DNA from: Hydrogenovibrio sp. SC-1
Lineage (GTDB): Bacteria > Pseudomonadota > Gammaproteobacteria > Thiomicrospirales > Thiomicrospiraceae
Direction: 5' to 3'
Assembly (NCBI RefSeq): GCF_002848135.1
Contig: NZ_PKGB01000006.1
Location: 1-64,000, forward strand
DNA: 64,000 nt
Translations under genes and position numbers: made by a program
The notes under the pieces: generated by a model
Seen by the model: the letters and a program-made list of their open reading frames with translations, nothing else
What the model was told of the DNA's origin: nothing
Database searches by the model: none
Shown: piece by piece, positions 1 through 64,000 of the stretch
Layout of the letters: every line of letters starts with the position of its first letter
Numbering within the stretch: position 1 is the stretch's first letter

Positions 1-777
1 CCTGTGATTATTGGTGCAATGATTCTAGCACCGCTAATGTCGCCCATCATTTCTTTATCAATGGGAGTTTTAAGACAAAATATTGATCTCATAGCAACCA
101 GTAGCAGTACGTTACTGGTGGGTATGAGTCTAGCCCTAATGTTTGGCACAGTGCTAACGTGGTTAATACCATTGACAATGATTACGCCTGAAATTCAAGC
201 GCGATTGAGTCCAAATTTATTGGATTTAGGGGTGGCCATTTTTTCTGGTATTGCTGCAGCTTATGCCAGTGCACGTTCAGAAGTTGCGAAGAGTTTGGCG
301 GGTGTGGCCATTGCGGTGGCCTTGGTACCACCACTAGGCGTAGCGGCAATTGGGGTTGGCTGGTGGGAGTGGTCCATTTTTTGGGGGGCTTTCTTGCTCT
401 TTTTAACCAACCTGGTTGGCATTATTTTAGCGGCAGCAGCCACTTTTCTACTGATGGGATTCAGTCCTTTCCATTTAGCAAAACGTGGATTATTAATTAC
501 GACGGTCTTTGTGATGCTTGTCAGTATTCCATTGGTATTCGCATTTAATAGTTTGGTTCAAAAGCAGCGCATTACTACGGTTTTGCAGCAATTAGAATTT
601 AAGGATATTGAGGTTCGAGATATTCAAGTGATCAGTAATGATGAGCATATTATTGCTGTGAAATTACTGTCAAATCGTGTTTTGCAGTCAGATGAAATAG
701 TTACTGTAAAAAGTAGAATGGAAAAAGAACTGGGACATGCTATTCGTTTAGAAGCACAATTGGTCGTGGTTCAATAA
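1..777 (+). CDS. DUF389 family membrane protein, 5-prime end outside window
   Basis: The reading frame is open from the first base, so the true start lies upstream of the window; the GTG at 4 is only an internal codon. The visible 258 residues hold about five hydrophobic segments. Near the start is the motif IIGAMILAPLMSPI, typical of the DUF389 (TIGR00341) family, and a second Gly/Ala/Pro-rich segment (VALVPPLGVAAIGVG) lies near residue 110. The last 75 residues are soluble and mixed alpha/beta. DUF389 proteins are inner-membrane proteins of unknown function. The gene converges on phosphoribulokinase across a shared terminator. Confidence 0.8.
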   Translation, partial: PVIIGAMILAPLMSPIISLSMGVLRQNIDLIATSSSTLLVGMSLALMFGTVLTWLIPLTMITPEIQARLSPNLLDLGVAIFSGIAAAYASARSEVAKSLAGVAIAVALVPPLGVAAIGVGWWEWSIFWGAFLLFLTNLVGIILAAAATFLLMGFSPFHLAKRGLLITTVFVMLVSIPLVFAFNSLVQKQRITTVLQQLEFKDIEVRDIQVISNDEHIIAVKLLSNRVLQSDEIVTVKSRMEKELGHAIRLEAQLVVVQ

Positions 778-798
778 GTTACATGGATCTCAGGCATA

Positions 799-828
799 AA
801 AAAACCTGTTTAAAAAACAGGTTTTTTA
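799..828. terminator. Bidirectional rho-independent terminator
   Basis: An A-run plus CCTGTT pairs with AACAGG plus a T-run around a short A-rich loop, so both strands read a stem followed by T. It sits between two convergent genes and can end both. Confidence 0.85.
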
Positions 829-854
829 GACGCTAATGCTGCGTGTCGAGTCGA

Positions 855-1799
855 CTAGGATTGTGCTAATCGAGCAATTGCGGCACGTTTTTTAGCAATC
901 AGATTTTGAATGATGGGTGTCATCATCAAATCCATTGCTTGAACCATGTGCTGACCACCACAGACAAGGGTTTCTTCGTTCTGTAGGAAAGCACCTTCAA
1001 TTTGATCTTTGACTGCTTCTAAGTTGATATCTTGATGGCGAATATGACAAATCAACAATGAATCTTCTGGTGCTGGACCCATAGGTGCATCAGGAGACAT
1101 GGTTGAAAATGGATCAGAAGTGTCAATAAGTGGTACACGGTGAAAATTGATATGTGTACGGTGGAACTGTGGCACGATAGTTTCAATATAGTCAGGCATA
1201 CGCTCAAGAATAATATCGTGAACTTGCTGAACAGAGTAAGGACGCTCTGATGTATCGCGATAGATTTTTTGCATCCATTCGATATTGACACAAGGGGCAA
1301 CACCAATACCTAAATCGACATATTGGGCAACATTGTGCATGCCTTCTTCAGGGCCATGATCCATACGTTTTACCATGCCATGCAAGCCTTCATAGAAAAG
1401 TACATCTGTGCCTTCTGGAATGGCTTCCCAAGGGGTAAATTCACCTGGTGAAAGGTTGGTTCCAAGGCGTGCATTATGCTCTGTAGCCTCTTCTTCACTA
1501 TGAATATAGTAACGACGCTTACCTGTCGCATTTTCTTTATATTCTTTAAACAACGCTTCTAATTCGGCAAATTCATTGGCTGCTTCAGCAAAGTGCGTTA
1601 GAACTGGACCGCCATTGGCTTTAGACTCAGCGACCTTTTGTTTCATATCCGTACGACAATATTTGTGGTAGCTGTCACCTTCAACAATGGCGACATTTAA
1701 GTTTTCACGGTCAAAAATCTTTTCTACTGCGCGTTTAACAAATGAAGTTCCCGCGCCAGATGAGCCTGTAACGGTTACGATAGGATGTTCTACTGACAT
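855..1799 (-). CDS. prk: Phosphoribulokinase, class I (Calvin cycle)
   Basis: Phosphorylates ribulose 5-phosphate with ATP to ribulose 1,5-bisphosphate, the substrate of RuBisCO, in the cytosol. The 314-residue length fits the bacterial class I enzyme. A P-loop (GSSGAGTS, residues 12-19) follows the first beta strand. The segments EGDSYHKYCR, FYEGLHGM and ERPYSVQQVHDIILERMPDY are characteristic of the family. The ATG follows a good ribosome site (AAAGGAGA). It stands alone between gyrB and a DUF389 gene, not beside other Calvin-cycle genes. With soxCD in the same window it marks the organism as an autotroph. Confidence 0.95.
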   Translation of the reverse strand: MSVEHPIVTVTGSSGAGTSFVKRAVEKIFDRENLNVAIVEGDSYHKYCRTDMKQKVAESKANGGPVLTHFAEAANEFAELEALFKEYKENATGKRRYYIHSEEEATEHNARLGTNLSPGEFTPWEAIPEGTDVLFYEGLHGMVKRMDHGPEEGMHNVAQYVDLGIGVAPCVNIEWMQKIYRDTSERPYSVQQVHDIILERMPDYIETIVPQFHRTHINFHRVPLIDTSDPFSTMSPDAPMGPAPEDSLLICHIRHQDINLEAVKDQIEGAFLQNEETLVCGGQHMVQAMDLMMTPIIQNLIAKKRAAIARLAQS

Positions 1800-1917
1800 A
1801 TGATTGTCTCCTTTAGTAGGGTTGCCAAGTCAAAAAGAGGTTGGCAAGCTATCTTACGGAATAGTGTGGTATTCAGTAAGCGTTTTAAGTTATAAAAATT
1901 AAAAAATTTGAAAAATG

Positions 1918-4377
<2,460 letters not shown>

Positions 4378-4562
4378 TTATTTGTCGAGATTTGTGTTGA
4401 ATACAATCAAAATAACTTGCCAATTCTACCATAATTTTTCTAATTTTGTCTCGCTTAAATGTTATCAGAAACGGAAGCTATAACGCTTTGATAAAAAACG
4501 ATAATTTGATAGTTTTCACTTGCTGGAAATGGCAGAACATAAGTGTTTGTCATTAAGAATAA

Positions 4563-4572
4563 CCAGGCCTGG
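4563..4572. repeat. CCAGGCCTGG palindrome, copy 1
   Basis: Intergenic copy just downstream of the ChaN-like gene. The palindrome extends to 12 bp (ACCAGGCCTGGT). Confidence 0.85.
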
Positions 4573-4576
4573 TGGG

Positions 4577-5575
4577 TTAATGACAGGTTTTTAACTTGGC
4601 CTGCTCAAACATGGCCTTCATCGCCGCACGACGTTTTGTCGCTTGAACATAGTCAGTCGGTTGGGCTGGAACGATAAGTAAGTAATCACCGAGTTTTAAA
4701 TCATCGGATTGGAGGCTGGGTTGGTCAAATACTGTTTGACTAATAGGACTGATCACAGAGAGGGTTAATTTAGGGTTAAGGTGCTTGAGTGCTGCAACTG
4801 TGCCTAACCCTGAATTGCTATGAAAAGCACCATTGAGGTGGATAATTTGGCTGTTAGTGTATTGAGAATGGGCTAAATGAACGGATTCGGCCATGCTATT
4901 GTCGCGCAACAGTTGAGCAAAGTAGCTATTGCTGGGTTGGGATTGTCCGTTATGAGAAGCCTTCCCTTGCTGCATAAATTGTTGAAACTGAGCTGCATAA
5001 GTCGGATCAGAATAGAAGGGATCTTTTGGAAGGTATTGAGCATCACGAGTCGGTAATTTTTTTAAATACGTCTTGCCTTGTCGACCAACACAACGCACTG
5101 TATCTGCGGGTGCATTGGCGGCGATTACGGGTATAAAGTGTTGTTTGGCAAATTCGACTAAAGGTCGGTAACTGGCGGCATAATTTCCCCAAGCAGGCGC
5201 CTCCTTAATCAAGGTCTTTTCTCCAATCTCACTATCGAGATAGCGATTTAAAATGTCTTGTTGGTCACGATTAAATTGTTCCATCGACAGCACCTGGTGG
5301 GGCCTTTGTTGAAACAATTTCGCTTGAAGTTGGGCTTGAAACAGGTGAACGGCATGGTTGCCATGAAACTCACCGAAAAAGATCACCTCTTTATCGGCGA
5401 GTCTTTTAGCCAATGACGCTAGGGAAAGCACCTCTAGCGTTCGGCTATCGACTATCTGATAGTCGTATAAGGTCGTAAAGGGGGCGAGTTTGGGTAGATT
5501 ATTTGCACTCACCTCTTGGCTAATAACAAATTGGCTAATAATGAAAAAAAGCCAGCCAAGACGCGTGTATCGCAT
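4577..5575 (-). CDS. ChaN-like (DUF399) exported protein
   Basis: Predicted periplasmic or envelope protein of the ChaN/DUF399 family, some members of which bind haem. An N-terminal signal peptide of about 25 residues ends at an Ala-X-Ala-type site (EVSA). No lipobox cysteine is visible, unlike lipoprotein ChaN members. Family marks are FFGEFHGNHAVH near residue 70, SMEQFNRDQQ, and a conserved Ala/Asn-rich VIAANAPADTVR. It lies 2 bp downstream of a SYLF-domain gene, so the two are co-transcribed. A haem or metal role is inferred from the family only. Confidence 0.8.
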   Translation of the reverse strand: MRYTRLGWLFFIISQFVISQEVSANNLPKLAPFTTLYDYQIVDSRTLEVLSLASLAKRLADKEVIFFGEFHGNHAVHLFQAQLQAKLFQQRPHQVLSMEQFNRDQQDILNRYLDSEIGEKTLIKEAPAWGNYAASYRPLVEFAKQHFIPVIAANAPADTVRCVGRQGKTYLKKLPTRDAQYLPKDPFYSDPTYAAQFQQFMQQGKASHNGQSQPSNSYFAQLLRDNSMAESVHLAHSQYTNSQIIHLNGAFHSNSGLGTVAALKHLNPKLTLSVISPISQTVFDQPSLQSDDLKLGDYLLIVPAQPTDYVQATKRRAAMKAMFEQAKLKTCH

Positions 5576-5577
5576 GA

Positions 5578-6138
5578 TTATTTGGGTTCAAATTTAAATT
5601 TTTGACCCGCAACAGAGGCTTCATACATGAGACCGCCTTTGGCGATAATGAAAGTGGCCATACCTTTGTAATAGTTTGCGGTGGTTTTGGCATTGTTTTG
5701 ACCGCCGCTGGCTGAGGTTGACATCCCTTTGGTTCCCGCTTCAGCAGAAGCGCCAGCGGTTAGCACGACCACAGTCGCCTGTGCACTAAATTCAAAGTTG
5801 TCACTGGTAAACTCATTATAGGCACGTTCATCTTCAAAAAAGATCACTTGGCTATATGCTTGACCACCCATTTGAAAGCCAATAGACGCCTGGTAAAGTG
5901 TGGACTTGCCCATATATTTGTGTGCCTTATAAACACGCCCTTCACCATAAGCACCACCTACGACAAAGCCTGCTTTGGCAATGGTTGGAAAAATGGCATA
6001 GCCATAAGCTGAATCAAAAAATGCTTGAGGTGCTTTGGCATCCTTGAACATGTCGACGGTATCTTTATATTCGTCTGCAGCAGCGGGTTGGAATAAAAAG
6101 GGAATACATAATAATAAGGCAAATAGTGGGGTTCTCAT
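5578..6138 (-). CDS. SYLF-domain (YSC84-related) exported protein
   Basis: A 186-residue protein with a clear signal peptide (about residues 1-21, ending PAAA). The mature part is one SYLF domain: AYGYAIFPTIAKAGFVVGGAYGEG, then GFQMGGQAYSQVIFF and a Gly/Ser/Ala-rich C-terminal half. SYLF domains bind lipids in eukaryotic YSC84; the bacterial role is not established. It is the first gene of a two-gene unit with the ChaN-like gene. Confidence 0.82.
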   Translation of the reverse strand: MRTPLFALLLCIPFLFQPAAADEYKDTVDMFKDAKAPQAFFDSAYGYAIFPTIAKAGFVVGGAYGEGRVYKAHKYMGKSTLYQASIGFQMGGQAYSQVIFFEDERAYNEFTSDNFEFSAQATVVVLTAGASAEAGTKGMSTSASGGQNNAKTTANYYKGMATFIIAKGGLMYEASVAGQKFKFEPK

Positions 6139-6235
6139 TAGGTGTCCTTTTTATGAGGTAGATTCAACAATATGTTATTCAGCTTAATAATGGCGCAATG
6201 CTTGAAAAATATCAAGCAAAATGCCGTTAAAAGAC

Positions 6236-6245
6236 CCAGGCCTGG
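6236..6245. repeat. CCAGGCCTGG palindrome, copy 2
   Basis: Intergenic copy a few bases past the stop codon of the DUF3240 gene, at the end of the metal-efflux operon. Confidence 0.85.
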
Positions 6246-6250
6246 TTATT

Positions 6251-6565
6251 TTAAGCCAGACCCTGAGCCAAACAAGGAATGACACGATAACTTAAAGGTG
6301 TATTGGGTAGCAGGGCTTTCAAAGCCGATAGGATGGTTGGGTAATCCTCAAAAGTGGTTTCGACTTCTAAGCGCATTTTAGGGATATAGCCGGCGACTTT
6401 CTCATCCACGGTTTCAAAAGTTTGTTGTGGATGATAGGATTCAACACGGTATATGTGGAAACGCATTTCTGGCTTCATGACCAATAGCGCATCACTTAAA
6501 ACATGCTTATGTTTTGGGTCGATCAGAACTTGTAGTTGCACAACATCTTGTTGTTCTTTAAGCAT
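6251..6565 (-). CDS. DUF3240 family PII-like small protein
   Basis: A 104-residue protein. I place the start at the ATG at 6565, preceded by AAAGGAGAG, rather than the longer frame opening 48 bases upstream. The C-terminal half (KVAGYIPKMRLEVETTF, then ALKALLPNTPLSYRVIPCLAQG) matches my memory of DUF3240, small ferredoxin-fold proteins encoded next to metal-efflux RND genes. It overlaps the pump gene by 8 bp and ends the operon. A metal-sensing or accessory role in efflux is inferred from context only. Confidence 0.7.
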   Translation of the reverse strand: MLKEQQDVVQLQVLIDPKHKHVLSDALLVMKPEMRFHIYRVESYHPQQTFETVDEKVAGYIPKMRLEVETTFEDYPTILSALKALLPNTPLSYRVIPCLAQGLA

Positions 6566-9500
6566 GTTGCTCTCCTTTATCGGTTGCGGTTTGTCCCAGA
6601 GACATGAGCCCAAATCGTTGGAAAATAATCGGTAAAATTAACAACGTTAAGAGGGTAGAGGTAATGAGACCACCAATCACGACAATGGCTAAAGGCCGTT
6701 GAATTTCTGAACCTGCCCCTGTGGCAAACACCAAAGGAACTAATCCAAGTGCGGCAATCGAAGCGGTCATTAATACGGGCCTTAGACGACGTAATGCTCC
6801 TTGAATTAACACTTCCGCCATTGGTAAGCCTTCCGCAATCAGTTGGTTAAAGTAACTAATCATGACCACTCCGTTTAAGACCGCTATCCCCAATAAGGCA
6901 ATAAAGCCGACTGAGGCGGGAACCGATAAATATTCACCCGTGATCCAAAGTGCAACAATTCCCCCAATCAATGCAAATGGGATATTGACTAATACCATCA
7001 TTGATTGTGAGATGGATTGGAAGGTGCTAAATAAGATTAAGAAAATTAACACCAAAGCAATCGGTACGACAATGGAAAGCTTTTCAGCCGCACGCTGTTG
7101 ATTTTCGAATTGTCCGCCCCACTCGAAGTAAACGCCCTCCGGTGCAGATAGTTTTTCCGCTTCCAGTTTGGCATCCTCAACAAAGCTGACTAAATCTCGG
7201 CCGGAGACATTGGCAATGACGGTTGCATAACGTTTGCCCTGCTCACGTTGAATCGATACCGGTCCGGTCACTTCTTTCGCCGTTACCAGTTGACTCAGTA
7301 AAACGGAATGGCCATTCGCCAACGCCACGGCCTGTTGAAGCATTTCGATCTTAGAGGCTTTACTCGACTCAGGTCCTCGAATAATCAAAGGAATCTGACG
7401 AATACCTTCATAGATGGTGCCCACTTCTAACCCATTAATCTGAGCGCGAATTAGCTCTTCTATCGCAATCACGCTCAGGCCTAACCGGGCTGCCATATCT
7501 CGATTAACAGTGAGCTTCAAATAGCGCAAACCATCATTTTTAGGGGTATAGACATCGACAGCACCAGGAATCGCTTCAACCTTTGCCACTAATTGATCGG
7601 CTAATTGTGCTAAAGCAGCTTGTGATTCACCGAAGATTTTGATGGCAATATCCCCCCTAGCACCCGTTAACATTTCATCAACTCGCATTTGAATCGGTTG
7701 GGTGAAGGCGTAGTTAATGCCAGGAAAGTCTCTTTCGACAACCGTTCGAATGGCTTCAATTAGTTCGTCTTTGGTTTCCATACGCCATTCATTTTTAGGC
7801 TTTAACACCATAAAAGTATCGGTATCATTTAAGCCCATAGGATCTAACCCTAATTCATCTGAACCGACTCGAGCAACAATACGGGTGATTTCAGGCACTT
7901 CTTCAAGCAATCGCTTCTGGATTCGCATGTCCATGCGTACCGTTTCTTTCAGGCCAATAGATGGGATTTTTTCGACTTGGAAAATAATATTGCCTTCATC
8001 CATTTGTGGCATAAAGGTTTTCCCGACCTGAGTATAAACCCAACCCGCCACTAAGAGTGCACTTGCCGCAAAACCAATAATAATTTTGTCGTTGGCTAGA
8101 CTCCATTTTAATGCCGGCAAATAAATGGCGGATAATTTTCGAATTAACCAAGGCTCTTCATGTGACGGTTTCCCTAGAATAAAGGAAGCCAAAGTAGGAA
8201 TAATGGTTAAAGACAGGATCAGTGAGCTACCGAGTGCAAAAATAATGGTTAATGCCACCGGCACAAACAGTTTTCCTTCCAATCCTTCTAAGGTTAATAA
8301 AGGCAGGAATACAGTCATAATAATTAAAATACCCGACACAACAGGTACAGTAACTTCTTGTAGCGCTCGATAAATGATATGCAATTTTGAAAGATTGGCT
8401 TTATCTCGTTCCTGAGTGGTGACAATATTTTCGACCACCACCACTGCGGCATCGACCAGCATCCCCACCGCAATGGCAAGCCCGCCCAGTGACATAAGGT
8501 TAGCTGACAGCCCATAAAAATACATCAAAATAAAAGTCATTAAAGCGGCCAATGGCAAAATCAACGCGACTGTGACAGCGGCTCGGACATTGCCTAAGAA
8601 AATCAACAAGACCAAAATAACCAATACAACTGCTTCTAATAAGGCTTTGGAAACCGTAAATATCGCTTTATCAACCAATTCACTCCGATTGTAAAACACC
8701 GAAATAGAAATGCCATTCGGTAAAGCAGACTGTAATTCATTTAAACGCTGTTCAACATCCTGCACCACTTGTTTCGCATTCGCCCCCCGTAAAGCCATGA
8801 CCAAACCTTGTACGGCTTCCGCTTCGCCATTCTGGGTTACTGCGCCATTGCGATAGAGGGAATCGACTTTGACCTCTGCTAAGGACTTAAGGTAGATAGG
8901 AGCTTCGTTGCTGTAGCTCACCACGATGTTTTCAATATCCTCAATAGAGGTTAAGTTGCCCTCGGTCCGAACCAATAATACTTCTTCACCTTGGTTTAAG
9001 CGTCCTGCACCATCGTTTTGGTTATTGTTTTGGACGGCCTGTGTTAATTGATCTAAGCCAATTTCATGGGCTTGCAGCGCTGAGAATTTGGGTTGGATAC
9101 TAAATACTTTGACAAAGCCACCTAGCGCATTTACATCGGCCACGCCTGGAACACCGCGTAAAGCGGGACGAATCACCCAGTCCAATAGGCCGCGTTTCTG
9201 TTGGGCATTAAGGGTGTCACCCTCGATGGTAAACATAAAAACGTCACTTAAAGGGGTTGATAAAGGTGAAATACCGCCCGTTACGCCCATCGGTAGATTG
9301 ACATTGCCAAGGCGTTCAGCCACTTGCTGACGGGCCCAGTAGACATCAGTGCCTTCTTTGAAGTCTAAGGTAATGTCGGCAATCGCATATTTAGCTAAGG
9401 ATCGCAAACTGACTTGGTTGGGGATCCCCAACAACTCCATTTCTAATGGGGTAATTACGCGTTGTTCGACTTCGTTTGGCGTCATGCCAGGCGCTTTTAA

Positions 9501-9647
9501 AATAATTTTAACCTGAACGGGGGAGACGTCTGGAAAAGCATCAATCGGAGTTTTTTGAAACGCAATCCATCCCCCGCCTGTAATGGCTAAAATCAGTAAA
9601 ACGACCAAAATACGCTGGGTTAAGAAAAACTGAATCAGACGATTCAT
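6558..9647 (-). CDS. CusA/CzcA-type heavy-metal efflux RND pump
   Basis: Inner-membrane proton/metal antiporter of the HME-RND family, 1029 residues from the ATG at 9647 (ribosome site GGAGG; a longer upstream start would overlap the previous gene). It opens with RND hallmarks: TM1, then FPDVSPVQVKIILKAPGMTPNEVEQRVITPLE. The TM4 segment GLAIAVGMLVDAAVVVVEN carries the Asp used for proton relay and resembles the CusA-type version. It works with the adaptor and TolC-like channel encoded just upstream. Substrate (Cu/Ag or a divalent metal) cannot be settled from sequence alone. Confidence 0.9.
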   Translation of the reverse strand: MNRLIQFFLTQRILVVLLILAITGGGWIAFQKTPIDAFPDVSPVQVKIILKAPGMTPNEVEQRVITPLEMELLGIPNQVSLRSLAKYAIADITLDFKEGTDVYWARQQVAERLGNVNLPMGVTGGISPLSTPLSDVFMFTIEGDTLNAQQKRGLLDWVIRPALRGVPGVADVNALGGFVKVFSIQPKFSALQAHEIGLDQLTQAVQNNNQNDGAGRLNQGEEVLLVRTEGNLTSIEDIENIVVSYSNEAPIYLKSLAEVKVDSLYRNGAVTQNGEAEAVQGLVMALRGANAKQVVQDVEQRLNELQSALPNGISISVFYNRSELVDKAIFTVSKALLEAVVLVILVLLIFLGNVRAAVTVALILPLAALMTFILMYFYGLSANLMSLGGLAIAVGMLVDAAVVVVENIVTTQERDKANLSKLHIIYRALQEVTVPVVSGILIIMTVFLPLLTLEGLEGKLFVPVALTIIFALGSSLILSLTIIPTLASFILGKPSHEEPWLIRKLSAIYLPALKWSLANDKIIIGFAASALLVAGWVYTQVGKTFMPQMDEGNIIFQVEKIPSIGLKETVRMDMRIQKRLLEEVPEITRIVARVGSDELGLDPMGLNDTDTFMVLKPKNEWRMETKDELIEAIRTVVERDFPGINYAFTQPIQMRVDEMLTGARGDIAIKIFGESQAALAQLADQLVAKVEAIPGAVDVYTPKNDGLRYLKLTVNRDMAARLGLSVIAIEELIRAQINGLEVGTIYEGIRQIPLIIRGPESSKASKIEMLQQAVALANGHSVLLSQLVTAKEVTGPVSIQREQGKRYATVIANVSGRDLVSFVEDAKLEAEKLSAPEGVYFEWGGQFENQQRAAEKLSIVVPIALVLIFLILFSTFQSISQSMMVLVNIPFALIGGIVALWITGEYLSVPASVGFIALLGIAVLNGVVMISYFNQLIAEGLPMAEVLIQGALRRLRPVLMTASIAALGLVPLVFATGAGSEIQRPLAIVVIGGLITSTLLTLLILPIIFQRFGLMSLGQTATDKGEQHA

Positions 9648-9648
9648 G

Positions 9649-10800
9649 TTATTCGCCTCCTTCAGCTTCAAACACCGCTTTTATGGCAGAGGTACTTTTG
9701 ATAACAATTTCTGGCGCCGATCCAAAGTCACTAGTAGTTTTAAAATAGAGGGAATCACCGTCAATATTCAAAATCTCGATCGGAATGGCTTGAATCTCAG
9801 TCATTTTCTTCAAAAAAACGACGGTTTGTCCGGCTAATTGCGCAACGGCATTACGAGGTACCTTATAAGCGACTTCTGAGGGCGCAATGGCGATGTTAAA
9901 TTGAGCCTGAACACGTTGGCCGGGAATTAATGCATGATTGGCATTTGGTGCGTCAATGTGAACTAACACCGTTTGTGTCATGGGATCAGCGACATTTGGA
10001 ATCAACTCGATTTCACCTGTGACTGAAGAGCGGGAGGTTTTAACTGTGACAGCTTGACCAATGGTTAAGTCTTTAGAGTCTTCAACCGGAACTGGCACTT
10101 CAATGACAATGGGGTCAGTTGATCCTAAAGAAATAATCGCCTGATTGGCATTTAAACGTTCTCCAGCTTTGACTTGAAGATCAAATAGCTCACCATCGGC
10201 AGGTGCCGTTATCTGTAATTTGGCTGGTTGAAGTTGTTGTGTTTTAACCAAGGTTTGAATCGCTTGAGGAGCCATACCCAGTAAAGCTAAATCCTGCTGC
10301 TGTTGCCGTTTAATTTGCATAGCCTTGTTATATTCTGCTTTAGCACTCTGGAAGTTCTTGGTAGAAACGACTCCAGTTTTCATCAGCTTTTCGGCACGCG
10401 CCAAGTTATATTTGGCATTATTAAAGTCGGAAAGCGTATTTAAAAAATCTTTTTGGGCCGTTAGGAGGGCTGGACTTTGAATCTGTGCAATGACATCGCC
10501 TTTTTTAGCGGCACCATGGAAATGGATGATTTTGGTGACGAGCCCGGATAATGGCGCCGTAATCAAATAGGATTGATCTAAAGCGACCACTGCTTGACCT
10601 GTGTAAGTTCGGCTAGGATAAGTCGATGCCCGGGTTGTAACGATAGATTCTATGCCTAGATGCTGTTGGTTTTCAGCAGCGATTTGCACCGTTTGGCCAG
10701 CTAAAGCAATTGAAGTGAACGAAGCGCAGAGACCCAGACTAAACCCCAGCGTGACTATTTTTAGAAAGCGAGTTGGTATTAATTGCACGGTGGGTTTCAT
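9649..10800 (-). CDS. RND efflux periplasmic adaptor (CusB/CzcB type)
   Basis: Membrane-fusion protein linking the RND pump to the outer-membrane channel; 383 residues. An N-terminal signal segment (to about residue 34) is followed by a lipoyl-like half (YLITAPLSGLVTKIIHFHGAAKKGDVIAQIQSPAL), an alpha-helical hairpin (about 110-170), the second lipoyl half (LQITAPADGELFDLQVKAGERL) and beta-barrel repeats. The start overlaps the TolC-like gene by 4 bp and the stop lies 1 nt from the pump start, so translation is coupled. Confidence 0.9.
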   Translation of the reverse strand: MKPTVQLIPTRFLKIVTLGFSLGLCASFTSIALAGQTVQIAAENQQHLGIESIVTTRASTYPSRTYTGQAVVALDQSYLITAPLSGLVTKIIHFHGAAKKGDVIAQIQSPALLTAQKDFLNTLSDFNNAKYNLARAEKLMKTGVVSTKNFQSAKAEYNKAMQIKRQQQQDLALLGMAPQAIQTLVKTQQLQPAKLQITAPADGELFDLQVKAGERLNANQAIISLGSTDPIVIEVPVPVEDSKDLTIGQAVTVKTSRSSVTGEIELIPNVADPMTQTVLVHIDAPNANHALIPGQRVQAQFNIAIAPSEVAYKVPRNAVAQLAGQTVVFLKKMTEIQAIPIEILNIDGDSLYFKTTSDFGSAPEIVIKSTSAIKAVFEAEGGE

Positions 10801-11987
10801 TCTAAAATAACTCCTTGGGCTTGGTTGAGGTTGGCGATGGCTTCTAAATGATTTAATTTGGCTAATTCATTGTTCAGTTGGTCGTCAAAAAATTGTTTTT
10901 TTGCTAGTAGTAGAGATTGGATCGTGGTTTCTCCCTGCTGGTATGCCGTTTCTGCAAGTAACATGGCTTCTTCAGAAAGACCTATTTGTTGTTGTGCTAG
11001 TTTTTCGATTTCCTGAGCGGCTTGCAAATTTCTCTCGGCTCTTAAAATGGTGAGTGCTAGGTTTTGTTCTACTTGTGTTTGTCGCATTTGTGCATCTGTC
11101 AGTAACTGATTTTGCTCTGAGGAGCGGGCGTCGGCTCCTGGATCTAGTCCGAGAGGTAAAGAAATTTCTGCAATCAAAAATTGTTTGTCCGCAGAACCAT
11201 CACCAGCGGCTTCGTTTCGAGAGCCGATAAAGAGAGAAGGATTGGCGCCTTTTTGGGCTTTGATTAAGCTAAGTCTGGCCTTTTCAATTTCAACCAGCGA
11301 CCGATTCAATTCACTTTGTGGATGTGAGCCAGCCACTTTTACTTGTTTTTCGGCTAAAGGCATTGGCAGTTCATCTTGGCCGGTCCAACGAATCAGGTTT
11401 TGTTTGGCAATAGCAAAATTGGCTTGTTGTTGTGACAAGGTTTGTTGGAATTGCATTTTCGATTTTTGTGCCACCAATAAATCGAACTTAGGGCTTTCTC
11501 CGGCATCAACCTTTTGCGTAATAAAATTGACAAGAGATTGGGTTTGCTCCAAGTTTTGCTGGGCAAATGTCAGTTGGACTTGTGCTTTTCGATAGGCCCA
11601 AACGAGTTGGCGTAGCTTTCCCGATGCCGTTAAACGTAATGTTTGGTTCGAAAGTTCGGCTAAAGTTTGATAGGTTGATCCGAGTTGTTCAAGGCTGTCG
11701 GCTTGACCTGACTTCCAGATGGGCATGCGAGCACCAAATTCCCATGAATTGTCGGACTGGTTACCGATGATGCCCGCGTTTTCGTGACGAAGATTCAACT
11801 CAACATCACCCGCAATCCAACTATTGGCATATTTTTGATTGGCTTTTGCTAAGGCTTGGTAGCTAATACCTTGTTTTTTTTGTGGAATTTTGTTGATGAT
11901 TTTCGGTAGTAGGTCGCTATAAGAAAGGGCCCAAGCTGATGATGATAATGTCAGTAAACTGACAGATAGGACTAAAAGTTTCATCAT
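10797..11987 (-). CDS. TolC-family outer-membrane efflux channel
   Basis: First gene of the efflux operon; 396 residues with a signal peptide ending about residue 20 (SSSAWA). The rest is long amphipathic alpha-helix with TolC-family repeats (LVWAYRKAQVQLTFAQQNLEQTQSLV; later AERNLQAAQEIEKLAQQQIGLSEEAMLLAETAYQ). Members form trimeric barrels spanning the outer membrane and periplasm. Upstream lie a Fur-box-like site and a tandem operator, so metal-dependent control is likely. Confidence 0.88.
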   Translation of the reverse strand: MMKLLVLSVSLLTLSSSAWALSYSDLLPKIINKIPQKKQGISYQALAKANQKYANSWIAGDVELNLRHENAGIIGNQSDNSWEFGARMPIWKSGQADSLEQLGSTYQTLAELSNQTLRLTASGKLRQLVWAYRKAQVQLTFAQQNLEQTQSLVNFITQKVDAGESPKFDLLVAQKSKMQFQQTLSQQQANFAIAKQNLIRWTGQDELPMPLAEKQVKVAGSHPQSELNRSLVEIEKARLSLIKAQKGANPSLFIGSRNEAAGDGSADKQFLIAEISLPLGLDPGADARSSEQNQLLTDAQMRQTQVEQNLALTILRAERNLQAAQEIEKLAQQQIGLSEEAMLLAETAYQQGETTIQSLLLAKKQFFDDQLNNELAKLNHLEAIANLNQAQGVILE

Positions 11988-12029
11988 AATATTATGTTTC
12001 TCTAATTTGAGTTAGCGCATGGTAAAAAT

Positions 12030-12051
12030 TGAACCTTAACTGAACCTTAAC
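12030..12051 (-). promoter_or_regulatory. Tandem 11-bp repeat, probable OmpR-family operator
   Basis: TGAACCTTAAC occurs twice head to tail. Read on the minus strand it is GTTAAG-N5-GTTAAG, which differs from the known PmrA/QseB box (YTTAAK-N5-YTTAAK) only at the first base of each half. It lies 43-64 bp upstream of the TolC-like start. The OmpR-type regulator encoded next door is the obvious candidate to bind it. Confidence 0.7.
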
Positions 12052-12101
12052 AAAGTAGAAAATATAAAAAATATTTATGGATTTGAACAAGTAAAATTGT
12101 A

Positions 12102-12120
12102 AATGAAAATAATTCTCATA
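12102..12120. promoter_or_regulatory. Fur-box-like inverted repeat
   Basis: AATGAAAATAATTCTCATA differs at two of 19 positions from the typical gammaproteobacterial Fur site AATGAGAATAATTCTCATT. A weaker half-like copy (AATGAGAATGA) follows at 12154. Both lie 115-170 bp upstream of the efflux operon and downstream of the sensor kinase stop, so they can act only on the efflux operon. Iron or metal control is inferred. Confidence 0.55.
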
Positions 12121-12248
12121 ATTGTTTACGTAGAATGCATTAAATATTTTATGAATGAGAATGACTATGCATTGATTTTAAAGCAATTTTTGAAATAGGT
12201 CCAACCCTACTTACGGTTAACTGAAAATAAGGGTGATAGCAATAAAGA

Positions 12249-12273
12249 ACAAACTTGCTCACTGCAAGTTTGT
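12249..12273 (-). terminator. Probable terminator of the two-component operon
   Basis: ACAAACTTG and CAAGTTTGT form a perfect 9-bp stem with a 7-nt loop. On the minus strand it is followed by TCTTTATT, a weak T tract. It lies 25 bp after the kinase stop codon. Confidence 0.55.
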
Positions 12274-12297
12274 GAACACTTTGGATTGGGTGTGAAC

Positions 12298-13656
12298 TTA
12301 GTTTGATTGTATGAGCTTTAAGCGTACTCGTAAACCTCCATGTTCAGAATGTTCAAATGAGATCTCAAATTCATAGGCTTCCGCAATTTGCTTGACAATC
12401 GACAGTCCAATTCCATGACCCGAAATGGATTCATCTAAGCGGTGGCCTCGATCTTGGATACTACCAAGCTGTTCATCGGGAACGCCTTTACCATCATCTT
12501 CAATATCAATATAGGTGATGAATTCATCTTTGTTTTCGGGGTTTCGTTGTTTGTGAATGGTTAAATAGACATTATCCCGACTGAATTTGGTTGCATTGTC
12601 GAGAAGGTTACCTAATAACTCAAATCCATCTTCTTTTTCGATTGCCAACGGAGGGGCCGCTTTATCGGTAAAACTGGGCACATGGAAATGTTTATGGGGA
12701 TAAAGTTGCTTAAGGGTGTCAATTAAATCGGGAAGGTGGGTTTTCAAGTCAAACGGTTGAACCGAATGGGCGTGAGCAGCCAAGCGTGCGCGTTTTAATT
12801 CACTTTCCACACGTGCATAAATGCGCTCGGCTTGTTGTTGCAGCGTTTCTCTTAATTCAGGATAGTCGTTAAAGGCGGGATCATTTAATAATTGATATAT
12901 TATATTAAGCGGCGTTTTTAAACTGTGTGCCAAGTTTGCGTTGGATTGGCGTGACCGTTGTAATTGTCGGCTGGCACTTTGTAGTGCCTGGTTTAAGTTG
13001 TCAATCAACTCGGCCACTTCAATAGGATAGTCCGATACCTCCAGTTGTACTGCTTCGCCAGTATGGAGTTTTTCCAGTGCTTCATGAATTGGTTCAAGCT
13101 GCTTAAAGCCTTTGCGTAAAATAAAGCGTTGTTGCCAGTAGATTAAAAAAAGTGCCAAAACCGCAAAACCACCAATTAAGATGTCGAAATAGATCAACGC
13201 TTGTTTCATGGGATTATTGTTTTCGGCAATATAAATAATCAATGGTGCATTGCGATATTCAGTTTTATAGCGATAAACAAAAAGACTGGCGTCAAGAGGC
13301 CCTTTGGTTTCATAGTGACTGATTAGGTGAGGCGAGACTTTAAGAAACAGGGAAAAATCAGCTAAGGAGTTTGACTCGATAATTTTGTCTTTATATTCGA
13401 TAACGAAATAGTGCCCAGAATATTTTTCATCATAAATCGGGCTGATGCTACGGTAATTGATTTGAGGATAAGAATGTTCATGGGTATGGGTGCGAAGGTG
13501 TTTTTCAATAGAAACCGAATCATGGGCTAACCGAGTCAGGAGATAATCTTCGGTGATTTGGTGGATTGTCATCACCGACACCCACCAAAATCCGACAAAA
13601 ATGAGCAACAAGCTGGCAGTCAGGTTGCGATTGAGTCGAATTTCAATTGAATTCAA
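12298..13656 (-). CDS. Sensor histidine kinase (PhoQ/PmrB-like)
   Basis: A 452-residue inner-membrane sensor. TM1 (about 14-32) and TM2 (about 155-173) bracket a periplasmic sensing region of about 120 residues containing several histidines (HTHTHEHSY). A HAMP-like linker follows, then the phospho-accepting His in NLAHSLKTPLN, and an ATPase domain with LLDNATKFS, DDGKGVP and GHGIGLSIVKQI. It overlaps the response regulator gene by 4 bp. The His-rich periplasmic stretch and the efflux operon next to it suggest metal sensing, which is inference. Confidence 0.88.
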   Translation of the reverse strand: MNSIEIRLNRNLTASLLLIFVGFWWVSVMTIHQITEDYLLTRLAHDSVSIEKHLRTHTHEHSYPQINYRSISPIYDEKYSGHYFVIEYKDKIIESNSLADFSLFLKVSPHLISHYETKGPLDASLFVYRYKTEYRNAPLIIYIAENNNPMKQALIYFDILIGGFAVLALFLIYWQQRFILRKGFKQLEPIHEALEKLHTGEAVQLEVSDYPIEVAELIDNLNQALQSASRQLQRSRQSNANLAHSLKTPLNIIYQLLNDPAFNDYPELRETLQQQAERIYARVESELKRARLAAHAHSVQPFDLKTHLPDLIDTLKQLYPHKHFHVPSFTDKAAPPLAIEKEDGFELLGNLLDNATKFSRDNVYLTIHKQRNPENKDEFITYIDIEDDGKGVPDEQLGSIQDRGHRLDESISGHGIGLSIVKQIAEAYEFEISFEHSEHGGLRVRLKLIQSN

Positions 13657-14336
13657 GGAGCCGCTTCCTCTAAGGCATTTTCACTGAGACGATAACCTTG
13701 TCCTCTGAGCGTTTCAATGGATTTTTTCCCTAAATACTGACGGAGTTTATGGATATACACTTCGATTAAATTTAAATCTCGCTCATGGTCTTGGTCGCCT
13801 AGGCGTTGGATGAGAGACTCTTTAGAAAAGATTTTAGTGGGATTGGATAAAAATAATTTGATGAGAATAAATTCATTTTTGGTTAACTGAAAGCTATTTT
13901 CACCAACTTTTAAAGAGCGACTGTTTAGGTTCAACTGAGCAATACCATGGGTTAAGAGGTTGTCTACTGCATGTAGGTTGCGCTTAAGCAAGACTTCGAT
14001 TCTGGCCAGCAATTCTTCAAAATGGAAAGGTTTTCCTAAGTAATCATCAGCGCCTTTTTTTAGACCATCTACCCGTTCTTGCCAGCTATTTCGGGCCGTT
14101 AGAATGAGCACGGGCGTGGCATTTTGTTCGGAGCGGATATGCTCCAACACCGATAGGCCAGACAGTTTGGGCAAGCCAAGGTCAAGAATGATTAAATCAT
14201 ACTCAAATTCCTCTAATAGATAGAGCGCTTCCTCACCATCCAAGGCGATGTCAACAACATAGTCTTTTTTCATTAGGTTGGTTTTGAGATTCTCAACTAA
14301 TAACGTCTCATCTTCAACTAACAGAATTTTGTACAT
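13653..14336 (-). CDS. OmpR-family response regulator
   Basis: A 227-residue transcription regulator. The receiver domain has the acidic pair ED (8-9), phospho-acceptor Asp52 in LIILDLGLP and the Lys in GKPFHFEELLARIE. A winged-helix DNA-binding domain ends with VYIHKLRQYLGKKSIETLRGQGYRL. It is the first gene of the pair with the kinase. Its promoter region carries a degenerate half-site (TGAACCTAAA at 14360), which suggests autoregulation. Confidence 0.9.
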   Translation of the reverse strand: MYKILLVEDETLLVENLKTNLMKKDYVVDIALDGEEALYLLEEFEYDLIILDLGLPKLSGLSVLEHIRSEQNATPVLILTARNSWQERVDGLKKGADDYLGKPFHFEELLARIEVLLKRNLHAVDNLLTHGIAQLNLNSRSLKVGENSFQLTKNEFILIKLFLSNPTKIFSKESLIQRLGDQDHERDLNLIEVYIHKLRQYLGKKSIETLRGQGYRLSENALEEAAP

Positions 14337-14374
14337 GGCTTATCCAATTTAATTCAAAGTGAACCTAAAAATGG

Positions 14375-14384
14375 CCAGGCCTGG
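14375..14384. repeat. CCAGGCCTGG palindrome, copy 3
   Basis: Intergenic copy 39 bp upstream of the response regulator start, inside its likely promoter region. Confidence 0.85.
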
Positions 14385-14747
14385 TCATTTTATCGTTGTT
14401 TTATTCAGGGGCTATTACAATCTATTGACCCGATATAATATGCTTTTTTAAACAAAATTAAAACCAGTCGACGTCTGAGTTGGGTTTTTATCTAATAATT
14501 AGGTGTACGGTTTTTAAGTGATTATGACCTAAATGCTTATAGGCATGGCTTATAGGGAATAAAAAGTTTTTATTGGATGACAAAAATCCTCTTTTTGACA
14601 GAGGTTGGGATATCTACGAGAATAAATGTCATAATCTAATGAAAAGTCGTTGTGTCATGGTGTCGTGTTTTTAGAACCAATATCCATGATAGATTGACGC
14701 AACTTGATACAATACTAAAAAGGTTGCATGAAAATAAAGGAATAAAT
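14385..14747. other. Intergenic region with direct repeat and promoter
   Basis: This divergent gap holds no convincing gene. It contains a direct repeat GCTTATAGG (14535-14543 and 14548-14556, 13 bp apart) and the putative promoter of the sulfur transporter listed separately. The repeat could be an operator, but no regulator is indicated. Confidence 0.5.
14595..14623 (+). promoter_or_regulatory. Putative sigma70 promoter of the YeeE/YedE genes
   Basis: A perfect -35 (TTGACA) is spaced 17 bp from GAGAAT, a 4-of-6 match to the -10. The next start codon lies about 125 bp downstream. Confidence 0.5.
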
Positions 14748-15236
14748 ATGGAAGTGATTGTCTGGAGTGCTTGGGTTGGCGGACTGGCAATGGGAATGTT
14801 TGTCATTTTTCACTTCTGGTTGATGGGAAAGCCAGCGGGCTGTTCAACAGGCTATGGAAATTTTTGTGGTCTCTTATGCAAAAATATCGCCTATTTCCGC
14901 ACGGGCGATTACAAAACCATTAATAATTCAAAGTTGTGGTTTTTATTGGGAATACCGCTTGGCGGATTTCTGAGTGCTTTGCAATCGCCAGAAGCTTGGC
15001 ACTTTACCTTTAATATGGGCATGTATGATGCCATTCTCCCGCAAAGTGATGCAGGTAAAGCCATTTGGTTAATTTTTGGCGGCGCATTACTTGGATTTGG
15101 TGCACGCTTGGCAGGGGCATGCACGACAGGTCATGCGCTGGTTGGCGGGGCAATGCTCAATCCCCCAAGTTTACTGGCAGGCGGTATCTTTTTCATGAGC
15201 GCATTTTTAACGACACAACTGCTTTTTGGCACTTAA
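14748..15236 (+). CDS. YeeE/YedE family sulfur transporter, first half
   Basis: Small inner-membrane protein (162 residues, about four TM segments) of the YeeE/YedE family, whose studied member TsuA takes up thiosulfate. The start at 14748 is chosen for its ribosome site (AAAGGA) and because the membrane protein begins there; the frame is open 96 bases further upstream. Cysteines sit in KPAGCSTGYGNFCGLLC and in GARLAGACTTGHALVGGAM, the type of Cys/Gly motif that relays thiosulfate in TsuA. The next gene supplies the second half. Confidence 0.85.
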   Translation: MEVIVWSAWVGGLAMGMFVIFHFWLMGKPAGCSTGYGNFCGLLCKNIAYFRTGDYKTINNSKLWFLLGIPLGGFLSALQSPEAWHFTFNMGMYDAILPQSDAGKAIWLIFGGALLGFGARLAGACTTGHALVGGAMLNPPSLLAGGIFFMSAFLTTQLLFGT

Positions 15237-15251
15237 TATAAAGGCTTTACC

Positions 15252-15725
15252 ATGTTAGCAACTGTTAAATCCATTTCACCTAAGGCTCGGAACAATTTTT
15301 TTGGCTTACTGATGGGGGTGGCTTTTGGTTTTTTTATGAGCCATGCCGGCGCAACGACCTATGATTTTCACGCCAAGATGTTTTTGTTTGAAGATTTTCA
15401 ATTAATGATTGTCATCGGCGTTGCGGTGATGGTGGCCATGGTTGGGGTGTCGATTATGAAGCGCTTTCACGTGACGGCAATTGCAACTGGCGAAGAAGTG
15501 GATTTTGTGAAAAAGCCCTATCAAAAAGGTCTGATGGTCGGTGCGTTGCTATTTGGCATTGGTTGGGGAATGACCGCATCTTGCCCAGGAACTATCCCCG
15601 CAATGATGGGCGAAGGAAAAGTTGCTGGCATCTTTGCTTTTTTGGGACTGTTAGTCGGTACCACTGCCTATGGCATTTTACAAAGTTTTATCCAGTTACA
15701 AAATCAACCGCCCACATCCCGTTGA
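15252..15725 (+). CDS. YeeE/YedE family sulfur transporter, second half
   Basis: A 157-residue inner-membrane protein with about four TM segments, 15 bp downstream of its partner and surely co-transcribed. It carries GWGMTASCPGTIPAMMGEG, a Cys-containing motif mirrored in the partner. Full-length YeeE/YedE proteins join both halves in one chain; here they are separate genes and probably form a heteromeric channel. In a sulfur oxidiser, uptake of thiosulfate or another reduced sulfur species is the likely job. Confidence 0.83.
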   Translation: MLATVKSISPKARNNFFGLLMGVAFGFFMSHAGATTYDFHAKMFLFEDFQLMIVIGVAVMVAMVGVSIMKRFHVTAIATGEEVDFVKKPYQKGLMVGALLFGIGWGMTASCPGTIPAMMGEGKVAGIFAFLGLLVGTTAYGILQSFIQLQNQPPTSR

Positions 15726-15845
15726 TGGAGACAGAGATGACCCTTAAAACAGTGCCATCTCTGCCACTAATCCCCCCTCAAAAGCTCAAATAGAATAAAT
15801 TGTCAATCATTTCAAAAGATTAAAATAATTTAATCTCCATTCCAG

Positions 15846-15851
15846 TATAAT
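15846..15851 (+). promoter_or_regulatory. -10 element of typA
   Basis: A perfect TATAAT 30 bp before the typA start. No good -35 is seen at the standard distance. Confidence 0.45.
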
Positions 15852-15881
15852 ACGTTCTTTTTGAAAATTGAGAGCGCTTGA

Positions 15882-17705
15882 ATGAAAACAGATCATATCC
15901 GCAACGTTGCGATTATTGCCCACGTTGACCATGGTAAAACCACCTTAGTTGACCAACTTTTACGTCAATCTGGGACCTTTGATGATACCCGTAAGGATAT
16001 GGGCGATCGTGTCATGGATTCCAATGATCTGGAAAAAGAGCGCGGTATCACCATCCTATCTAAAAACACCTCTGTTCTTTGGAATGGCTTCCGAATTAAT
16101 ATCGTGGACACCCCAGGCCATGCCGACTTTGGTGGCGAAGTTGAACGTATTTTATCGATGGTCGATTCGGTTTTATTATTGGTGGACTCGGTTGAAGGGC
16201 CTATGCCGCAAACCCGTTTTGTCACCGAGAAGGCCTTAAGACAAGGCTTAAAGCCGATAGTTGTTATTAATAAAATTGACCGACCTGGCGCGCGCCCTGA
16301 TTGGGTATTGGATCAAACATTTGATCTATTTGACCGCCTAGGTGCTGATGATGAGCAGATGGATTTTGATGTGATTTATGCATCAGGTTTGAATGGCTTT
16401 GCCGGGTTAGAGGAAGATGTTCGCGAAGGCGACATGGAACCCATTTTTAAAGTCATTACCGAAAATGTTTCACCACCAGATGTGGATCTAGCTGGACCTT
16501 TCCAGTTGCAATGTATTTCTTTAGATTATGACACCTATAAAGGGGTCATCGGTACCGGCCGAATTAAGCGCGGTGCGGTTCAAGCTGGGATGACAGTTGC
16601 CATTGTGGGTGCGGATGGCAAAGAGCGCAAAGGAAAGCTAGCAGAGTTATTTGGCTATCACGGTTTAGAACGTATCAATGTTGATGAAGCTCATGCCGGT
16701 GATATTGTGGCCTTTACCGGTCTAGATCCATTGAACATTTCAGATACATTATGTGATCCGAATCATGTAGAAGCGCTTCCTGCTTTAACGGTTGATCAGC
16801 CAACAGTGAGTATGACTTTCCAAGTGAACGATTCGCCTTTTGTTGGTCAAGACGGTAAGCTGCTGACCTCTCGCCAAATTCGTGAACGGTTGGATAAAGA
16901 GTTATTGACCAATGTGGCACTGCGTGTTGAAGAAACGGAAGATGCCAACAAATTCCGTGTATCCGGTCGGGGTGAATTACACTTGTCAGTATTGATTGAA
17001 ACCATGCGTCGTGAAGGCTTTGAGATGGGTATTTCTCGTCCAGAAGTTATCTTCCGTGAAATCGATGGCGAAATGCAAGAGCCTTATGAAAATCTCACAG
17101 TTGATGTACCAGAAGAATCTCAAGGAACCATTATGGAAAAACTTGGGGAGCGTAAAGCAGAAATGCAAGATATGGTACCTGATGGTCATGGTCGTGTTCG
17201 TATCGACTTTATTATTCCTTCTCGTGGTTTGATTGGTTTCCGTACCGAGTTTATGACTGCAACACAAGGAAATGGCCTTATTTTCTCCAGTTTCTCCCAT
17301 TACGGGCCAAAATTCTCTGGCACACTGGGTGAGCGTAATAATGGTGTGTTGATTTCAATCGGTCAAGGTAAGGCATTAGCGTTTGCTTTGTTTAACCTTC
17401 AAGAGCGTGGTCGTTTATTTCTCGGTCATGGTGAAGAAGTCTATGAAGGGATGATTATTGGCCTACATAGTCGTGCCAATGACTTAACGGTTAACCCGTT
17501 AAAAGGTAAGCAGTTGACCAATATGCGTGCTTCTGGAACCGACGAGGCGTTGACCTTAACTCCTCATGTAACCTTTACCTTGGAGCAGGCATTAGAGTTT
17601 ATTGATGACGATGAATTGGTTGAAGTGACCCCATTGAATGTCCGTATTCGTAAAAAATTACTGACAGAAAATGATCGTAAAAGAGCAGGACGTAGCAAGA
17701 AATAA
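15882..17705 (+). CDS. typA: Translational GTPase TypA/BipA
   Basis: Ribosome-associated GTPase important for 50S assembly and stress or cold growth. The 607-residue length is standard. The N-terminal G domain shows AHVDHGKTT (P-loop), ERGITI (switch I), DTPGHADF and NKIDRP. EF-G-like domains follow, then the TypA-specific C-terminal domain with [19 protein letters not shown] and [19 protein letters not shown]. It is monocistronic, ending at a strong hairpin. Confidence 0.97.
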
Positions 17706-17730
17706 CGATTTCTAGCTTCTGGTTCTCATT

Positions 17731-17776
17731 AAAAGCCGTGTATTTTGCCAGGCCTGGTTAAAATACACGGCTTTTT
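17731..17776 (+). terminator. Strong terminator with CCAGGCCTGG in its loop
   Basis: A perfect 16-bp stem (17731-17746 with 17760-17775) encloses a 13-nt loop and is followed by a T-run. The loop is the palindrome GCCAGGCCTGGTT, copy 4 of the repeat at 17748-17757, which could itself fold or pair between two transcripts. It ends typA transcription. Confidence 0.92.
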
Positions 17777-17831
17777 TATTTGTTATTTGAATTGCCGTGT
17801 GTCATTTTTAAAAGTGCGCTAAAATTTATGC

Positions 17832-18821
17832 ATGACAAATGATTCTTTACAGCAGACACTTTACCCACCTCAGATGCCTTTTAGTGAGCACTTCTTACAA
17901 GTGGATCTCACTCATACCCTTTATATCGAAGAAAGCGGTAATCCAGATGGATTGCCTGTGCTTTTTATTCATGGTGGGCCGGGAGGCGGCAGCAGTCCGA
18001 TTCAGCGGCGCTTTTTTGACCCTCAAATCTATCGCATTATTCTGTTTGATCAAAGAGGCTGTGGCAAATCTCGCCCTCATGCTTGCTTAACCAATAATAC
18101 CACCGGTCATTTGATCGAGGATATTGAAAAAATTCGGCGTCATTTAAAGATTGATCGTTGGGTCTTGTTTGGTGGCTCTTGGGGATCAACCTTGGGTCTA
18201 CTTTATGCCGAATCTTATCCAGAAAGAGTGTTAGCGTTGGTATTGAGAGGCATTTTTTTATGCCGACATGAAGACACCGAATGGTTTTATCAAAAGGGCG
18301 CAGATCGTTTCTTTCCGGATTACTGGCAAGATTTTATTGCGCCGATTCCTGAGCATCAACGCGATAATATCATTGAAAGTTATTATGAGTTGTTAACTGG
18401 GAATAATGAAATCGCACGCATGAGCGCGGCAGAGGCCTGGTCCATTTGGGAAGGGCGAACATCCACTCTGCATGTTGATACGGATTTGGTGAATCATTTT
18501 GGCGATCCATTTCATGCGCTCGCCATGGCACGCATTGAATGCCATTATTTTATGCATAATGCTTTTTTGGAACCGGATCAAATTCTAAAATATTATGCAC
18601 CGCTTAAAAGCCTACCCATTCATATCGTGCAGGGTCGGTATGATATGGTGTGTCCGGTTAATCAAGCATTTGAATTAGCTGACGTTCTGCCAAAGGCACA
18701 ATTGCATCTGTGCGACTATGCTGGGCACTCAGCATTTGAACCCGAAATTGCCAACCAATTGGTGGTTATTATGGATCGATTAGCGGATGAAATTGATTGG
18801 TTTGATCCGGCTTTGAGTTGA
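17832..18821 (+). CDS. pip: Proline iminopeptidase
   Basis: Alpha/beta hydrolase of peptidase family S33 that removes N-terminal proline from peptides in the cytosol; 329 residues. The oxyanion motif HGGPGGGSS, nucleophile elbow GGSWGSTLGL, acid in QGRYDMVCP and catalytic His in DYAGHSAFEP are all present. DQRGCGKSRPHA is typical of the family. The dtd gene follows by 9 bp and is probably co-transcribed. Confidence 0.93.
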   Translation: MTNDSLQQTLYPPQMPFSEHFLQVDLTHTLYIEESGNPDGLPVLFIHGGPGGGSSPIQRRFFDPQIYRIILFDQRGCGKSRPHACLTNNTTGHLIEDIEKIRRHLKIDRWVLFGGSWGSTLGLLYAESYPERVLALVLRGIFLCRHEDTEWFYQKGADRFFPDYWQDFIAPIPEHQRDNIIESYYELLTGNNEIARMSAAEAWSIWEGRTSTLHVDTDLVNHFGDPFHALAMARIECHYFMHNAFLEPDQILKYYAPLKSLPIHIVQGRYDMVCPVNQAFELADVLPKAQLHLCDYAGHSAFEPEIANQLVVIMDRLADEIDWFDPALS

Positions 18822-18830
18822 GGCCACAAG

Positions 18831-19280
18831 ATGATTTGTTTATTGCAACGGGTGACCCAAGGTCAGGTCGAAGTCCAAAACCAACAAGTGGCGTCCATAG
18901 GGACTGGATTGGTGGTATTGTGTGGGTTTCAGCCGCATGATAATGAGCAAACCTTATCAAAAATGGCGCATAAACTGCTGCACTTCCGTGTGTTTGCAGA
19001 TGACGCTGACAAAATGAATTTCAATATCCAACAAGCCTGTCAGGGGCAAGGTGCAGAGTTGTTATTAGTGCCACAATTTACCTTGTCTGCCAGTACTCAA
19101 AAGGGGTTGAGACCCAGTTTTCATACCGCTGCCGCACCTGAATTAGCCAATTCACTCTTCCAACAGTTTATTAAGCAGGTTGAACAAATCTATCGTTCGC
19201 CGCAAGTGGGCGAATTTGGCGCCAATATGCAAGTCACTTTAACCAATGATGGTCCTGTGACCTTTTGGTTAGAGACCTAA
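18831..19280 (+). CDS. dtd: D-aminoacyl-tRNA deacylase
   Basis: Homodimeric editing enzyme that hydrolyses D-aminoacyl-tRNA, mainly D-Tyr-tRNA. Its 149 residues fit the family. It starts with the conserved LLQRVTQGQVEV. The active-site motifs are LLVPQFTLSA (usually SQFTL, here Pro in place of Ser) and the cross-subunit NDGPVTF. It converges on recF. Confidence 0.94.
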   Translation: MICLLQRVTQGQVEVQNQQVASIGTGLVVLCGFQPHDNEQTLSKMAHKLLHFRVFADDADKMNFNIQQACQGQGAELLLVPQFTLSASTQKGLRPSFHTAAAPELANSLFQQFIKQVEQIYRSPQVGEFGANMQVTLTNDGPVTFWLET

Positions 19281-19286
19281 ATTTTA

Positions 19287-19296
19287 CCAGGCCTGG
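19287..19296. repeat. CCAGGCCTGG palindrome, copy 5
   Basis: Lies in the 22-bp gap between the convergent dtd and recF stop codons. The 12-bp form ACCAGGCCTGGT is present, followed by CGTTTTT. Confidence 0.85.
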
Positions 19297-19302
19297 TCGT
19301 TT

Positions 19303-20427
19303 TTACGTGTTTGTGGGGTCGTCTGGCATCGTTTGATGAATTCGGCCTTTATTAATCTGCCAAACTCGGGTTTTTTGAGCATTTAAAATTGGAATCAAGT
19401 CTGTAGAGGTGCTGGTCAAAATATGTTGGATGTCGAGGACATCGAGCAACTTGAGTAAGGTGGTTCTATGGTGCGCATCGAGTTCTGCTGGTAAATCATC
19501 AATCAACATAATTACCGAATGATGACTGGTACTTTGATACAGGCAGGCCTGAGCCAGTAACAGTGCGCACACAAATAACTTTTGTTGTCCACGAGACAAG
19601 GTTAGCATGGCTTCCTGCCCACCAAACTTAAATTTAATATCAGATCGGTGACTGCCATATTGCGTGTGACCATTGAGTTGATCTTTGGCAAATTGCTGGT
19701 GAATCACATCGGCAAAGCCATCGACTGGTTTGGCATGGATCGTTTTCGGCCAACCAGCCAAATATTGACAGGCTAGTTCTGCTTCAAGCTCTGGCATCAG
19801 GGCTTGACAAAATTCTTTGACAAAAGGCGTTAATTGCTCAATATAGTCGGAACGCATCTCATCTATCTCAACGGCAGCCTCAATTAAAGGACCATCCCAT
19901 AATTGAATTTGTTGGGCTGGTAGTTGTTTTTTTAAAGCGTGATTACGCTGTTTTAAAGCGCGTTGATAATGTCGCCATGCTGGTAAAAATGCCTTGAATT
20001 GATGAAAGCAGCCCCAGTCCATAAACTGGCGTCGTGCTTTAGGGCCTTCTTCAAGTAATCGATGGCTTTCTGGGGTCAGTAGTTGTAACGGTAAATGGGC
20101 GGATAACTGGGCTTGGGTTTTTAAGGTTTCGCCATTGAGCTTGAGTGTCAGTTTATCGGGCTGACGACTTAATCCCAGGTTGAAGGTCTGTTCCTGTTCA
20201 ACTAATTGACAAAAAATGACCAGTTCATGGTGTTCAAATTGGATCAATTGTTGGGGTTTTGCGGTACGAAAAGAGCGTCCGGATGCCAACGTCCATAAGG
20301 CTTCGATGAGTGCTGTTTTGCCTGCAGCATTATCGCCGACAATTAAATTCAATCCTTCGCCAAATTCTAAACAGGCCTGGTCAATATTTCGGAAATGTTG
20401 CAGCTTTAGGGTTGTCAGTTTAGACAA
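19303..20427 (-). CDS. recF: DNA replication and repair protein RecF
   Basis: SMC-like ATPase that helps load RecA at gaps; 374 residues. Walker A is GDNAAGKTA (about residues 32-40), the ABC-type signature LTLSRGQQKL, and Walker B LIDDLPAELD. It is the last gene of the leftward dnaA-dnaN-X-recF block. A 9-bp version of the window repeat (CAGGCCTGG) is embedded at 20372. Confidence 0.95.
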   Translation of the reverse strand: MSKLTTLKLQHFRNIDQACLEFGEGLNLIVGDNAAGKTALIEALWTLASGRSFRTAKPQQLIQFEHHELVIFCQLVEQEQTFNLGLSRQPDKLTLKLNGETLKTQAQLSAHLPLQLLTPESHRLLEEGPKARRQFMDWGCFHQFKAFLPAWRHYQRALKQRNHALKKQLPAQQIQLWDGPLIEAAVEIDEMRSDYIEQLTPFVKEFCQALMPELEAELACQYLAGWPKTIHAKPVDGFADVIHQQFAKDQLNGHTQYGSHRSDIKFKFGGQEAMLTLSRGQQKLFVCALLLAQACLYQSTSHHSVIMLIDDLPAELDAHHRTTLLKLLDVLDIQHILTSTSTDLIPILNAQKTRVWQINKGRIHQTMPDDPTNT

Positions 20428-20559
20428 GCGAGTCTCTCATGAAACTAAAAGACGTCATTGTAATGGATTTAGAGGGGATCAACCAGTTATAAAATGATGG
20501 ACAGGACTCATGGTCTAATTGCCCTAGAAAGGTGAGCATTAGGCGGGTTTTCAATTGAA

Positions 20560-20583
20560 AAAGGCGCTTATTTAAGCGCCTTT
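20560..20583 (-). terminator. Terminator after the coiled-coil membrane protein
   Basis: AAAGGCGCTT and AAGCGCCTTT pair with a 4-nt loop. On the minus strand the stem is followed by TT beyond the helix. It stands between the membrane-protein gene and recF, so recF may need its own promoter or read-through. Confidence 0.75.
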
Positions 20584-20593
20584 CTTTTTAAAT

Positions 20594-22216
20594 TTAACGC
20601 GGTTGCGTGTCAGTGGGTTGATCTGAAGTAACGGGTTCTGGTTCTTCAGGACTGGGTTCTGGGTTCTGCTGATCGTCTACTGGTTGAGTCATTTCAGCTT
20701 TTTCAGCTTCCGGTTGTTTGGCCAATTTGGCTTCTTCGGCTTCTTGATCTTCTTGTTCTTTTTCTGCATAGGTTTTTTGTAAATAAATACCCGACACAGC
20801 TAGGAAGATACCGGTTGACGCACAGATAAAGGCTAAGGATGAGAACCAAACCAATGCCACCAAGCCAACCGTTTTCTTCGGTACTTCTATCGCATTTTCC
20901 TTATCGTCAATATAGGCAGCCATACGATAAATTTGGTTTGAGTTCACTAACCGATTAATTTTGTGGGCGATGACGGTCTGTTTCTTTTTAATTTCAAAAA
21001 TCTGCGTATCTATCGCCTTGACCTGTTCTTGGATGGACTGATACTCGTTGAGTTTTTGTTTCTTTTCCTTCTCCATTCGATTAATGATGCTTTGCTTATT
21101 ATTGGCGACTTGACGAGAATAAGATTTGAATTCTTTTTGATATTTCTTTCTCATTTCTTCATCATGGCGTCTGCGTTCATTCAGCTCATTTTCCAATTCA
21201 TCAATACGTTTCTGAACCATATCAATGCGCTTCTGGAAGTTTTTGCCTAATATTTGCAATTGATCTTGTAGCTGCTGTTCGGTCTGCGTTTGTTGAGTCA
21301 AGGCTGAAGAACCAGCAGCAAAGTCCGCTAATTTATATAAACGTTGCTCTTTTTCTTTAATGAGGTTGCGGTATTTTTCTTCTACCGTTGCCTTGGTTAA
21401 GAAACTGGCTTCCGCTAATTTTTGTTTCATTTCCGCTTTTAAATCATCAACTTCTTTTTGTAGTTTATCCTTATCAGAACTCGCTCCTGATACATTTTGG
21501 TTTAATAATGTTCTTAAACGTTTTTGAAGCGCAACCCGTTCTTCATCCCAAGACTCATAAATTTCGTTTTTCTTGGTTTCCAATTCACGAATTTGCGCTT
21601 TATAGGCGGGTTCATAGTCATCTTTTAAATTTTGCAATTGCTTATTAATGTGCTGACGTTCAACTTGAAGCGCGCGGTAGTAATTCTGATTGGCCTTTTC
21701 GACGGTTTTATTATATTGATTGTCAACGCGATCCGGATCAATAGTATTAATTTCTTTTTTACGGCGCTCTAAATCTTTGATTTGGTTTTCTAACAATAAA
21801 GATTCATTTTTTTGTTCATCAATAGATAGGTTGAGTCCGGCAAAGTTCCGTTCAAAGCCATTCGACATGGTTTCAAAGGTAATGAATGCCAACATGATTA
21901 ATCCTGTAAATAACAGGATACGCCAGCGAATATGACGGGCATACATCATGGCTGTTGCGGTAGGGATTTTAGCGGCTTCTACTACGGCAACTAATACAAA
22001 AGGTAAGCCTGCAACAAGGATATTTGCATAATCGCCAAAAGAGGCCGCACCATCATGACGGTTGAGTTCGTCATAGACAGAATAGGCGACGATAATGGAA
22101 ATCAAGAAGCCGATGGTTACGGCGAGTATTTCAATCACCCAAGCAAATTTAACCAGACGGACACCGACACTAAACAAATTTCGGTTGGTTAAAAGTAATG
22201 AATTTTTTGATTCCAT
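20594..22216 (-). CDS. Coiled-coil inner-membrane protein, unknown function
   Basis: I do not recognise this 540-residue protein. Three hydrophobic segments lie near the N-terminus (about 24-46, 63-82, 98-115). A long, highly charged coiled-coil follows (about 130-425, rich in Glu/Lys/Gln heptads), then one more membrane segment (about 447-472) and an acidic, Pro/Glu/Gln-rich tail. The topology recalls DUF4407 membrane proteins, but I see no sequence link. It sits between dnaN and recF, normally a tight replication operon. A terminator follows it. Confidence 0.8.
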   Translation of the reverse strand: MESKNSLLLTNRNLFSVGVRLVKFAWVIEILAVTIGFLISIIVAYSVYDELNRHDGAASFGDYANILVAGLPFVLVAVVEAAKIPTATAMMYARHIRWRILLFTGLIMLAFITFETMSNGFERNFAGLNLSIDEQKNESLLLENQIKDLERRKKEINTIDPDRVDNQYNKTVEKANQNYYRALQVERQHINKQLQNLKDDYEPAYKAQIRELETKKNEIYESWDEERVALQKRLRTLLNQNVSGASSDKDKLQKEVDDLKAEMKQKLAEASFLTKATVEEKYRNLIKEKEQRLYKLADFAAGSSALTQQTQTEQQLQDQLQILGKNFQKRIDMVQKRIDELENELNERRRHDEEMRKKYQKEFKSYSRQVANNKQSIINRMEKEKKQKLNEYQSIQEQVKAIDTQIFEIKKKQTVIAHKINRLVNSNQIYRMAAYIDDKENAIEVPKKTVGLVALVWFSSLAFICASTGIFLAVSGIYLQKTYAEKEQEDQEAEEAKLAKQPEAEKAEMTQPVDDQQNPEPSPEEPEPVTSDQPTDTQPR

Positions 22217-22351
22217 GGTGACACCTTTGCATTAATTTGGAATAACCTGATTGTTTTAAAACGTCCAAAGTGCAATCAAATATTTATATTATTTTTTTTA
22301 TTGTTATTTGTAGTGTACGGGTGCTTTCTGAATCAACTCTGAATTTATCAA

Positions 22352-23458
22352 CTATAATCTCATTGGCATAATGACATGCTGACAGTGACAAGTCTCATTT
22401 TGGGTATCGACCATGCAACTACTGTTGGCATCTTTCACATACAAGCTAACGGTTTGTTCATGCATTGAATTTAATACATCTAGAAGATAGTTCACATTAA
22501 ATCCAATTTCCATTTCTGAGCCATTGTAGTCGACAGCCATATCTTCATGAGATTCATCCTGATCGGAGTTTTGAGCATGCACGGCTAAAAGATTGGGGCT
22601 AAGAGCTAGGCGAATGCCTTTAAATTTATCATTGGATAGAATGGCGGCACGCTGCAATAAGCTACGAAGCAATTCTCGATCGGTTTGTACAATTTGATCA
22701 TTGTGTTGCGGTAAAACGCGATTAAAATCTGGAAAACGGCCATCAACTAATTTGCAGGTGAAAACGGTTTCTTCTAGTTGAACGGTTAAATAATTCTTGG
22801 CCAAAGAAAACAAAATTAAGCTGTCATCTTCAGATAACAGTTTTTGCAATTCCATAACCCCTTTGCGAGGTAAGATGGCCTGTGTTGCGGTTAATCCTTC
22901 AGTTTCTAGTAGGGTTGAACAAGTAGACAGCCGGTGACCATCGGTTGCAACAACACGTAAGGTTTGGTTGCTAATATCAAATAACATCCCATTTAAGTAA
23001 AAGCGCACGTCCTGTACTGCCATGGCAAAAGCCGTGTTGTGCAGAATTTGTTTGAGTTGGAACTGTGCAATAGAAAAAGATAATTCTGTTTGGGTTAAAT
23101 CAATGGTGGGGAAGTCATCGGCAGGCAAGGTTGACAGTTTAAAGCGTGAACGACCCGCAGACAGTTGACAGCGCATATCTTCAAAATCGAGCAGAATCGT
23201 TAATCCATCTGGTAAAGATCTTACAATGCTAATCAGTTTGACAGCCGGCAAGGTCACACTAAAATCGCCATCGCTACTTTCCAGTTCGGTTGATGCTCGG
23301 GTTTCAATTTCCAAGTCGGAGGCGGTGACTGTTAGCGTATTTTGGTGGATTTGCAATAAAATATTGGCCAAAATCGGCATTGTTTGGCGCTTTTCTACCA
23401 CACCACCGACGGTTTGGAGAACCTTTAACAAATTTTCTCGTGAAAGACTGATTTTCAT
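22352..23458 (-). CDS. dnaN: DNA polymerase III beta sliding clamp
   Basis: Ring-shaped processivity clamp; 368 residues, the standard length, with three repeated clamp folds. Recognisable segments are LQTVGGVVEKRQTMPILANILL, FAMAVQDVRFYLNGMLFD, ATDGHRLSTC and the C-terminal VIMPMRL. It follows dnaA by about 110 bp in the same direction. Confidence 0.97.
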   Translation of the reverse strand: MKISLSRENLLKVLQTVGGVVEKRQTMPILANILLQIHQNTLTVTASDLEIETRASTELESSDGDFSVTLPAVKLISIVRSLPDGLTILLDFEDMRCQLSAGRSRFKLSTLPADDFPTIDLTQTELSFSIAQFQLKQILHNTAFAMAVQDVRFYLNGMLFDISNQTLRVVATDGHRLSTCSTLLETEGLTATQAILPRKGVMELQKLLSEDDSLILFSLAKNYLTVQLEETVFTCKLVDGRFPDFNRVLPQHNDQIVQTDRELLRSLLQRAAILSNDKFKGIRLALSPNLLAVHAQNSDQDESHEDMAVDYNGSEMEIGFNVNYLLDVLNSMHEQTVSLYVKDANSSCMVDTQNETCHCQHVIMPMRL

Positions 23459-23568
23459 TTGAAACCCTTTAAGCGATTTAGTATTTTGGTTTGGTAATTA
23501 TGCCAATTTTCAGCATTAATTGGGTGAAATTATGGTCATTTTTATTGTTTAAGCTAACAACCTTAATC

Positions 23569-24990
23569 TTAATTGGTAATGATACGAATTAGGCTGTTGA
23601 AATCATCATCAATTCGATGATCTGTTTCTTTAAGTTCATTGATTTTACGCACTGCATGTAACACGGTCGTGTGATCTCGACCACCAAAGGCATCGCCAAT
23701 TTCTGGCAGACTGTGGCTAGTGAGTTCTTTCGATATTGCCATTGCCATTTGTCTGGGGCGTGCTATATTGCGAGTGCGCTTTTTAGAAAGCAGATCCGCT
23801 ACCCGAATCTTGTAGTAATCGGCGACGGTTTTTTGAATATTTTCAAGTGTGACCATTTTCTGTTGCAAGGCGAGTAAATCTTTTAGCGCTTCTTTGGCCA
23901 AGGCAACCGTCACCATTTGCTGGGTAAATTGTGCAAAAGCGCCAACTCTCTTCAATGCACCTTCTAAATCTCGCACATTCCCTCTTAAACGTTTAGCAAT
24001 AAAGAAAGCAACTTCATCTGGGAGTAAAAATCCAAATTCACTGGCTTTTTTCATCAAAATAGCCACTCGCATTTCAAATTCAGGCGGTTCCACTGCGATG
24101 GTTAAGCCCCAGCCAAAACGCGATTTTAGACGGTCTTCGAGTCCGTCAACCTCTTTGGGGAAACGGTCACTGGTCAGAATGACTTGTTTATTACCTTCCA
24201 GAAGGGTATTGAAGGTGTGGAAAAACTCTTCTTGAGATTGATCTTTATTGGCAAAGAATTGAATATCATCAATCAATAGCGCATCTAAAGAACGGTAAAA
24301 CCGTTTAAATTCGTCAATTTTGTTATGGCGTAGCGCATTGACCATATCGGCAACAAATCGTTCTGAGTGTAAATAGGCGACTCTGGCACCGGGTTTGCGT
24401 TTTAACAGGTCATTCCCTATAGCATGCATTAAATGCGTTTTACCCAGGCCAACGCCCCCGTAAATAAAGAAAGGGTTATAGCTGCCTCCAGGATTGTCGG
24501 CTACCTGCCTAGCGGCTGCTGCGGCTAATTGGTTCGCCTTCCCTTGGACAAAGGTATCAAAGGTAAAGTTCGCATTTAAGTTGTGTTTAATGTTTTTCTT
24601 AGTTGATGCCTTAGATGCCCCAGCGTTTTCATTAGATACATTCTTTTTATTGGTTGGCTTCAAGGAATCAAGTGGCTCAGATCTTGAGGATTCTTTTAAC
24701 GGTTGCGGTAGCAATTGGTTGTCAGCTTCATCAAAACTGTCAATGGCATAATCCCCCACTTCAATCACGACTTCTGGTGGGTTAACGGGAACCACCATGC
24801 CGACGGCTTGCTTGATATGGGATAAGAGCTTCTTGTTGACCCAATCCAAAATAAAGCCAGAAGGAGCAATTAAACGCAGGGTTTTTTCTTCTTCAACGGC
24901 CTCCAGTGGACGAATCCAAGTTGAAACTTGTTGGTTATTTAGTACCGATTCGAGCTGATTTAACACTTGTGGCCAAAGAGGATTTGTCAA
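23569..24990 (-). CDS. dnaA: Chromosomal replication initiator DnaA, TTG start
   Basis: AAA+ ATPase that binds DnaA boxes and opens the origin. Domain I begins [26 protein letters not shown]; a linker (about 85-140) follows, then Walker [11 protein letters not shown], Walker [11 protein letters not shown] and the C-terminal signature [20 protein letters not shown] start it at the TTG at 24990, 7 nt after GGAAG, giving 473 residues. The frame stays open to another TTG at 25059, but that lacks a ribosome site and adds 23 unusual residues. Confidence 0.93.
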
Positions 24991-25090
24991 AATAATACTT
25001 CCAGTATGCAAGGGTGTTTGGTTTGATGGTTTGTGACCAATCAAAATAATTAAGAGCAATCAAAAATTGTAGAGAGATTATACGCTGTAA

Positions 25091-25206
25091 AAATACTTTA
25101 TCCTAGTCCATGCCTGTGGATAACCTGTTGAAAAAGGCTGTGGATAAAATTAGTATAATCGTTATTAACATAATGATTATTATGCTAATTCTGTGGTTGT
25201 TAAAAA
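25091..25206. other. Candidate replication origin / dnaA control region
   Basis: The gap upstream of dnaA holds two perfect DnaA boxes in the same orientation (TGTGGATAA at 25115-25123 and 25139-25147) and a partial TTATCC at 25099. A very AT-rich stretch follows (about 25146-25206) that could be the unwinding element. Two strong boxes are few for a full oriC, so this may be only the dnaA autoregulatory region or one end of the origin. Confidence 0.6.
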
Positions 25207-25995
25207 TTAAAACCAAAACATTTTTATGGCTAATATAAATAACAATATGGCAAAGGCTTTGCGCAGGGTGTTCGCGGGTAATTGATGGGTCAAACGGGCA
25301 CCCATCGGTGCCGTGAAAAAACTGGCCAAGGTGATGCCAATAAACGCTGGCCAATAGAGATAGCCAGTTGTGTAATTTGGCAATTGGGTCACTTGCCAGC
25401 CGCTTATCATAAATCCCAGTGTCCCTGCTGAGGCAATGGGTAAACTCACGGCTGAAGAAGTGGCGATGGCATGACGAATCGAAACATTATGCCAAATCAA
25501 GTAGGGCGTGGTTAGGGTACCACCGCCAATTCCTACCAAGGTGGAGAGGCAGCCAATTACCGTACCAGCACTGGATTGACCAATCCATCCTGATAGGGTT
25601 CTTTGTGGGCTGGGTTGCATATTCAATAATAGCTTAAAGGCAATGGCCATTTCAATAATGGCAAACAACTTGGCTAAAAAATTGGCACTGATTAGATGCG
25701 CAATTAAACTGCCGAGTAAGCCCCCTATCACCACACCAGGGGTGAGCGTCTTAAATAGGTCCCATCGTACCGCAGATGCTTTTTGGTGAGTTTTGACCGA
25801 TGCGAGAGACGTGATGAGAATGGTTGCCATGGAGGTACCGATGGCAAGATGAACCAAGTGTTCACCGTCCAGAAATAGCACAAATACGGTAGTTAATACC
25901 GGCACAATAATGAGCCCACCACCAATGCCGAACAGGCCAGCAAAAAATCCTGCAATCATGCCGGTAACCAAATAAAGGCCGAATTCTAATAACAT
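25207..25995 (-). CDS. TauE/SafE family sulfite or sulfur exporter
   Basis: Inner-membrane permease of 262 residues with about eight TM segments in two repeats. The paired motifs AGFFAGLFGIGGGLIIVPVL and VIGCLSTLVGIGGGTLTTPYLIW define the TauE/SafE (DUF81) family. Studied members export sulfite, sulfoacetate or similar anions; in a sulfur oxidiser sulfite or another sulfur oxyanion is plausible. It lies 20 bp after the LsrK-like gene, so it may be the last gene of that unit. Confidence 0.85.
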   Translation of the reverse strand: MLLEFGLYLVTGMIAGFFAGLFGIGGGLIIVPVLTTVFVLFLDGEHLVHLAIGTSMATILITSLASVKTHQKASAVRWDLFKTLTPGVVIGGLLGSLIAHLISANFLAKLFAIIEMAIAFKLLLNMQPSPQRTLSGWIGQSSAGTVIGCLSTLVGIGGGTLTTPYLIWHNVSIRHAIATSSAVSLPIASAGTLGFMISGWQVTQLPNYTTGYLYWPAFIGITLASFFTAPMGARLTHQLPANTLRKAFAILLFILAIKMFWF

Positions 25996-26015
25996 ATGTG
26001 GTTTAAGCTATCCTT

Positions 26016-27599
26016 TTATAAACCTGGTGCTTTCCACATGGTTTCGGTTAAGCCCGCGTTGACCAATTGTAGTTGTTTATCATAAACGGTTTGCCAGCGT
26101 TGGGCGATGTCCGCATAAATCGCTGTATTGGTGGAATTGGGTTCATAAGTGGTTTGCCATTGGACGATGGTTTTTGCGGCCTCTGGTAAAGAAGTATAAA
26201 TGCCCACGCCAACACCAGCTGCCATAGCTGCACCTAAGGCGGTGGCTTCTTTGACCACCGGGATTTTGACAGATTTACCCGTGACATCGGCTAAAATTTG
26301 TGGCCATAGAGTGCCTTTACTGGCTCCCCCTGCAAATACGAGAGTGTCACTTTGCATGCCAGAAAAAGCTTCAATATTTTTCAAATTCAATGCAGAGACA
26401 ATACAGGCATTTTCTTGTAAAGCTCGAAATAAAGCCGCTTTATTACATCGGCTCGGATCTAAATTCAAATTAATAAAACTGGGACTGGCGTGCATCCAAT
26501 GGCCGTATTTCATGGTATCAGAGAAAATCGGTAAGATGCCATGGCTGCCGACCGGAACCGACTTGGCTTGAGTTTCTAGGAGTTGATAAACATCACAACC
26601 TTGTTGTTGGGCTTGTTGTTTTTCCAACTCACAAAAGGCATCGCGGAACCAACGCATGACAAACCCACTGAAAAAAGAAATGCCTTCGGCTTGCGATTGC
26701 CCTGGCACCACATGCGGATTGACCCGGATTGAGCTATCTGCTGGCGGCGGTGTGGTCGCCGGAATATTGACCACTTGTTGCCAAAAAGTCCCGCCTAACA
26801 CAGCGGATTGTCCCAATTCGACGATACCCAGACCCGCCGCGCCCAGTTGTACATCACCACCGCCCATCATCACGGGTGTTCCAACTTTTAAGCCTGTTGC
26901 TTTAGCGGCTTTAGCCGTGACGTTTCCAAGTTGAGTCCCCGTTTCCAAAGAGGGTGGAAACAGACTTTCTGGAATGGCGAGTTCCGCTAGAATCGATGAA
27001 AAATTACCCAGGCCTGGTAAAAATTGACGCTGCTCAAGGGAATAGAGACCGCTGGTGCCAGCATTGGATGGATCGCTGGCCAGCTCTCCAGACAACTCGG
27101 CTAACACCCAGTCGCTGATCATGGTCATTTTATGAGCTTGCGAAAAAATATCGGGGTGATGTTTTTTAAGCCATAGCAAACGCGGTAAAGCACCCAATGC
27201 AAAAGTTTGCCCAGAAGCGGCATAAAATTGTGCTTCCAAATCGGGATAAGCTTGATTAAGCCATTTCACTTCTTCCGCCGCACGGGCATCGACATTGGCT
27301 ACCGCCCAAATAGGTTGATTGTCGGCATTGTAAAGCACGATGCCTTCCCGCATGGACGTAGCAGAAATACCCTGAATTTGGTCCGCGGATGCCTGAGCTT
27401 GCTGCATCGCTTGACGAATACAACGGCAAATTAACTGCCAATTTTGGGCGCAATCAAATTGCATGGAGTTGGCCACCCCCGGTTCAGAAATGTGGTGCCA
27501 TTCTTCCTGTCCTACTCCTAGTTGATTGCCTTTCGTATCAAAAAGCACCGCACGGCCAGAGCCAGTGCCTGCATCAATCGCCAATAACAGTGGTTGCAT
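26016..27599 (-). CDS. lsrK: LsrK-like FGGY carbohydrate kinase
   Basis: FGGY kinase of 527 residues. It agrees strikingly with enterobacterial LsrK, the AI-2 kinase, as I remember it: LLAIDAGTGSGRAVLFD at the start, ISATSMREGIVLYN, VMMGGGDVQLGAAGLG, AVLGGTFWQQVVN, GISFFSGFVMRWFRDAFC, and a matching C-terminus AGLTETMWKAPGL. LsrK phosphorylates the quorum signal AI-2. No lsrACDB transporter, lsrF, lsrG or lsrR is nearby. The gene follows a class II aldolase and a cupin instead, so the real substrate may be another short ketose. Copy 7 of the repeat family lies within it at 27008. Confidence 0.82.
   Translation of the reverse strand: MQPLLLAIDAGTGSGRAVLFDTKGNQLGVGQEEWHHISEPGVANSMQFDCAQNWQLICRCIRQAMQQAQASADQIQGISATSMREGIVLYNADNQPIWAVANVDARAAEEVKWLNQAYPDLEAQFYAASGQTFALGALPRLLWLKKHHPDIFSQAHKMTMISDWVLAELSGELASDPSNAGTSGLYSLEQRQFLPGLGNFSSILAELAIPESLFPPSLETGTQLGNVTAKAAKATGLKVGTPVMMGGGDVQLGAAGLGIVELGQSAVLGGTFWQQVVNIPATTPPPADSSIRVNPHVVPGQSQAEGISFFSGFVMRWFRDAFCELEKQQAQQQGCDVYQLLETQAKSVPVGSHGILPIFSDTMKYGHWMHASPSFINLNLDPSRCNKAALFRALQENACIVSALNLKNIEAFSGMQSDTLVFAGGASKGTLWPQILADVTGKSVKIPVVKEATALGAAMAAGVGVGIYTSLPEAAKTIVQWQTTYEPNSTNTAIYADIAQRWQTVYDKQLQLVNAGLTETMWKAPGL
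27008..27017. repeat. CCAGGCCTGG palindrome, copy 6
   Basis: Inside the LsrK-like coding region, where it encodes Pro-Gly-Leu on the minus strand. It shows that the palindrome is tolerated in genes. Confidence 0.85.
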
Positions 27600-27631
27600 T
27601 TAGGGGTCCTCTTGATTATTTCTATTGGAGG

Positions 27632-28831
27632 TTAGGATTTTTTGAGCTTCGCCTGTTCCAATTCCCAATATTCCATTTCAAATAACTCAGCATCCGATAA
27701 GGGCACATAACCGCCTAAATCTTGAGCCCGTAGTATCGCTTCAAATGTATGGTTGTTGATGTCTTGAATAATACTGACTTCTTTTTCGGTTTTGCCAAAA
27801 GCCAAACTTCCCTCACCTTGAATAATGACATAGTTCGGCGCGGGATTGAGACAGGTTTCCCCCGTTTGATACTGATCAAAATAGCGCTGATAGGCGGTGA
27901 TATAGGCTTGCAGTTCTTCGTCTATCAATGCCTCATCGCCGGATAAAATTAACGGTTTTTGCTTGGTGCGGATAATATGATCCGGTGTCAGCACACTGGC
28001 TTGCTTAAGAACGGATAGATCCCTCTGTGCAAGCGCTTTGGCAATGGAAAACGGGTTGACCATTGCCAGAATGGTTTCAGGCGCTTCTGGACATTTGATT
28101 TGCGCGACGGCACTTGTTAGTTTTGATAAATAAGATTCGGTGACGCCTTCACTTGGTAGTGGATTCGGCAGTTGGGTGTTTTCAAGTAAATAGTTTTCGG
28201 CCAAGCCAGCTAATTCAATCATCTTGTCATAAGCGGTTTTGGCAGAGTCACTGAAGGTAAACAAACCGTGATGTTCTAATACCATACCATCATATTGAGA
28301 CCAATCGAGGTCTTTGGTTTGTTCATAAACCGCTTTGGCCAAAATAAACCCAGGCATGACATAAGGGACAAACAGTACTCGGTCGCCATAAATTTTTTGC
28401 AAAATAGTTTTGCCATTAGGGGTGTTGCTAATGGTGACAAGGGCATCGGCATGGGTATGATCAACAAATTTAAATGGAATCACCGCATGCAAAATCGCTT
28501 CAACCGATGGATTGGGCGCTTCTGGGTTAATCATCGCTTGGCGTTGTTGAGCCACCATATCGGTATCAGAGAGGTGATCTTGTTGAGCCATCGACAGAAG
28601 AGTACTCATTTTGACTGGTGCAAACCCGGCTGGTTCAATGGTTTCTAAATCCCAACCAGAGCCTTTGACATATAAAATGTCTTCGCCATTGACGGTTGAT
28701 TTTACCGAGGTATTGCCGCCACCGTGCATCACCAAATTAGGATTGTTTCCCAATAATCGTGAGGTATAAACCCGCATCTCTAAATCATTGTCGAAGGCCG
28801 CTGCATCTTCATCATTCCACAGGTTTTCCAT
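27632..28831 (-). CDS. Class II aldolase/adducin family protein
   Basis: A 399-residue protein; the ATG at 28831 (behind AGAGGCG) is preferred to a longer frame that runs into the cupin gene. It carries the zinc-binding His pair in VDHTHADALVTISN and a third His in LEHHGLFTF. HGGGNTSVK and YVKGSGWDL are typical of the large rhamnulose-phosphate aldolase type that elsewhere is fused to a short-chain dehydrogenase. Here the dehydrogenase half is missing. It probably cleaves a phosphorylated ketose made by the kinase downstream. Confidence 0.85.
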   Translation of the reverse strand: MENLWNDEDAAAFDNDLEMRVYTSRLLGNNPNLVMHGGGNTSVKSTVNGEDILYVKGSGWDLETIEPAGFAPVKMSTLLSMAQQDHLSDTDMVAQQRQAMINPEAPNPSVEAILHAVIPFKFVDHTHADALVTISNTPNGKTILQKIYGDRVLFVPYVMPGFILAKAVYEQTKDLDWSQYDGMVLEHHGLFTFSDSAKTAYDKMIELAGLAENYLLENTQLPNPLPSEGVTESYLSKLTSAVAQIKCPEAPETILAMVNPFSIAKALAQRDLSVLKQASVLTPDHIIRTKQKPLILSGDEALIDEELQAYITAYQRYFDQYQTGETCLNPAPNYVIIQGEGSLAFGKTEKEVSIIQDINNHTFEAILRAQDLGGYVPLSDAELFEMEYWELEQAKLKKS

Positions 28832-28833
28832 AA

Positions 28834-29211
28834 TTACGCCTCTTCTTTCACAAACGGTTGACCCGGTTCCCAATCAATATAAACCGAATCTTTTTCAGTT
28901 AGATGTGGTGCCTTGATAAACACCGCTTTAAAAGGGGTGTCGGTTTCATTTCGGAAATAATGGGCTTCGTTCGGATCACAGCGTAAATAGGTGCCGGGTT
29001 TGATTACCACTCTTTCACCATCCACATAAACGGCACACTCACCTTCCAATCCCAAAAAAGATTCTTCTTGTATGACATGTTTATGGCAAGGGTGATGTTC
29101 ACCAGGGGTAATTACTACTACACCTAAATCCACATTAGGCCCTGTCGTTAAATATTTGGGGCCGTGGGTTTCAAAGCGGTATTCGTGTTCGTTTTCGTGG
29201 GTCATATACAT
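28834..29211 (-). CDS. Single-domain cupin
   Basis: A 125-residue metal-type cupin. Motif 1 is HHPCHKHVIQEESFLGLEG, with the His-X-His and Glu metal ligands, and motif 2 is DPNEAHYFRN. The stop lies 2 bp before the aldolase start, so the two are translationally close. Cupins include sugar isomerases (lyxose isomerase, KdgF-like), which would complete an isomerase-kinase-aldolase set, but the fold also fits dioxygenases or sensors. Confidence 0.8.
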   Translation of the reverse strand: MYMTHENEHEYRFETHGPKYLTTGPNVDLGVVVITPGEHHPCHKHVIQEESFLGLEGECAVYVDGERVVIKPGTYLRCDPNEAHYFRNETDTPFKAVFIKAPHLTEKDSVYIDWEPGQPFVKEEA

Positions 29212-29314
29212 TGTTATACTCCATTGGCCAGTCCGAATTTGGCCAGTTATACGGTTAGACGTTTTATAAAGTTTACCATTTTAGTCGTGATGGTGATTGA
29301 TGCAAAATAGGGTA

Positions 29315-32300
29315 TTAATTGGCAAAGTCTTCAGGTTCATAGCCGAGATTAGGCGCCAACCACTTTTCGGTTTTTTCGATTGTCCACCCTTTGCGCACAG
29401 CATAGTCTTCAACCTGATCGCGTCCAATCGATCCCACACCAAAATAACGTGAGTCTGGGTGGGCGAAATAGGTGCCGGAAACCGCTGCCGTTGGGGTCAT
29501 GGCAAAGCTTTCGGTAATCTCTAAGCCGATTGTTTCATCTGGCTTAAGCAATGCCCATAAATTACCTTTTTCAGTATGATCCGGGCAGGCAGGATAACCC
29601 GCAGCAGGGCGGATGCCCTGATAACGCTCACGAATTAAATCATCATTATCGAGTTGTTCATCAGGTGCATAGCCCCATTCTTGTTTGCGAACCAATTCAT
29701 GCAGGGTTTCAGCAAAGGCTTCGGCTAAACGATCGGCCAAAGCCTTGAGCATAATAGAACGGTAATCGTCATGGTTGGCTTCAAAGGCGGCGATATGCTC
29801 ATCAATGCCGACGCCGGCTGTGACTGCAAAGAAACCAATATAGTCATCAACCCCGCTGCCTTTTTCGGCAATAAAGTCCGATAGGCAATTATTGGCACCG
29901 CCACGAGATTTATCGGCTTGTTGACGTAAATGATGGAAGGTATCAATCACTTCGGAACGTGATTCATCAGTATAGATTTCAATATCATCGCCCACACGAT
30001 TGGCAGGATAAAAACCATAAACTGCCTTGGCGGTCAGCCATTGCTCATCAACAATTTGCTGTAGCATTTCTTGAGCATCGGCGAATAACTTACGTGCTTC
30101 TTCACCCACCACCTTGTCATCTAAAATGCGCGGATACAGTCCGTGTAGTTCCCAAGACTGGAAAAAAGGCGACCAATCTATGCGTTTCACCAATTCAGAT
30201 AAGGGGAAGTCATTAAGCACTTTGTTGCCAAAGAAGGTCGGCTTAACGGGGGTGTAATTTGCCCAGGCCTGGTCAGTTAACGCTGGGTTTTGACGCGCTT
30301 GGTTAATGGAAACGCGTTTTACCATTTTGGCACGTGCCTTACGATCTTCTCGCACCTTTTCATATTCGGCTTTGATTTTAGCGGCAAACTCGGCTTTTTT
30401 ATCTCGTGAAATCAAGTTTTGTGCCACGCCCACCGCGCGGGAAGCATCCTTAACATACACCACAGGGTGATCATATTGCGGTTCAATTTTGACGGCAGTA
30501 TGGGCTTTAGAGGTGGTGGCGCCCCCGATCATCAGGGGTAAATCCATGCCGCGTTCTTGCATCTGTTTGGCGACATGCACCATTTCTTCCAAGGATGGTG
30601 TAATTAATCCAGACAGTCCTATGACATTGGCACCCTGCTCAATTGCGGTATCCAAGATTTTTTCGGCTGGAACCATCACTCCCAAATCAATCACTTCAAA
30701 ATTGTTGCATTGCAGCACTACGCCGACAATGTTTTTGCCAATGTCATGGACATCACCCTTAACGGTTGCCATGACGATTTTACCCTGTACCTGGCCAGAC
30801 GATTTTTCAGCTTCTAAATAAGGATCAAGGTAAGCCACCGCGCGTTTCATCACGCGCGCGGATTTCACCACCTGCGGTAAAAACATTTTGCCCGAGCCAA
30901 ATAAATCACCCACCACATTCATGCCGTCCATTAACGGACCTTCAATCACATTAATCGGTGCGCCCAGTTTCTGATACGCTTCTTCAGTATCTTCTTCAAT
31001 ATAGTCAGTAATGCCTTTGACCAGGGCGTGCTCTAATCGTTTTTCAACGGTGGTATCACGCCAAGCAGTGTCAGAGACTTTTGAAGCAACCTGACCATCA
31101 CCCCGGAAGGTTTCAGCTACTTCCAATAAACGTTCACCGGCTTCAGGGTCTTTATTTAGGATGACATCCTCAACGGCTAGGCGTAAGGCCTCTGGAATAT
31201 CATCATAAATGGCCATTTGCCCTGCGTTAACAATCCCCATGTCCATGCCTTCTTTGATAGCGTAGTACAGGAAGACCGAATGAATGGCTTCTCGCACGGG
31301 GTTGTTGCCGCGGAAAGAGAAAGAAACATTGGAAACCCCGCCGGAGATTTTGGCATAAGGCAGGTTGGCTTTAATCCAAGTCACGGCCTGAATAAAATCT
31401 AAACCGTAATTATTGTGTTCTTCGATTCCGGTGGCGACTGCGAAAATATTGGGATCAAAAATAATGTCTTGCGGTAAGAAGCCAACTTTGTCGGTGAGCA
31501 CGCGATAAGAGCGTTCACAAATTTCAATCTTGCGCGCCAGTGTATCCGCTTGACCTTGTTCGTCAAACGCCATGACAATCGCCGCGGCACCATATTTTTT
31601 CACCAATTTAGCATGATGAATAAAGGCCTCTTCGCCTTCCTTTAAAGAAATGGAGTTGACCACGCCCTTACCTTGAATGCACTTCAATCCCGCTTCAATC
31701 ACGTCCCATTTCGAAGAGTCGATCATAATCGGTACGCGCGATGCTTCGGGTTCTGAGGCTAATAAGTTTAAAAACTTCACCATACAGGCTTTTGAATCCA
31801 GCAAACCCTCATCCATATTGATATCAATAATCTGCGCGCCGTCCTCAACCTGTTTGACGGCAATATCAATCGCTTCGTTGTAGTTTTCTTCAATAATCAA
31901 TCGTTTGAATTTAGCAGAACCGGTGACATTGTTACGCTCGCCCACATTGACAAACAAGCTCTCTTCATCAATGTTTAATGGCTCTAATCCCGATAAACGA
32001 CAAACGGGTGCGATGGTTGGTCGTTGGCGAGCAGGAAAGGCTAAAGCGGCCTTGGCCATTGCCTCAACATGGTCTGGTGTTGTACCACAACAACCACCGA
32101 TAATATTAATCCAACCGTGCTCAGCCCAGTGTTTGATTTCTGCGGCCATTTGTTCTGGGGTTTCATCATACTCACCAAATTCATTGGGCAAACCGGCATT
32201 CGGATGAACCGACACATAAGCTTCACAAACACGGCTTAATTCTTCAACATAAGGGCGCAACTCTTCCGGACCCAAGGCGCAGTTAAGGCCAACAGAGAGG

Positions 32301-33034
32301 GGTTGTGCATGGGCAATGGCATTATAAAAAGCTTCGGTGGTTTGCCCAGACAAGGTGCGACCAGATGCATCGGTAATGGTGCCTGACAGCATGATCGGCA
32401 CTTCAATTCCTAACGCTTCTTCAACGGATTTCACCGCAAAAATAGCGGCTTTGGCATTGAGCGTATCAAAAATGGTTTCAATTAGAATGACATCTGAGCC
32501 GCCTTCCAGCAGCCCGTTCGTGGCCTGCTCATAGGCAGTGACTAATTCATCAAAATGGGTATTGCGTTTACCTGGATCGTTCACATCCGGCGAAATGGAT
32601 GCGGTACGATTGGTTGGCCCCAACACCCCGGCAACAAAACGGGGCTTGCCATCTTCATTTTCGGCTTGAATACAGGCTTCACGAGCAACGCGTGCGGCCG
32701 CGATATTAAGTTCTGTTACCTGATCCTGCATATCGTAATCGGCTTGGGCAATGGTGGTGGCATTAAACGAATTGGTTTCGATGATATCGACACCCTGGCG
32801 CAAAAAAGAGAGGTGAATGTCGCGAATCAACTGCGGTTGCGTCATTGCCAAAATATCGTTATTGCCTTTGATATCCATGTGATAGTCGGCAAAAAGCGTA
32901 CCCCGAAAATCTTCTTCTGATAGTTTCAGGTTTTGCACCATTGTCCCCATCGCGCCATCCAAGACCACGATTCTTTCTGCTAATAAGGATTTTAACTGGG
33001 CAATACGCTCACAACGATTTTCGGATTCAGACAT
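29315..33034 (-). CDS. metH: Cobalamin-dependent methionine synthase
   Basis: Transfers a methyl group from methyltetrahydrofolate to homocysteine through B12; 1239 residues. Domains in order: homocysteine/zinc domain (about 10-330, zinc motif [10 protein letters not shown]), pterin-binding domain (about 360-620), B12 cap and B12-binding domain with [14 protein letters not shown] (about 650-890), and the AdoMet reactivation domain (about 910-1230). It is complete. It is the first gene of a leftward run that continues with cupin, aldolase and kinase after a 103-bp gap. Copy 7 of the palindrome is at 30263. Confidence 0.97.
30263..30272. repeat. CCAGGCCTGG palindrome, copy 7
   Basis: Inside metH, near the start of the reactivation domain, where the minus strand reads Asp-Gln-Ala-Trp. 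Confidence 0.85.
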
Positions 33035-33334
33035 AACACATCTCTTAAGACAGTGAAAAATTGCTATTTTACCATAAGGTAGGTTGCTTGAATGTCAATC
33101 AGCTTTTTAAGGTATGTCGTAATAATTGACCCAGCACTGCTGACACATGGGGGTGCCGAAAAACAACTGTGACCGATCTTGGCAAGGCGTTTAGTCCAAG
33201 TTTGTCCACTCAAGTGACTTGTCGAGTTAGTCTGGAGGAGGCGAGAGAAAAACCTTCGCAATCAAAACGGGGGCTGTTAGACGAATTTGCATCCTTTTTC
33301 TGTGGGATTTTATAACCCAATCCTTCCGTTAAAC
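33035..33334. other. Leader region of metH, no recognised gene
   Basis: No gene is convincing here. A 65-codon frame on the minus strand lacks an ATG and a ribosome site. The stretch 33120-33300 is richer in GC than other gaps and has several short inverted repeats (CTTGG/CCAAG near 33178, CAAGTGACTTG near 33212), so it could encode a structured RNA. It does not match the SAM, SAH or cobalamin riboswitch consensus as I know them. Confidence 0.4.
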
Positions 33335-33362
33335 TTGACACAGTGACCGCGGCCACTATGAT
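33335..33362 (+). promoter_or_regulatory. Putative sigma70 promoter of the DUF302 gene
   Basis: A perfect TTGACA is 16 bp from TATGAT, and the coding start lies 70 bp downstream. One of the clearest promoters in the window. Confidence 0.7.
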
Positions 33363-33432
33363 GACGTGTAACTTGAATTAAAGTTAATTTAGACTTTTTT
33401 CAGAAAATAATTAATCGTCATAAGGAGTTTGT

Positions 33433-33816
33433 ATGAAGTACGTTGTTACAACGGATAAGGATGTGGATACAGTTTGTCGTGAAATGGAGACAGTGGTTCC
33501 TGAACACCAGTTCGGCATTGTTGCGGTGCATGATTTGCAAGAAACCATGCAGAAAAAGGGCGTTGAGTTTGATCAGGCCGTAAAGGTGTTTGAGATTTGT
33601 AATCCTAAAAAAGCCAAGGCTGTGTTGGAAAAAGACATGGATTTGGCAATGGCATTGCCTTGTCGTATGGCGGTTTATGAAGATGCGGGTCAAACCAAAA
33701 TCAGTATGATGGCACCGGCGGCCATGCTGAAAATGCTCAATCCAGATCCAGAATTAGAGGCGGTGGCCTTAGAAGTTGAATCCACTTTTAAAGCGATGAT
33801 GGATCAACTCAAGTAG
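33433..33816 (+). CDS. DUF302 domain protein
   Basis: A 127-residue cytosolic protein with no signal peptide, preceded by a strong ribosome site (TAAGGAG). DUF302 marks are VPEHQFGIVAVHDLQETMQKKG, VFEICNPKKAKAVLEKD and LPCRMAVYEDAG. The family is small, common in sulfur- and metal-metabolising bacteria, and of unknown function. It stands alone with its own promoter. Confidence 0.85.
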   Translation: MKYVVTTDKDVDTVCREMETVVPEHQFGIVAVHDLQETMQKKGVEFDQAVKVFEICNPKKAKAVLEKDMDLAMALPCRMAVYEDAGQTKISMMAPAAMLKMLNPDPELEAVALEVESTFKAMMDQLK

Positions 33817-33867
33817 CGTTTTCTACTGGGAGCTATTGCTCCTGTTTGAGTATTCAAGCTTGCGTGA

Positions 33868-35112
33868 TTAGAACTGGGTGGTGACTTTATTTCGCCCAGA
33901 TTCTTTTGACTGGTAGAGGGCTTTATCCGCCTTTGACACCGCATCATCTAAACTATTGCCAGAGTAGGTCATGCCTTGACTGATGGTAAATTTCACCCCA
34001 GTTTGTGGTTCGGACTCGGTTTCAATTGTGTGCCGGAGTTTTTCGGTTAAGGCTTCCACTTCATCCGTGTCTTCAATCGCGCCAAATACACAGAATTCTT
34101 CCCCGCCAAATCGTGCCACCAAATAATCGGCAAAAATCGTTTGTAAAGTATGGGCAGTAAACACGATCGCTTCATCGCCTTTTTGATGTCCATGGGTGTC
34201 ATTTACCGTTTTGAAATGGTCAATGTCGGCCATTAGTGTGAAGAAGTAGCCTTCTTCCTTTTGAATTTTTTCCAGTAAACCGTTACCTGCGTCGAAAAAA
34301 TAGCCACGATTATACAGTCCAGTCAGAGCATCGGTTTGAGAGAGTCGTTCAATGGCTTGATAGCTTTCGACTTGTTCGATATTTTGTTTGACTCGCGCAT
34401 AAAACTCTTCGGGGGTGAAGTTAATATTATAAAAGTCATTGACTCCATATTTCATCAGTTTAATGGCTTCGGTAATATTCTCGGTGTCTTCACACACAAT
34501 AATGGGTAGGTGGTTTTGACTAAATTGGTTCCGAACTTTTTTAGTCAACTCAAAAGAATTGTTGGCGATTTGGGTTTGCACGCTGTCTAATACAATTAAG
34601 CTGGGTGTGGTGTTTTTAAGTTCTGTGAGAAGTTCTGAAGCGTTTTCATAAAAACTGACATTAAAACGGTGGTTGCGTAACATCCCTAGTATCATTGAAC
34701 TGTTATGTCCAGTTGAACTCAGTACCCAAACGTCACGTTGCGCATTTTTATAGAGCTGGTGGGTAATATCAACGGCATAGCGAATGGAGGCTAGGGTGTC
34801 TTTTATGACGTAATCCGCGACTTTTAAGCGGAACATTTCTTTGCGGGTTTCCTCTTTAAAGGAACCCGTTAACACCACAGTGGTAATGTGTTGGCTTTTA
34901 AGATAACGAATGATTTCGCCATTAGCAGAGTCTGCTAAGTGTAGGTCACTCAGACAGACCGTGATTTGCTTTCCGGAGTCGATAATGTGCTTGGCTTTGG
35001 CCATGCTATCCGCCAAATAAATAGGTTGGGATGTCAATTTTTCGAGTTCGCTTTTCAGCAAGCTAGCGATCGATTTTTGGTCTTCAATAATTAAAAAAGA
35101 ATCGGAGGACAT
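33868..35112 (-). CDS. Two-receiver diguanylate cyclase (REC-REC-GGDEF)
   Basis: A 414-residue soluble response regulator that probably makes c-di-GMP. Receiver 1 (about 5-120) has Asp in CLSDLHLAD. Receiver 2 (about 127-245) has Asp in LIVLDSVQ but a less typical phospho-site. The GGDEF domain (about 255-414) begins SQTDALTGLYNRGYF and has an active RFGGEEF. The Arg-X-X-Asp product-inhibition site upstream of GGEEF is absent. No partner kinase lies next to it. Confidence 0.88.
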   Translation of the reverse strand: MSSDSFLIIEDQKSIASLLKSELEKLTSQPIYLADSMAKAKHIIDSGKQITVCLSDLHLADSANGEIIRYLKSQHITTVVLTGSFKEETRKEMFRLKVADYVIKDTLASIRYAVDITHQLYKNAQRDVWVLSSTGHNSSMILGMLRNHRFNVSFYENASELLTELKNTTPSLIVLDSVQTQIANNSFELTKKVRNQFSQNHLPIIVCEDTENITEAIKLMKYGVNDFYNINFTPEEFYARVKQNIEQVESYQAIERLSQTDALTGLYNRGYFFDAGNGLLEKIQKEEGYFFTLMADIDHFKTVNDTHGHQKGDEAIVFTAHTLQTIFADYLVARFGGEEFCVFGAIEDTDEVEALTEKLRHTIETESEPQTGVKFTISQGMTYSGNSLDDAVSKADKALYQSKESGRNKVTTQF

Positions 35113-35221
35113 TGTCAGAGTTACTCGTGCAGTATTGTTATTGTAATTTCTAATAAAAAATAACTACTTACTATACATTTTTTAAAGGGGGCCAACAAGC
35201 CAAATTTGGCATCCATTTTGA

Positions 35222-35231
35222 CCAGGCCTGG
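35222..35231. repeat. CCAGGCCTGG palindrome, copy 8
   Basis: In the 250-bp divergent gap between the REC-REC-GGDEF gene and trmA. The 12-bp form is present. Confidence 0.85.
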
Positions 35232-35364
35232 TTGTTTTGCAGGGAAACGGGAATCAATAAAGAGCGGTTATTGGGTTATTGTAATATTTAGCCCTTGCTC
35301 CGGCGCTATCGGCATTGGAACTTTGTTATAATTCAGCGCCTGATGAAAGCACCGTTAAAAACGG

Positions 35365-36519
35365 ATGCCAATGAAAAGAGACGATTTTCTGACCATGTTA
35401 TGTCAAACCTACCCGGATCAATATGCCGATCAATTAGTTGAGAAGCAACAACGCCTTTCGAATTTATTGGGCGAGTTACCTGCATTTGATTGTTTTGCTT
35501 CCGCACCGTCTCACTATCGGGCACGAGCTGAATTCCGGGTTTGGCATGAGGGTGATCAAACCGACTACATCATGTTTGATACTGAATCGAAACAAAAAGT
35601 GGTGATAAAAGAATGCCCAATGGTGTTGGCATCCATTGCCGGTTTAATGCCAAAACTGATGACTGCAATCGTGGCGGAACCCGTGCTGAGACGCAAATTA
35701 TTTCAAGTGGATTTTCTGGCGACCTTGAGTGGTGAAATGTTGGTGACATTGATTTATCGTCGGTCACTGCAATTAGAAACCCATAATGGTGTGCAAACCG
35801 ATCCAGATTGGTTGGCAGCGGCTCAGGCGCTAAAGGCATCCTTGCCCATTAGCCATATTATCGGCCGAGCCAGAAAGCAAAAAATTTGCTTAGATCAAGA
35901 TTTTGTCACCGAACAACTTCAAGTGGATGGGCAAACTTTTCAATACCAGCAGGTCGAAAACAGCTTTACTCAGCCCAATGCACAAATGGCGCAGAATATG
36001 TTGCATTGGGCGCGCAAAATGGCGGCGATTGCCAATCCTGACAAGCATGGAGATTTGATTGAACTCTATTGTGGTAATGGTCATTTTTCGATTGCGTTGG
36101 CCGACCATTATCGTCAGGTTTTGGCCACTGAAATTTCCAAAACGTCTGTTGCTTCAGCACAAGTCAATATTGCTGCCAATCAAACCCACAATGTGACGGT
36201 GGTCAAAATGGCCGCGGAAGAAATTTCTTCTGCCCTAAAAGGTCAAACCTTTAGGCGATTAAAAGACATTGATTTAAACAGCTATGATTTTAACACCATC
36301 TTTGTTGACCCGCCTCGATCAGGGTTGGATGATTTAACCCGAGAAATGGTGGCACGATTTGATCATATTATTTATATTTCTTGCAATCCAGAAACACTCG
36401 CAACAGATTTGGTTGAAATTGAGAAAACACATGAAGTTGTTCAAACCGCACTTTTTGATCAGTTCCCTTACACCCACCACATTGAAAGTGGCGTGTTTTT
36501 AAAGAGGAAATCACAATGA
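35365..36519 (+). CDS. trmA: tRNA (uracil-5)-methyltransferase
   Basis: Makes 5-methyluridine at position 54 of tRNA using AdoMet; 384 residues. The N-terminal half carries the RNA-binding segment AEFRVWHEG. The methyltransferase domain shows [25 protein letters not shown] and the catalytic Cys in [14 protein letters not shown] second ATG two codons in is an equally good start. It overlaps the next gene by 4 bp. Confidence 0.93.
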
Positions 36520-37286
36520 TTTTGGCTTGGTTGGGCGCACTCTGTATTGGTTTAAGCTTGGGTTTATTGGGGTCTGGTGGTTCGATTTTAACCGTCCCAG
36601 TTTTAATTTACCTTGTTGGGCAAGACCCTAAGGTTGCCATTGCCGGTTCTTTGTTAATTGTCGGTATTATCAGTATTTCATCGGCACTGCCTTATGCAAT
36701 GCAAAAGCAGATTCGGTGGCGCACAGCGCTGCTATTTGGTGGACCGGGCATGTTGGGTGCGGCTTTGGGTGCTTGGGGCGCGCATTATGTGAGCAGTACC
36801 CTTCAAATGTTGGTGTTTGCGGCCTTACTATTATCAGCAGCTTATTTGATGTTTAAACCGGTGAATTTGGATGAAAACGATGAACCCACATCTGAACGGG
36901 CATTTTATAAAATTGGACTAGATGGCTTAATTGTTGGTGCCATTACCGGCTTGGTCGGCGTTGGCGGTGGGTTTTTAATTATTCCGGCTCTGGTGTTATT
37001 GGGTGGGTTATCCATGCGATTGGCGGTCGGAACCAGTTTGGTCATTATTGCGGCAAAATCGCTCGTTGGGTTTGTGGCTTATTTGCAGGTTCTAGAAGCG
37101 CAGTCACTCAGTATTGATTGGCACATTATCTTATTGTTTTCACTGATTGGTGTCATTGGTGGTTGGTTAGGACATAAGGCCAGTAGTTTGGTCAATCAGT
37201 CATTATTAAAGCAGGTGTTTGCTGTCTTTTTGGTGCTGATGGGCGGCTTTATTTTTTGGCAGAATATCAGTGGGTTAATGGCCTAA
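36516..37286 (+). CDS. TauE/SafE family permease
   Basis: Second TauE/SafE exporter of the window; 256 residues, about eight TM segments. The two signature repeats are [24 protein letters not shown] and [24 protein letters not shown]. It differs from the copy beside dnaA in having GSGGS rather than GIGGG in the first repeat. It is translationally coupled to trmA through an ATGA overlap, though the two have no known functional link. Substrate unknown; sulfite or a related anion is plausible. Confidence 0.85.
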
Positions 37287-37302
37287 GCGGTTATTGATCC
37301 CT

Positions 37303-37821
37303 TTATTTGCTTGACGTCGTGGATCGATGGCCTTTTGCTTTACGGTGTTGAATATTTTGAAGCATCTCGCCATCCAATTCATAAGCTTGCGCAAACCCTT
37401 TTACAAAGTTGGCTTGGGTTGGCGTGAGTTCAAAAAGATGGAAGTCAGCTAAATTTCGTAAGACTGAAATCATTTCACCTAACTGGGCTTCCATCGCATC
37501 GATCAATTTTGACCAGTCTGCATCTGTTCGTTCTATTGCACGGGCTGAAACTTTGAGCGTTGCCCGTTTTCGTGCAAACAGGTCACTGGCAGTTTCTTCT
37601 GCTTCAATAAACAATAAACTCGCTGCTGGTGTCTTCATTAAATTATCGGTATGCTGTGCCAATTCAGAAATAAAAATATAGAAATGGCCATTTTGTTGGA
37701 GAATCGGCGCATAACTGGCATCAGGCGTGCCAGTCGCGTTGACTGTTGCTAAAATAGCCGATTGGAATGTTCCAATAAAGGCATGGAAATCATTGGCAAT
37801 TTGATTGAGCGCTGGTTTCAT
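37303..37821 (-). CDS. hugZ: HugZ-family pyridoxamine-phosphate-oxidase-like protein
   Basis: Split-barrel protein of 172 residues resembling HugZ, a haem-degrading enzyme of this fold. Recognisable are SAILATVNATGTPDASYAPIL near residue 22, SLLFIEAEETASDLFARKRATL and the C-terminal FVKGFAQAYEL. It diverges from the hmuUV genes across about 100 bp, and this supports a role in haem use. Only the fold is certain. Confidence 0.78.
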   Translation of the reverse strand: MKPALNQIANDFHAFIGTFQSAILATVNATGTPDASYAPILQQNGHFYIFISELAQHTDNLMKTPAASLLFIEAEETASDLFARKRATLKVSARAIERTDADWSKLIDAMEAQLGEMISVLRNLADFHLFELTPTQANFVKGFAQAYELDGEMLQNIQHRKAKGHRSTTSSK

Positions 37822-37927
37822 GGCATTCCAAAAGTTTACGACATTGAAGTTAGCAGGCTTAACTGTGAAAGGTTGCTTGCCAAGTTAACGCCAATTTTAA
37901 CGCAACAGCCGCTCCGAAGGAATGCCA

Positions 37928-38986
37928 TTGCTGACAGAATCTAACAACCCCCTATCAACTGTTTTGAAAAATCCACCCTGGTTGCTGTTTTGGCTTGGAG
38001 TGTTCCTTTTCGTTTTGGCTTTCTATTCCCTCTCAATTGGAGCCATGTCCATAACTCCTTATGACCTGTTGGCTAGCTTAATCGGTCAAGCAGATCAGCC
38101 ACAAACCGCCATGATTATCACCGAAATTCGTTTGCCACGGGTTGTTTTGGCAATTTTGGTCGGAGCAGGCCTGGGCATTTCTGGTGCCGCAATGCAAGGG
38201 TTGTTTCGAAATCCTTTAGCCGATCCGGGGTTGGTGGGCGTTTCCAGCGGTGCCGCTCTGGGTGCCGTAATGATAATTGTATTGGGAGCGACTTGGTTCC
38301 ATGGTTGGCTCAGTTATTTAGGTGCTGCCGCTTTACCCTTAGCCGCCTTTTTGGGAGGGCTGGCAGTGACCAGTTTAATCTATCGTTTGGCTACCCGAAA
38401 TGGTCGAACCGATGTGGGGTTGATGTTGCTGGCAGGGGTGGCACTTAATGCAATGTCAGGTGCTGCAATTGGACTTTTAAGTTATTTTGCTTCAGCCGAG
38501 CAATTACGCTCACTGACTTTTTGGAGCCTGGGATCCTTAGCAAGCGCGGATTGGTCTTCGATTAGCATGGTCTCTGTGCCCATCTTGTTGGCAGTCATTT
38601 GGTTGCCATTTTCAGCGAGAGGGCTGAATGCCTTTTTAATGGGTGAAGCGGTTTCAAAGCACATGGGGTATAACGTTAAGCAGCTTAAATGGATGGTTAT
38701 CGGCTTAACGGCATTAGCGGTGGGCGCGGCCGTTTCAGTCAGTGGTGTGATTGGGTTTGTTGGGTTAGTGGCACCGCATATTGTTCGATCCCTGACAGGA
38801 CCCGACCACCGATGGGTGATGCCTGGCAGTGCGCTGGTTGGCGCATTGCTGGTTTTAGGGGCTGATTTGATTGCACGTAGCCTACTCGCCCCGTCAGAGA
38901 TTCCGATTGGTATTATTATGTCTGCGATTGGTGGCCCTTTCTTTTTATGGTTGCTGATGCAGCGTCGACCGAGAGTAGGGTTTTAA
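37928..38986 (+). CDS. hmuU: Haem ABC transporter permease, probable TTG start
   Basis: FecCD-family permease with about nine to ten TM segments. Typical motifs are RLPRVVLAILVGAGLGISGAAMQGLFRNPLADPGLVGVSSGAALGA and GFVGLVAPHIVRSLTGPDHR. The AAGGA site at 37917-37921 touches the ATG at 37922, which is too close; the in-frame TTG at 37928 has proper 6-nt spacing, so I start there (352 residues). Haem rather than siderophore is inferred from the neighbouring hugZ. No binding protein (HmuT) or TonB receptor is nearby. Confidence 0.82.
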   Translation: MLTESNNPLSTVLKNPPWLLFWLGVFLFVLAFYSLSIGAMSITPYDLLASLIGQADQPQTAMIITEIRLPRVVLAILVGAGLGISGAAMQGLFRNPLADPGLVGVSSGAALGAVMIIVLGATWFHGWLSYLGAAALPLAAFLGGLAVTSLIYRLATRNGRTDVGLMLLAGVALNAMSGAAIGLLSYFASAEQLRSLTFWSLGSLASADWSSISMVSVPILLAVIWLPFSARGLNAFLMGEAVSKHMGYNVKQLKWMVIGLTALAVGAAVSVSGVIGFVGLVAPHIVRSLTGPDHRWVMPGSALVGALLVLGADLIARSLLAPSEIPIGIIMSAIGGPFFLWLLMQRRPRVGF

Positions 38987-39757
38987 ATGTTACGTACTCA
39001 TCACTTGTCAATTGAACTGAATCACCAATGCATCCTGTCAGACCTGGATATGACCTTTGCTCCCGGTAAACTTGTCGTTTTACTGGGGCCGAATGGCGCA
39101 GGCAAAACAACGCTGTTAAAAAGCCTAGCGGGAGATTTGATCGAGGCATTACCTCAAGTTTCCCTAGCCGGAGATTTTCTTGAAACCTATACGCCAGAAG
39201 TTCTGGCAACTCATCGGGCAGTCATGCCGCAGTCCATTCAATTGGATTTCCCTTTTTTAGTCTCGGAAGTGGTCGAAATGGGCTTGATTCAGCAGTTTTC
39301 CGTTTCTAGTCGGCAGAGTAAAGTGATGGAGGCGCTGTCTTGGTTTGATATGACAGAGCTGGCACATCGTAATTATTTAACGCTTTCTGGTGGCGAACAG
39401 CAGCGAGTGCAATTGGCCAGAGTGTTTGCGCAAATTGGTTTTCAACCCGAATCTGCCTGCCGATATTTATTGCTTGATGAGTGTACTGCCCACTTAGATT
39501 TAGCACATCAACACCAAGTGTTTAAATTGCTAAAAAACTGGGTTGCCCAGCGTGGGGTAGGCGTGATTATGGTGTTACACGATTTAAACTTGGCAGCGCA
39601 ATATGCCGATGATCTAGTTTTAATGCACCAAGGAAAATTGGTTTGCCAAGGGAGTGTGCAGCAGGTGATTACCGAACAGCACATTGCTCAGGTGTATGGT
39701 ATTGAAGTTCAGATTCACCAAAACTCTCATGGTTGGCCAATGGTTGCCCCTATCTAA
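38987..39757 (+). CDS. hmuV: Haem ABC transporter ATP-binding protein
   Basis: ATPase of 256 residues that powers the HmuU permease; it starts immediately after the hmuU stop. Walker A is LGPNGAGKTTLL, the signature LSGGEQQRVQLARV, Walker B YLLLDECTAHLD and the H-loop VLHDLNLAAQ. The family context (RAVMPQSIQLDFPFLVSEVVEMG) fits HmuV more than FecE. Confidence 0.87.
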   Translation: MLRTHHLSIELNHQCILSDLDMTFAPGKLVVLLGPNGAGKTTLLKSLAGDLIEALPQVSLAGDFLETYTPEVLATHRAVMPQSIQLDFPFLVSEVVEMGLIQQFSVSSRQSKVMEALSWFDMTELAHRNYLTLSGGEQQRVQLARVFAQIGFQPESACRYLLLDECTAHLDLAHQHQVFKLLKNWVAQRGVGVIMVLHDLNLAAQYADDLVLMHQGKLVCQGSVQQVITEQHIAQVYGIEVQIHQNSHGWPMVAPI

Positions 39758-39792
39758 TCGGTTTTGTAAGTTAGCGACAAGTCCGTTGTGGC

Positions 39793-42270
39793 TTAACCGT
39801 GAGTTTTGATAAAATCTTGGAACACCAAAAAGGGTAGGGGTTTTGAGAAAAAATAGCCTTGAATGTCATGACAGCGTCGTTTTTCAAAAAAGGCCAATTG
39901 CCTTTGTGTTTCTAATCCTTCGACCGTGACCTTCAAGTCAAATGTTTGTGCCAAAGCCATAATCGCATTGACCACCGCGACACTTTCGTTGGAGTCAGGC
40001 ACTTCATCAACAAAAGATTTGTCGATCTTGAGTCGAGTAATGGGCAGTTGTTGTAAGTAATTCATAGAAGAATACCCCGTACCAAAGTCATCAATGGCCA
40101 AATCAATCCCCATCTTTCTAAATTCCCCGAGTGTTTGAATAGCAGATTGTTCATTGGTAGCGATATAACTTTCGGTCACTTCTAGTTCCAGTGCTTCTGC
40201 AGGCATCTGGTTGGCATCTAAGCTATTTTGAACGGTCGTCAAGATATCGCTAAACTGCAATTGAATATTGGATACATTCACACTGAGCTGATTGAGCTTT
40301 AACCCCGCTTGTTGGAGAAGAGCCCAGTCAGCACAGGCCTGGTTAAGTACCCGCTGACCGATTTCAATAATGAGGTGGGTTTCTTCGGCAATTGGAATGA
40401 ATTCATCAGGACGAACTTGCCCAAGCATTGCGCTATTCCAGCGAAGGAGGGCTTCTGCCCCAACCACTTTTTTACTATGGACATCTATCTTCGGTTGATA
40501 GTGAAGATGGAATTCCGAGTCCTTTTTTAAGGCGAATTTAAGTGCTTGGATAATGTCACTGCGTCGTTCAATCGAGTCGGAGAGTTCTTTTGAATAGAAG
40601 CTAAAATTATTGCGACCATTGTCTTTTGCCATATACATGGCTAAGTCGGCATTTTTAGTCAAGGTCAGGGCATCTTTTCCATGGTCAGGATAAACGGCAA
40701 TACCAATACTGGTAGAAATATTAATTTCGTGTTCGGAGCATTTAAAAGGTTGATGAAATGAGTCGATAATAAGTTGAGCGATTTCTTCAAGTGATTCTCT
40801 GGAATGAAAGCGAGTGGTAAACACATTAAATTCATCACCACCGATTCTCGCGAGGCCATCGCTTTTTTGTAGCGTGTTATCTAAGCGGTTCGCCACCTTT
40901 TGCAAGAGTTCATCGCCAATATCATGTCCCAGCGTATCGTTAATTTGTTTGAATTGATCCAAATCTAAAAACAATAATGCTAAGGGGTGCGATTGGCGTT
41001 TAGCCAGTTTCAATGCATAGTTGAGTTCAAGACTAAATAAACTGCGATTCCCCAGTGTGGTTAACGAATCGTGGGTAGAAACAAATTCTAGGTGTTCATG
41101 GGAGCTTTTCAGTTCAGATTCACGGCGTTTAACGGTAGATGCCAACTCATTAATTTGAAAAGAAATATCTTCAAGCTCATCCCCTGTTTTGACCAGTGGC
41201 GTACTACTATAGTCGCCTTGCTTGATTTTATTGATTTGTCGCATCAGCGAATCGATAGGGTTTGATAGGCGGGCTTTAAGGAACTGGTATGCCGTTAAAA
41301 GTGCGACAGAAATAATTAATAATAAAAATAAAATTAATTGTTGGCGATTATCCGACAAGGTTTGGTTTAAAAAGGTTTTGTCCCACTCTAGCAATAAATA
41401 AAGAGGCGTATCCTCTGTGGTGAGGTTGTAGATAGCTTGGTAGCCTTGGTGTGACTCAGTAAAGTTGGTATGTCGTTGCTTTGCAGTCAGTAACGGCTGG
41501 GAAAGGAGCTTATATTGCGGATTAGTTGAAATTGACAAGTTGACATTGAGTTCTTTTGAAACCGTTTCAAAGTAGCTTGCATTTAAACGACTTGCCATTT
41601 CAATATGAGCTAGGGTCTCTTTTGAATGGTCTTTAAAAATACTTTCGTGTCCAATAATATATAGGCTGCTATCGAGAAAGTGATAAGTGGTTAGGCTGCC
41701 ATGTAGGAGTTGAGGCTGAGTGTAATATGAGAAGTGTTTAAACTTGATGGATTGAGGTGCTTCATAGGGATGTTTTTGGTAAGCGTCATCCAGTTCATGT
41801 TTACTAAAAAGCCATTTTTGGCCGTTTTCATAAGAAACAAAATTGAGTGTATAGCCATTTTTATTTTCATAAACAAAGGCAATTAATTCTTCATTGTGGT
41901 CATATAGAGAAATGTAGTGGTTTAACGCATTTTTAACCTTTTCCAGTAATAATTCGGCAATAATTTTCTTTTCTTCATCGAGCAAAATCGCATTGTAATT
42001 CTGTTTATCTTGGTAATTATTGACGAGAGAGATAGAAGCTTGCAGTGCTTGATCCTTGGAAATATAGTCAATCCCTTCTTCCAGTTTGGTCTGAGTATTG
42101 ACAATATCCGTAGCAACCCGGTTTTCTGCATACAGAAATTTTAATCGGGTTTGCTTTTCATAATTTTCTTTAAGAAAAAAATCAAAATACACGCCAATAA
42201 TACCCATGGTGGCCACAATCGAAATCAGGACGATAAAAGAGATTTTGGCGTTTAAAGAAGCTTTATTCAT
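39793..42270 (-). CDS. GGDEF-EAL c-di-GMP enzyme with periplasmic sensor
   Basis: An 825-residue inner-membrane protein. TM1 (about 10-30) and TM2 (about 315-338) enclose a periplasmic domain of about 280 residues that I cannot name. A HAMP linker (about 338-390), GGDEF domain (about 400-560, intact ARIGGDEF, no Arg-X-X-Asp inhibition site) and EAL domain (about 575-820) follow. The EAL domain looks active: GAEALLRW, LEVTES, DDFGTGYSSMNYL, KIDKSFV and EGLET. It lies 26 bp downstream of a periplasmic sugar-type binding protein, so that protein probably presents the ligand to it. Confidence 0.9.
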   Translation of the reverse strand: MNKASLNAKISFIVLISIVATMGIIGVYFDFFLKENYEKQTRLKFLYAENRVATDIVNTQTKLEEGIDYISKDQALQASISLVNNYQDKQNYNAILLDEEKKIIAELLLEKVKNALNHYISLYDHNEELIAFVYENKNGYTLNFVSYENGQKWLFSKHELDDAYQKHPYEAPQSIKFKHFSYYTQPQLLHGSLTTYHFLDSSLYIIGHESIFKDHSKETLAHIEMASRLNASYFETVSKELNVNLSISTNPQYKLLSQPLLTAKQRHTNFTESHQGYQAIYNLTTEDTPLYLLLEWDKTFLNQTLSDNRQQLILFLLLIISVALLTAYQFLKARLSNPIDSLMRQINKIKQGDYSSTPLVKTGDELEDISFQINELASTVKRRESELKSSHEHLEFVSTHDSLTTLGNRSLFSLELNYALKLAKRQSHPLALLFLDLDQFKQINDTLGHDIGDELLQKVANRLDNTLQKSDGLARIGGDEFNVFTTRFHSRESLEEIAQLIIDSFHQPFKCSEHEINISTSIGIAVYPDHGKDALTLTKNADLAMYMAKDNGRNNFSFYSKELSDSIERRSDIIQALKFALKKDSEFHLHYQPKIDVHSKKVVGAEALLRWNSAMLGQVRPDEFIPIAEETHLIIEIGQRVLNQACADWALLQQAGLKLNQLSVNVSNIQLQFSDILTTVQNSLDANQMPAEALELEVTESYIATNEQSAIQTLGEFRKMGIDLAIDDFGTGYSSMNYLQQLPITRLKIDKSFVDEVPDSNESVAVVNAIMALAQTFDLKVTVEGLETQRQLAFFEKRRCHDIQGYFFSKPLPFLVFQDFIKTHG

Positions 42271-42296
42271 GAATCGGTGCTTAAAGTGGGTTTGAC

Positions 42297-43211
42297 TTAA
42301 AATATAGGCTTGACGGAATTGACATTGGTTTTGTCAACAATTTTAACGGGGATAAAATAGTGCTTGGGAACGCTTTCCCCTGCTAGAATTTTAAGTGCAA
42401 ATTCCACGGATTTGTCTCCGCCCAGTGGAAATAACACCGAAGCGGTTTGTGTGTCGTTACGAATTGCCGTTTGCGCTTCACTGGTGTAATCACATCCGAC
42501 CGTAATTAGGTTTGACGGATCCTTATCAAATCGCTGTAACGCGCTGCGAACGCCACTGAGCATACTGTCGCTTTCAGAAAAGACTGCATCAACTTTTATA
42601 CCGTCTTTAAGCACTCCTTCCATTGCAATAATGGCATCACGGCGTAGATAGTTACCTGTACGTTTAATCACTTTAATCTTGGGGTATTTTGCCATTTCTT
42701 TTAAAAACCCTTCGCTACGCAAGTGCGTTACGTCTGCTGTTTGAAGGCCTTCCATTAATAAGACCTGACCTTGATAGTTGAGTTTTTTGGCAATGTACTC
42801 GGCTCCGAGCTGACCAATTTTGACATTGTCGGAGTTGATAAAACTGGTGTAATTTTCTGACTCAATACCTCTGTCTAAAATAATGACCGGAATCCCACTT
42901 TGATAGGCTTTGGTTACAACGGGAACTACGGCTTTGGCATCATTGGTGCCGACGATGATTAGGTCAACTTGCTGTTGGATAAAACGATCGATTTGATAAA
43001 TTAACAAAGCGGTTTTACCTTTTGCATTTGATGCAATAAACCGTAAATTGTGGTGTTTAGCAACAGCCGCTTTAACTTCATTAACTTGCGCTTTTCTAAA
43101 GTCGTTCGCCATATCATCTTGTGCAAAGGCAATGGTCTTGGGAGTGTCGGCCAAAGCGACATTTGGGAGGATGAAGATAAGCCAGAGTAGAGTGCGGTAT
43201 TGTTTTATCAT
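42297..43211 (-). CDS. RbsB/LuxP-like periplasmic binding protein
   Basis: A 304-residue exported protein (signal peptide to about residue 21, ending VALA) of the sugar-binding type I family (Peripla_BP_4). Family marks are IIVGTNDAKAVVPVVTKAYQSGIPVIILDRGI, FINSDNVKIGQLGAEYIAKKL, VDAVFSESDSMLSGVRSAL and VGCDYTSEAQ. Ribose, galactose and AI-2 binders (RbsB, LsrB, LuxP) belong here. No permease or ATPase is adjacent; the only partner is the GGDEF-EAL sensor downstream. It is therefore more likely a signal receptor than a transporter part. Confidence 0.87.
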   Translation of the reverse strand: MIKQYRTLLWLIFILPNVALADTPKTIAFAQDDMANDFRKAQVNEVKAAVAKHHNLRFIASNAKGKTALLIYQIDRFIQQQVDLIIVGTNDAKAVVPVVTKAYQSGIPVIILDRGIESENYTSFINSDNVKIGQLGAEYIAKKLNYQGQVLLMEGLQTADVTHLRSEGFLKEMAKYPKIKVIKRTGNYLRRDAIIAMEGVLKDGIKVDAVFSESDSMLSGVRSALQRFDKDPSNLITVGCDYTSEAQTAIRNDTQTASVLFPLGGDKSVEFALKILAGESVPKHYFIPVKIVDKTNVNSVKPIF

Positions 43212-43488
43212 GGTAGCCCCTTTACTTTTTTTGTACCAATCTTACCTGAGAATTGTATCTTAAAGGTGTAGCTTTGGTTGCCTTATTTTGAATGGACACC
43301 TGTGTTTTAGAGCTTCGGCTCTTGTTCAAATAATTAACTTGTTAAGTTTTTCTTAAGTCGGTGTGCTGATAATTACGCTTTAAAATCAATGAACATGCAA
43401 CCTTGTGTGTGTTTTCTTAACTTCTGCCTTATCGACCTCGTTGGTTTGGCGCTTGTTAAAGTTTAAAATCAATCTCAAGAAGAATGCT

Positions 43489-44232
43489 ATGAAAAATAAA
43501 CGGAATCTATTGAACGCACCAACCGGTCTAAGCGCGTTTTTTGCCAAGCTATTAACGGTTCGTACTAAGGATGGTCCTATGAAAGGTGGGCGCTGGTCAC
43601 TAAAAGCGGGCGGTAAAATCTTTCGAGTGATTCAAGGACGCTATGAGGTGGATCAAACCCAAGCGTTTGTCAAAGAAGTCAAGCCGGGAGATTGTTTGTT
43701 GGATGTTGGTGCCCATGTTGGCTGGTACAGCTTATTGTCTTCCCGTCTGGTTGGATCACAAGGTAAGGTGTTGGCGGTGGAGGCCAATCCGCGAAACTAT
43801 TGGTACCTTAACCGTCATATTCAAATCAATGCAGATACCGATAATATTGATGCAATTCATCTCGGGGTTGCCGATCAAAAAGGCGTATTGCAATTTGAGG
43901 CGGGAACCGGAACCGGCACGGGCCATCTGGCCGAAGGTGATGCAGAGGACGCGGTGCAGGTGGCAACCGACCGTTTAGATAATCTGATTGCAGATCGTCA
44001 GTGGGAGCCAACCCATATTAAAATTGATGTTGAAGGCGCTGAAGTGATGGTGTTAAAAGGTGCGGAGCAGGTTCTTAAATCGCATAAGCCGCTACTTTTT
44101 CTTTCAACCCACGGCGAGACCATTAAGCAAGATTGCATGGCGTTTTTGTCCGAGTTGGGTTATCAGTTTGAAACCATGGCTGGTAAGGCCGTGACGACTG
44201 AAAAAGATTTTATTTGTCGCCACCTTTCGTAA
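43489..44232 (+). CDS. FkbM family methyltransferase
   Basis: AdoMet-dependent methyltransferase of 247 residues; I choose the ATG at 43489 because of AAGAAG upstream and because the first 28 codons of the longer frame look random. The AdoMet motif is CLLDVGAHVGWYSLLSSRLVG, followed by VLAVEANPRNYWYL and the FkbM-specific HIKIDVEGAEVMVLKGAEQVL. FkbM enzymes methylate sugars or small hydroxyl groups; the substrate is unknown. Confidence 0.88.
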   Translation: MKNKRNLLNAPTGLSAFFAKLLTVRTKDGPMKGGRWSLKAGGKIFRVIQGRYEVDQTQAFVKEVKPGDCLLDVGAHVGWYSLLSSRLVGSQGKVLAVEANPRNYWYLNRHIQINADTDNIDAIHLGVADQKGVLQFEAGTGTGTGHLAEGDAEDAVQVATDRLDNLIADRQWEPTHIKIDVEGAEVMVLKGAEQVLKSHKPLLFLSTHGETIKQDCMAFLSELGYQFETMAGKAVTTEKDFICRHLS

Positions 44233-44281
44233 GCTGATAAGCTAAAGTTCTTTTTATCTAGGCATGGATGAGGACTTTAAT

Positions 44282-44920
44282 ATGGTGCAACTCATTTCGG
44301 TAAATCTGGGAAGCATTCAAAATTATGTATGGCGCGGACAAACTGCATCGGCGATAGCCAAGCAGCCAACCCAATCTCCTGTTGAGGTTGCATCGTTAGG
44401 CATTGTCGGTGATCAACAGGCTGATAAAATCAATCATGGCGGTGTCGATAAAGCGTTACTGGTGATTCCTGAATCGAATTATCAATTACATGGGGTCGCT
44501 GAGCAACCATTTGGGTTTTTGGGCGATAATTTGACCCTGGCGGGGCTTGACGAGTCGGATGTTCAGATTGGTGACCAGTTGCAAATCGGTAGCGTATTAT
44601 TAGAAGTCAGCCAACCGCGCTCTCCCTGTTGGAAGTTAGGAAAAATCAATGGCGATCAGCGCTTTGTAAAGCATTACAGCTTGTCAGGTCGGGTCGGTTT
44701 TTATTGCCGAGTGCTCCAACACGGTGAAATATTACCAGGCCTGGTCGTTTCTGTGCATAAAACGGGATCTGGTGCTGATATTCAACGGTTATTCTTAGCC
44801 AAGTTTCATCATAAAAGTCCCGCTGATTGGCAGATATTATCCGAAGCCGTTACGCTTAAAGCGCTGTCACAAAGCTGGCGTGAGGAAATCAGTCGCTTGT
44901 TAGCCAATCAATCTTCGTGA
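44282..44920 (+). CDS. MOSC domain protein, YiiM type
   Basis: A 212-residue protein; the start at 44282 follows AGGA, while the ATG 18 bases earlier has no good site. It has the MOSC pattern GIVGDQQADKINHGGVDKALLVIPESNY, GENL-like GDNLTLAGL, and QPRSPCWKLGKINGD with the conserved Cys that receives sulfur from or binds the molybdenum cofactor. A C-terminal three-helix segment (from about residue 165) marks the YiiM subfamily. It may act in reduction of N-hydroxylated compounds. Confidence 0.85.
   Translation: MVQLISVNLGSIQNYVWRGQTASAIAKQPTQSPVEVASLGIVGDQQADKINHGGVDKALLVIPESNYQLHGVAEQPFGFLGDNLTLAGLDESDVQIGDQLQIGSVLLEVSQPRSPCWKLGKINGDQRFVKHYSLSGRVGFYCRVLQHGEILPGLVVSVHKTGSGADIQRLFLAKFHHKSPADWQILSEAVTLKALSQSWREEISRLLANQSS
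44735..44744. repeat. CCAGGCCTGG palindrome, copy 9
   Basis: Inside the MOSC gene on its coding strand, encoding Pro-Gly-Leu. The 12-bp form is present. Confidence 0.85.
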
Positions 44921-45004
44921 TCATAACGGGGATTCCGTTCCTGTTTGGCCTTAAGCCGTGTAAAATACCGACTCTAATCTAAATTGTTAAATAAAGAAGT
45001 TGCT

Positions 45005-45817
45005 ATGATGACGGAATCCCATGCCATGCCGACCCAAACAGAATCTGTAAAAGAATCGCCTACCGACCTGTTGCGTCCGCCGAAATCCATTTTAAAGTTA
45101 GTCGGTCGAGCCATTGCACAATTTCAAATGATTCGTGAAGGTGACCGGATTTTACTGGGATTGTCGGGCGGTAAAGACTCGCTATCATTATTATTGGTGT
45201 TAAAACATTTACAACGTCATTCTCCTGTTAAATTTGAATTGGGCGTTTGTACCATTGATCCCGAAATTCCAGGGTTTGATCCCTCTCCGCTAAAAGAATG
45301 GGTTGCCGCTTTAGGCGTGCCCTATTTTTATGAGGCAGAAGATATGGTAGCTTTGGCCGATGCGCACATGAAAGGGGATTCATTTTGTAGTTTTTGCTCC
45401 CGCCATAAGCGCGGAACCCTATACAGTGTTTGCCGTCGAGAGGGGTATAACGTATTGGCGCTGGCGCAGCACTTGGATGATTTGGCAGAAAGTTTATTGA
45501 TGTCGGCGTTCAATGCCGGTGAGTTACGCACGATGAAAGCGCATTATTTGAATAATGAAAAAGATATCCGCATTATTCGTCCACTCGTGCGGGTACGAGA
45601 GTCACAAACGCGTGCTTTTGCCGAAGCAGCTGGCTTACCAGTGATTCAGGATAATTGTCCAGCTTGTTACAGCAAACCGCAACAACGTCAAAAGATGAAG
45701 GAATTGCTGCTAGCGCAAGAGCAGGAAAATTCGCACCTGTATGCTAATCTTTGGCATGCCATGCAGCCATTGGTGGCCGATGATAACCATCAAGGTACTG
45801 CCGAGCTCAAAAAGTAG
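45005..45817 (+). CDS. ttcA: tRNA 2-thiocytidine biosynthesis protein TtcA
   Basis: Iron-sulfur enzyme that thiolates cytidine 32 of tRNA; 270 residues from the ATG at 45005 (ribosome site AAAGAAG). The PP-loop is LGLSGGKDSLSLLLVL. Two Cys pairs, CSFCSRHKRG and CPACY, bind the Fe-S cluster. It is followed within 10 bp by an acyltransferase gene. Confidence 0.94.
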   Translation: MMTESHAMPTQTESVKESPTDLLRPPKSILKLVGRAIAQFQMIREGDRILLGLSGGKDSLSLLLVLKHLQRHSPVKFELGVCTIDPEIPGFDPSPLKEWVAALGVPYFYEAEDMVALADAHMKGDSFCSFCSRHKRGTLYSVCRREGYNVLALAQHLDDLAESLLMSAFNAGELRTMKAHYLNNEKDIRIIRPLVRVRESQTRAFAEAAGLPVIQDNCPACYSKPQQRQKMKELLLAQEQENSHLYANLWHAMQPLVADDNHQGTAELKK

Positions 45818-45827
45818 AATTCAAAAG

Positions 45828-46739
45828 ATGACAAAGCCCTCTCAAAAAGTCTTCCAAGGCAAACTCATTATTGGCCTATTGCGATTTTTCTCGTGGTGGT
45901 CTTTATCGACTAATCACCGCTTTGGCGCGGCGATTGGTTGGTTATTATGGAAATTACCGTCCCATCCTAAGCGGATTTCCAAGATTAATATTGAACTGGC
46001 TTTCCCTTACCTTTCTGAAAATCAGCGACAGCAATTATTGAAAAAAAGTTTAATTGAACTGGGCAAAACCACCACTGAGCTAGGGGCTCTATGGTGCTGG
46101 CCAGCCGAGAATCTGTTGCAGAAAATTCAAGGCGTCAGTGGAGAATCCTATATTGAAGAGGCCTTTGCACAAGAACAAGGCGTGATGGTGTTATCCCCTC
46201 ATATTGGCTGTTGGGAAATTGTCGGGTTGTATTTGGCTCAAAATTATCCGATGACCATTCTCTATCGCCCCCCCAATATTCCCTATATGGAGTCCTTTAT
46301 GACGCAGGTTCGTCAAAGAGCGGGGGCGAAGTTAGTGCCAACTGACTTGACCGGAGTCAAACGTTTACGACAGGCCTTACGCAAAAATGAACTGATTGGT
46401 ATCTTGCCGGATCAAGATCCAGGCGCGAGTGGTGGCGTTTATGCCCCTTTCTTTAACCACCCAGCGAGAACCATGGTCTTGGTTTCAAAGCTGGCGGCAA
46501 AATCTCATTGTCGGGTGTTGACCATCGTTGCAGAACGCTTAGCCGACGGGCAAGGCTATCATTTGCATATTACCCCTGCTGAAACCAATGTCGCAGATGC
46601 TGATGAACTCATTGCTACCACCGCCCTAAACCGAAGCGTAGAAAAATGTGCTAAAAAGTTTCCTGAACAATATCAGTGGAATTACAAGCGTTATAAACAC
46701 CCTCCTCAAGGCTCTCCAGACGTTTATAAACGTCAGTGA
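45828..46739 (+). CDS. LpxL/HtrB-like lipid A acyltransferase
   Basis: A 303-residue inner-membrane acyltransferase; the ATG at 45828 is the first codon of family-like sequence, though its ribosome site is weak. An N-terminal anchor is followed by SPHIGCWE (His-X4-Glu catalytic motif), ILYRPPNIPYMESFM, and GILPDQDPGASGGVYAPFFNHPARTM, which fit the LpxL family. It would add a secondary acyl chain to lipid A. The last codons are part of an inverted repeat described separately. Confidence 0.85.
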   Translation: MTKPSQKVFQGKLIIGLLRFFSWWSLSTNHRFGAAIGWLLWKLPSHPKRISKINIELAFPYLSENQRQQLLKKSLIELGKTTTELGALWCWPAENLLQKIQGVSGESYIEEAFAQEQGVMVLSPHIGCWEIVGLYLAQNYPMTILYRPPNIPYMESFMTQVRQRAGAKLVPTDLTGVKRLRQALRKNELIGILPDQDPGASGGVYAPFFNHPARTMVLVSKLAAKSHCRVLTIVAERLADGQGYHLHITPAETNVADADELIATTALNRSVEKCAKKFPEQYQWNYKRYKHPPQGSPDVYKRQ

Positions 46740-46750
46740 GGGTGAGTTTT
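46698..46750 (+). terminator. Compound hairpin at the end of the acyltransferase gene
   Basis: CACCCTC (46698) pairs with GAGGGTG (46738), enclosing a perfect 16-bp palindrome (GACGTTTATAAACGTC, 46719-46734). AGTTTTTCTC follows, so it can act as a terminator whose stem overlaps the coding end. Confidence 0.6.
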
Positions 46751-47074
46751 TCTCATATCTATCTCTGTCGTGGCCAATTTTTATTGGCATTCGATAATAT
46801 CCTAATGCGATTGACGCTCAATGTCTTTTATGCAATCCTTTTACCAAATTGGCTGACACGAAATAAAAAATATACAGTTAGGCAATTAAGTTTAATCTAA
46901 AAAGCATTAACCAGGTTAATGGTAAGGTTAAATGTAATAAAAAGTGACTACGTTGTACACTCTGCTGTGGTAGAGTTGATGTCGCTTGAAGCTAGGTTGG
47001 TTTGTCCAATGGCTTCAAATAATAAAAATAAAATAATAAATACAGATCTATTTAAATAGAAAGGTTGCACGCCT
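46745..47074 (+). other. Leader region of the chemoreceptor gene
   Basis: This AT-rich gap holds no gene. A two-part hairpin (TTGAAGC at 46986-46992 with GCTTCAA at 47012-47018, inner TTGG/CCAA) lies 57-89 bp upstream of the chemoreceptor start and may be a structured leader. No clear sigma28 or sigma70 promoter was found. Confidence 0.4.
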
Positions 47075-49555
47075 ATGTTAATCAAAACAAAATTAAATAT
47101 TTTGTCCGGGGTGATCGTGTGTCTAATGGTCGCCAATCTTGTTGTAATTGATTATTCAATCCAACATGCTCAAGAGCTAGAACACACTCGAGCGGTGCTT
47201 GAAGAAATTCAAATTCATCAACTGCAATTAAGAAAGCATGAAAAAGACTTTCTAGCCCGTCGAAATATCAAATATCGTTCAAAGTTTGAACAGACCTATC
47301 AATCTTATCTAGCCGCCTTAAAAATCCTTGAACAAGCCATGGAGAAGCAAGGCTTTGATCAAGTGAATACTGATCAATTAAAGCGTTATTTTTCCGTGTA
47401 TTCAGACCGGTTCCACAAATTGGTTTCCGCATATGAAGTCGTCGGGCTAGATGAAAAATCCGGTTTGCAAGGGGAACTCAGAAAACGGGTACATGAAATT
47501 GAAAAAACCATTAAGAGTCTCAATCAGCCCCAATTGTTGGCGGATACCTTAATGTTGCGTCGTCGAGAAAAAGATTTTTTATTGCGAATGGATCCGAAAT
47601 ATTTGGATAAATTTAATCAGGATTATGTCGTCTTTAGTGAACACATGTATTCCGTTGGTATCTCTGCCAAACTGACATCACAACTTCAGACTGAGCTGGA
47701 TGCCTATCGACAAGCATTTACCGATATGGTTAAGGGGTATCAAGCCATCGGGTTTACCGAAGTGCAAGGCTTTCGGGGGGAAATGCGCCAGACCATTCAC
47801 CAAGTGGATGGTGAGCTAGAGCAATTTCATCATGCATTTGTAGAGGCGATAGATGAGAAAATTGAGGCCTTTTATTTACTGCTGATGGTTTTATATCTCA
47901 TCCTAGCAGGCCTGGTGATTATTGCGCTCCTTTTGGTGGTGCAAAAAATCTCTAGAAGTACCCAAAAACTGACCAATGTCTTTGAAAATCTACAACAGAA
48001 CTATGACTTTTCAATCCGCAGTGACTTGGATGATCAAGATGAATTAGGACAGGTCGGTCATGTATTGAATGGGCTGTTACAGAATTTACAGCATGCTTTT
48101 GATGAAATTAACACGGCAACCACTGCGCTAGAAAAAGGCGCGTTTGATCAAAAAATTTCGGGAGAGTATCGAGGTGACTTGGCAACATTAAAATCGGGTG
48201 TTAATGGTTCGATTGATAATATCAAGAACGTGATGTGTCAGCTCAATAATACCTTAAATGCACTATCAGAAGGTCGGTTTGACGAAGAGGTTGAACTCTC
48301 GGCCGAAGGGCATTATCGACAAATGCTTGAAAAAACAGCAGGAGTCATGATCCAGCTAAATGGCATTATTGCCGATATTAATGGTGTGATGGCGCGTGTG
48401 AATGATGGGGACTTTAATGGTCGCATTGAAACCGATGCCCCAGGTGATTTAGGCGAGATGAAACAAGGTATTAATTTATCACTGGAGCATATTGCGGAAG
48501 CCATTGATGCAATCAGTCATGTGGTGGCGGCTCAGGCCGCGGGAGACTTAACCGTTAAGTTGCCAGATGGTAAGTTTAAAGGTCAGTTGCATGATTTAAA
48601 AAATGCCATTAACTACTCATTAAATAAAATGTCGGAAGTGGTGGAAGTGGCTTCTCAGGTCTCCAAAGAAGTCAGTCTAGCCGCTCAAGAAGTTGCTCAA
48701 GGTTCGAATAGTCTCAGCCAGCGTGTGCAAGAGCAGGCGGCTTCCTTGGAGCAAACCGCCTCTACGATGGATGAAATGACCAGTCAACTGAAACACTCTA
48801 CCGATAATGCCCAACAGGCAGCGGGATTGGCACAAGAGGTACAGGGAAAAACTCAAAATGGCGAGCAAGTCATGCAAGAGACCATTGCAGCCATGCAAGA
48901 AATTGAGGAATCTAGTGGTCGTATTTCAGAGATAGTGAATCTGATTGATGGCATTGCATTTCAAACCAATTTATTGGCACTGAATGCTGCGGTGGAAGCT
49001 GCCAGAGCGGGCGACCATGGCCGTGGGTTCGCGGTGGTTGCCGGAGAGGTTCGTAATTTGGCTCAGAAATCGGCCGAAGCAGCTAGAGATATTAAAGGAC
49101 TCATTGAGCAGAGTGGTGATAAGGTTAGTCAAGGATCGCAACTAGCCAATCGTTCTGGCGAGGTATTAAAGGAAATTCATGCCTCAATTGTGGATATGAG
49201 TCAAATGGTTCAGCAGATCGCGCAAGTGTCACGCGAACAAGCGGATGGCATTGGACAGGTGAATCACGCCATTGTCCAAATTGATAATGTGACGCAACAA
49301 AATGCCGCTCTGGTGGAAGAAACTTCGGCATCTTCTGAGAACTTAAATGGTCAAGCTGCCAAACTGAAACAGGAAATGGATTTCTTTAAGACGACCCGTG
49401 ACGTTTCAATGCCATCACTGGCCTCTTCCAAGGGTCAAGCTCAAGCCAAATTAGCCGCAAAGCCTGCTAAACAAAATTTGAGCTCGGTTTCTGCTGTTGC
49501 TAAGCCGTCGGATTCGGTCAGTACACCGACGGATACGGAATGGGAAGATTTCTAG
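47075..49555 (+). CDS. Methyl-accepting chemotaxis protein with HBM sensor
   Basis: An 826-residue chemoreceptor. The periplasmic part is a helical bimodular (HBM) domain with the repeated motif [17 protein letters not shown] (about 54-70) and [17 protein letters not shown] (about 166-182). TM1 is about 10-28 and TM2 about 270-292. Two or three HAMP-like units follow, and the signalling tip is [20 protein letters not shown]. It ends in EWEDF, a pentapeptide of the type that tethers CheR/CheB. HBM receptors studied elsewhere sense organic acids. A receiver gene follows directly. Confidence 0.92.
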
Positions 49556-49580
49556 GGTGGTTCAAACACCTTTTCCGGCT

Positions 49581-49937
49581 ATGAAACTGCTATTAGTTGA
49601 TGACAATGCCATGATGCAAAAAATACAAAGTACCATTTTGCAAAAACTGGGTCATCAAACTTCAGTGGTCTCTAGCGGCCAACAAGCGCTAGAGGTGCTT
49701 TCTCGTCAAACATTTGATTGTATTGTGATGGATATGCAAATGCCCGATATGGATGGATTGGAAACCACGCGACGAATTCGGCAAAGTGGCAATCAAACTC
49801 CCATCGTTGCCTTAACCGGTAATGATGATGGCGCTTCCAGGCAGGCTTGTCGCCAAGCAGGAATGAATGGCTTTTTAACCAAGCCTTTGCAGACTTCTCA
49901 GGTTTCTCAGGTATTGGGTGGGATTAAACGAGGATGA
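49581..49937 (+). CDS. Single-domain CheY-like receiver
   Basis: A 118-residue stand-alone receiver domain: MKLLLVDDNAMMQKI, phospho-acceptor Asp in IVMDMQMPDMDG, then VALTGNDDG and the Lys in FLTKPL. The domain resembles the receivers of hybrid kinases more than classical CheY. The start is uncertain: an in-frame GTG at 49557 lies just behind AGGG. It follows the chemoreceptor by 25 bp and precedes a GGDEF-EAL gene, so it may link the two. Confidence 0.82.
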   Translation: MKLLLVDDNAMMQKIQSTILQKLGHQTSVVSSGQQALEVLSRQTFDCIVMDMQMPDMDGLETTRRIRQSGNQTPIVALTGNDDGASRQACRQAGMNGFLTKPLQTSQVSQVLGGIKRG

Positions 49938-49963
49938 TATCTCGTGATTCTTAGGCTTTATTA

Positions 49964-51961
49964 ATGAAAATCATGCGTTTTTTTTTACTGCTGCTCTTCC
50001 TGTTAATTAGTTATAGCGCGGCCATTGAAGTTTACTACTTTCAGAAACTAAAAGACCAAATTGCAGAAATTGCATTTGACCATCTTGAAGAGGACCTATT
50101 AGAGCTGACAGAAGATATTTCTATATTGATTTCTGATGCTCGTAATACCAATAAAATTTTTAAACAAATGAATTGGGTTGTTGTCAATAATCAGTTTGTT
50201 GATGAAGTCGTTATTCAGTCGCCAGCTGGGATTATTTATACCACCAATGCAAAGTTGATCCTGCCGGATTCTGATGCCCACTTGACGCTAGAGCAAGCCC
50301 GGATAGCACCCCAGAAGCTGTTTAATGAAAACCGAATACTCAGTCACCAAACCCCTGTGCAAACACGCAATGGTTCCTCCAGTTTTAGGGTTAGTTTTAA
50401 GACAAATAACCAAAACTATCAAGCCTTATTAGCGAAGCGGGTAGAGGCCTTTATTTTATTTTTCATTTTGCTACCCTTCATTAGCGTGGTGGTCTTTATT
50501 GCATTTCTTCGACGCTATATTGTCTTGCCGTTGAACCGGCTGGAGTCGTATGCATTCAACCATGACCAAGTTTTACCCCATTTCCTGATTGGAGAATTTA
50601 ACTCCATTTATATGTCAATGAAAAAAGCCTTTTCCGGCTTGGAACAAGATCGACAACGGTTGTTCCAGCAGGTTCGAAGTGATCGATTAACCGGCCTCCC
50701 AAACCGATTAGCGCTCAAAGAATATCTTGGTATACAGGTGGCTCAAGCTCAAAAATCTCAATCGGCTTTTGCATTGTTATTCTTGGACTTTGATAACTTT
50801 AAATTTATTAATGACTCTCTTGGCCATGATAAAGGGGATGATATTGTTGCTTGTGCAGCTGAAGTCTTGCAGTCGCAGTTACCCAGCAATGGTTTTATTG
50901 CCAGAGTTGGTGGTGATGAATTTGTCATTGTTATTCCAGACTATCAATCTCAGACGCAGCTGGAGGTGTTAACACAGACATTGATCGATACCTTATTAGG
51001 GCTCAATGATTGTTGTCAGGCAGGCACACCGGTGAGCTGTTGTATTGGCATCGCCTGTTATCCGACGCAAGGCAAAAATTATATTGAGTTAATGCAGAAA
51101 GCCGATATTGCCATGTATGAGGCAAAGCGTCAGGGCAAAGGTCGTTATCATTTCTATTCACCTGAGCTCAATGATCGGGTACAAAAGAATATTGCTTTGG
51201 ATCAGTCAATGCGACAAGCATTACAGAATAAAGAGTTTGTTTTGTATTACCAACCTAAAATTGATTTGAAGACGAAGACCGTGGTGGGTGCTGAAGCCTT
51301 AATTCGTTGGATTAAGGCGGATGGTGAGGTCATTTCACCGGCAGATTTTATTCCCATTGCCGAATTAAATGGGTTTATTGTCCAACTGGGAGAATGGGTA
51401 TTAGAGGCCGCTTTTTTGCAACTTCAACTTTGGGCGAAACGCATGCCGGATTGTGTGTTGTCGATTAATGTTTCAGCACGGCAGCTAGCTGAACCGGGCT
51501 TTTGCGAATATCTGAAATCGTTATTAGTTAAGTATCAACTTGACCCAAGTAAAATTGACTTGGAAGTCACGGAATATTTATTCTTTGATCACTCGGTCGA
51601 CAATTTGAAAACAGTCAATGATATCAGAGCGATGGGATTCTCTATCTCATTGGATGACTTTGGAACGGGGTTTTCATCCTTATCTTATTTGAAGAAATTT
51701 CATGTTGATCAGATTAAAATTGATAAAAGCTTTATTGATGACTTTGACTCAGAAAGCGGTGCTATTTTTATTGAAACCATTGTTAAAATGAGCGAAAGCC
51801 TTAAAAAACAAATTATTGCTGAGGGTGTTGAAACCGCTTCTCAAGCTGAATACCTGCAATCGGTTGGTTGTATTAATGTACAAGGCTTTTTCTTTTCAAA
51901 GCCATTACCCTTGCCAGAATTTGAGCGGTATTACCAAAAACACAAGCCCGCTGTCCTTTAG
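49964..51961 (+). CDS. Membrane GGDEF-EAL c-di-GMP enzyme
   Basis: A 665-residue protein. TM1 (about 4-22) and TM2 (about 163-183) flank a short periplasmic region of about 140 residues, followed by a GGDEF domain (about 245-400, SDRLTGLPNRLALKEYL, intact RVGGDEF, no inhibition site) and an EAL domain (about 415-660). EAL residues look complete: GAEALIRW, LEVTEY, DDFGTGFSSLSYL, KIDKSFI, EGVET. It may act as cyclase, phosphodiesterase or both. It heads a run of three cyclase genes on the same strand. Confidence 0.9.
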   Translation: MKIMRFFLLLLFLLISYSAAIEVYYFQKLKDQIAEIAFDHLEEDLLELTEDISILISDARNTNKIFKQMNWVVVNNQFVDEVVIQSPAGIIYTTNAKLILPDSDAHLTLEQARIAPQKLFNENRILSHQTPVQTRNGSSSFRVSFKTNNQNYQALLAKRVEAFILFFILLPFISVVVFIAFLRRYIVLPLNRLESYAFNHDQVLPHFLIGEFNSIYMSMKKAFSGLEQDRQRLFQQVRSDRLTGLPNRLALKEYLGIQVAQAQKSQSAFALLFLDFDNFKFINDSLGHDKGDDIVACAAEVLQSQLPSNGFIARVGGDEFVIVIPDYQSQTQLEVLTQTLIDTLLGLNDCCQAGTPVSCCIGIACYPTQGKNYIELMQKADIAMYEAKRQGKGRYHFYSPELNDRVQKNIALDQSMRQALQNKEFVLYYQPKIDLKTKTVVGAEALIRWIKADGEVISPADFIPIAELNGFIVQLGEWVLEAAFLQLQLWAKRMPDCVLSINVSARQLAEPGFCEYLKSLLVKYQLDPSKIDLEVTEYLFFDHSVDNLKTVNDIRAMGFSISLDDFGTGFSSLSYLKKFHVDQIKIDKSFIDDFDSESGAIFIETIVKMSESLKKQIIAEGVETASQAEYLQSVGCINVQGFFFSKPLPLPEFERYYQKHKPAVL

Positions 51962-52006
51962 ATTAAAATAACAAATACAAAAATAACAAAAAATGAGCAC
52001 TCTACC

Positions 52007-53941
52007 ATGACAAGTCAACGACTCTATTTCCGTATTTTGGCGTTTGCCATTCCCTTAATTTTGATATTGATTAGTTTTCACCTAATGGATAAAAAACTGG
52101 TCCGTGATCATTGGCAGCAGAATATGCAGTTTTCAGCGATACAGATGAAAGACAAGCTCACAAGTGAAGTTGAGGGTGTGATTGCTGATGTGTTGGCGAT
52201 TGCGAAAGATTCTGCTCAAATTGAACTGGTTGCGGAAGGTAATTTACAAAGTCTGCAATCCCGCTTTATAGCGTTGTCACAGCATAAAAATCGTTATGCG
52301 CAAGTCCGTTATATTGATGAATCAGGCCAAGAAAGGGTTCGGGTCGATCATCAAAATGGCGCCCCTGTTGTTATTGAGTCTGATCAGCTTCAAGATAAAA
52401 GCAATCGATATTATTTCCAACAAAGTCATCAGATGCCTTCTGGAGGGCTCTATGTGTCTCCATTGGATTTAAATGTTGAACAAGGCCAGATTGAGCGCCC
52501 GCTAAAGCCAATGATTCGGTTTGCTTCACCAGTAGTGGATGTGGCAGGTCATCATCTTGGCATTATCATTATTAATTATCGTATTGGCGATGTTCTGAAA
52601 TTATTTGAAGTGCCGCACCCAGAATCTGACGGTGGTAATTTATTATTACTCAATTCTAAAGGTTATTGGCTAGCCGGTGGGGATCCTGATAAACGTTGGG
52701 GAAATATGTTTGGCCATCGGCATAGTTTTGCGGAAGAAAGACCCAATAGTTGGGGCTATATAAGCGCCTTGTTGGATCAAAAGCAGTTTGTGTGGCAAGC
52801 AGATGGTTATTTCTATGCTGCGACAATCTATCGAGAAGCGGATTACATTCTTTCGCTAGCCAACGAGATGGACACCTCCCTTGTTAAGACGGATGATCCT
52901 TGGTTTGCGGTAGTCAGTGAAACAACACCTGAGGAGATGTTTGCAGGTGCTTATCAAAGACTACTGATTGCAGGTGTATTGGTTGCCATTTTGATCGTTG
53001 TGAGGGGGGCTGCAATGAACTATCTACGTAAAATAAAAAATAAAAAACATGTTGCACTCGCCCACGCAAAACGCATGACACAAATTGTTGAGCAAACATC
53101 GGACTTTGTGTTTATTACCGACCTGGATGGCAAAATTGAATATGTTAACCCGGCGTTTTGTGATGTGACAGGTTATGACAAACACAAAATCTTATCGAAA
53201 CAACCGTCTATACTGAAGTCAGGACGTCACCCCCATAAATATTATGAGAATCTTTGGAACACCATCAAGACCGGAGGGACTTTTCGAGGCATGATGATCA
53301 ATCGGCGAAGTGATGACAGCTTATTCTATGAAGAAAAAACCATTACCCCATTGATAAATGATGCCGGTAGATTAGAGGGATTTGTGTCCATTGGGAAAGA
53401 TGTCACCCAAAGCGAAATCACAAAAAATGCCTTTCACGATCCGCTGACGGGTTTGGTGAGTCGAAGTTTATTTGAGGATCGGTTGGCCCATGAAATCGAA
53501 CAGAGTCAGCGTTTAGGGACGCATTTAGCGCTGCTGTACTTGGATTTAGATGGTTTTAAACAGGTCAATGATACCTTGGGACATCAGGCAGGGGATGATA
53601 TTTTGATTGCTTTTTCAGAGTTTTGTCTATCAGTGGTTCGTAAGAGTGATACGGTGTCACGGCTGGGTGGTGATGAATTTGCCATTTTAATGACCGGATT
53701 TAACCAATCATCAGATGTTGAAGCGTTAGCGACTAAATTAATTGAAAATATTCAGGATTCGTATTGGTGTCCAGATAACTGCAGTGGAACTCTTGGTGTG
53801 AGTATCGGGATTAATCTTTACTCAGCTGAGCAATCCGATATCGACCCTAAACAGTTTATGGCACAAGCGGATCAAGCCATGTATGTGGCCAAGAACGCAG
53901 GCAAAAATCAATATGCGTTATATACTGAATCAAATATCTAA
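52007..53941 (+). CDS. Cache-PAS-GGDEF diguanylate cyclase
   Basis: A 644-residue inner-membrane enzyme. TM1 (about 10-27) and TM2 (about 318-336) enclose a large periplasmic Cache-type domain (YAQVRYIDESGQERVRVD, then DKSNRYYFQQSHQMPSGGLYVSPL). A PAS domain (about 358-470, with FITDLDGKIEYVNPAFCDVTGY) and a GGDEF domain (about 480-640) follow. The active site RLGGDEF is intact, and the RKSD inhibition site is present, so product feedback is expected. It lies 45 bp after the preceding GGDEF-EAL gene. Confidence 0.9.
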   Translation: MTSQRLYFRILAFAIPLILILISFHLMDKKLVRDHWQQNMQFSAIQMKDKLTSEVEGVIADVLAIAKDSAQIELVAEGNLQSLQSRFIALSQHKNRYAQVRYIDESGQERVRVDHQNGAPVVIESDQLQDKSNRYYFQQSHQMPSGGLYVSPLDLNVEQGQIERPLKPMIRFASPVVDVAGHHLGIIIINYRIGDVLKLFEVPHPESDGGNLLLLNSKGYWLAGGDPDKRWGNMFGHRHSFAEERPNSWGYISALLDQKQFVWQADGYFYAATIYREADYILSLANEMDTSLVKTDDPWFAVVSETTPEEMFAGAYQRLLIAGVLVAILIVVRGAAMNYLRKIKNKKHVALAHAKRMTQIVEQTSDFVFITDLDGKIEYVNPAFCDVTGYDKHKILSKQPSILKSGRHPHKYYENLWNTIKTGGTFRGMMINRRSDDSLFYEEKTITPLINDAGRLEGFVSIGKDVTQSEITKNAFHDPLTGLVSRSLFEDRLAHEIEQSQRLGTHLALLYLDLDGFKQVNDTLGHQAGDDILIAFSEFCLSVVRKSDTVSRLGGDEFAILMTGFNQSSDVEALATKLIENIQDSYWCPDNCSGTLGVSIGINLYSAEQSDIDPKQFMAQADQAMYVAKNAGKNQYALYTESNI

Positions 53942-53990
53942 CACCTTTCAATCCTATTGAATTTTGCATGAGATTCGTTAGGAAAAGGTA

Positions 53991-55352
53991 ATGAGAAAGA
54001 ATAATATGCACTTAATAAAAGAGATGATTGGTCTTTCGGTCTCTGAAGCTAAAGCGGTTCAAGATCATAATGAATTCCTAATGGCTCAAATGCCGTATTT
54101 TGATTCATGTTTTAACCATTGGTTACAGAAGTTTGATTTTGAGAATACGCTTAAAGACCCCATTTTTAGAACCGATTTTTATACGATTTTTGTTTACTGT
54201 GAATTTACTGATCCGTTTTATAGTGTGATGTATGACCAAGCGCTGAGGTGGCATCGAGCAGGGCTTTCGCACAATCATGTCATGGTCATATTAAGTAAAG
54301 TCAGAAAAATTTTTATTTCCATGGTCGAGGAAAAAGCCAACCCTTGTCTAGCCAAGGGGTTGTGTCATACGGTCGATATGGTTCAGTCAATCGTGAACTC
54401 GGTATTTCAGTTGCATGAAACGCTACACAATATGAAAAAACGTTCCGAACTGGAAGTCGATAGAATGCAACGCACCTTTCAGTTAATCTCGTTAAGTGCG
54501 CCCAAGGTATTGTTACAAGCGTTTATTGACCATCAAAATTGGAAAATTAGAGCCTATGAAGCCGCACTGGGTGATATTGTTGATGCGAACTTCCCTTTTT
54601 CTACGTCAGAGTGCCAGTTGGGTAAATGGTTGAATTCTGGCGGGTTGGAGACCATTCCTGAAGACCAAAAAATGCAATTTATCGAAGCGCACGAAAAAGT
54701 TCATGAATTGGGCTATCTGGCATTGCAAGATGCGAGAGCACACCACCCAGAAAAAATTACCGCATTTTTAGGTGAGATGGAAAACGCCTCTGATCTTGTT
54801 TGTAATGTGCTGTTACAACTGATTAATGAGGTATTTATTCGAGCCTCGACAATGGATCACTTGACGGAGATTGCAAATCGCAATGCCTTTGGTGGGCAAT
54901 TAGAGCAAAATATTTCGCTATCGAAAAGGCATCAGTTCTGGCTGGGTTTAATCGTAATGGACATTGATTATTTTAAACCCCTTAATGACAATTATGGCCA
55001 TGCGTATGGGGATCAAGTGCTGAAAGAAGTTTCACAGGTTTTAGTCAGTTCAGTGAGGACGGAAGATGACATTTGTCGTTGGGGAGGGGAAGAATTCACC
55101 ATTTTGGCAATTGATACCGATCCGGCAAATATACACAATTTAGCAGAACGTATTAGAATAAAGATTGAACAATCAGAATTTTGTCAGTCAACCGATTCAC
55201 CCACCCAGTTAACGGTGAGTTTGGGGAGTGTGGCCTTACACCCACTGTTAGATAAAACGTCAGATGAAATTTTTAAAATGGCAGATGAGCAATTGTATTT
55301 AGCCAAACAAGATGGCCGCAATCGGGTGAAGGCAAGAATTATTGATAATTAA
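53991..55352 (+). CDS. Globin-like/CZB-GGDEF diguanylate cyclase
   Basis: A 453-residue soluble cyclase with an unusual order. The N-terminal 150 residues look like an all-helical globin-sensor (protoglobin-like) domain with candidate haem His in RWHRAGLSHNHVMVI. A CZB zinc-binding domain follows (about 175-270) with HQNWK, SECQLGKWL and AHEKVHELG providing the His/Cys set. The GGDEF domain (about 290-450) has RWGGEEF and an RTED inhibition site. E. coli DgcZ has CZB-GGDEF, where zinc inhibits. The globin-like call is my inference from helix pattern. Confidence 0.82.
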   Translation: MRKNNMHLIKEMIGLSVSEAKAVQDHNEFLMAQMPYFDSCFNHWLQKFDFENTLKDPIFRTDFYTIFVYCEFTDPFYSVMYDQALRWHRAGLSHNHVMVILSKVRKIFISMVEEKANPCLAKGLCHTVDMVQSIVNSVFQLHETLHNMKKRSELEVDRMQRTFQLISLSAPKVLLQAFIDHQNWKIRAYEAALGDIVDANFPFSTSECQLGKWLNSGGLETIPEDQKMQFIEAHEKVHELGYLALQDARAHHPEKITAFLGEMENASDLVCNVLLQLINEVFIRASTMDHLTEIANRNAFGGQLEQNISLSKRHQFWLGLIVMDIDYFKPLNDNYGHAYGDQVLKEVSQVLVSSVRTEDDICRWGGEEFTILAIDTDPANIHNLAERIRIKIEQSEFCQSTDSPTQLTVSLGSVALHPLLDKTSDEIFKMADEQLYLAKQDGRNRVKARIIDN

Positions 55353-55386
55353 CCTCAGTAAGGGCTTCGGCCCTTTTTAAGGTTAA
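55349..55386. terminator. Bidirectional terminator with UUCG tetraloop
   Basis: AAGGGC-TTCG-GCCCTT (55360-55375) is flanked by a second stem TTAACCT/AGGTTAA and followed by T-runs on the plus strand. It separates the cyclase gene from the convergent lipoprotein gene. Confidence 0.9.
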
Positions 55387-55424
55387 TGCGATTTGAGGGC
55401 GGGAGTTCCACCCTCGTAATGAGC

Positions 55425-56609
55425 TTATTGGCTAACGCAAACGATATTGTTACTGGTATTGATTTCAAAGTATTTTGAAGCGCAATCAAAGCCAGCTTTT
55501 AAGTTGGCATTACTGCTCATATTGCTAATGATTTGTGCGCCGCCCGTTAAATTCGCGATGGTATTTTGATAGGTTGCAGCATAGTAGCGAGGCCCTAAAT
55601 CTCCACCCCAAGAACCGATTTGGCTAATCAATGGTGTAATGGCATCTTGTATGGCTTTAACATTGGCCGCCCCATCCCAGTTTCCCGTCAAATTTTCATT
55701 ATAAGTGTTACACGCGGTATAACCCGCTTCGGTAATGCGATTGAGAATGGTAATGGCGACATTCAAAAATTGCTCGGTTTTAATCGTTGGCGCACCATAA
55801 CCCAGAATCTGTTGATAACCGGAATCATTAATAAAACCATCAATATTGCTTTGTTTGACGCCGGTTATGACGGCGGTGACCAACCCATCTAAAATGTGGT
55901 AAACAATATTTTCTGTGGTCTGGCCTTGAGTCGCTGAGGCAATAAACTGGGTGTCGGTCAATTTTTGGATTTCGGTAGAGCCTTGCATAATGCGTTGGAG
56001 CCCTGTCAAAATAACTTGGGTACGGACTTTAGCAATATCTGTTGCGGTTAAATCGGAAATCGGTTTTTCTAGTAGCCCATCCACTGGGTCGCTTAACACA
56101 TCGTCCTCAGTGACGGTGTCGCCAATTTTGGCGGAAAACTGATTTAATATGGCGACCAATTCGGTGGTGGTAATGGATAAGGCTGAGGTTGCGGTGGTGG
56201 CGGGGTTTAAGACTGCGCTTTCAGCGCCACTCGTGACCTTACCTTGAAGTGAGATAGAGTAGTTAACGCCATTATGCTGGCCATTGGATTTCGCTAGAAC
56301 AGTGACGTCAGTTGTCGGCGTATAATTTTCGAAAATGTATTCACCACGGTTATCGCCAGCACGGGACAGTTTGTCGGTTGCGGCATCATATTGACCATTA
56401 CTATTGAGATCAACATAAAATTCGGCACCAGAAATATAAGGATCAACGGCGGTAATGGTTAAGGATTTGGTCGAGGTTTCCGTCGTGTCTGTGGTGTCGG
56501 TTGTCTCTGTGTTGGTTGAATCGCTGCTACTGCCGCCACAGCCTGCGAGGGCTAGTGATAGAGCGGCTACAAATAGCGATGGAAGGAAAGGGGTCTGATG
56601 AGATTTCAT
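55425..56609 (-). CDS. Putative lipoprotein with Ca-binding-like loop
   Basis: A 394-residue exported protein I cannot name. The ATG at 56609 follows AGGAG; a longer frame adds seven residues. A lipobox (LALAGC, Cys about 25) predicts a lipoprotein, followed by a Gly/Ser/Thr-rich linker. Around residue 60 is DLNSNGQYDAATDK, an EF-hand/dockerin-like calcium loop. The rest is mixed helical with no known motif. Its own terminator and gap isolate it from neighbours. Confidence 0.75.
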   Translation of the reverse strand: MKSHQTPFLPSLFVAALSLALAGCGGSSSDSTNTETTDTTDTTETSTKSLTITAVDPYISGAEFYVDLNSNGQYDAATDKLSRAGDNRGEYIFENYTPTTDVTVLAKSNGQHNGVNYSISLQGKVTSGAESAVLNPATTATSALSITTTELVAILNQFSAKIGDTVTEDDVLSDPVDGLLEKPISDLTATDIAKVRTQVILTGLQRIMQGSTEIQKLTDTQFIASATQGQTTENIVYHILDGLVTAVITGVKQSNIDGFINDSGYQQILGYGAPTIKTEQFLNVAITILNRITEAGYTACNTYNENLTGNWDGAANVKAIQDAITPLISQIGSWGGDLGPRYYAATYQNTIANLTGGAQIISNMSSNANLKAGFDCASKYFEINTSNNIVCVSQ

Positions 56610-56791
56610 AGCAATTTCTCCTGAGCACAATGGTTTTTTGTATCTTGTTATGGCTTAATGACGGTCATTGGAATTCACCTGAAGCAAGATACTTAAAAAT
56701 GAGTGTTCTTTTTAGGATATACCTCTGCAGGAGGATTGCCAATTAAACCTATTTATCCGTTATATAATTATTCGCGAGAGTTTTATTGAAT

Positions 56792-56813
56792 ATTTGCCCA
56801 GGCCTGGGCAAAT
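56792..56813. repeat. 22-bp perfect palindrome, copy 10 of the repeat
   Basis: ATTTGCCCAGG mirrors CCTGGGCAAAT exactly, extending the CCAGGCCTGG core to 22 bp. It is 40 bp upstream of the carbonic anhydrase start, where it could also be an operator. This is the only copy followed by G rather than T. Confidence 0.9.
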
Positions 56814-56853
56814 TTGAGTCGTTTTGAGGCAAATGAAACCTATTGGAGATCCT

Positions 56854-57405
56854 ATGTCGATTAGAAACTATAAATCTTTTACACCGAACATTGCGGCGTC
56901 TGCTTGGGTAGATGAGTCTGCGGTAGTGATTGGTCAAACGGAGCTGGCGGAAGAGGTTGGTATTTGGCCGAATGCCACTTTAAGGGGCGATGTGAATGCC
57001 ATCAAAATCGGTGCAAGGTCGAATATTCAAGATGGTTGTGTGTGTCATACCACTCATTCGTCGGAGTTTGGTAAAGGCTCTCAGTGTATTGTCGGTGCGG
57101 ATGTCACCGTCGGGCACAATGTGGTGTTGCATGGCTGTGTGATTGAAGATGAATGTTTGATTGGAATGGGATCAGTGGTGTTGGATAATGCCGTGGTGCA
57201 AAGTCAGGTCTTGGTGGGTGCGAACAGTTTGGTGCCGGCCGGTAAGGTATTGGAATCGGGCCATTTGTATGTGGGGTCACCGGTTAAAAAACTGCGCGCC
57301 TTAACGGATGAAGAAAAGGCGTTTTTTAAATATTCCGCTGCACATTATGTTGAACTGAAAAACGATTATCAGCAGCAAGCAACGGAAGCGAACAGCCCGT
57401 CATAA
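56854..57405 (+). CDS. yrdA: Gamma carbonic anhydrase-like protein
   Basis: Trimeric left-handed beta-helix protein of 183 residues. The ATG at 56854 follows GGAG and gives the usual family start. Hexapeptide repeats run from about 30 to 150. The metal-site histidines lie in CVCHTTH and in VGHNVVLHGC. Related YrdA/CaiE proteins often lack measurable anhydrase activity, so CO2/bicarbonate handling in this autotroph is plausible but unproven. Confidence 0.88.
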   Translation: MSIRNYKSFTPNIAASAWVDESAVVIGQTELAEEVGIWPNATLRGDVNAIKIGARSNIQDGCVCHTTHSSEFGKGSQCIVGADVTVGHNVVLHGCVIEDECLIGMGSVVLDNAVVQSQVLVGANSLVPAGKVLESGHLYVGSPVKKLRALTDEEKAFFKYSAAHYVELKNDYQQQATEANSPS

Positions 57406-57420
57406 AGGACAGTATGACCG

Positions 57421-58260
57421 CTATGGGCGCATTTGTGCCTGAATCGCCTCGATCACTGGTTGCATCTTGGGTTCAACGCCGCGCCAAATACGAAAGGCTT
57501 CTGCCGCTTGTCCCACTAACATGCCCAGTCCATCTCGAACCTGGCACTGAGGTTGGTGTTGTTTGGCCCAGTCTAAAAAGCAGGTGGGTTCAGCCCCATA
57601 CATCATGTCGTACACCAAACTATTTTCGCCGATCAATTGGGGGTCAATGGGCAGTAGCTTGCCTTCCAGGCTGGCAGCAGTGCCATTAATAATAAGGTCG
57701 TAGCCTTGTTCAAGCAGCGGAATGGATGCCCAGTCACTGCTAGTTAAGTCGCACTTCGTTGTAAAACGTTCACTGAGCACTTGAGCTCTTTTGGCGGTTC
57801 GATTGGCAATATGCACCAGGCCTGGTTGTTTTTGCAGTAATGGATCCAGAATGCCTTGTACGGCACCGCCCGCGCCCAATATCAGTACGGTTTTGCCTTG
57901 AATGGCAAAACCAGCGTTCAGCTCAATATCATTGATTAAGCCAATGCCGTCTGTATTGTCGCCTAGTATTTTGCCTCCTTTAAAGTGAAAGGTATTGACC
58001 GCTTGTGCCAGTTGCGCCCGCTCACTAAGTTGATCGGCTAATTCAAAGGCATCTAATTTAAAGGGGACGGTAATATTTAGACCCTGATAGCCTTGAGCCC
58101 TTAACTGAGCAACCTTTGCTTGAAATGAGGTTTCTTCTGGGTCAACCAAGATGGCTTCATAGGTGAGGTCTTGATTCGTTTGTTCGGCAAATAGCCGATG
58201 TATCATCGGCGATTTAGAGTGGGCAATGGGGTTGCCAAGCACCGCATAACAGTCTGTCAT
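57421..58260 (-). CDS. aroE: Shikimate dehydrogenase
   Basis: NADPH-dependent reduction of 3-dehydroshikimate in aromatic amino-acid synthesis; 279 residues from the ATG at 58260. Shikimate-binding NPIAHSKSPMIH, catalytic Lys in NITVPFKLDAF, GDNTDGIGL and the nucleotide loop LGAGGAVQGI are intact. It is 4 bp downstream of hemB and certainly co-transcribed. The converging carbonic anhydrase gene ends 15 bp away. Confidence 0.94.
   Translation of the reverse strand: MTDCYAVLGNPIAHSKSPMIHRLFAEQTNQDLTYEAILVDPEETSFQAKVAQLRAQGYQGLNITVPFKLDAFELADQLSERAQLAQAVNTFHFKGGKILGDNTDGIGLINDIELNAGFAIQGKTVLILGAGGAVQGILDPLLQKQPGLVHIANRTAKRAQVLSERFTTKCDLTSSDWASIPLLEQGYDLIINGTAASLEGKLLPIDPQLIGENSLVYDMMYGAEPTCFLDWAKQHQPQCQVRDGLGMLVGQAAEAFRIWRGVEPKMQPVIEAIQAQMRP
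57816..57825. repeat. CCAGGCCTGG palindrome, copy 11
   Basis: Inside aroE, where the minus strand reads Pro-Gly-Leu. The 12-bp form is present. Confidence 0.85.
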
Positions 58261-58264
58261 TGCA

Positions 58265-59293
<1,029 letters not shown>

Positions 59294-59460
59294 CTAGTCT
59301 GTAAGTTGAAAGAATGATACGCTGATTAGGTTGAAAAATAAAGGCTACATAATAGAAGGCGAGGGTTGCAATTGCGGTTTGAAGATTTGAGATACGAATC
59401 GAGTAAACGGTAACACTCATCTCAATTGAAATAGATCAAATTGAATGTTTAGGAGGCATG

Positions 59461-59895
59461 ATGTTAGATAATTTTGAATATACGTTTTTTGATGAGGCCA
59501 TTGCGCAACGGTTTTGCCAACAGGTTGATGCGCTAGGACATGCTTCCAGTATTCGCGTTGACGAATCGCCCAATGGTGATGCATGTTTTGAAGTGAAGGT
59601 GATGGACGACTTGAGTGATGCGATGGCGGAGCAAATTGAAACGCTCTATAGCGATATGCTATTTGGCGAGCAGGCAGCACAGATTGAAGGAAATGAAGTT
59701 GGTGCTTTGGCGGATGTGTGTGGTGTGCAGGTGCAGTTGGCATCAGGCGACTATACGACCATTGCAGTGGATCCCGTGATTATGAATAAAATCTTGTCAG
59801 TGTTGACCATTGAAGAGTTGCAAGCCTTTTTAACCCAGGTGGCTGAAGATATTGAAACGCCGAAAACAGGCCCGATTTGTCAGCGTTCTGTATAG
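59461..59895 (+). CDS. Small acidic conserved-looking protein
   Basis: A 144-residue acidic cytosolic protein I do not recognise. AGGAGG ends one base before the ATG at 59458; the next ATG at 59461 is better spaced, so I use it. It has no signal peptide or membrane segment. The pattern (alternating Asp/Glu-rich beta/alpha segments, RVDESPNGDACFEVKVMDD) and consistent codon use suggest a real gene. Confidence 0.6.
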   Translation: MLDNFEYTFFDEAIAQRFCQQVDALGHASSIRVDESPNGDACFEVKVMDDLSDAMAEQIETLYSDMLFGEQAAQIEGNEVGALADVCGVQVQLASGDYTTIAVDPVIMNKILSVLTIEELQAFLTQVAEDIETPKTGPICQRSV

Positions 59896-60186
59896 ACTTT
59901 TTTGTAACACCATAGATTTAAATCGGGCTTGCATAAAAAAATTATATAAGCAAACTCTTATTTTGTTCTTGAAGTGAACTGGCTTAAAACATATTATAGA
60001 CGACTAGAAAAACTGTGCACCCTTCTGCTTTTGAGCTGAAGCGTAACACAACAAAATTACTATGATGTTTTTCTCCTGGGAATCGATAAAGCTGGTTTAT
60101 CTCTTTATTGTTTCTTTTGAAAGAAACATCCTAACTAGTAACCTCTTGACTTTTCGGTGTGAAGAGCACCCATCAAGGAGCATTAA
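59896..60186 (+). promoter_or_regulatory. Promoter and leader of soxCD
   Basis: A sigma70-type promoter lies at 59969-59997 (TTGAAG, 17-bp spacer, TATTAT), giving a leader of about 180 nt. The leader contains an 18-bp inverted repeat (GTTTCTTT-TG-AAAGAAAC, 60110-60127), which could be an operator or an RNA stem. The ribosome site AAGGAG precedes the soxC ATG. No known regulator motif is recognised. Confidence 0.6.
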
Positions 60187-61548
60187 ATGACAGATAGAAT
60201 CGTTGAAAAGGTTGCCACTCAAACGGATGAGAGTCGCAACCAAGGACGCCGCGCTTTCTTAAAGGGCGGTGCAGCTGTAGCTGGGGGCGTGCTTTTTACC
60301 AAAGCAGCTTCAGCAGCTGAAGGCAAAACCTATAATCCAACTAAGGCGGTTGCCCCTTACGCAGGTAAGGAAGAGCTAACGGATGTATTACAAGACGGCG
60401 CAGCACGTAAGAGTTTAGGCTTTGGGGTTCGTAAGTACCCTTATGGTATGCCTTCTCCTTATGAAAAAGAAGTACAGCGTCGCACCTTAGAATGGTTGAC
60501 GCCAGATGCGATGGCATCAATTACCATGTCACCATTGCAAAGCTTGCACGGTATTATTACCCCTAACGGACTACATTTTGAACGCTTCCACGGTGGTGTT
60601 CCGACCATTAATCCAGAAGAGCATCGTTTGGTGATTCATGGTTTGGTTGAGCGTCCATTGATTTTCACAATGGATGATTTAAAGCGTTTCCCTTCGGTTT
60701 CTCGTATTCACTTTGTTGAGTGTCCTGCGAACGGAGCGATGGAATGGAAAGGGGTTCAGTTGAACTCAGTACAGTGGACGCACGGGATGATGTCTTGTGC
60801 AGAATATACTGGGGTGCGTTTGTCTGACCTATTAAAAGAAGCGGGGATCAAGCCTGAAGGTAAGTGGATTTTACCGGAAGGGGCAGATGCTTCTGGGATG
60901 TCACGTTCATTGCCAATTGATATTGCGATGGACGATTGTTTTGTAGCTTATGCCCAAAATGGTGAAGCACTTCGTCGTGAGCAAGGTTACCCAATTCGTT
61001 TAGTCGTTCCAGGTTGTGAAGCGAATATGTGGGTTAAATACCTACGTCGACTTTATGTTCATGATGTGCCTATGCAGCACCGTGAAGAAACCTCTAAATA
61101 CACTGAATTGATGCCTGATGGAACAGCTCAACGCTTCTCTTGGTATATGGAAGCTAACTCAGTGATCACTTATCCTTCACCAGACTTTAAAATGCAAGGC
61201 CCTGGTAAATATTACATTCGTGGCTTAGCTTGGTCAGGTCGTGGCAAAGTAGCACATGTTGATGTCTCTGTTGATGGAGGCAAAAACTGGAAAGAAGCGC
61301 ACTTTACATCACCCGTGCTAGATAAGGCTTGGACGCGTTTTGAACTGGAATGGGAATGGGATGGTAAAGAAGCTTTCTTAATGAGTCGAGTGACGGATGA
61401 AACAGGCTATGTTCAGCCGCCTATGCCGCAAATGCGTAAATTGGAAGGTACGAACAACGTTTACCACCGTACAGCGATGGTTACTTGGCGTGTCCATGAT
61501 TGGGATGGTGGCAAAAACGGAGGAATGATTGAAAATGTTCAGTACTAA
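60187..61548 (+). CDS. soxC: SoxC, sulfite dehydrogenase molybdopterin subunit
   Basis: Periplasmic molybdenum enzyme of the Sox thiosulfate-oxidation pathway; with SoxD it oxidises the sulfane sulfur bound to SoxY. The 453 residues open with a Tat signal (NQGRRAFLKGG, then a hydrophobic run ending near AASAAEG). The molybdenum-binding Cys is in HFVECPANGAMEW, followed by SDLLKEAG and GCEANMWVKYLRRL. The C-terminal part is the dimerisation domain. soxD overlaps its end. Confidence 0.95.
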   Translation: MTDRIVEKVATQTDESRNQGRRAFLKGGAAVAGGVLFTKAASAAEGKTYNPTKAVAPYAGKEELTDVLQDGAARKSLGFGVRKYPYGMPSPYEKEVQRRTLEWLTPDAMASITMSPLQSLHGIITPNGLHFERFHGGVPTINPEEHRLVIHGLVERPLIFTMDDLKRFPSVSRIHFVECPANGAMEWKGVQLNSVQWTHGMMSCAEYTGVRLSDLLKEAGIKPEGKWILPEGADASGMSRSLPIDIAMDDCFVAYAQNGEALRREQGYPIRLVVPGCEANMWVKYLRRLYVHDVPMQHREETSKYTELMPDGTAQRFSWYMEANSVITYPSPDFKMQGPGKYYIRGLAWSGRGKVAHVDVSVDGGKNWKEAHFTSPVLDKAWTRFELEWEWDGKEAFLMSRVTDETGYVQPPMPQMRKLEGTNNVYHRTAMVTWRVHDWDGGKNGGMIENVQY

Positions 61549-62614
61549 ACAAACAATAATCGCAGCAGCGCTTGCCTTAAGTTCGGCAACGGTGTTTGCA
61601 ATGAGTGGTAGCCCAGACTCTAATAAAGAAGTGGTTGCTAAAAAAGATGGCTTATATGCATCTAACTATGTCGAAATCATCAAAAATGCAGATGGAAAAT
61701 ATCTTGATGCAAAAGTGATTGAAGCGATTTTAGGTAAGGATGCGACACACGGACGTGCTGGATTAAAAGGGAAGCTAGACCCTGCAAACCCTTATTCTTT
61801 TGAGGTGGATGACAGCATTGATGGTGGTAACCATGGTAATTCACAATGTAAAGTGCCAGCCGCTTTTGTTGAAGTGCATGATAGTGTGAATAAGAATTAC
61901 TACAGTGATGCCGACTTTGTGGCCAATGGTTTTGGAACGCCGATTGCAGAATCTGCCTTAGAGAAGTGGAATATCACGGTTGATGGTGATGGTAAAGGCT
62001 TGCCTGATCCGTCAGTTGGAATGACTGTTGAAGAAGGTGCGAAAGTGTATGTACAGTTTTGTGCCATGTGTCATGGTGAGTTTGGTGAAGGAGCCAAAGG
62101 GTACTTGCCTTTAGCTGTGGATCAGAACCTAGTGGCATCTGACTTCCGTGATCCAGCACCGATGAAAACAGTGGGTAACTATTGGCCTTATGCGGTCACT
62201 TTCTTTGATTATATTCGTCGTACTATGCCTTATTGGACGCCTAATGCACCGTTTATTGGTGATAAAGGGTACATGGGGATTACGGCTTACATTATGCAAT
62301 CTAACTATATCCCAGTTGGCTTTGATGAAGATGGTGAGCCGATTGAGTTGGATTATGATACCTTCTATAACTCAGAATTGTTGATGAAGCAAAACCGTTA
62401 TATGAAGAACCAAGGCAACTTCTTCTGTGATCACCGTCCTGTTGTCCACAACGAACGTTGTATGAACAACTGTCCTGATTCACAAGTCGGGAATGGTAAA
62501 GGGGATGTGCATGATTATGTTCAAGCCCGTAAACTTCCTGACGGAACTTTACAGTACAACGTGCCACAGCGTTTACATGAAGATCCTCCAGGTGTAGGTC
62601 ACGCTGGAATGTAA
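61535..62614 (+). CDS. soxD: SoxD, cytochrome c subunit of sulfite dehydrogenase
   Basis: Periplasmic c-type cytochrome that takes electrons from SoxC; 359 residues from the ATG at 61535. A TTG at 61529 is better spaced from GGAGG and is an alternative start. A signal peptide (about 1-23, ending TVFA) is followed by one haem site, CAMCH, near residue 172. The C-terminal segment carries extra Cys (FFCDHRPVVHNERCMNNC) typical of SoxD. It overlaps soxC by 14 bp. Confidence 0.93.
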   Translation: MFSTKQTIIAAALALSSATVFAMSGSPDSNKEVVAKKDGLYASNYVEIIKNADGKYLDAKVIEAILGKDATHGRAGLKGKLDPANPYSFEVDDSIDGGNHGNSQCKVPAAFVEVHDSVNKNYYSDADFVANGFGTPIAESALEKWNITVDGDGKGLPDPSVGMTVEEGAKVYVQFCAMCHGEFGEGAKGYLPLAVDQNLVASDFRDPAPMKTVGNYWPYAVTFFDYIRRTMPYWTPNAPFIGDKGYMGITAYIMQSNYIPVGFDEDGEPIELDYDTFYNSELLMKQNRYMKNQGNFFCDHRPVVHNERCMNNCPDSQVGNGKGDVHDYVQARKLPDGTLQYNVPQRLHEDPPGVGHAGM

Positions 62615-62632
62615 AAAGTGATCATCACTCAT

Positions 62633-62663
62633 AAAAAACCCGCTTCTATTAGCGGGTTTTTTT
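62633..62663 (+). terminator. Terminator of soxCD
   Basis: ACCCGCT and AGCGGGT form a stem with a 6-nt loop, flanked by an A-run and followed by a T-run. Confidence 0.92.
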
Positions 62664-62850
62664 ACCTTGAAGAAAAGCAGAATTAGTAAAAATCAAGCAA
62701 GCCAGCTTTTGCCGGCGCTTAAAAATTACCTGATGTGATTGATTAACTTGTTATTAATGAGAAATGGCTTTCTCAGTAAATAAGTAGTCAATTTCATTCA
62801 AAAAAGTCGTTTTATCATTCAATTCAGTATTTTTTCATCCAAGTACAATG

Positions 62851-64000
62851 TTATTCCAAGTCTCTTTGAAGCTGAAGATCTGGTGATTCTTCAAATGAGT
62901 AATGTTGCTCATTGAAAATGCGCAGACAGGCATCAACAATTGGTGCATCTAAAGTAATGCCGCTTTGTGCAGTGATCTCTCTTAGAGCGGCTTCAATGCC
63001 AAGTGCTCCTCGATAGGGTCGATGTGATGTCATTGCCTCAACCACATCGGCGACGGCAAGAATTTTAGATTCCAACAAAATAGCATCATTTTTTAAGCCC
63101 TTCGGGTAGCCGGAACCATCAATGCGTTCATGGTGTTGCAGAATGATTTGGGCAATCGGCCACGGGAAGTCAACGTCTTTAAGGATATTGAAGCCAATAA
63201 TTACATGTTCTTTGATTAAACCAAATTCCATTTCACTCAGCGTTCTAGGTTTAGACAGTATCTCTGCTGGAATACCAATTTTCCCCAAGTCATGAATTGA
63301 CGCGGCTAAATAGAGTCCATGTATACGATCAGGCGACAGCCCTAGTTCTGTGGCAATTTTAGAGCACAAATCAGCAACGCGTCTCTGGTGTCCGGCGGTA
63401 TAGGGGTCTCTTTCTTCAGTGGTATAGCCGATTAATTGTATCGTTTGTTCAAGACTATGCTGTAGACGGACTTCATATAGTATTTTATCTGCTGATGTCT
63501 TCAGAGCAGTGAGTCCAAAGGAAAGGTCTTGTGTTTCTCTGCTAATAAGCTGTGCTCTGTAGGAGACCAAATATCAAGTTTGGAACTGTAGAGTGTTAAA
63601 CAGGCGGTCTTATTATTGGGTAGCTGAAAAGGCAACGCAATAGCAGATTTGAAACCACGTTTTGATGCTTCTTTCTGGCAATGAGTCATTTTCAAGTCTG
63701 TAGCAATATTGTCAGAAAATTCAATTTTCTGTGAATGGATGGCACGGCCTGTAAGGCTATTGGAAAAATCATCTTTTGATGTAGTGATTTTACATAGTTC
63801 TAAATAGCCGTCATCCTGTCCGAATTGGGAAATGACTTTGACATTCTTGTCATCGTGATCCTCTGTTAAGCCAACCCATGCCAGTAGATATCCGCCTGAC
63901 TCTACCGCGATGCGGCAATATTCGGTTAGCAAGATCATTTCTGTGTCAGATTTAAGCAGTGCAATATTGCTTTCACTGATCATTTTAAGGGATCGGGTGG
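62851..64000 (-). pseudogene. GAF/HD-GYP phosphodiesterase gene with frameshift, partial
   Basis: Two frames together make one protein: a GAF domain (EYCRIAVESGGYLLAWVGL, frame ending at 63501) and an HD-GYP domain (from about 63545 to 62851). The GAF frame reads SLLAEKHK near 63540, whereas the HD frame resumes with ETQDLSFGLTALK, the normal continuation; loss of one base explains it. HD-GYP marks HDLGKIGIP and HHERIDGSGYP are intact and the domain family degrades c-di-GMP. The GAF frame is open to the window edge, so the start is missing. Confidence 0.8.

Follow-up and report, generated by a model that had tools for sequence, protein, structure and literature searches.

A sugar-type periplasmic binding protein that probably gates a membrane GGDEF-EAL enzyme in Hydrogenovibrio sp. 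SC-1

In the window (the whole stretch of 64,000 nucleotides of Hydrogenovibrio sp. SC-1 DNA analyzed here), a gene for a sugar-type periplasmic binding protein adjoins a gene for a membrane enzyme of c-di-GMP metabolism, and we wanted to know whether this binding protein serves a sugar importer or signals to its neighbor. As shown in Table 1, both genes lie on the reverse strand, with the binding-protein gene upstream and 26 bp between them, and the coordinates and the Peripla_BP_4 match agree with the preliminary description of a sugar-type binding protein just 5′ of a GGDEF-EAL gene. The N terminus of the binding protein, as read from the translation, is hydrophobic and signal-like. The large periplasmic region ascribed to the GGDEF-EAL protein was likewise borne out, with ~285 residues between two TM segments (aa 4-22 and 312-330 by hydropathy). 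Scanned for promoters and terminators, the region 39600-43600 yielded 10 versus 9.0 and 4 versus 3.7, respectively, near the shuffled expectation, and we therefore claim no operon boundary from it; an Rfam scan of 39500-43900 gave no match. We note that the same genome holds a second binding-protein/GGDEF pair (L005), separate from that in the window.

Table 1. Features of the gene pair and of the ABC genes beside it
Feature	Coordinates	Strand	Basis or remark
RbsB-fold periplasmic binding protein, 304 aa	42297..43211	-	Pfam Peripla_BP_4 6.5e-47
Putative Sec signal peptide of binding protein, ~aa 1-21, without lipobox	43149..43211	-	Read from translation by eye
Membrane sensor, TM - periplasmic domain - TM - HAMP - GGDEF - EAL, 825 aa	39793..42270	-	Pfam, hydropathy
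Double-CACHE-like periplasmic domain (PERI) spanning sensor aa 26-312, a candidate dock for the binding protein	41335..42195	-	AF2, fold match
HAMP domain, aa 332-379	41134..41277	-	Pfam 2e-6
GGDEF domain, aa 399-555, RIGGDEF intact	40606..41076	-	Pfam 2.2e-48, motif reading
EAL domain, aa 577-811, EALLRW, DDFGTGYS, VEGLE intact	39838..40542	-	Pfam 4e-65, motif reading
FecCD-type permease	37922-38986	+	
ABC ATPase beside FecCD permease	38987-39757	+	Ends 35 bp from sensor stop, convergent

The window sensor carries the canonical GGDEF and EAL catalytic motifs of bifunctional enzymes; its RxxD inhibitory site (I-site), which is not required for activity, reads QKSD and so departs from the consensus. 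Among the GGDEF-EAL partners of the binding-protein subfamily defined below, the RxGGDEF and EALxRW motifs were found in 25/25 and the DDFG motif in 23/25, the two misses being one split and one cut ORF. The AF2 model of PERI (pLDDT 90.5, pTM 0.86) has the general double-CACHE type of fold: its matches include 2p7j (Z 13.2), and the LuxQ structure 3c38 (Z 10.2, 4.3 Å over 183 residues) comes at rank 48, below many double-CACHE domains. Pfam (E 0.01) gave no match to the PERI region of the window sensor, and the LuxQ-periplasmic and dCache_1 families were found neither in this sensor nor in 13 others scanned singly, nor among 25 of 28 Pfam families listed for alignment A2 (17 PERI sensors, the L005 sensor, and one unrelated protein from L038), in which single members showed weak dCache_3 or CHASE4 matches. 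Conservation of PERI (alignment A5, 41 rows, without L072, whose sensor is cut) is strongest in a helical stretch before the sheet, where sensor residues Tyr-86 and Lys-101 are kept in 41/41 rows and Asp-98 and Glu-100 in 95%, with weaker peaks (85-88%) at Tyr-123, Ser-146, Gly-221, and Leu-260; judged from sequence, this pattern would suit docking of a binding protein rather than prove it. The homology of PERI among the sensors is no alignment artifact: a profile lacking the seven weakest rows regained 7/7, and one from which 14 loci had been withheld (L012-L014 and 11 from the class sample) regained 14/14, all at least at 63 bits.

To define the subfamily, we used a score of at least 330 bits to profile A4 (three other matches in that scan scored 172-219), which gave 44 binding proteins with the motif FAQDxxxND[FW]RxAQ at 43 loci in 39 genomes; L040, which carries the same genes as L012, was counted once (four loci were found with a single-protein contig scan). 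A sensor with a homologous PERI is linked at 42/43 loci (25 GGDEF-EAL, 15 histidine kinase, and two cut), indicating that the pairing of binding protein and sensor exceeds chance. The sensor gene lies directly downstream at a distance of -4 to 165 bp at 38 loci and of 318 bp at one, is separated from the binding-protein gene by an NMT1-like binding protein at one, and is divergent at two. The only locus without a linked PERI sensor is L029, which has an orphan binding protein, and there is one case of a PERI kinase without an adjacent binding protein (G874:C49, L089). Further, the PERI profile alone (E≤1e-12) found 11/370 class genomes, the same 11 that have the binding protein, and the two also share the same 11/54 genomes in the order of G423. 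PERI hits in binding-protein genomes are expected because the profile was made from sensors reached through the binding protein, and the informative part is the absence of hits from the other sample genomes. At E≤1e-30, the binding-protein search returned 12 class genomes, the additional one being G389, where a BPD_transp_2 permease and an ABC ATPase are found instead. Of the phylum-sample matches below 220 bits (17 of 22 places listed, spread over 16 genomes, including one that has subfamily members as well), the one examined, L064, is adjacent to a kinase with a TorS sensor domain. Two further low scorers, from the class search, have an LRR protein downstream, with no sensor recognized (L038), or an ABC ATPase and BPD_transp_2 permease, with an enolase downstream (L039).

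The output of the sensor is exchanged within the subfamily. The best binding-protein tree (42 members and four outside rows, with the over-extended ORF of L057 and the 5′-truncated L031 left out, as in alignment A6) has five changes between GGDEF-EAL and histidine kinase, and three are forced by strongly supported branches alone; three outgroup rows form no single clade, and L005 is on a very long branch. The window clade (n = 11) comprises eight GGDEF-EAL proteins, two hybrid kinases, and one cut sensor. The idea of a receptor unit without a kinase thus holds in the window but not for the close relatives L042 and L043, where the partner of this receptor is a hybrid kinase. The family therefore offers natural domain-swap pairs, a way to ask how one docking event might be wired to different outputs.

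Is there an importer that the binding protein could serve? The preliminary description had seen no adjacent ABC permease or ATPase, which is correct for genes of the sugar type, but a FecCD-type pair lies close to the sensor, with a PNPOx-fold protein beyond it. That this importer is the true partner of the binding protein, with the GGDEF-EAL gene in control of iron- or heme-related behavior, is hardly credible in spite of its position: FecCD importers work with another binding-protein family, the importer genes run convergently to the pair, and two close relatives have different genes next to the sensor, encoding an Lnb_N protein in L027 and, in L041, a short ORF lacking annotation followed by a kinase. 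In the same-genus ortholog L012, ORFs of similar size and orientation occupy the position of the FecCD genes. A distant ABC transporter for the binding protein, which had been named as evidence that would speak against signaling, did not emerge from the genome scan either: no CUT2-type (sugar-type) permease was found in the genome (rated 100% complete, 41 contigs), and the only two BPD_transp_2 matches at E≤0.01 share a single operon that also encodes a formamidase and has a Peripla_BP_5 binding protein of its own, so that no sugar-type importer was found. With no matching importer found, a sugar would therefore be a cue and not a meal. The view that a distant importer left the binding protein behind or still shares it as a solute receptor, with the GGDEF-EAL gene an incidental neighbor, would agree with the protein's solved relatives after BT1754, which are mainly transporter binding proteins, and with the orphan copy at L029. 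We consider it very unlikely, and it is already disfavored by linkage to the same sensor domain at 42/43 loci, by matching genome sets in two samples, and by the CUT2 search.

With respect to the ligand, the AF2 model of the binding protein (pLDDT 94.5) is nearest by Foldseek to BT1754 (2x7x) and the ribose-binding 2ioy; among solved relatives, BT1754 comes first in profile score (208 bits) and in Foldseek E-value, and by Z, 2ioy is first (35.8) and 2x7x seventh (34.0). Profile and fold together place the protein nearest to BT1754, RbsB, and YtfQ-type proteins, at 105 bits on the RbsB equivalog (cut-off 337) and 18.6 bits on the LsrB equivalog (cut-off 384). The 50 fold matches listed include neither LuxP nor LsrB, an absence that does not by itself establish a difference. 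In alignment A7, two of the six residues that we take to form the AI-2 pocket of LsrB (Lys-35, Asp-116, Asp-166, Gln-167, Pro-220, and Ala-222) are the same in the window protein (D116→D113 and D166→D160) and four are changed (K35→D32, Q167→V161, P220→E213, and A222→D215). Window Asp-113 is common to RbsB too, and Asp-160 is absent from RbsB and YtfQ. Residues common to RbsB and YtfQ and absent in LsrB (window Arg-114, Arg-165, and Asp-241) are kept in 42/42 members. A furanose-like sugar is our best guess for the ligand and a better one than AI-2.

AI-2 or a related sugar had been proposed as a possible ligand, by analogy with LuxP and LuxQ and with an LsrK-like kinase in the window as a pointer. 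The kinase is indeed present (26016-27599; 841 bits on the NCBIfam autoinducer-2 kinase model, cut-off 528), as is LuxS in the genome; together, they leave room for AI-2 without pointing to the window receptor, and the placement of LsrK beside MetH and a class II aldolase would be in keeping with a handling of DPD in the cytosol that involves no receptor. AI-2 is also furanose-like, and two pocket aspartates match. A LuxPQ-like system, with the binding protein as an AI-2 sensor driving the GGDEF-EAL protein, nevertheless seems unlikely to us: the profile, fold, and LsrB comparisons weaken it, as do the lack of a LuxQ Pfam match and the setting of LsrK, even if the accessible parts of PMC8846402 and PMC9637222 describe diguanylate cyclases that AI-2 controls by way of double-CACHE or GAPES1 domains. 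The same excerpts describe direct binding of small ligands as frequent in double-CACHE domains (AI-2 by YeaJ and rpHK1S-Z16; PMC9637222, PMC8846402), and therefore PERI, having a fold common to direct-binding sensors, could sense on its own, with the binding protein only delivering or modulating the ligand. We judge this improbable, given that dCache_1 is absent from the listed Pfam matches, that dCache_3 and CHASE4 are weak and confined to single A2 members, and that the strongest conservation would suit docking, albeit without proving it.

We conclude that signaling to the c-di-GMP enzyme, rather than service to a sugar importer, is the most likely role of the binding protein because the linkage recurs, the genome distributions match, no CUT2 permease was found, and the outputs swap. 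The same points retain the earlier proposal of c-di-GMP as output in place of the LuxQ kinase, whereas membership in the LuxP/LuxQ type is not supported. By analogy, the evidence strongly supports binding-protein-gated c-di-GMP signaling in the manner of NspS-MbaA, and the two genes probably form a receptor unit in which docking on PERI, depending on the ligand-bound state, would shift the GGDEF/EAL balance of the sensor. For docking, ligand, and switch direction, we infer that a small sugar-like ligand, at best guess in furanose form, would be bound in the periplasm by the secreted RbsB-fold protein, which, in one of two states, would dock on the double-CACHE-like PERI; docking would rearrange the sensor dimer, and the change would run through TM2 and HAMP to shift the balance between c-di-GMP synthesis by GGDEF and degradation by EAL. 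If NspS-MbaA is a guide, the ligand-bound binding protein would favor synthesis and the free sensor would degrade. The orphan binding protein of L029, the lone PERI kinase, and the direct-sensing double-CACHE precedents speak against such a unit, as do the distance-matrix correlations given below.

Several known systems resemble the window pair in part. LuxP is an RbsB-fold binding protein through which the kinase LuxQ senses AI-2; the window pair likewise combines an RbsB-fold protein with a two-TM sensor that has a periplasmic tandem PAS/CACHE domain, but the sensor, unlike LuxQ, is no kinase, has no LuxQ Pfam match, and matches in fold at a general level only. TorT-TorS has a type I binding protein beside a hybrid kinase; the TorT equivalog models gave 31.3 and 23.8 bits on the window protein (cut-offs 200 and 310), and the only TorS-type sensor domain seen was that next to the low-scoring L064. 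The window protein shares an aromatic-Arg motif with BT1754, the Bacteroides hybrid two-component fructose sensor, itself a receptor domain; there, the receptor is within the kinase protein and the output is two-component, whereas the window receptor is separate and soluble and the output c-di-GMP. NspS is a polyamine binding protein of the PotD type, unlike the Peripla_BP_4, RbsB-type window protein. ScrB-ScrC, which we take to be the binding-protein-activated c-di-GMP system of Vibrio parahaemolyticus, is similar in coupling c-di-GMP to a binding protein, but it is a three-gene quorum system with another binding-protein family, and the window unit has two genes and an RbsB fold. According to the available text of PMC8967002, NspS-MbaA of Vibrio cholerae is a precedent for a binding protein that gates an adjoining membrane GGDEF-EAL enzyme with c-di-GMP output, as would be the case in the window, and the MbaA motifs read SGDEF/EVL, in contrast to the window sensor, which is canonical in both. 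Within the accessible sources, a homolog of NspS-MbaA is noted in Sinorhizobium meliloti, and soluble binding proteins gating c-di-GMP enzymes are few, namely NspS-MbaA, the V. parahaemolyticus system (PMC9602780, PMC11113362), and ArtI with a Salmonella cyclase. The available part of a c-di-GMP sensor census (PMC8846402) has only SBP_bac_3 as studied in the periplasmic-binding-protein clan and the PTS route as its sugar entry; NspS is missing from it, and it is therefore incomplete for soluble binding proteins. In the open-access literature, as far as it was accessible, no GGDEF protein was found to be paired with a binding protein of the RbsB or sugar type, which is weak evidence of absence. 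The window pair would be a recurring sugar-type version of a binding-protein-gated c-di-GMP enzyme, in a bacterium in which no matching importer was found.

At 3/43 loci (L031, L074, and L075), RbsB-type and NMT1-like proteins both occur with one PERI sensor, and two ligands could therefore be integrated. Tentatively, PERI might be a dedicated dock for two unrelated binding-protein folds, with one sensor integrating two ligands and its output exchanged in evolution. Distance matrices for 25 pairs gave a partial rho of 0.51 between binding protein and PERI versus 0.34 between binding protein and catalytic domains (0.42 versus 0.33 after thinning to 18 pairs); the former is only modestly above the latter, and the correlation between PERI and the catalytic domains is about as high (partial rho 0.47).

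The pair described for the window, a binding protein followed after 26 bp by a membrane GGDEF-EAL protein, was found as two open reading frames with the Pfam domains claimed for them, and we conclude that it is a real, recurrent, putative receptor unit.

Coordinates of the gene pair in the window
Feature	Positions	Strand	Domains
Binding protein	42297-43211	-	Peripla_BP_4
GGDEF-EAL sensor	39793-42270	-	HAMP, GGDEF, EAL

The sensor begins with a hydrophobic segment, ~285 residues, and a second hydrophobic segment, which precede the HAMP, GGDEF, and EAL domains; the catalytic motifs of GGDEF and EAL are intact, and the RxxD inhibitory site reads QKSD. The preliminary description had placed no ABC permease or ATPase beside the pair. 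Taken literally, this is incorrect, as a convergent FecCD-type permease and ABC ATPase lie 35 bp away, but FecCD-type importers are of a family that does not go with a Peripla_BP_4 protein. In the relatives L027 and L041, the sensors have other genes as neighbors, unlike the FecCD importer of the window. A PNPOx-fold protein adjoins the FecCD permease and ATPase (37303-39757), with no cognate binding protein recognized alongside, and the window also holds a run of chemoreceptor, GGDEF-EAL, sensor-PAS-GGDEF, and CZB-GGDEF genes (47075-55352).

A linkage census covered 43 loci with 44 binding proteins in 39 genomes, each scoring at least 330 bits against the subfamily profile. At 38 of the 43 loci, the next gene downstream, at -4 to 165 bp and in the same orientation, encodes a sensor; at L069 the sensor lies 318 bp downstream, at L031 an NMT1-like binding protein intervenes, and at L074 and L075 the sensor is divergent and an NMT1-like protein is also present. 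The binding protein at L029 has no nearby sensor, and its genome contains another pair. By output, the 42 sensors comprise 25 GGDEF-EAL proteins (including L036, split into two open reading frames, and L069, cut by a contig end), 15 histidine kinases (some called by Pfam; L043, L065, L067, and L068 from their resemblance to the L042 kinase), and 2 cut ahead of any output domain; for one of the latter, L072, fragment L090 on another contig suggests a hybrid kinase. RbsB-type and NMT1-like binding proteins accompany a single periplasmic-domain sensor at L031:3822-8019, L074:1-4117, and L075:2463-8586, and at L028:4242-8724 one kinase sensor follows two tandem subfamily binding proteins. Separately, a unit resembling TorT/TorS and having two binding proteins lies at L064:4862-10186 (genome G437): a lower-scoring binding protein (219 bits) is flanked on one side by an SBP_bac_1-type protein and on the other by a kinase that carries a TorS sensor domain.

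Searched by itself (E≤1e-12), a profile of the periplasmic domain matched 11 of 370 class genomes, all of them genomes with the binding protein and together the full set of these, and 11 of 54 genomes in the order of G423, again identical to the binding-protein set. In the twelfth class genome found by the binding-protein search (G389), the genes upstream of an RbsB-like protein encode an ABC ATPase together with a BPD_transp_2 permease. One periplasmic-domain kinase (G874:C49, order of G423) has no adjoining binding protein. Because this profile was built from sensors located via the binding protein, the weight falls on the absence of the domain from other genomes. Its sensitivity was fair, as hold-out profiles recovered 7/7 and 14/14 omitted sensors at 63 bits or more.

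Searches with the window binding protein, or a profile made from it, gave matches in 4/62 family genomes, 12/370 class genomes, and 13/20, 2/48, and 11/54 genomes in the orders of G271, G437, and G423, respectively. Nineteen of 397 genomes in the phylum sample passed 1e-50, with members above 330 bits in just 4. As named relatives include Ca. Sulfurimonas ponti and Rhodocyclaceae, both represented by metagenome genomes, transfer of the subfamily between distant groups is suggested. The best binding-protein tree has 5 changes between GGDEF-EAL and kinase, and strongly supported branches alone require 3; the clade of the window (n=11) contains 8 GGDEF-EAL sensors, 2 hybrid kinases (L042 and L043), and 1 cut sensor. 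Distance matrices of the binding protein correlated with those of the periplasmic domain (rho 0.80) and catalytic domains (0.75), with partial values of 0.51 (binding protein/periplasmic), 0.34 (binding protein/catalytic), and 0.47 (periplasmic/catalytic), which is weak support.

The SC-1 genome (2.45 Mb, 41 contigs, completeness rating 100%) encodes two Peripla_BP_4 proteins (E≤0.01) and two BPD_transp_2 permeases, and no sugar importer for the binding protein was found among the latter. The two permeases belong to a single operon that also encodes a formamidase, a Peripla_BP_5 binding protein, and a pair of ABC ATPases (by translation), so neither resembles a sugar permease of the CUT2 type. 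The other Peripla_BP_4 gene belongs to a second, separate unit (L005:301-4968, contig C33), in which its end overlaps the following gene for a PAS-GGDEF membrane protein; a LamB porin comes next, close to sucrose-phosphate synthase. Five relatives of this binding protein were found in 4 other genomes of the class sample; in four (54-62% identity), the next gene's protein has a homologous N-terminal region, with GGDEF-EAL (L083) or kinase (L084, L085, and L086) output, and in L087 (38% identity) no such protein follows. A weak second match in one of the four family genomes (L011 in G011, 47.8 bits) is a binding protein of this type.

The periplasmic domain, for which the window sensor has no Pfam match, is confidently predicted to adopt a double-CACHE-like fold (pLDDT 90.5; top Z matches 2p7j, 13.2, and 3lid/3lie, 12.8; LuxQ, 10.2); single members of a 19-protein alignment match CHASE4 or dCache_3 weakly. 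The binding-protein model (pLDDT 94.5) is nearest to 2x7x, the BT1754 fructose-binding domain, and then ribose-binding 2ioy by Foldseek and by profile; by Z, 2ioy (35.8) is ahead of 2x7x (34.0).

Binding-protein control of a c-di-GMP enzyme is established for NspS-MbaA; passages in PMC8967002 describe NspS with norspermidine as favoring synthesis and MbaA without bound NspS as degrading c-di-GMP. A Vibrio parahaemolyticus system is cited alongside it in passages of PMC9602780 and PMC11113362, and arginine sensing by a Salmonella cyclase is described as requiring ArtI, a putative arginine binding protein (in PMC8846402). The window unit most likely operates like these systems, with a sugar-type binding protein, which would control the c-di-GMP enzyme in the manner of NspS-MbaA. 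By the features tested, it belongs to neither NspS-MbaA nor LuxPQ.

Of the pocket comparisons called for in the preliminary description, those with RbsB and LsrB were made. Over eleven positions of the RbsB pocket, six residues are kept in the alignment (N36, F38, D113, R114, R165, and D241), one changes conservatively (F164 to Y188), and four differ (F16 to R39, N64 to G88, N190 to S214, and Q235 to F261), and for this last reason ribose itself is doubtful. R39, R114, R165, and D241 occur in 42/42 aligned members and D113 in 13/42. The aromatic-Arg pair (F38 and R39; W-R in 30/42 members) is common to YtfQ, BT1754, and galactofuranose-binding 6hbd. LamB-type porins, which adjoin 4/43 loci within the stretches examined (L034, L041, L068, and L075) as well as the second unit, also point to a sugar. 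From the pocket comparisons, this pair, and the porins, our guess would be a furanose-form sugar. AI-2, one of the ligands proposed earlier, is less likely: at four of six LsrB pocket positions the window protein differs, although two aspartates match; D160 matches LsrB, unlike RbsB and YtfQ. The LsrK-like kinase reported for the window is indeed present: its gene is of the autoinducer-2-kinase family, and the run to which it belongs (25207-33034) also encodes a class II aldolase, MetH, and a TauE-type exporter. No CUT2/Lsr-type permease was found in the SC-1 genome, LuxS is encoded on the same contig as the kinase, and the role of the run may be not to take up AI-2 but to process, in the cytosol, DPD that the cell itself has made.
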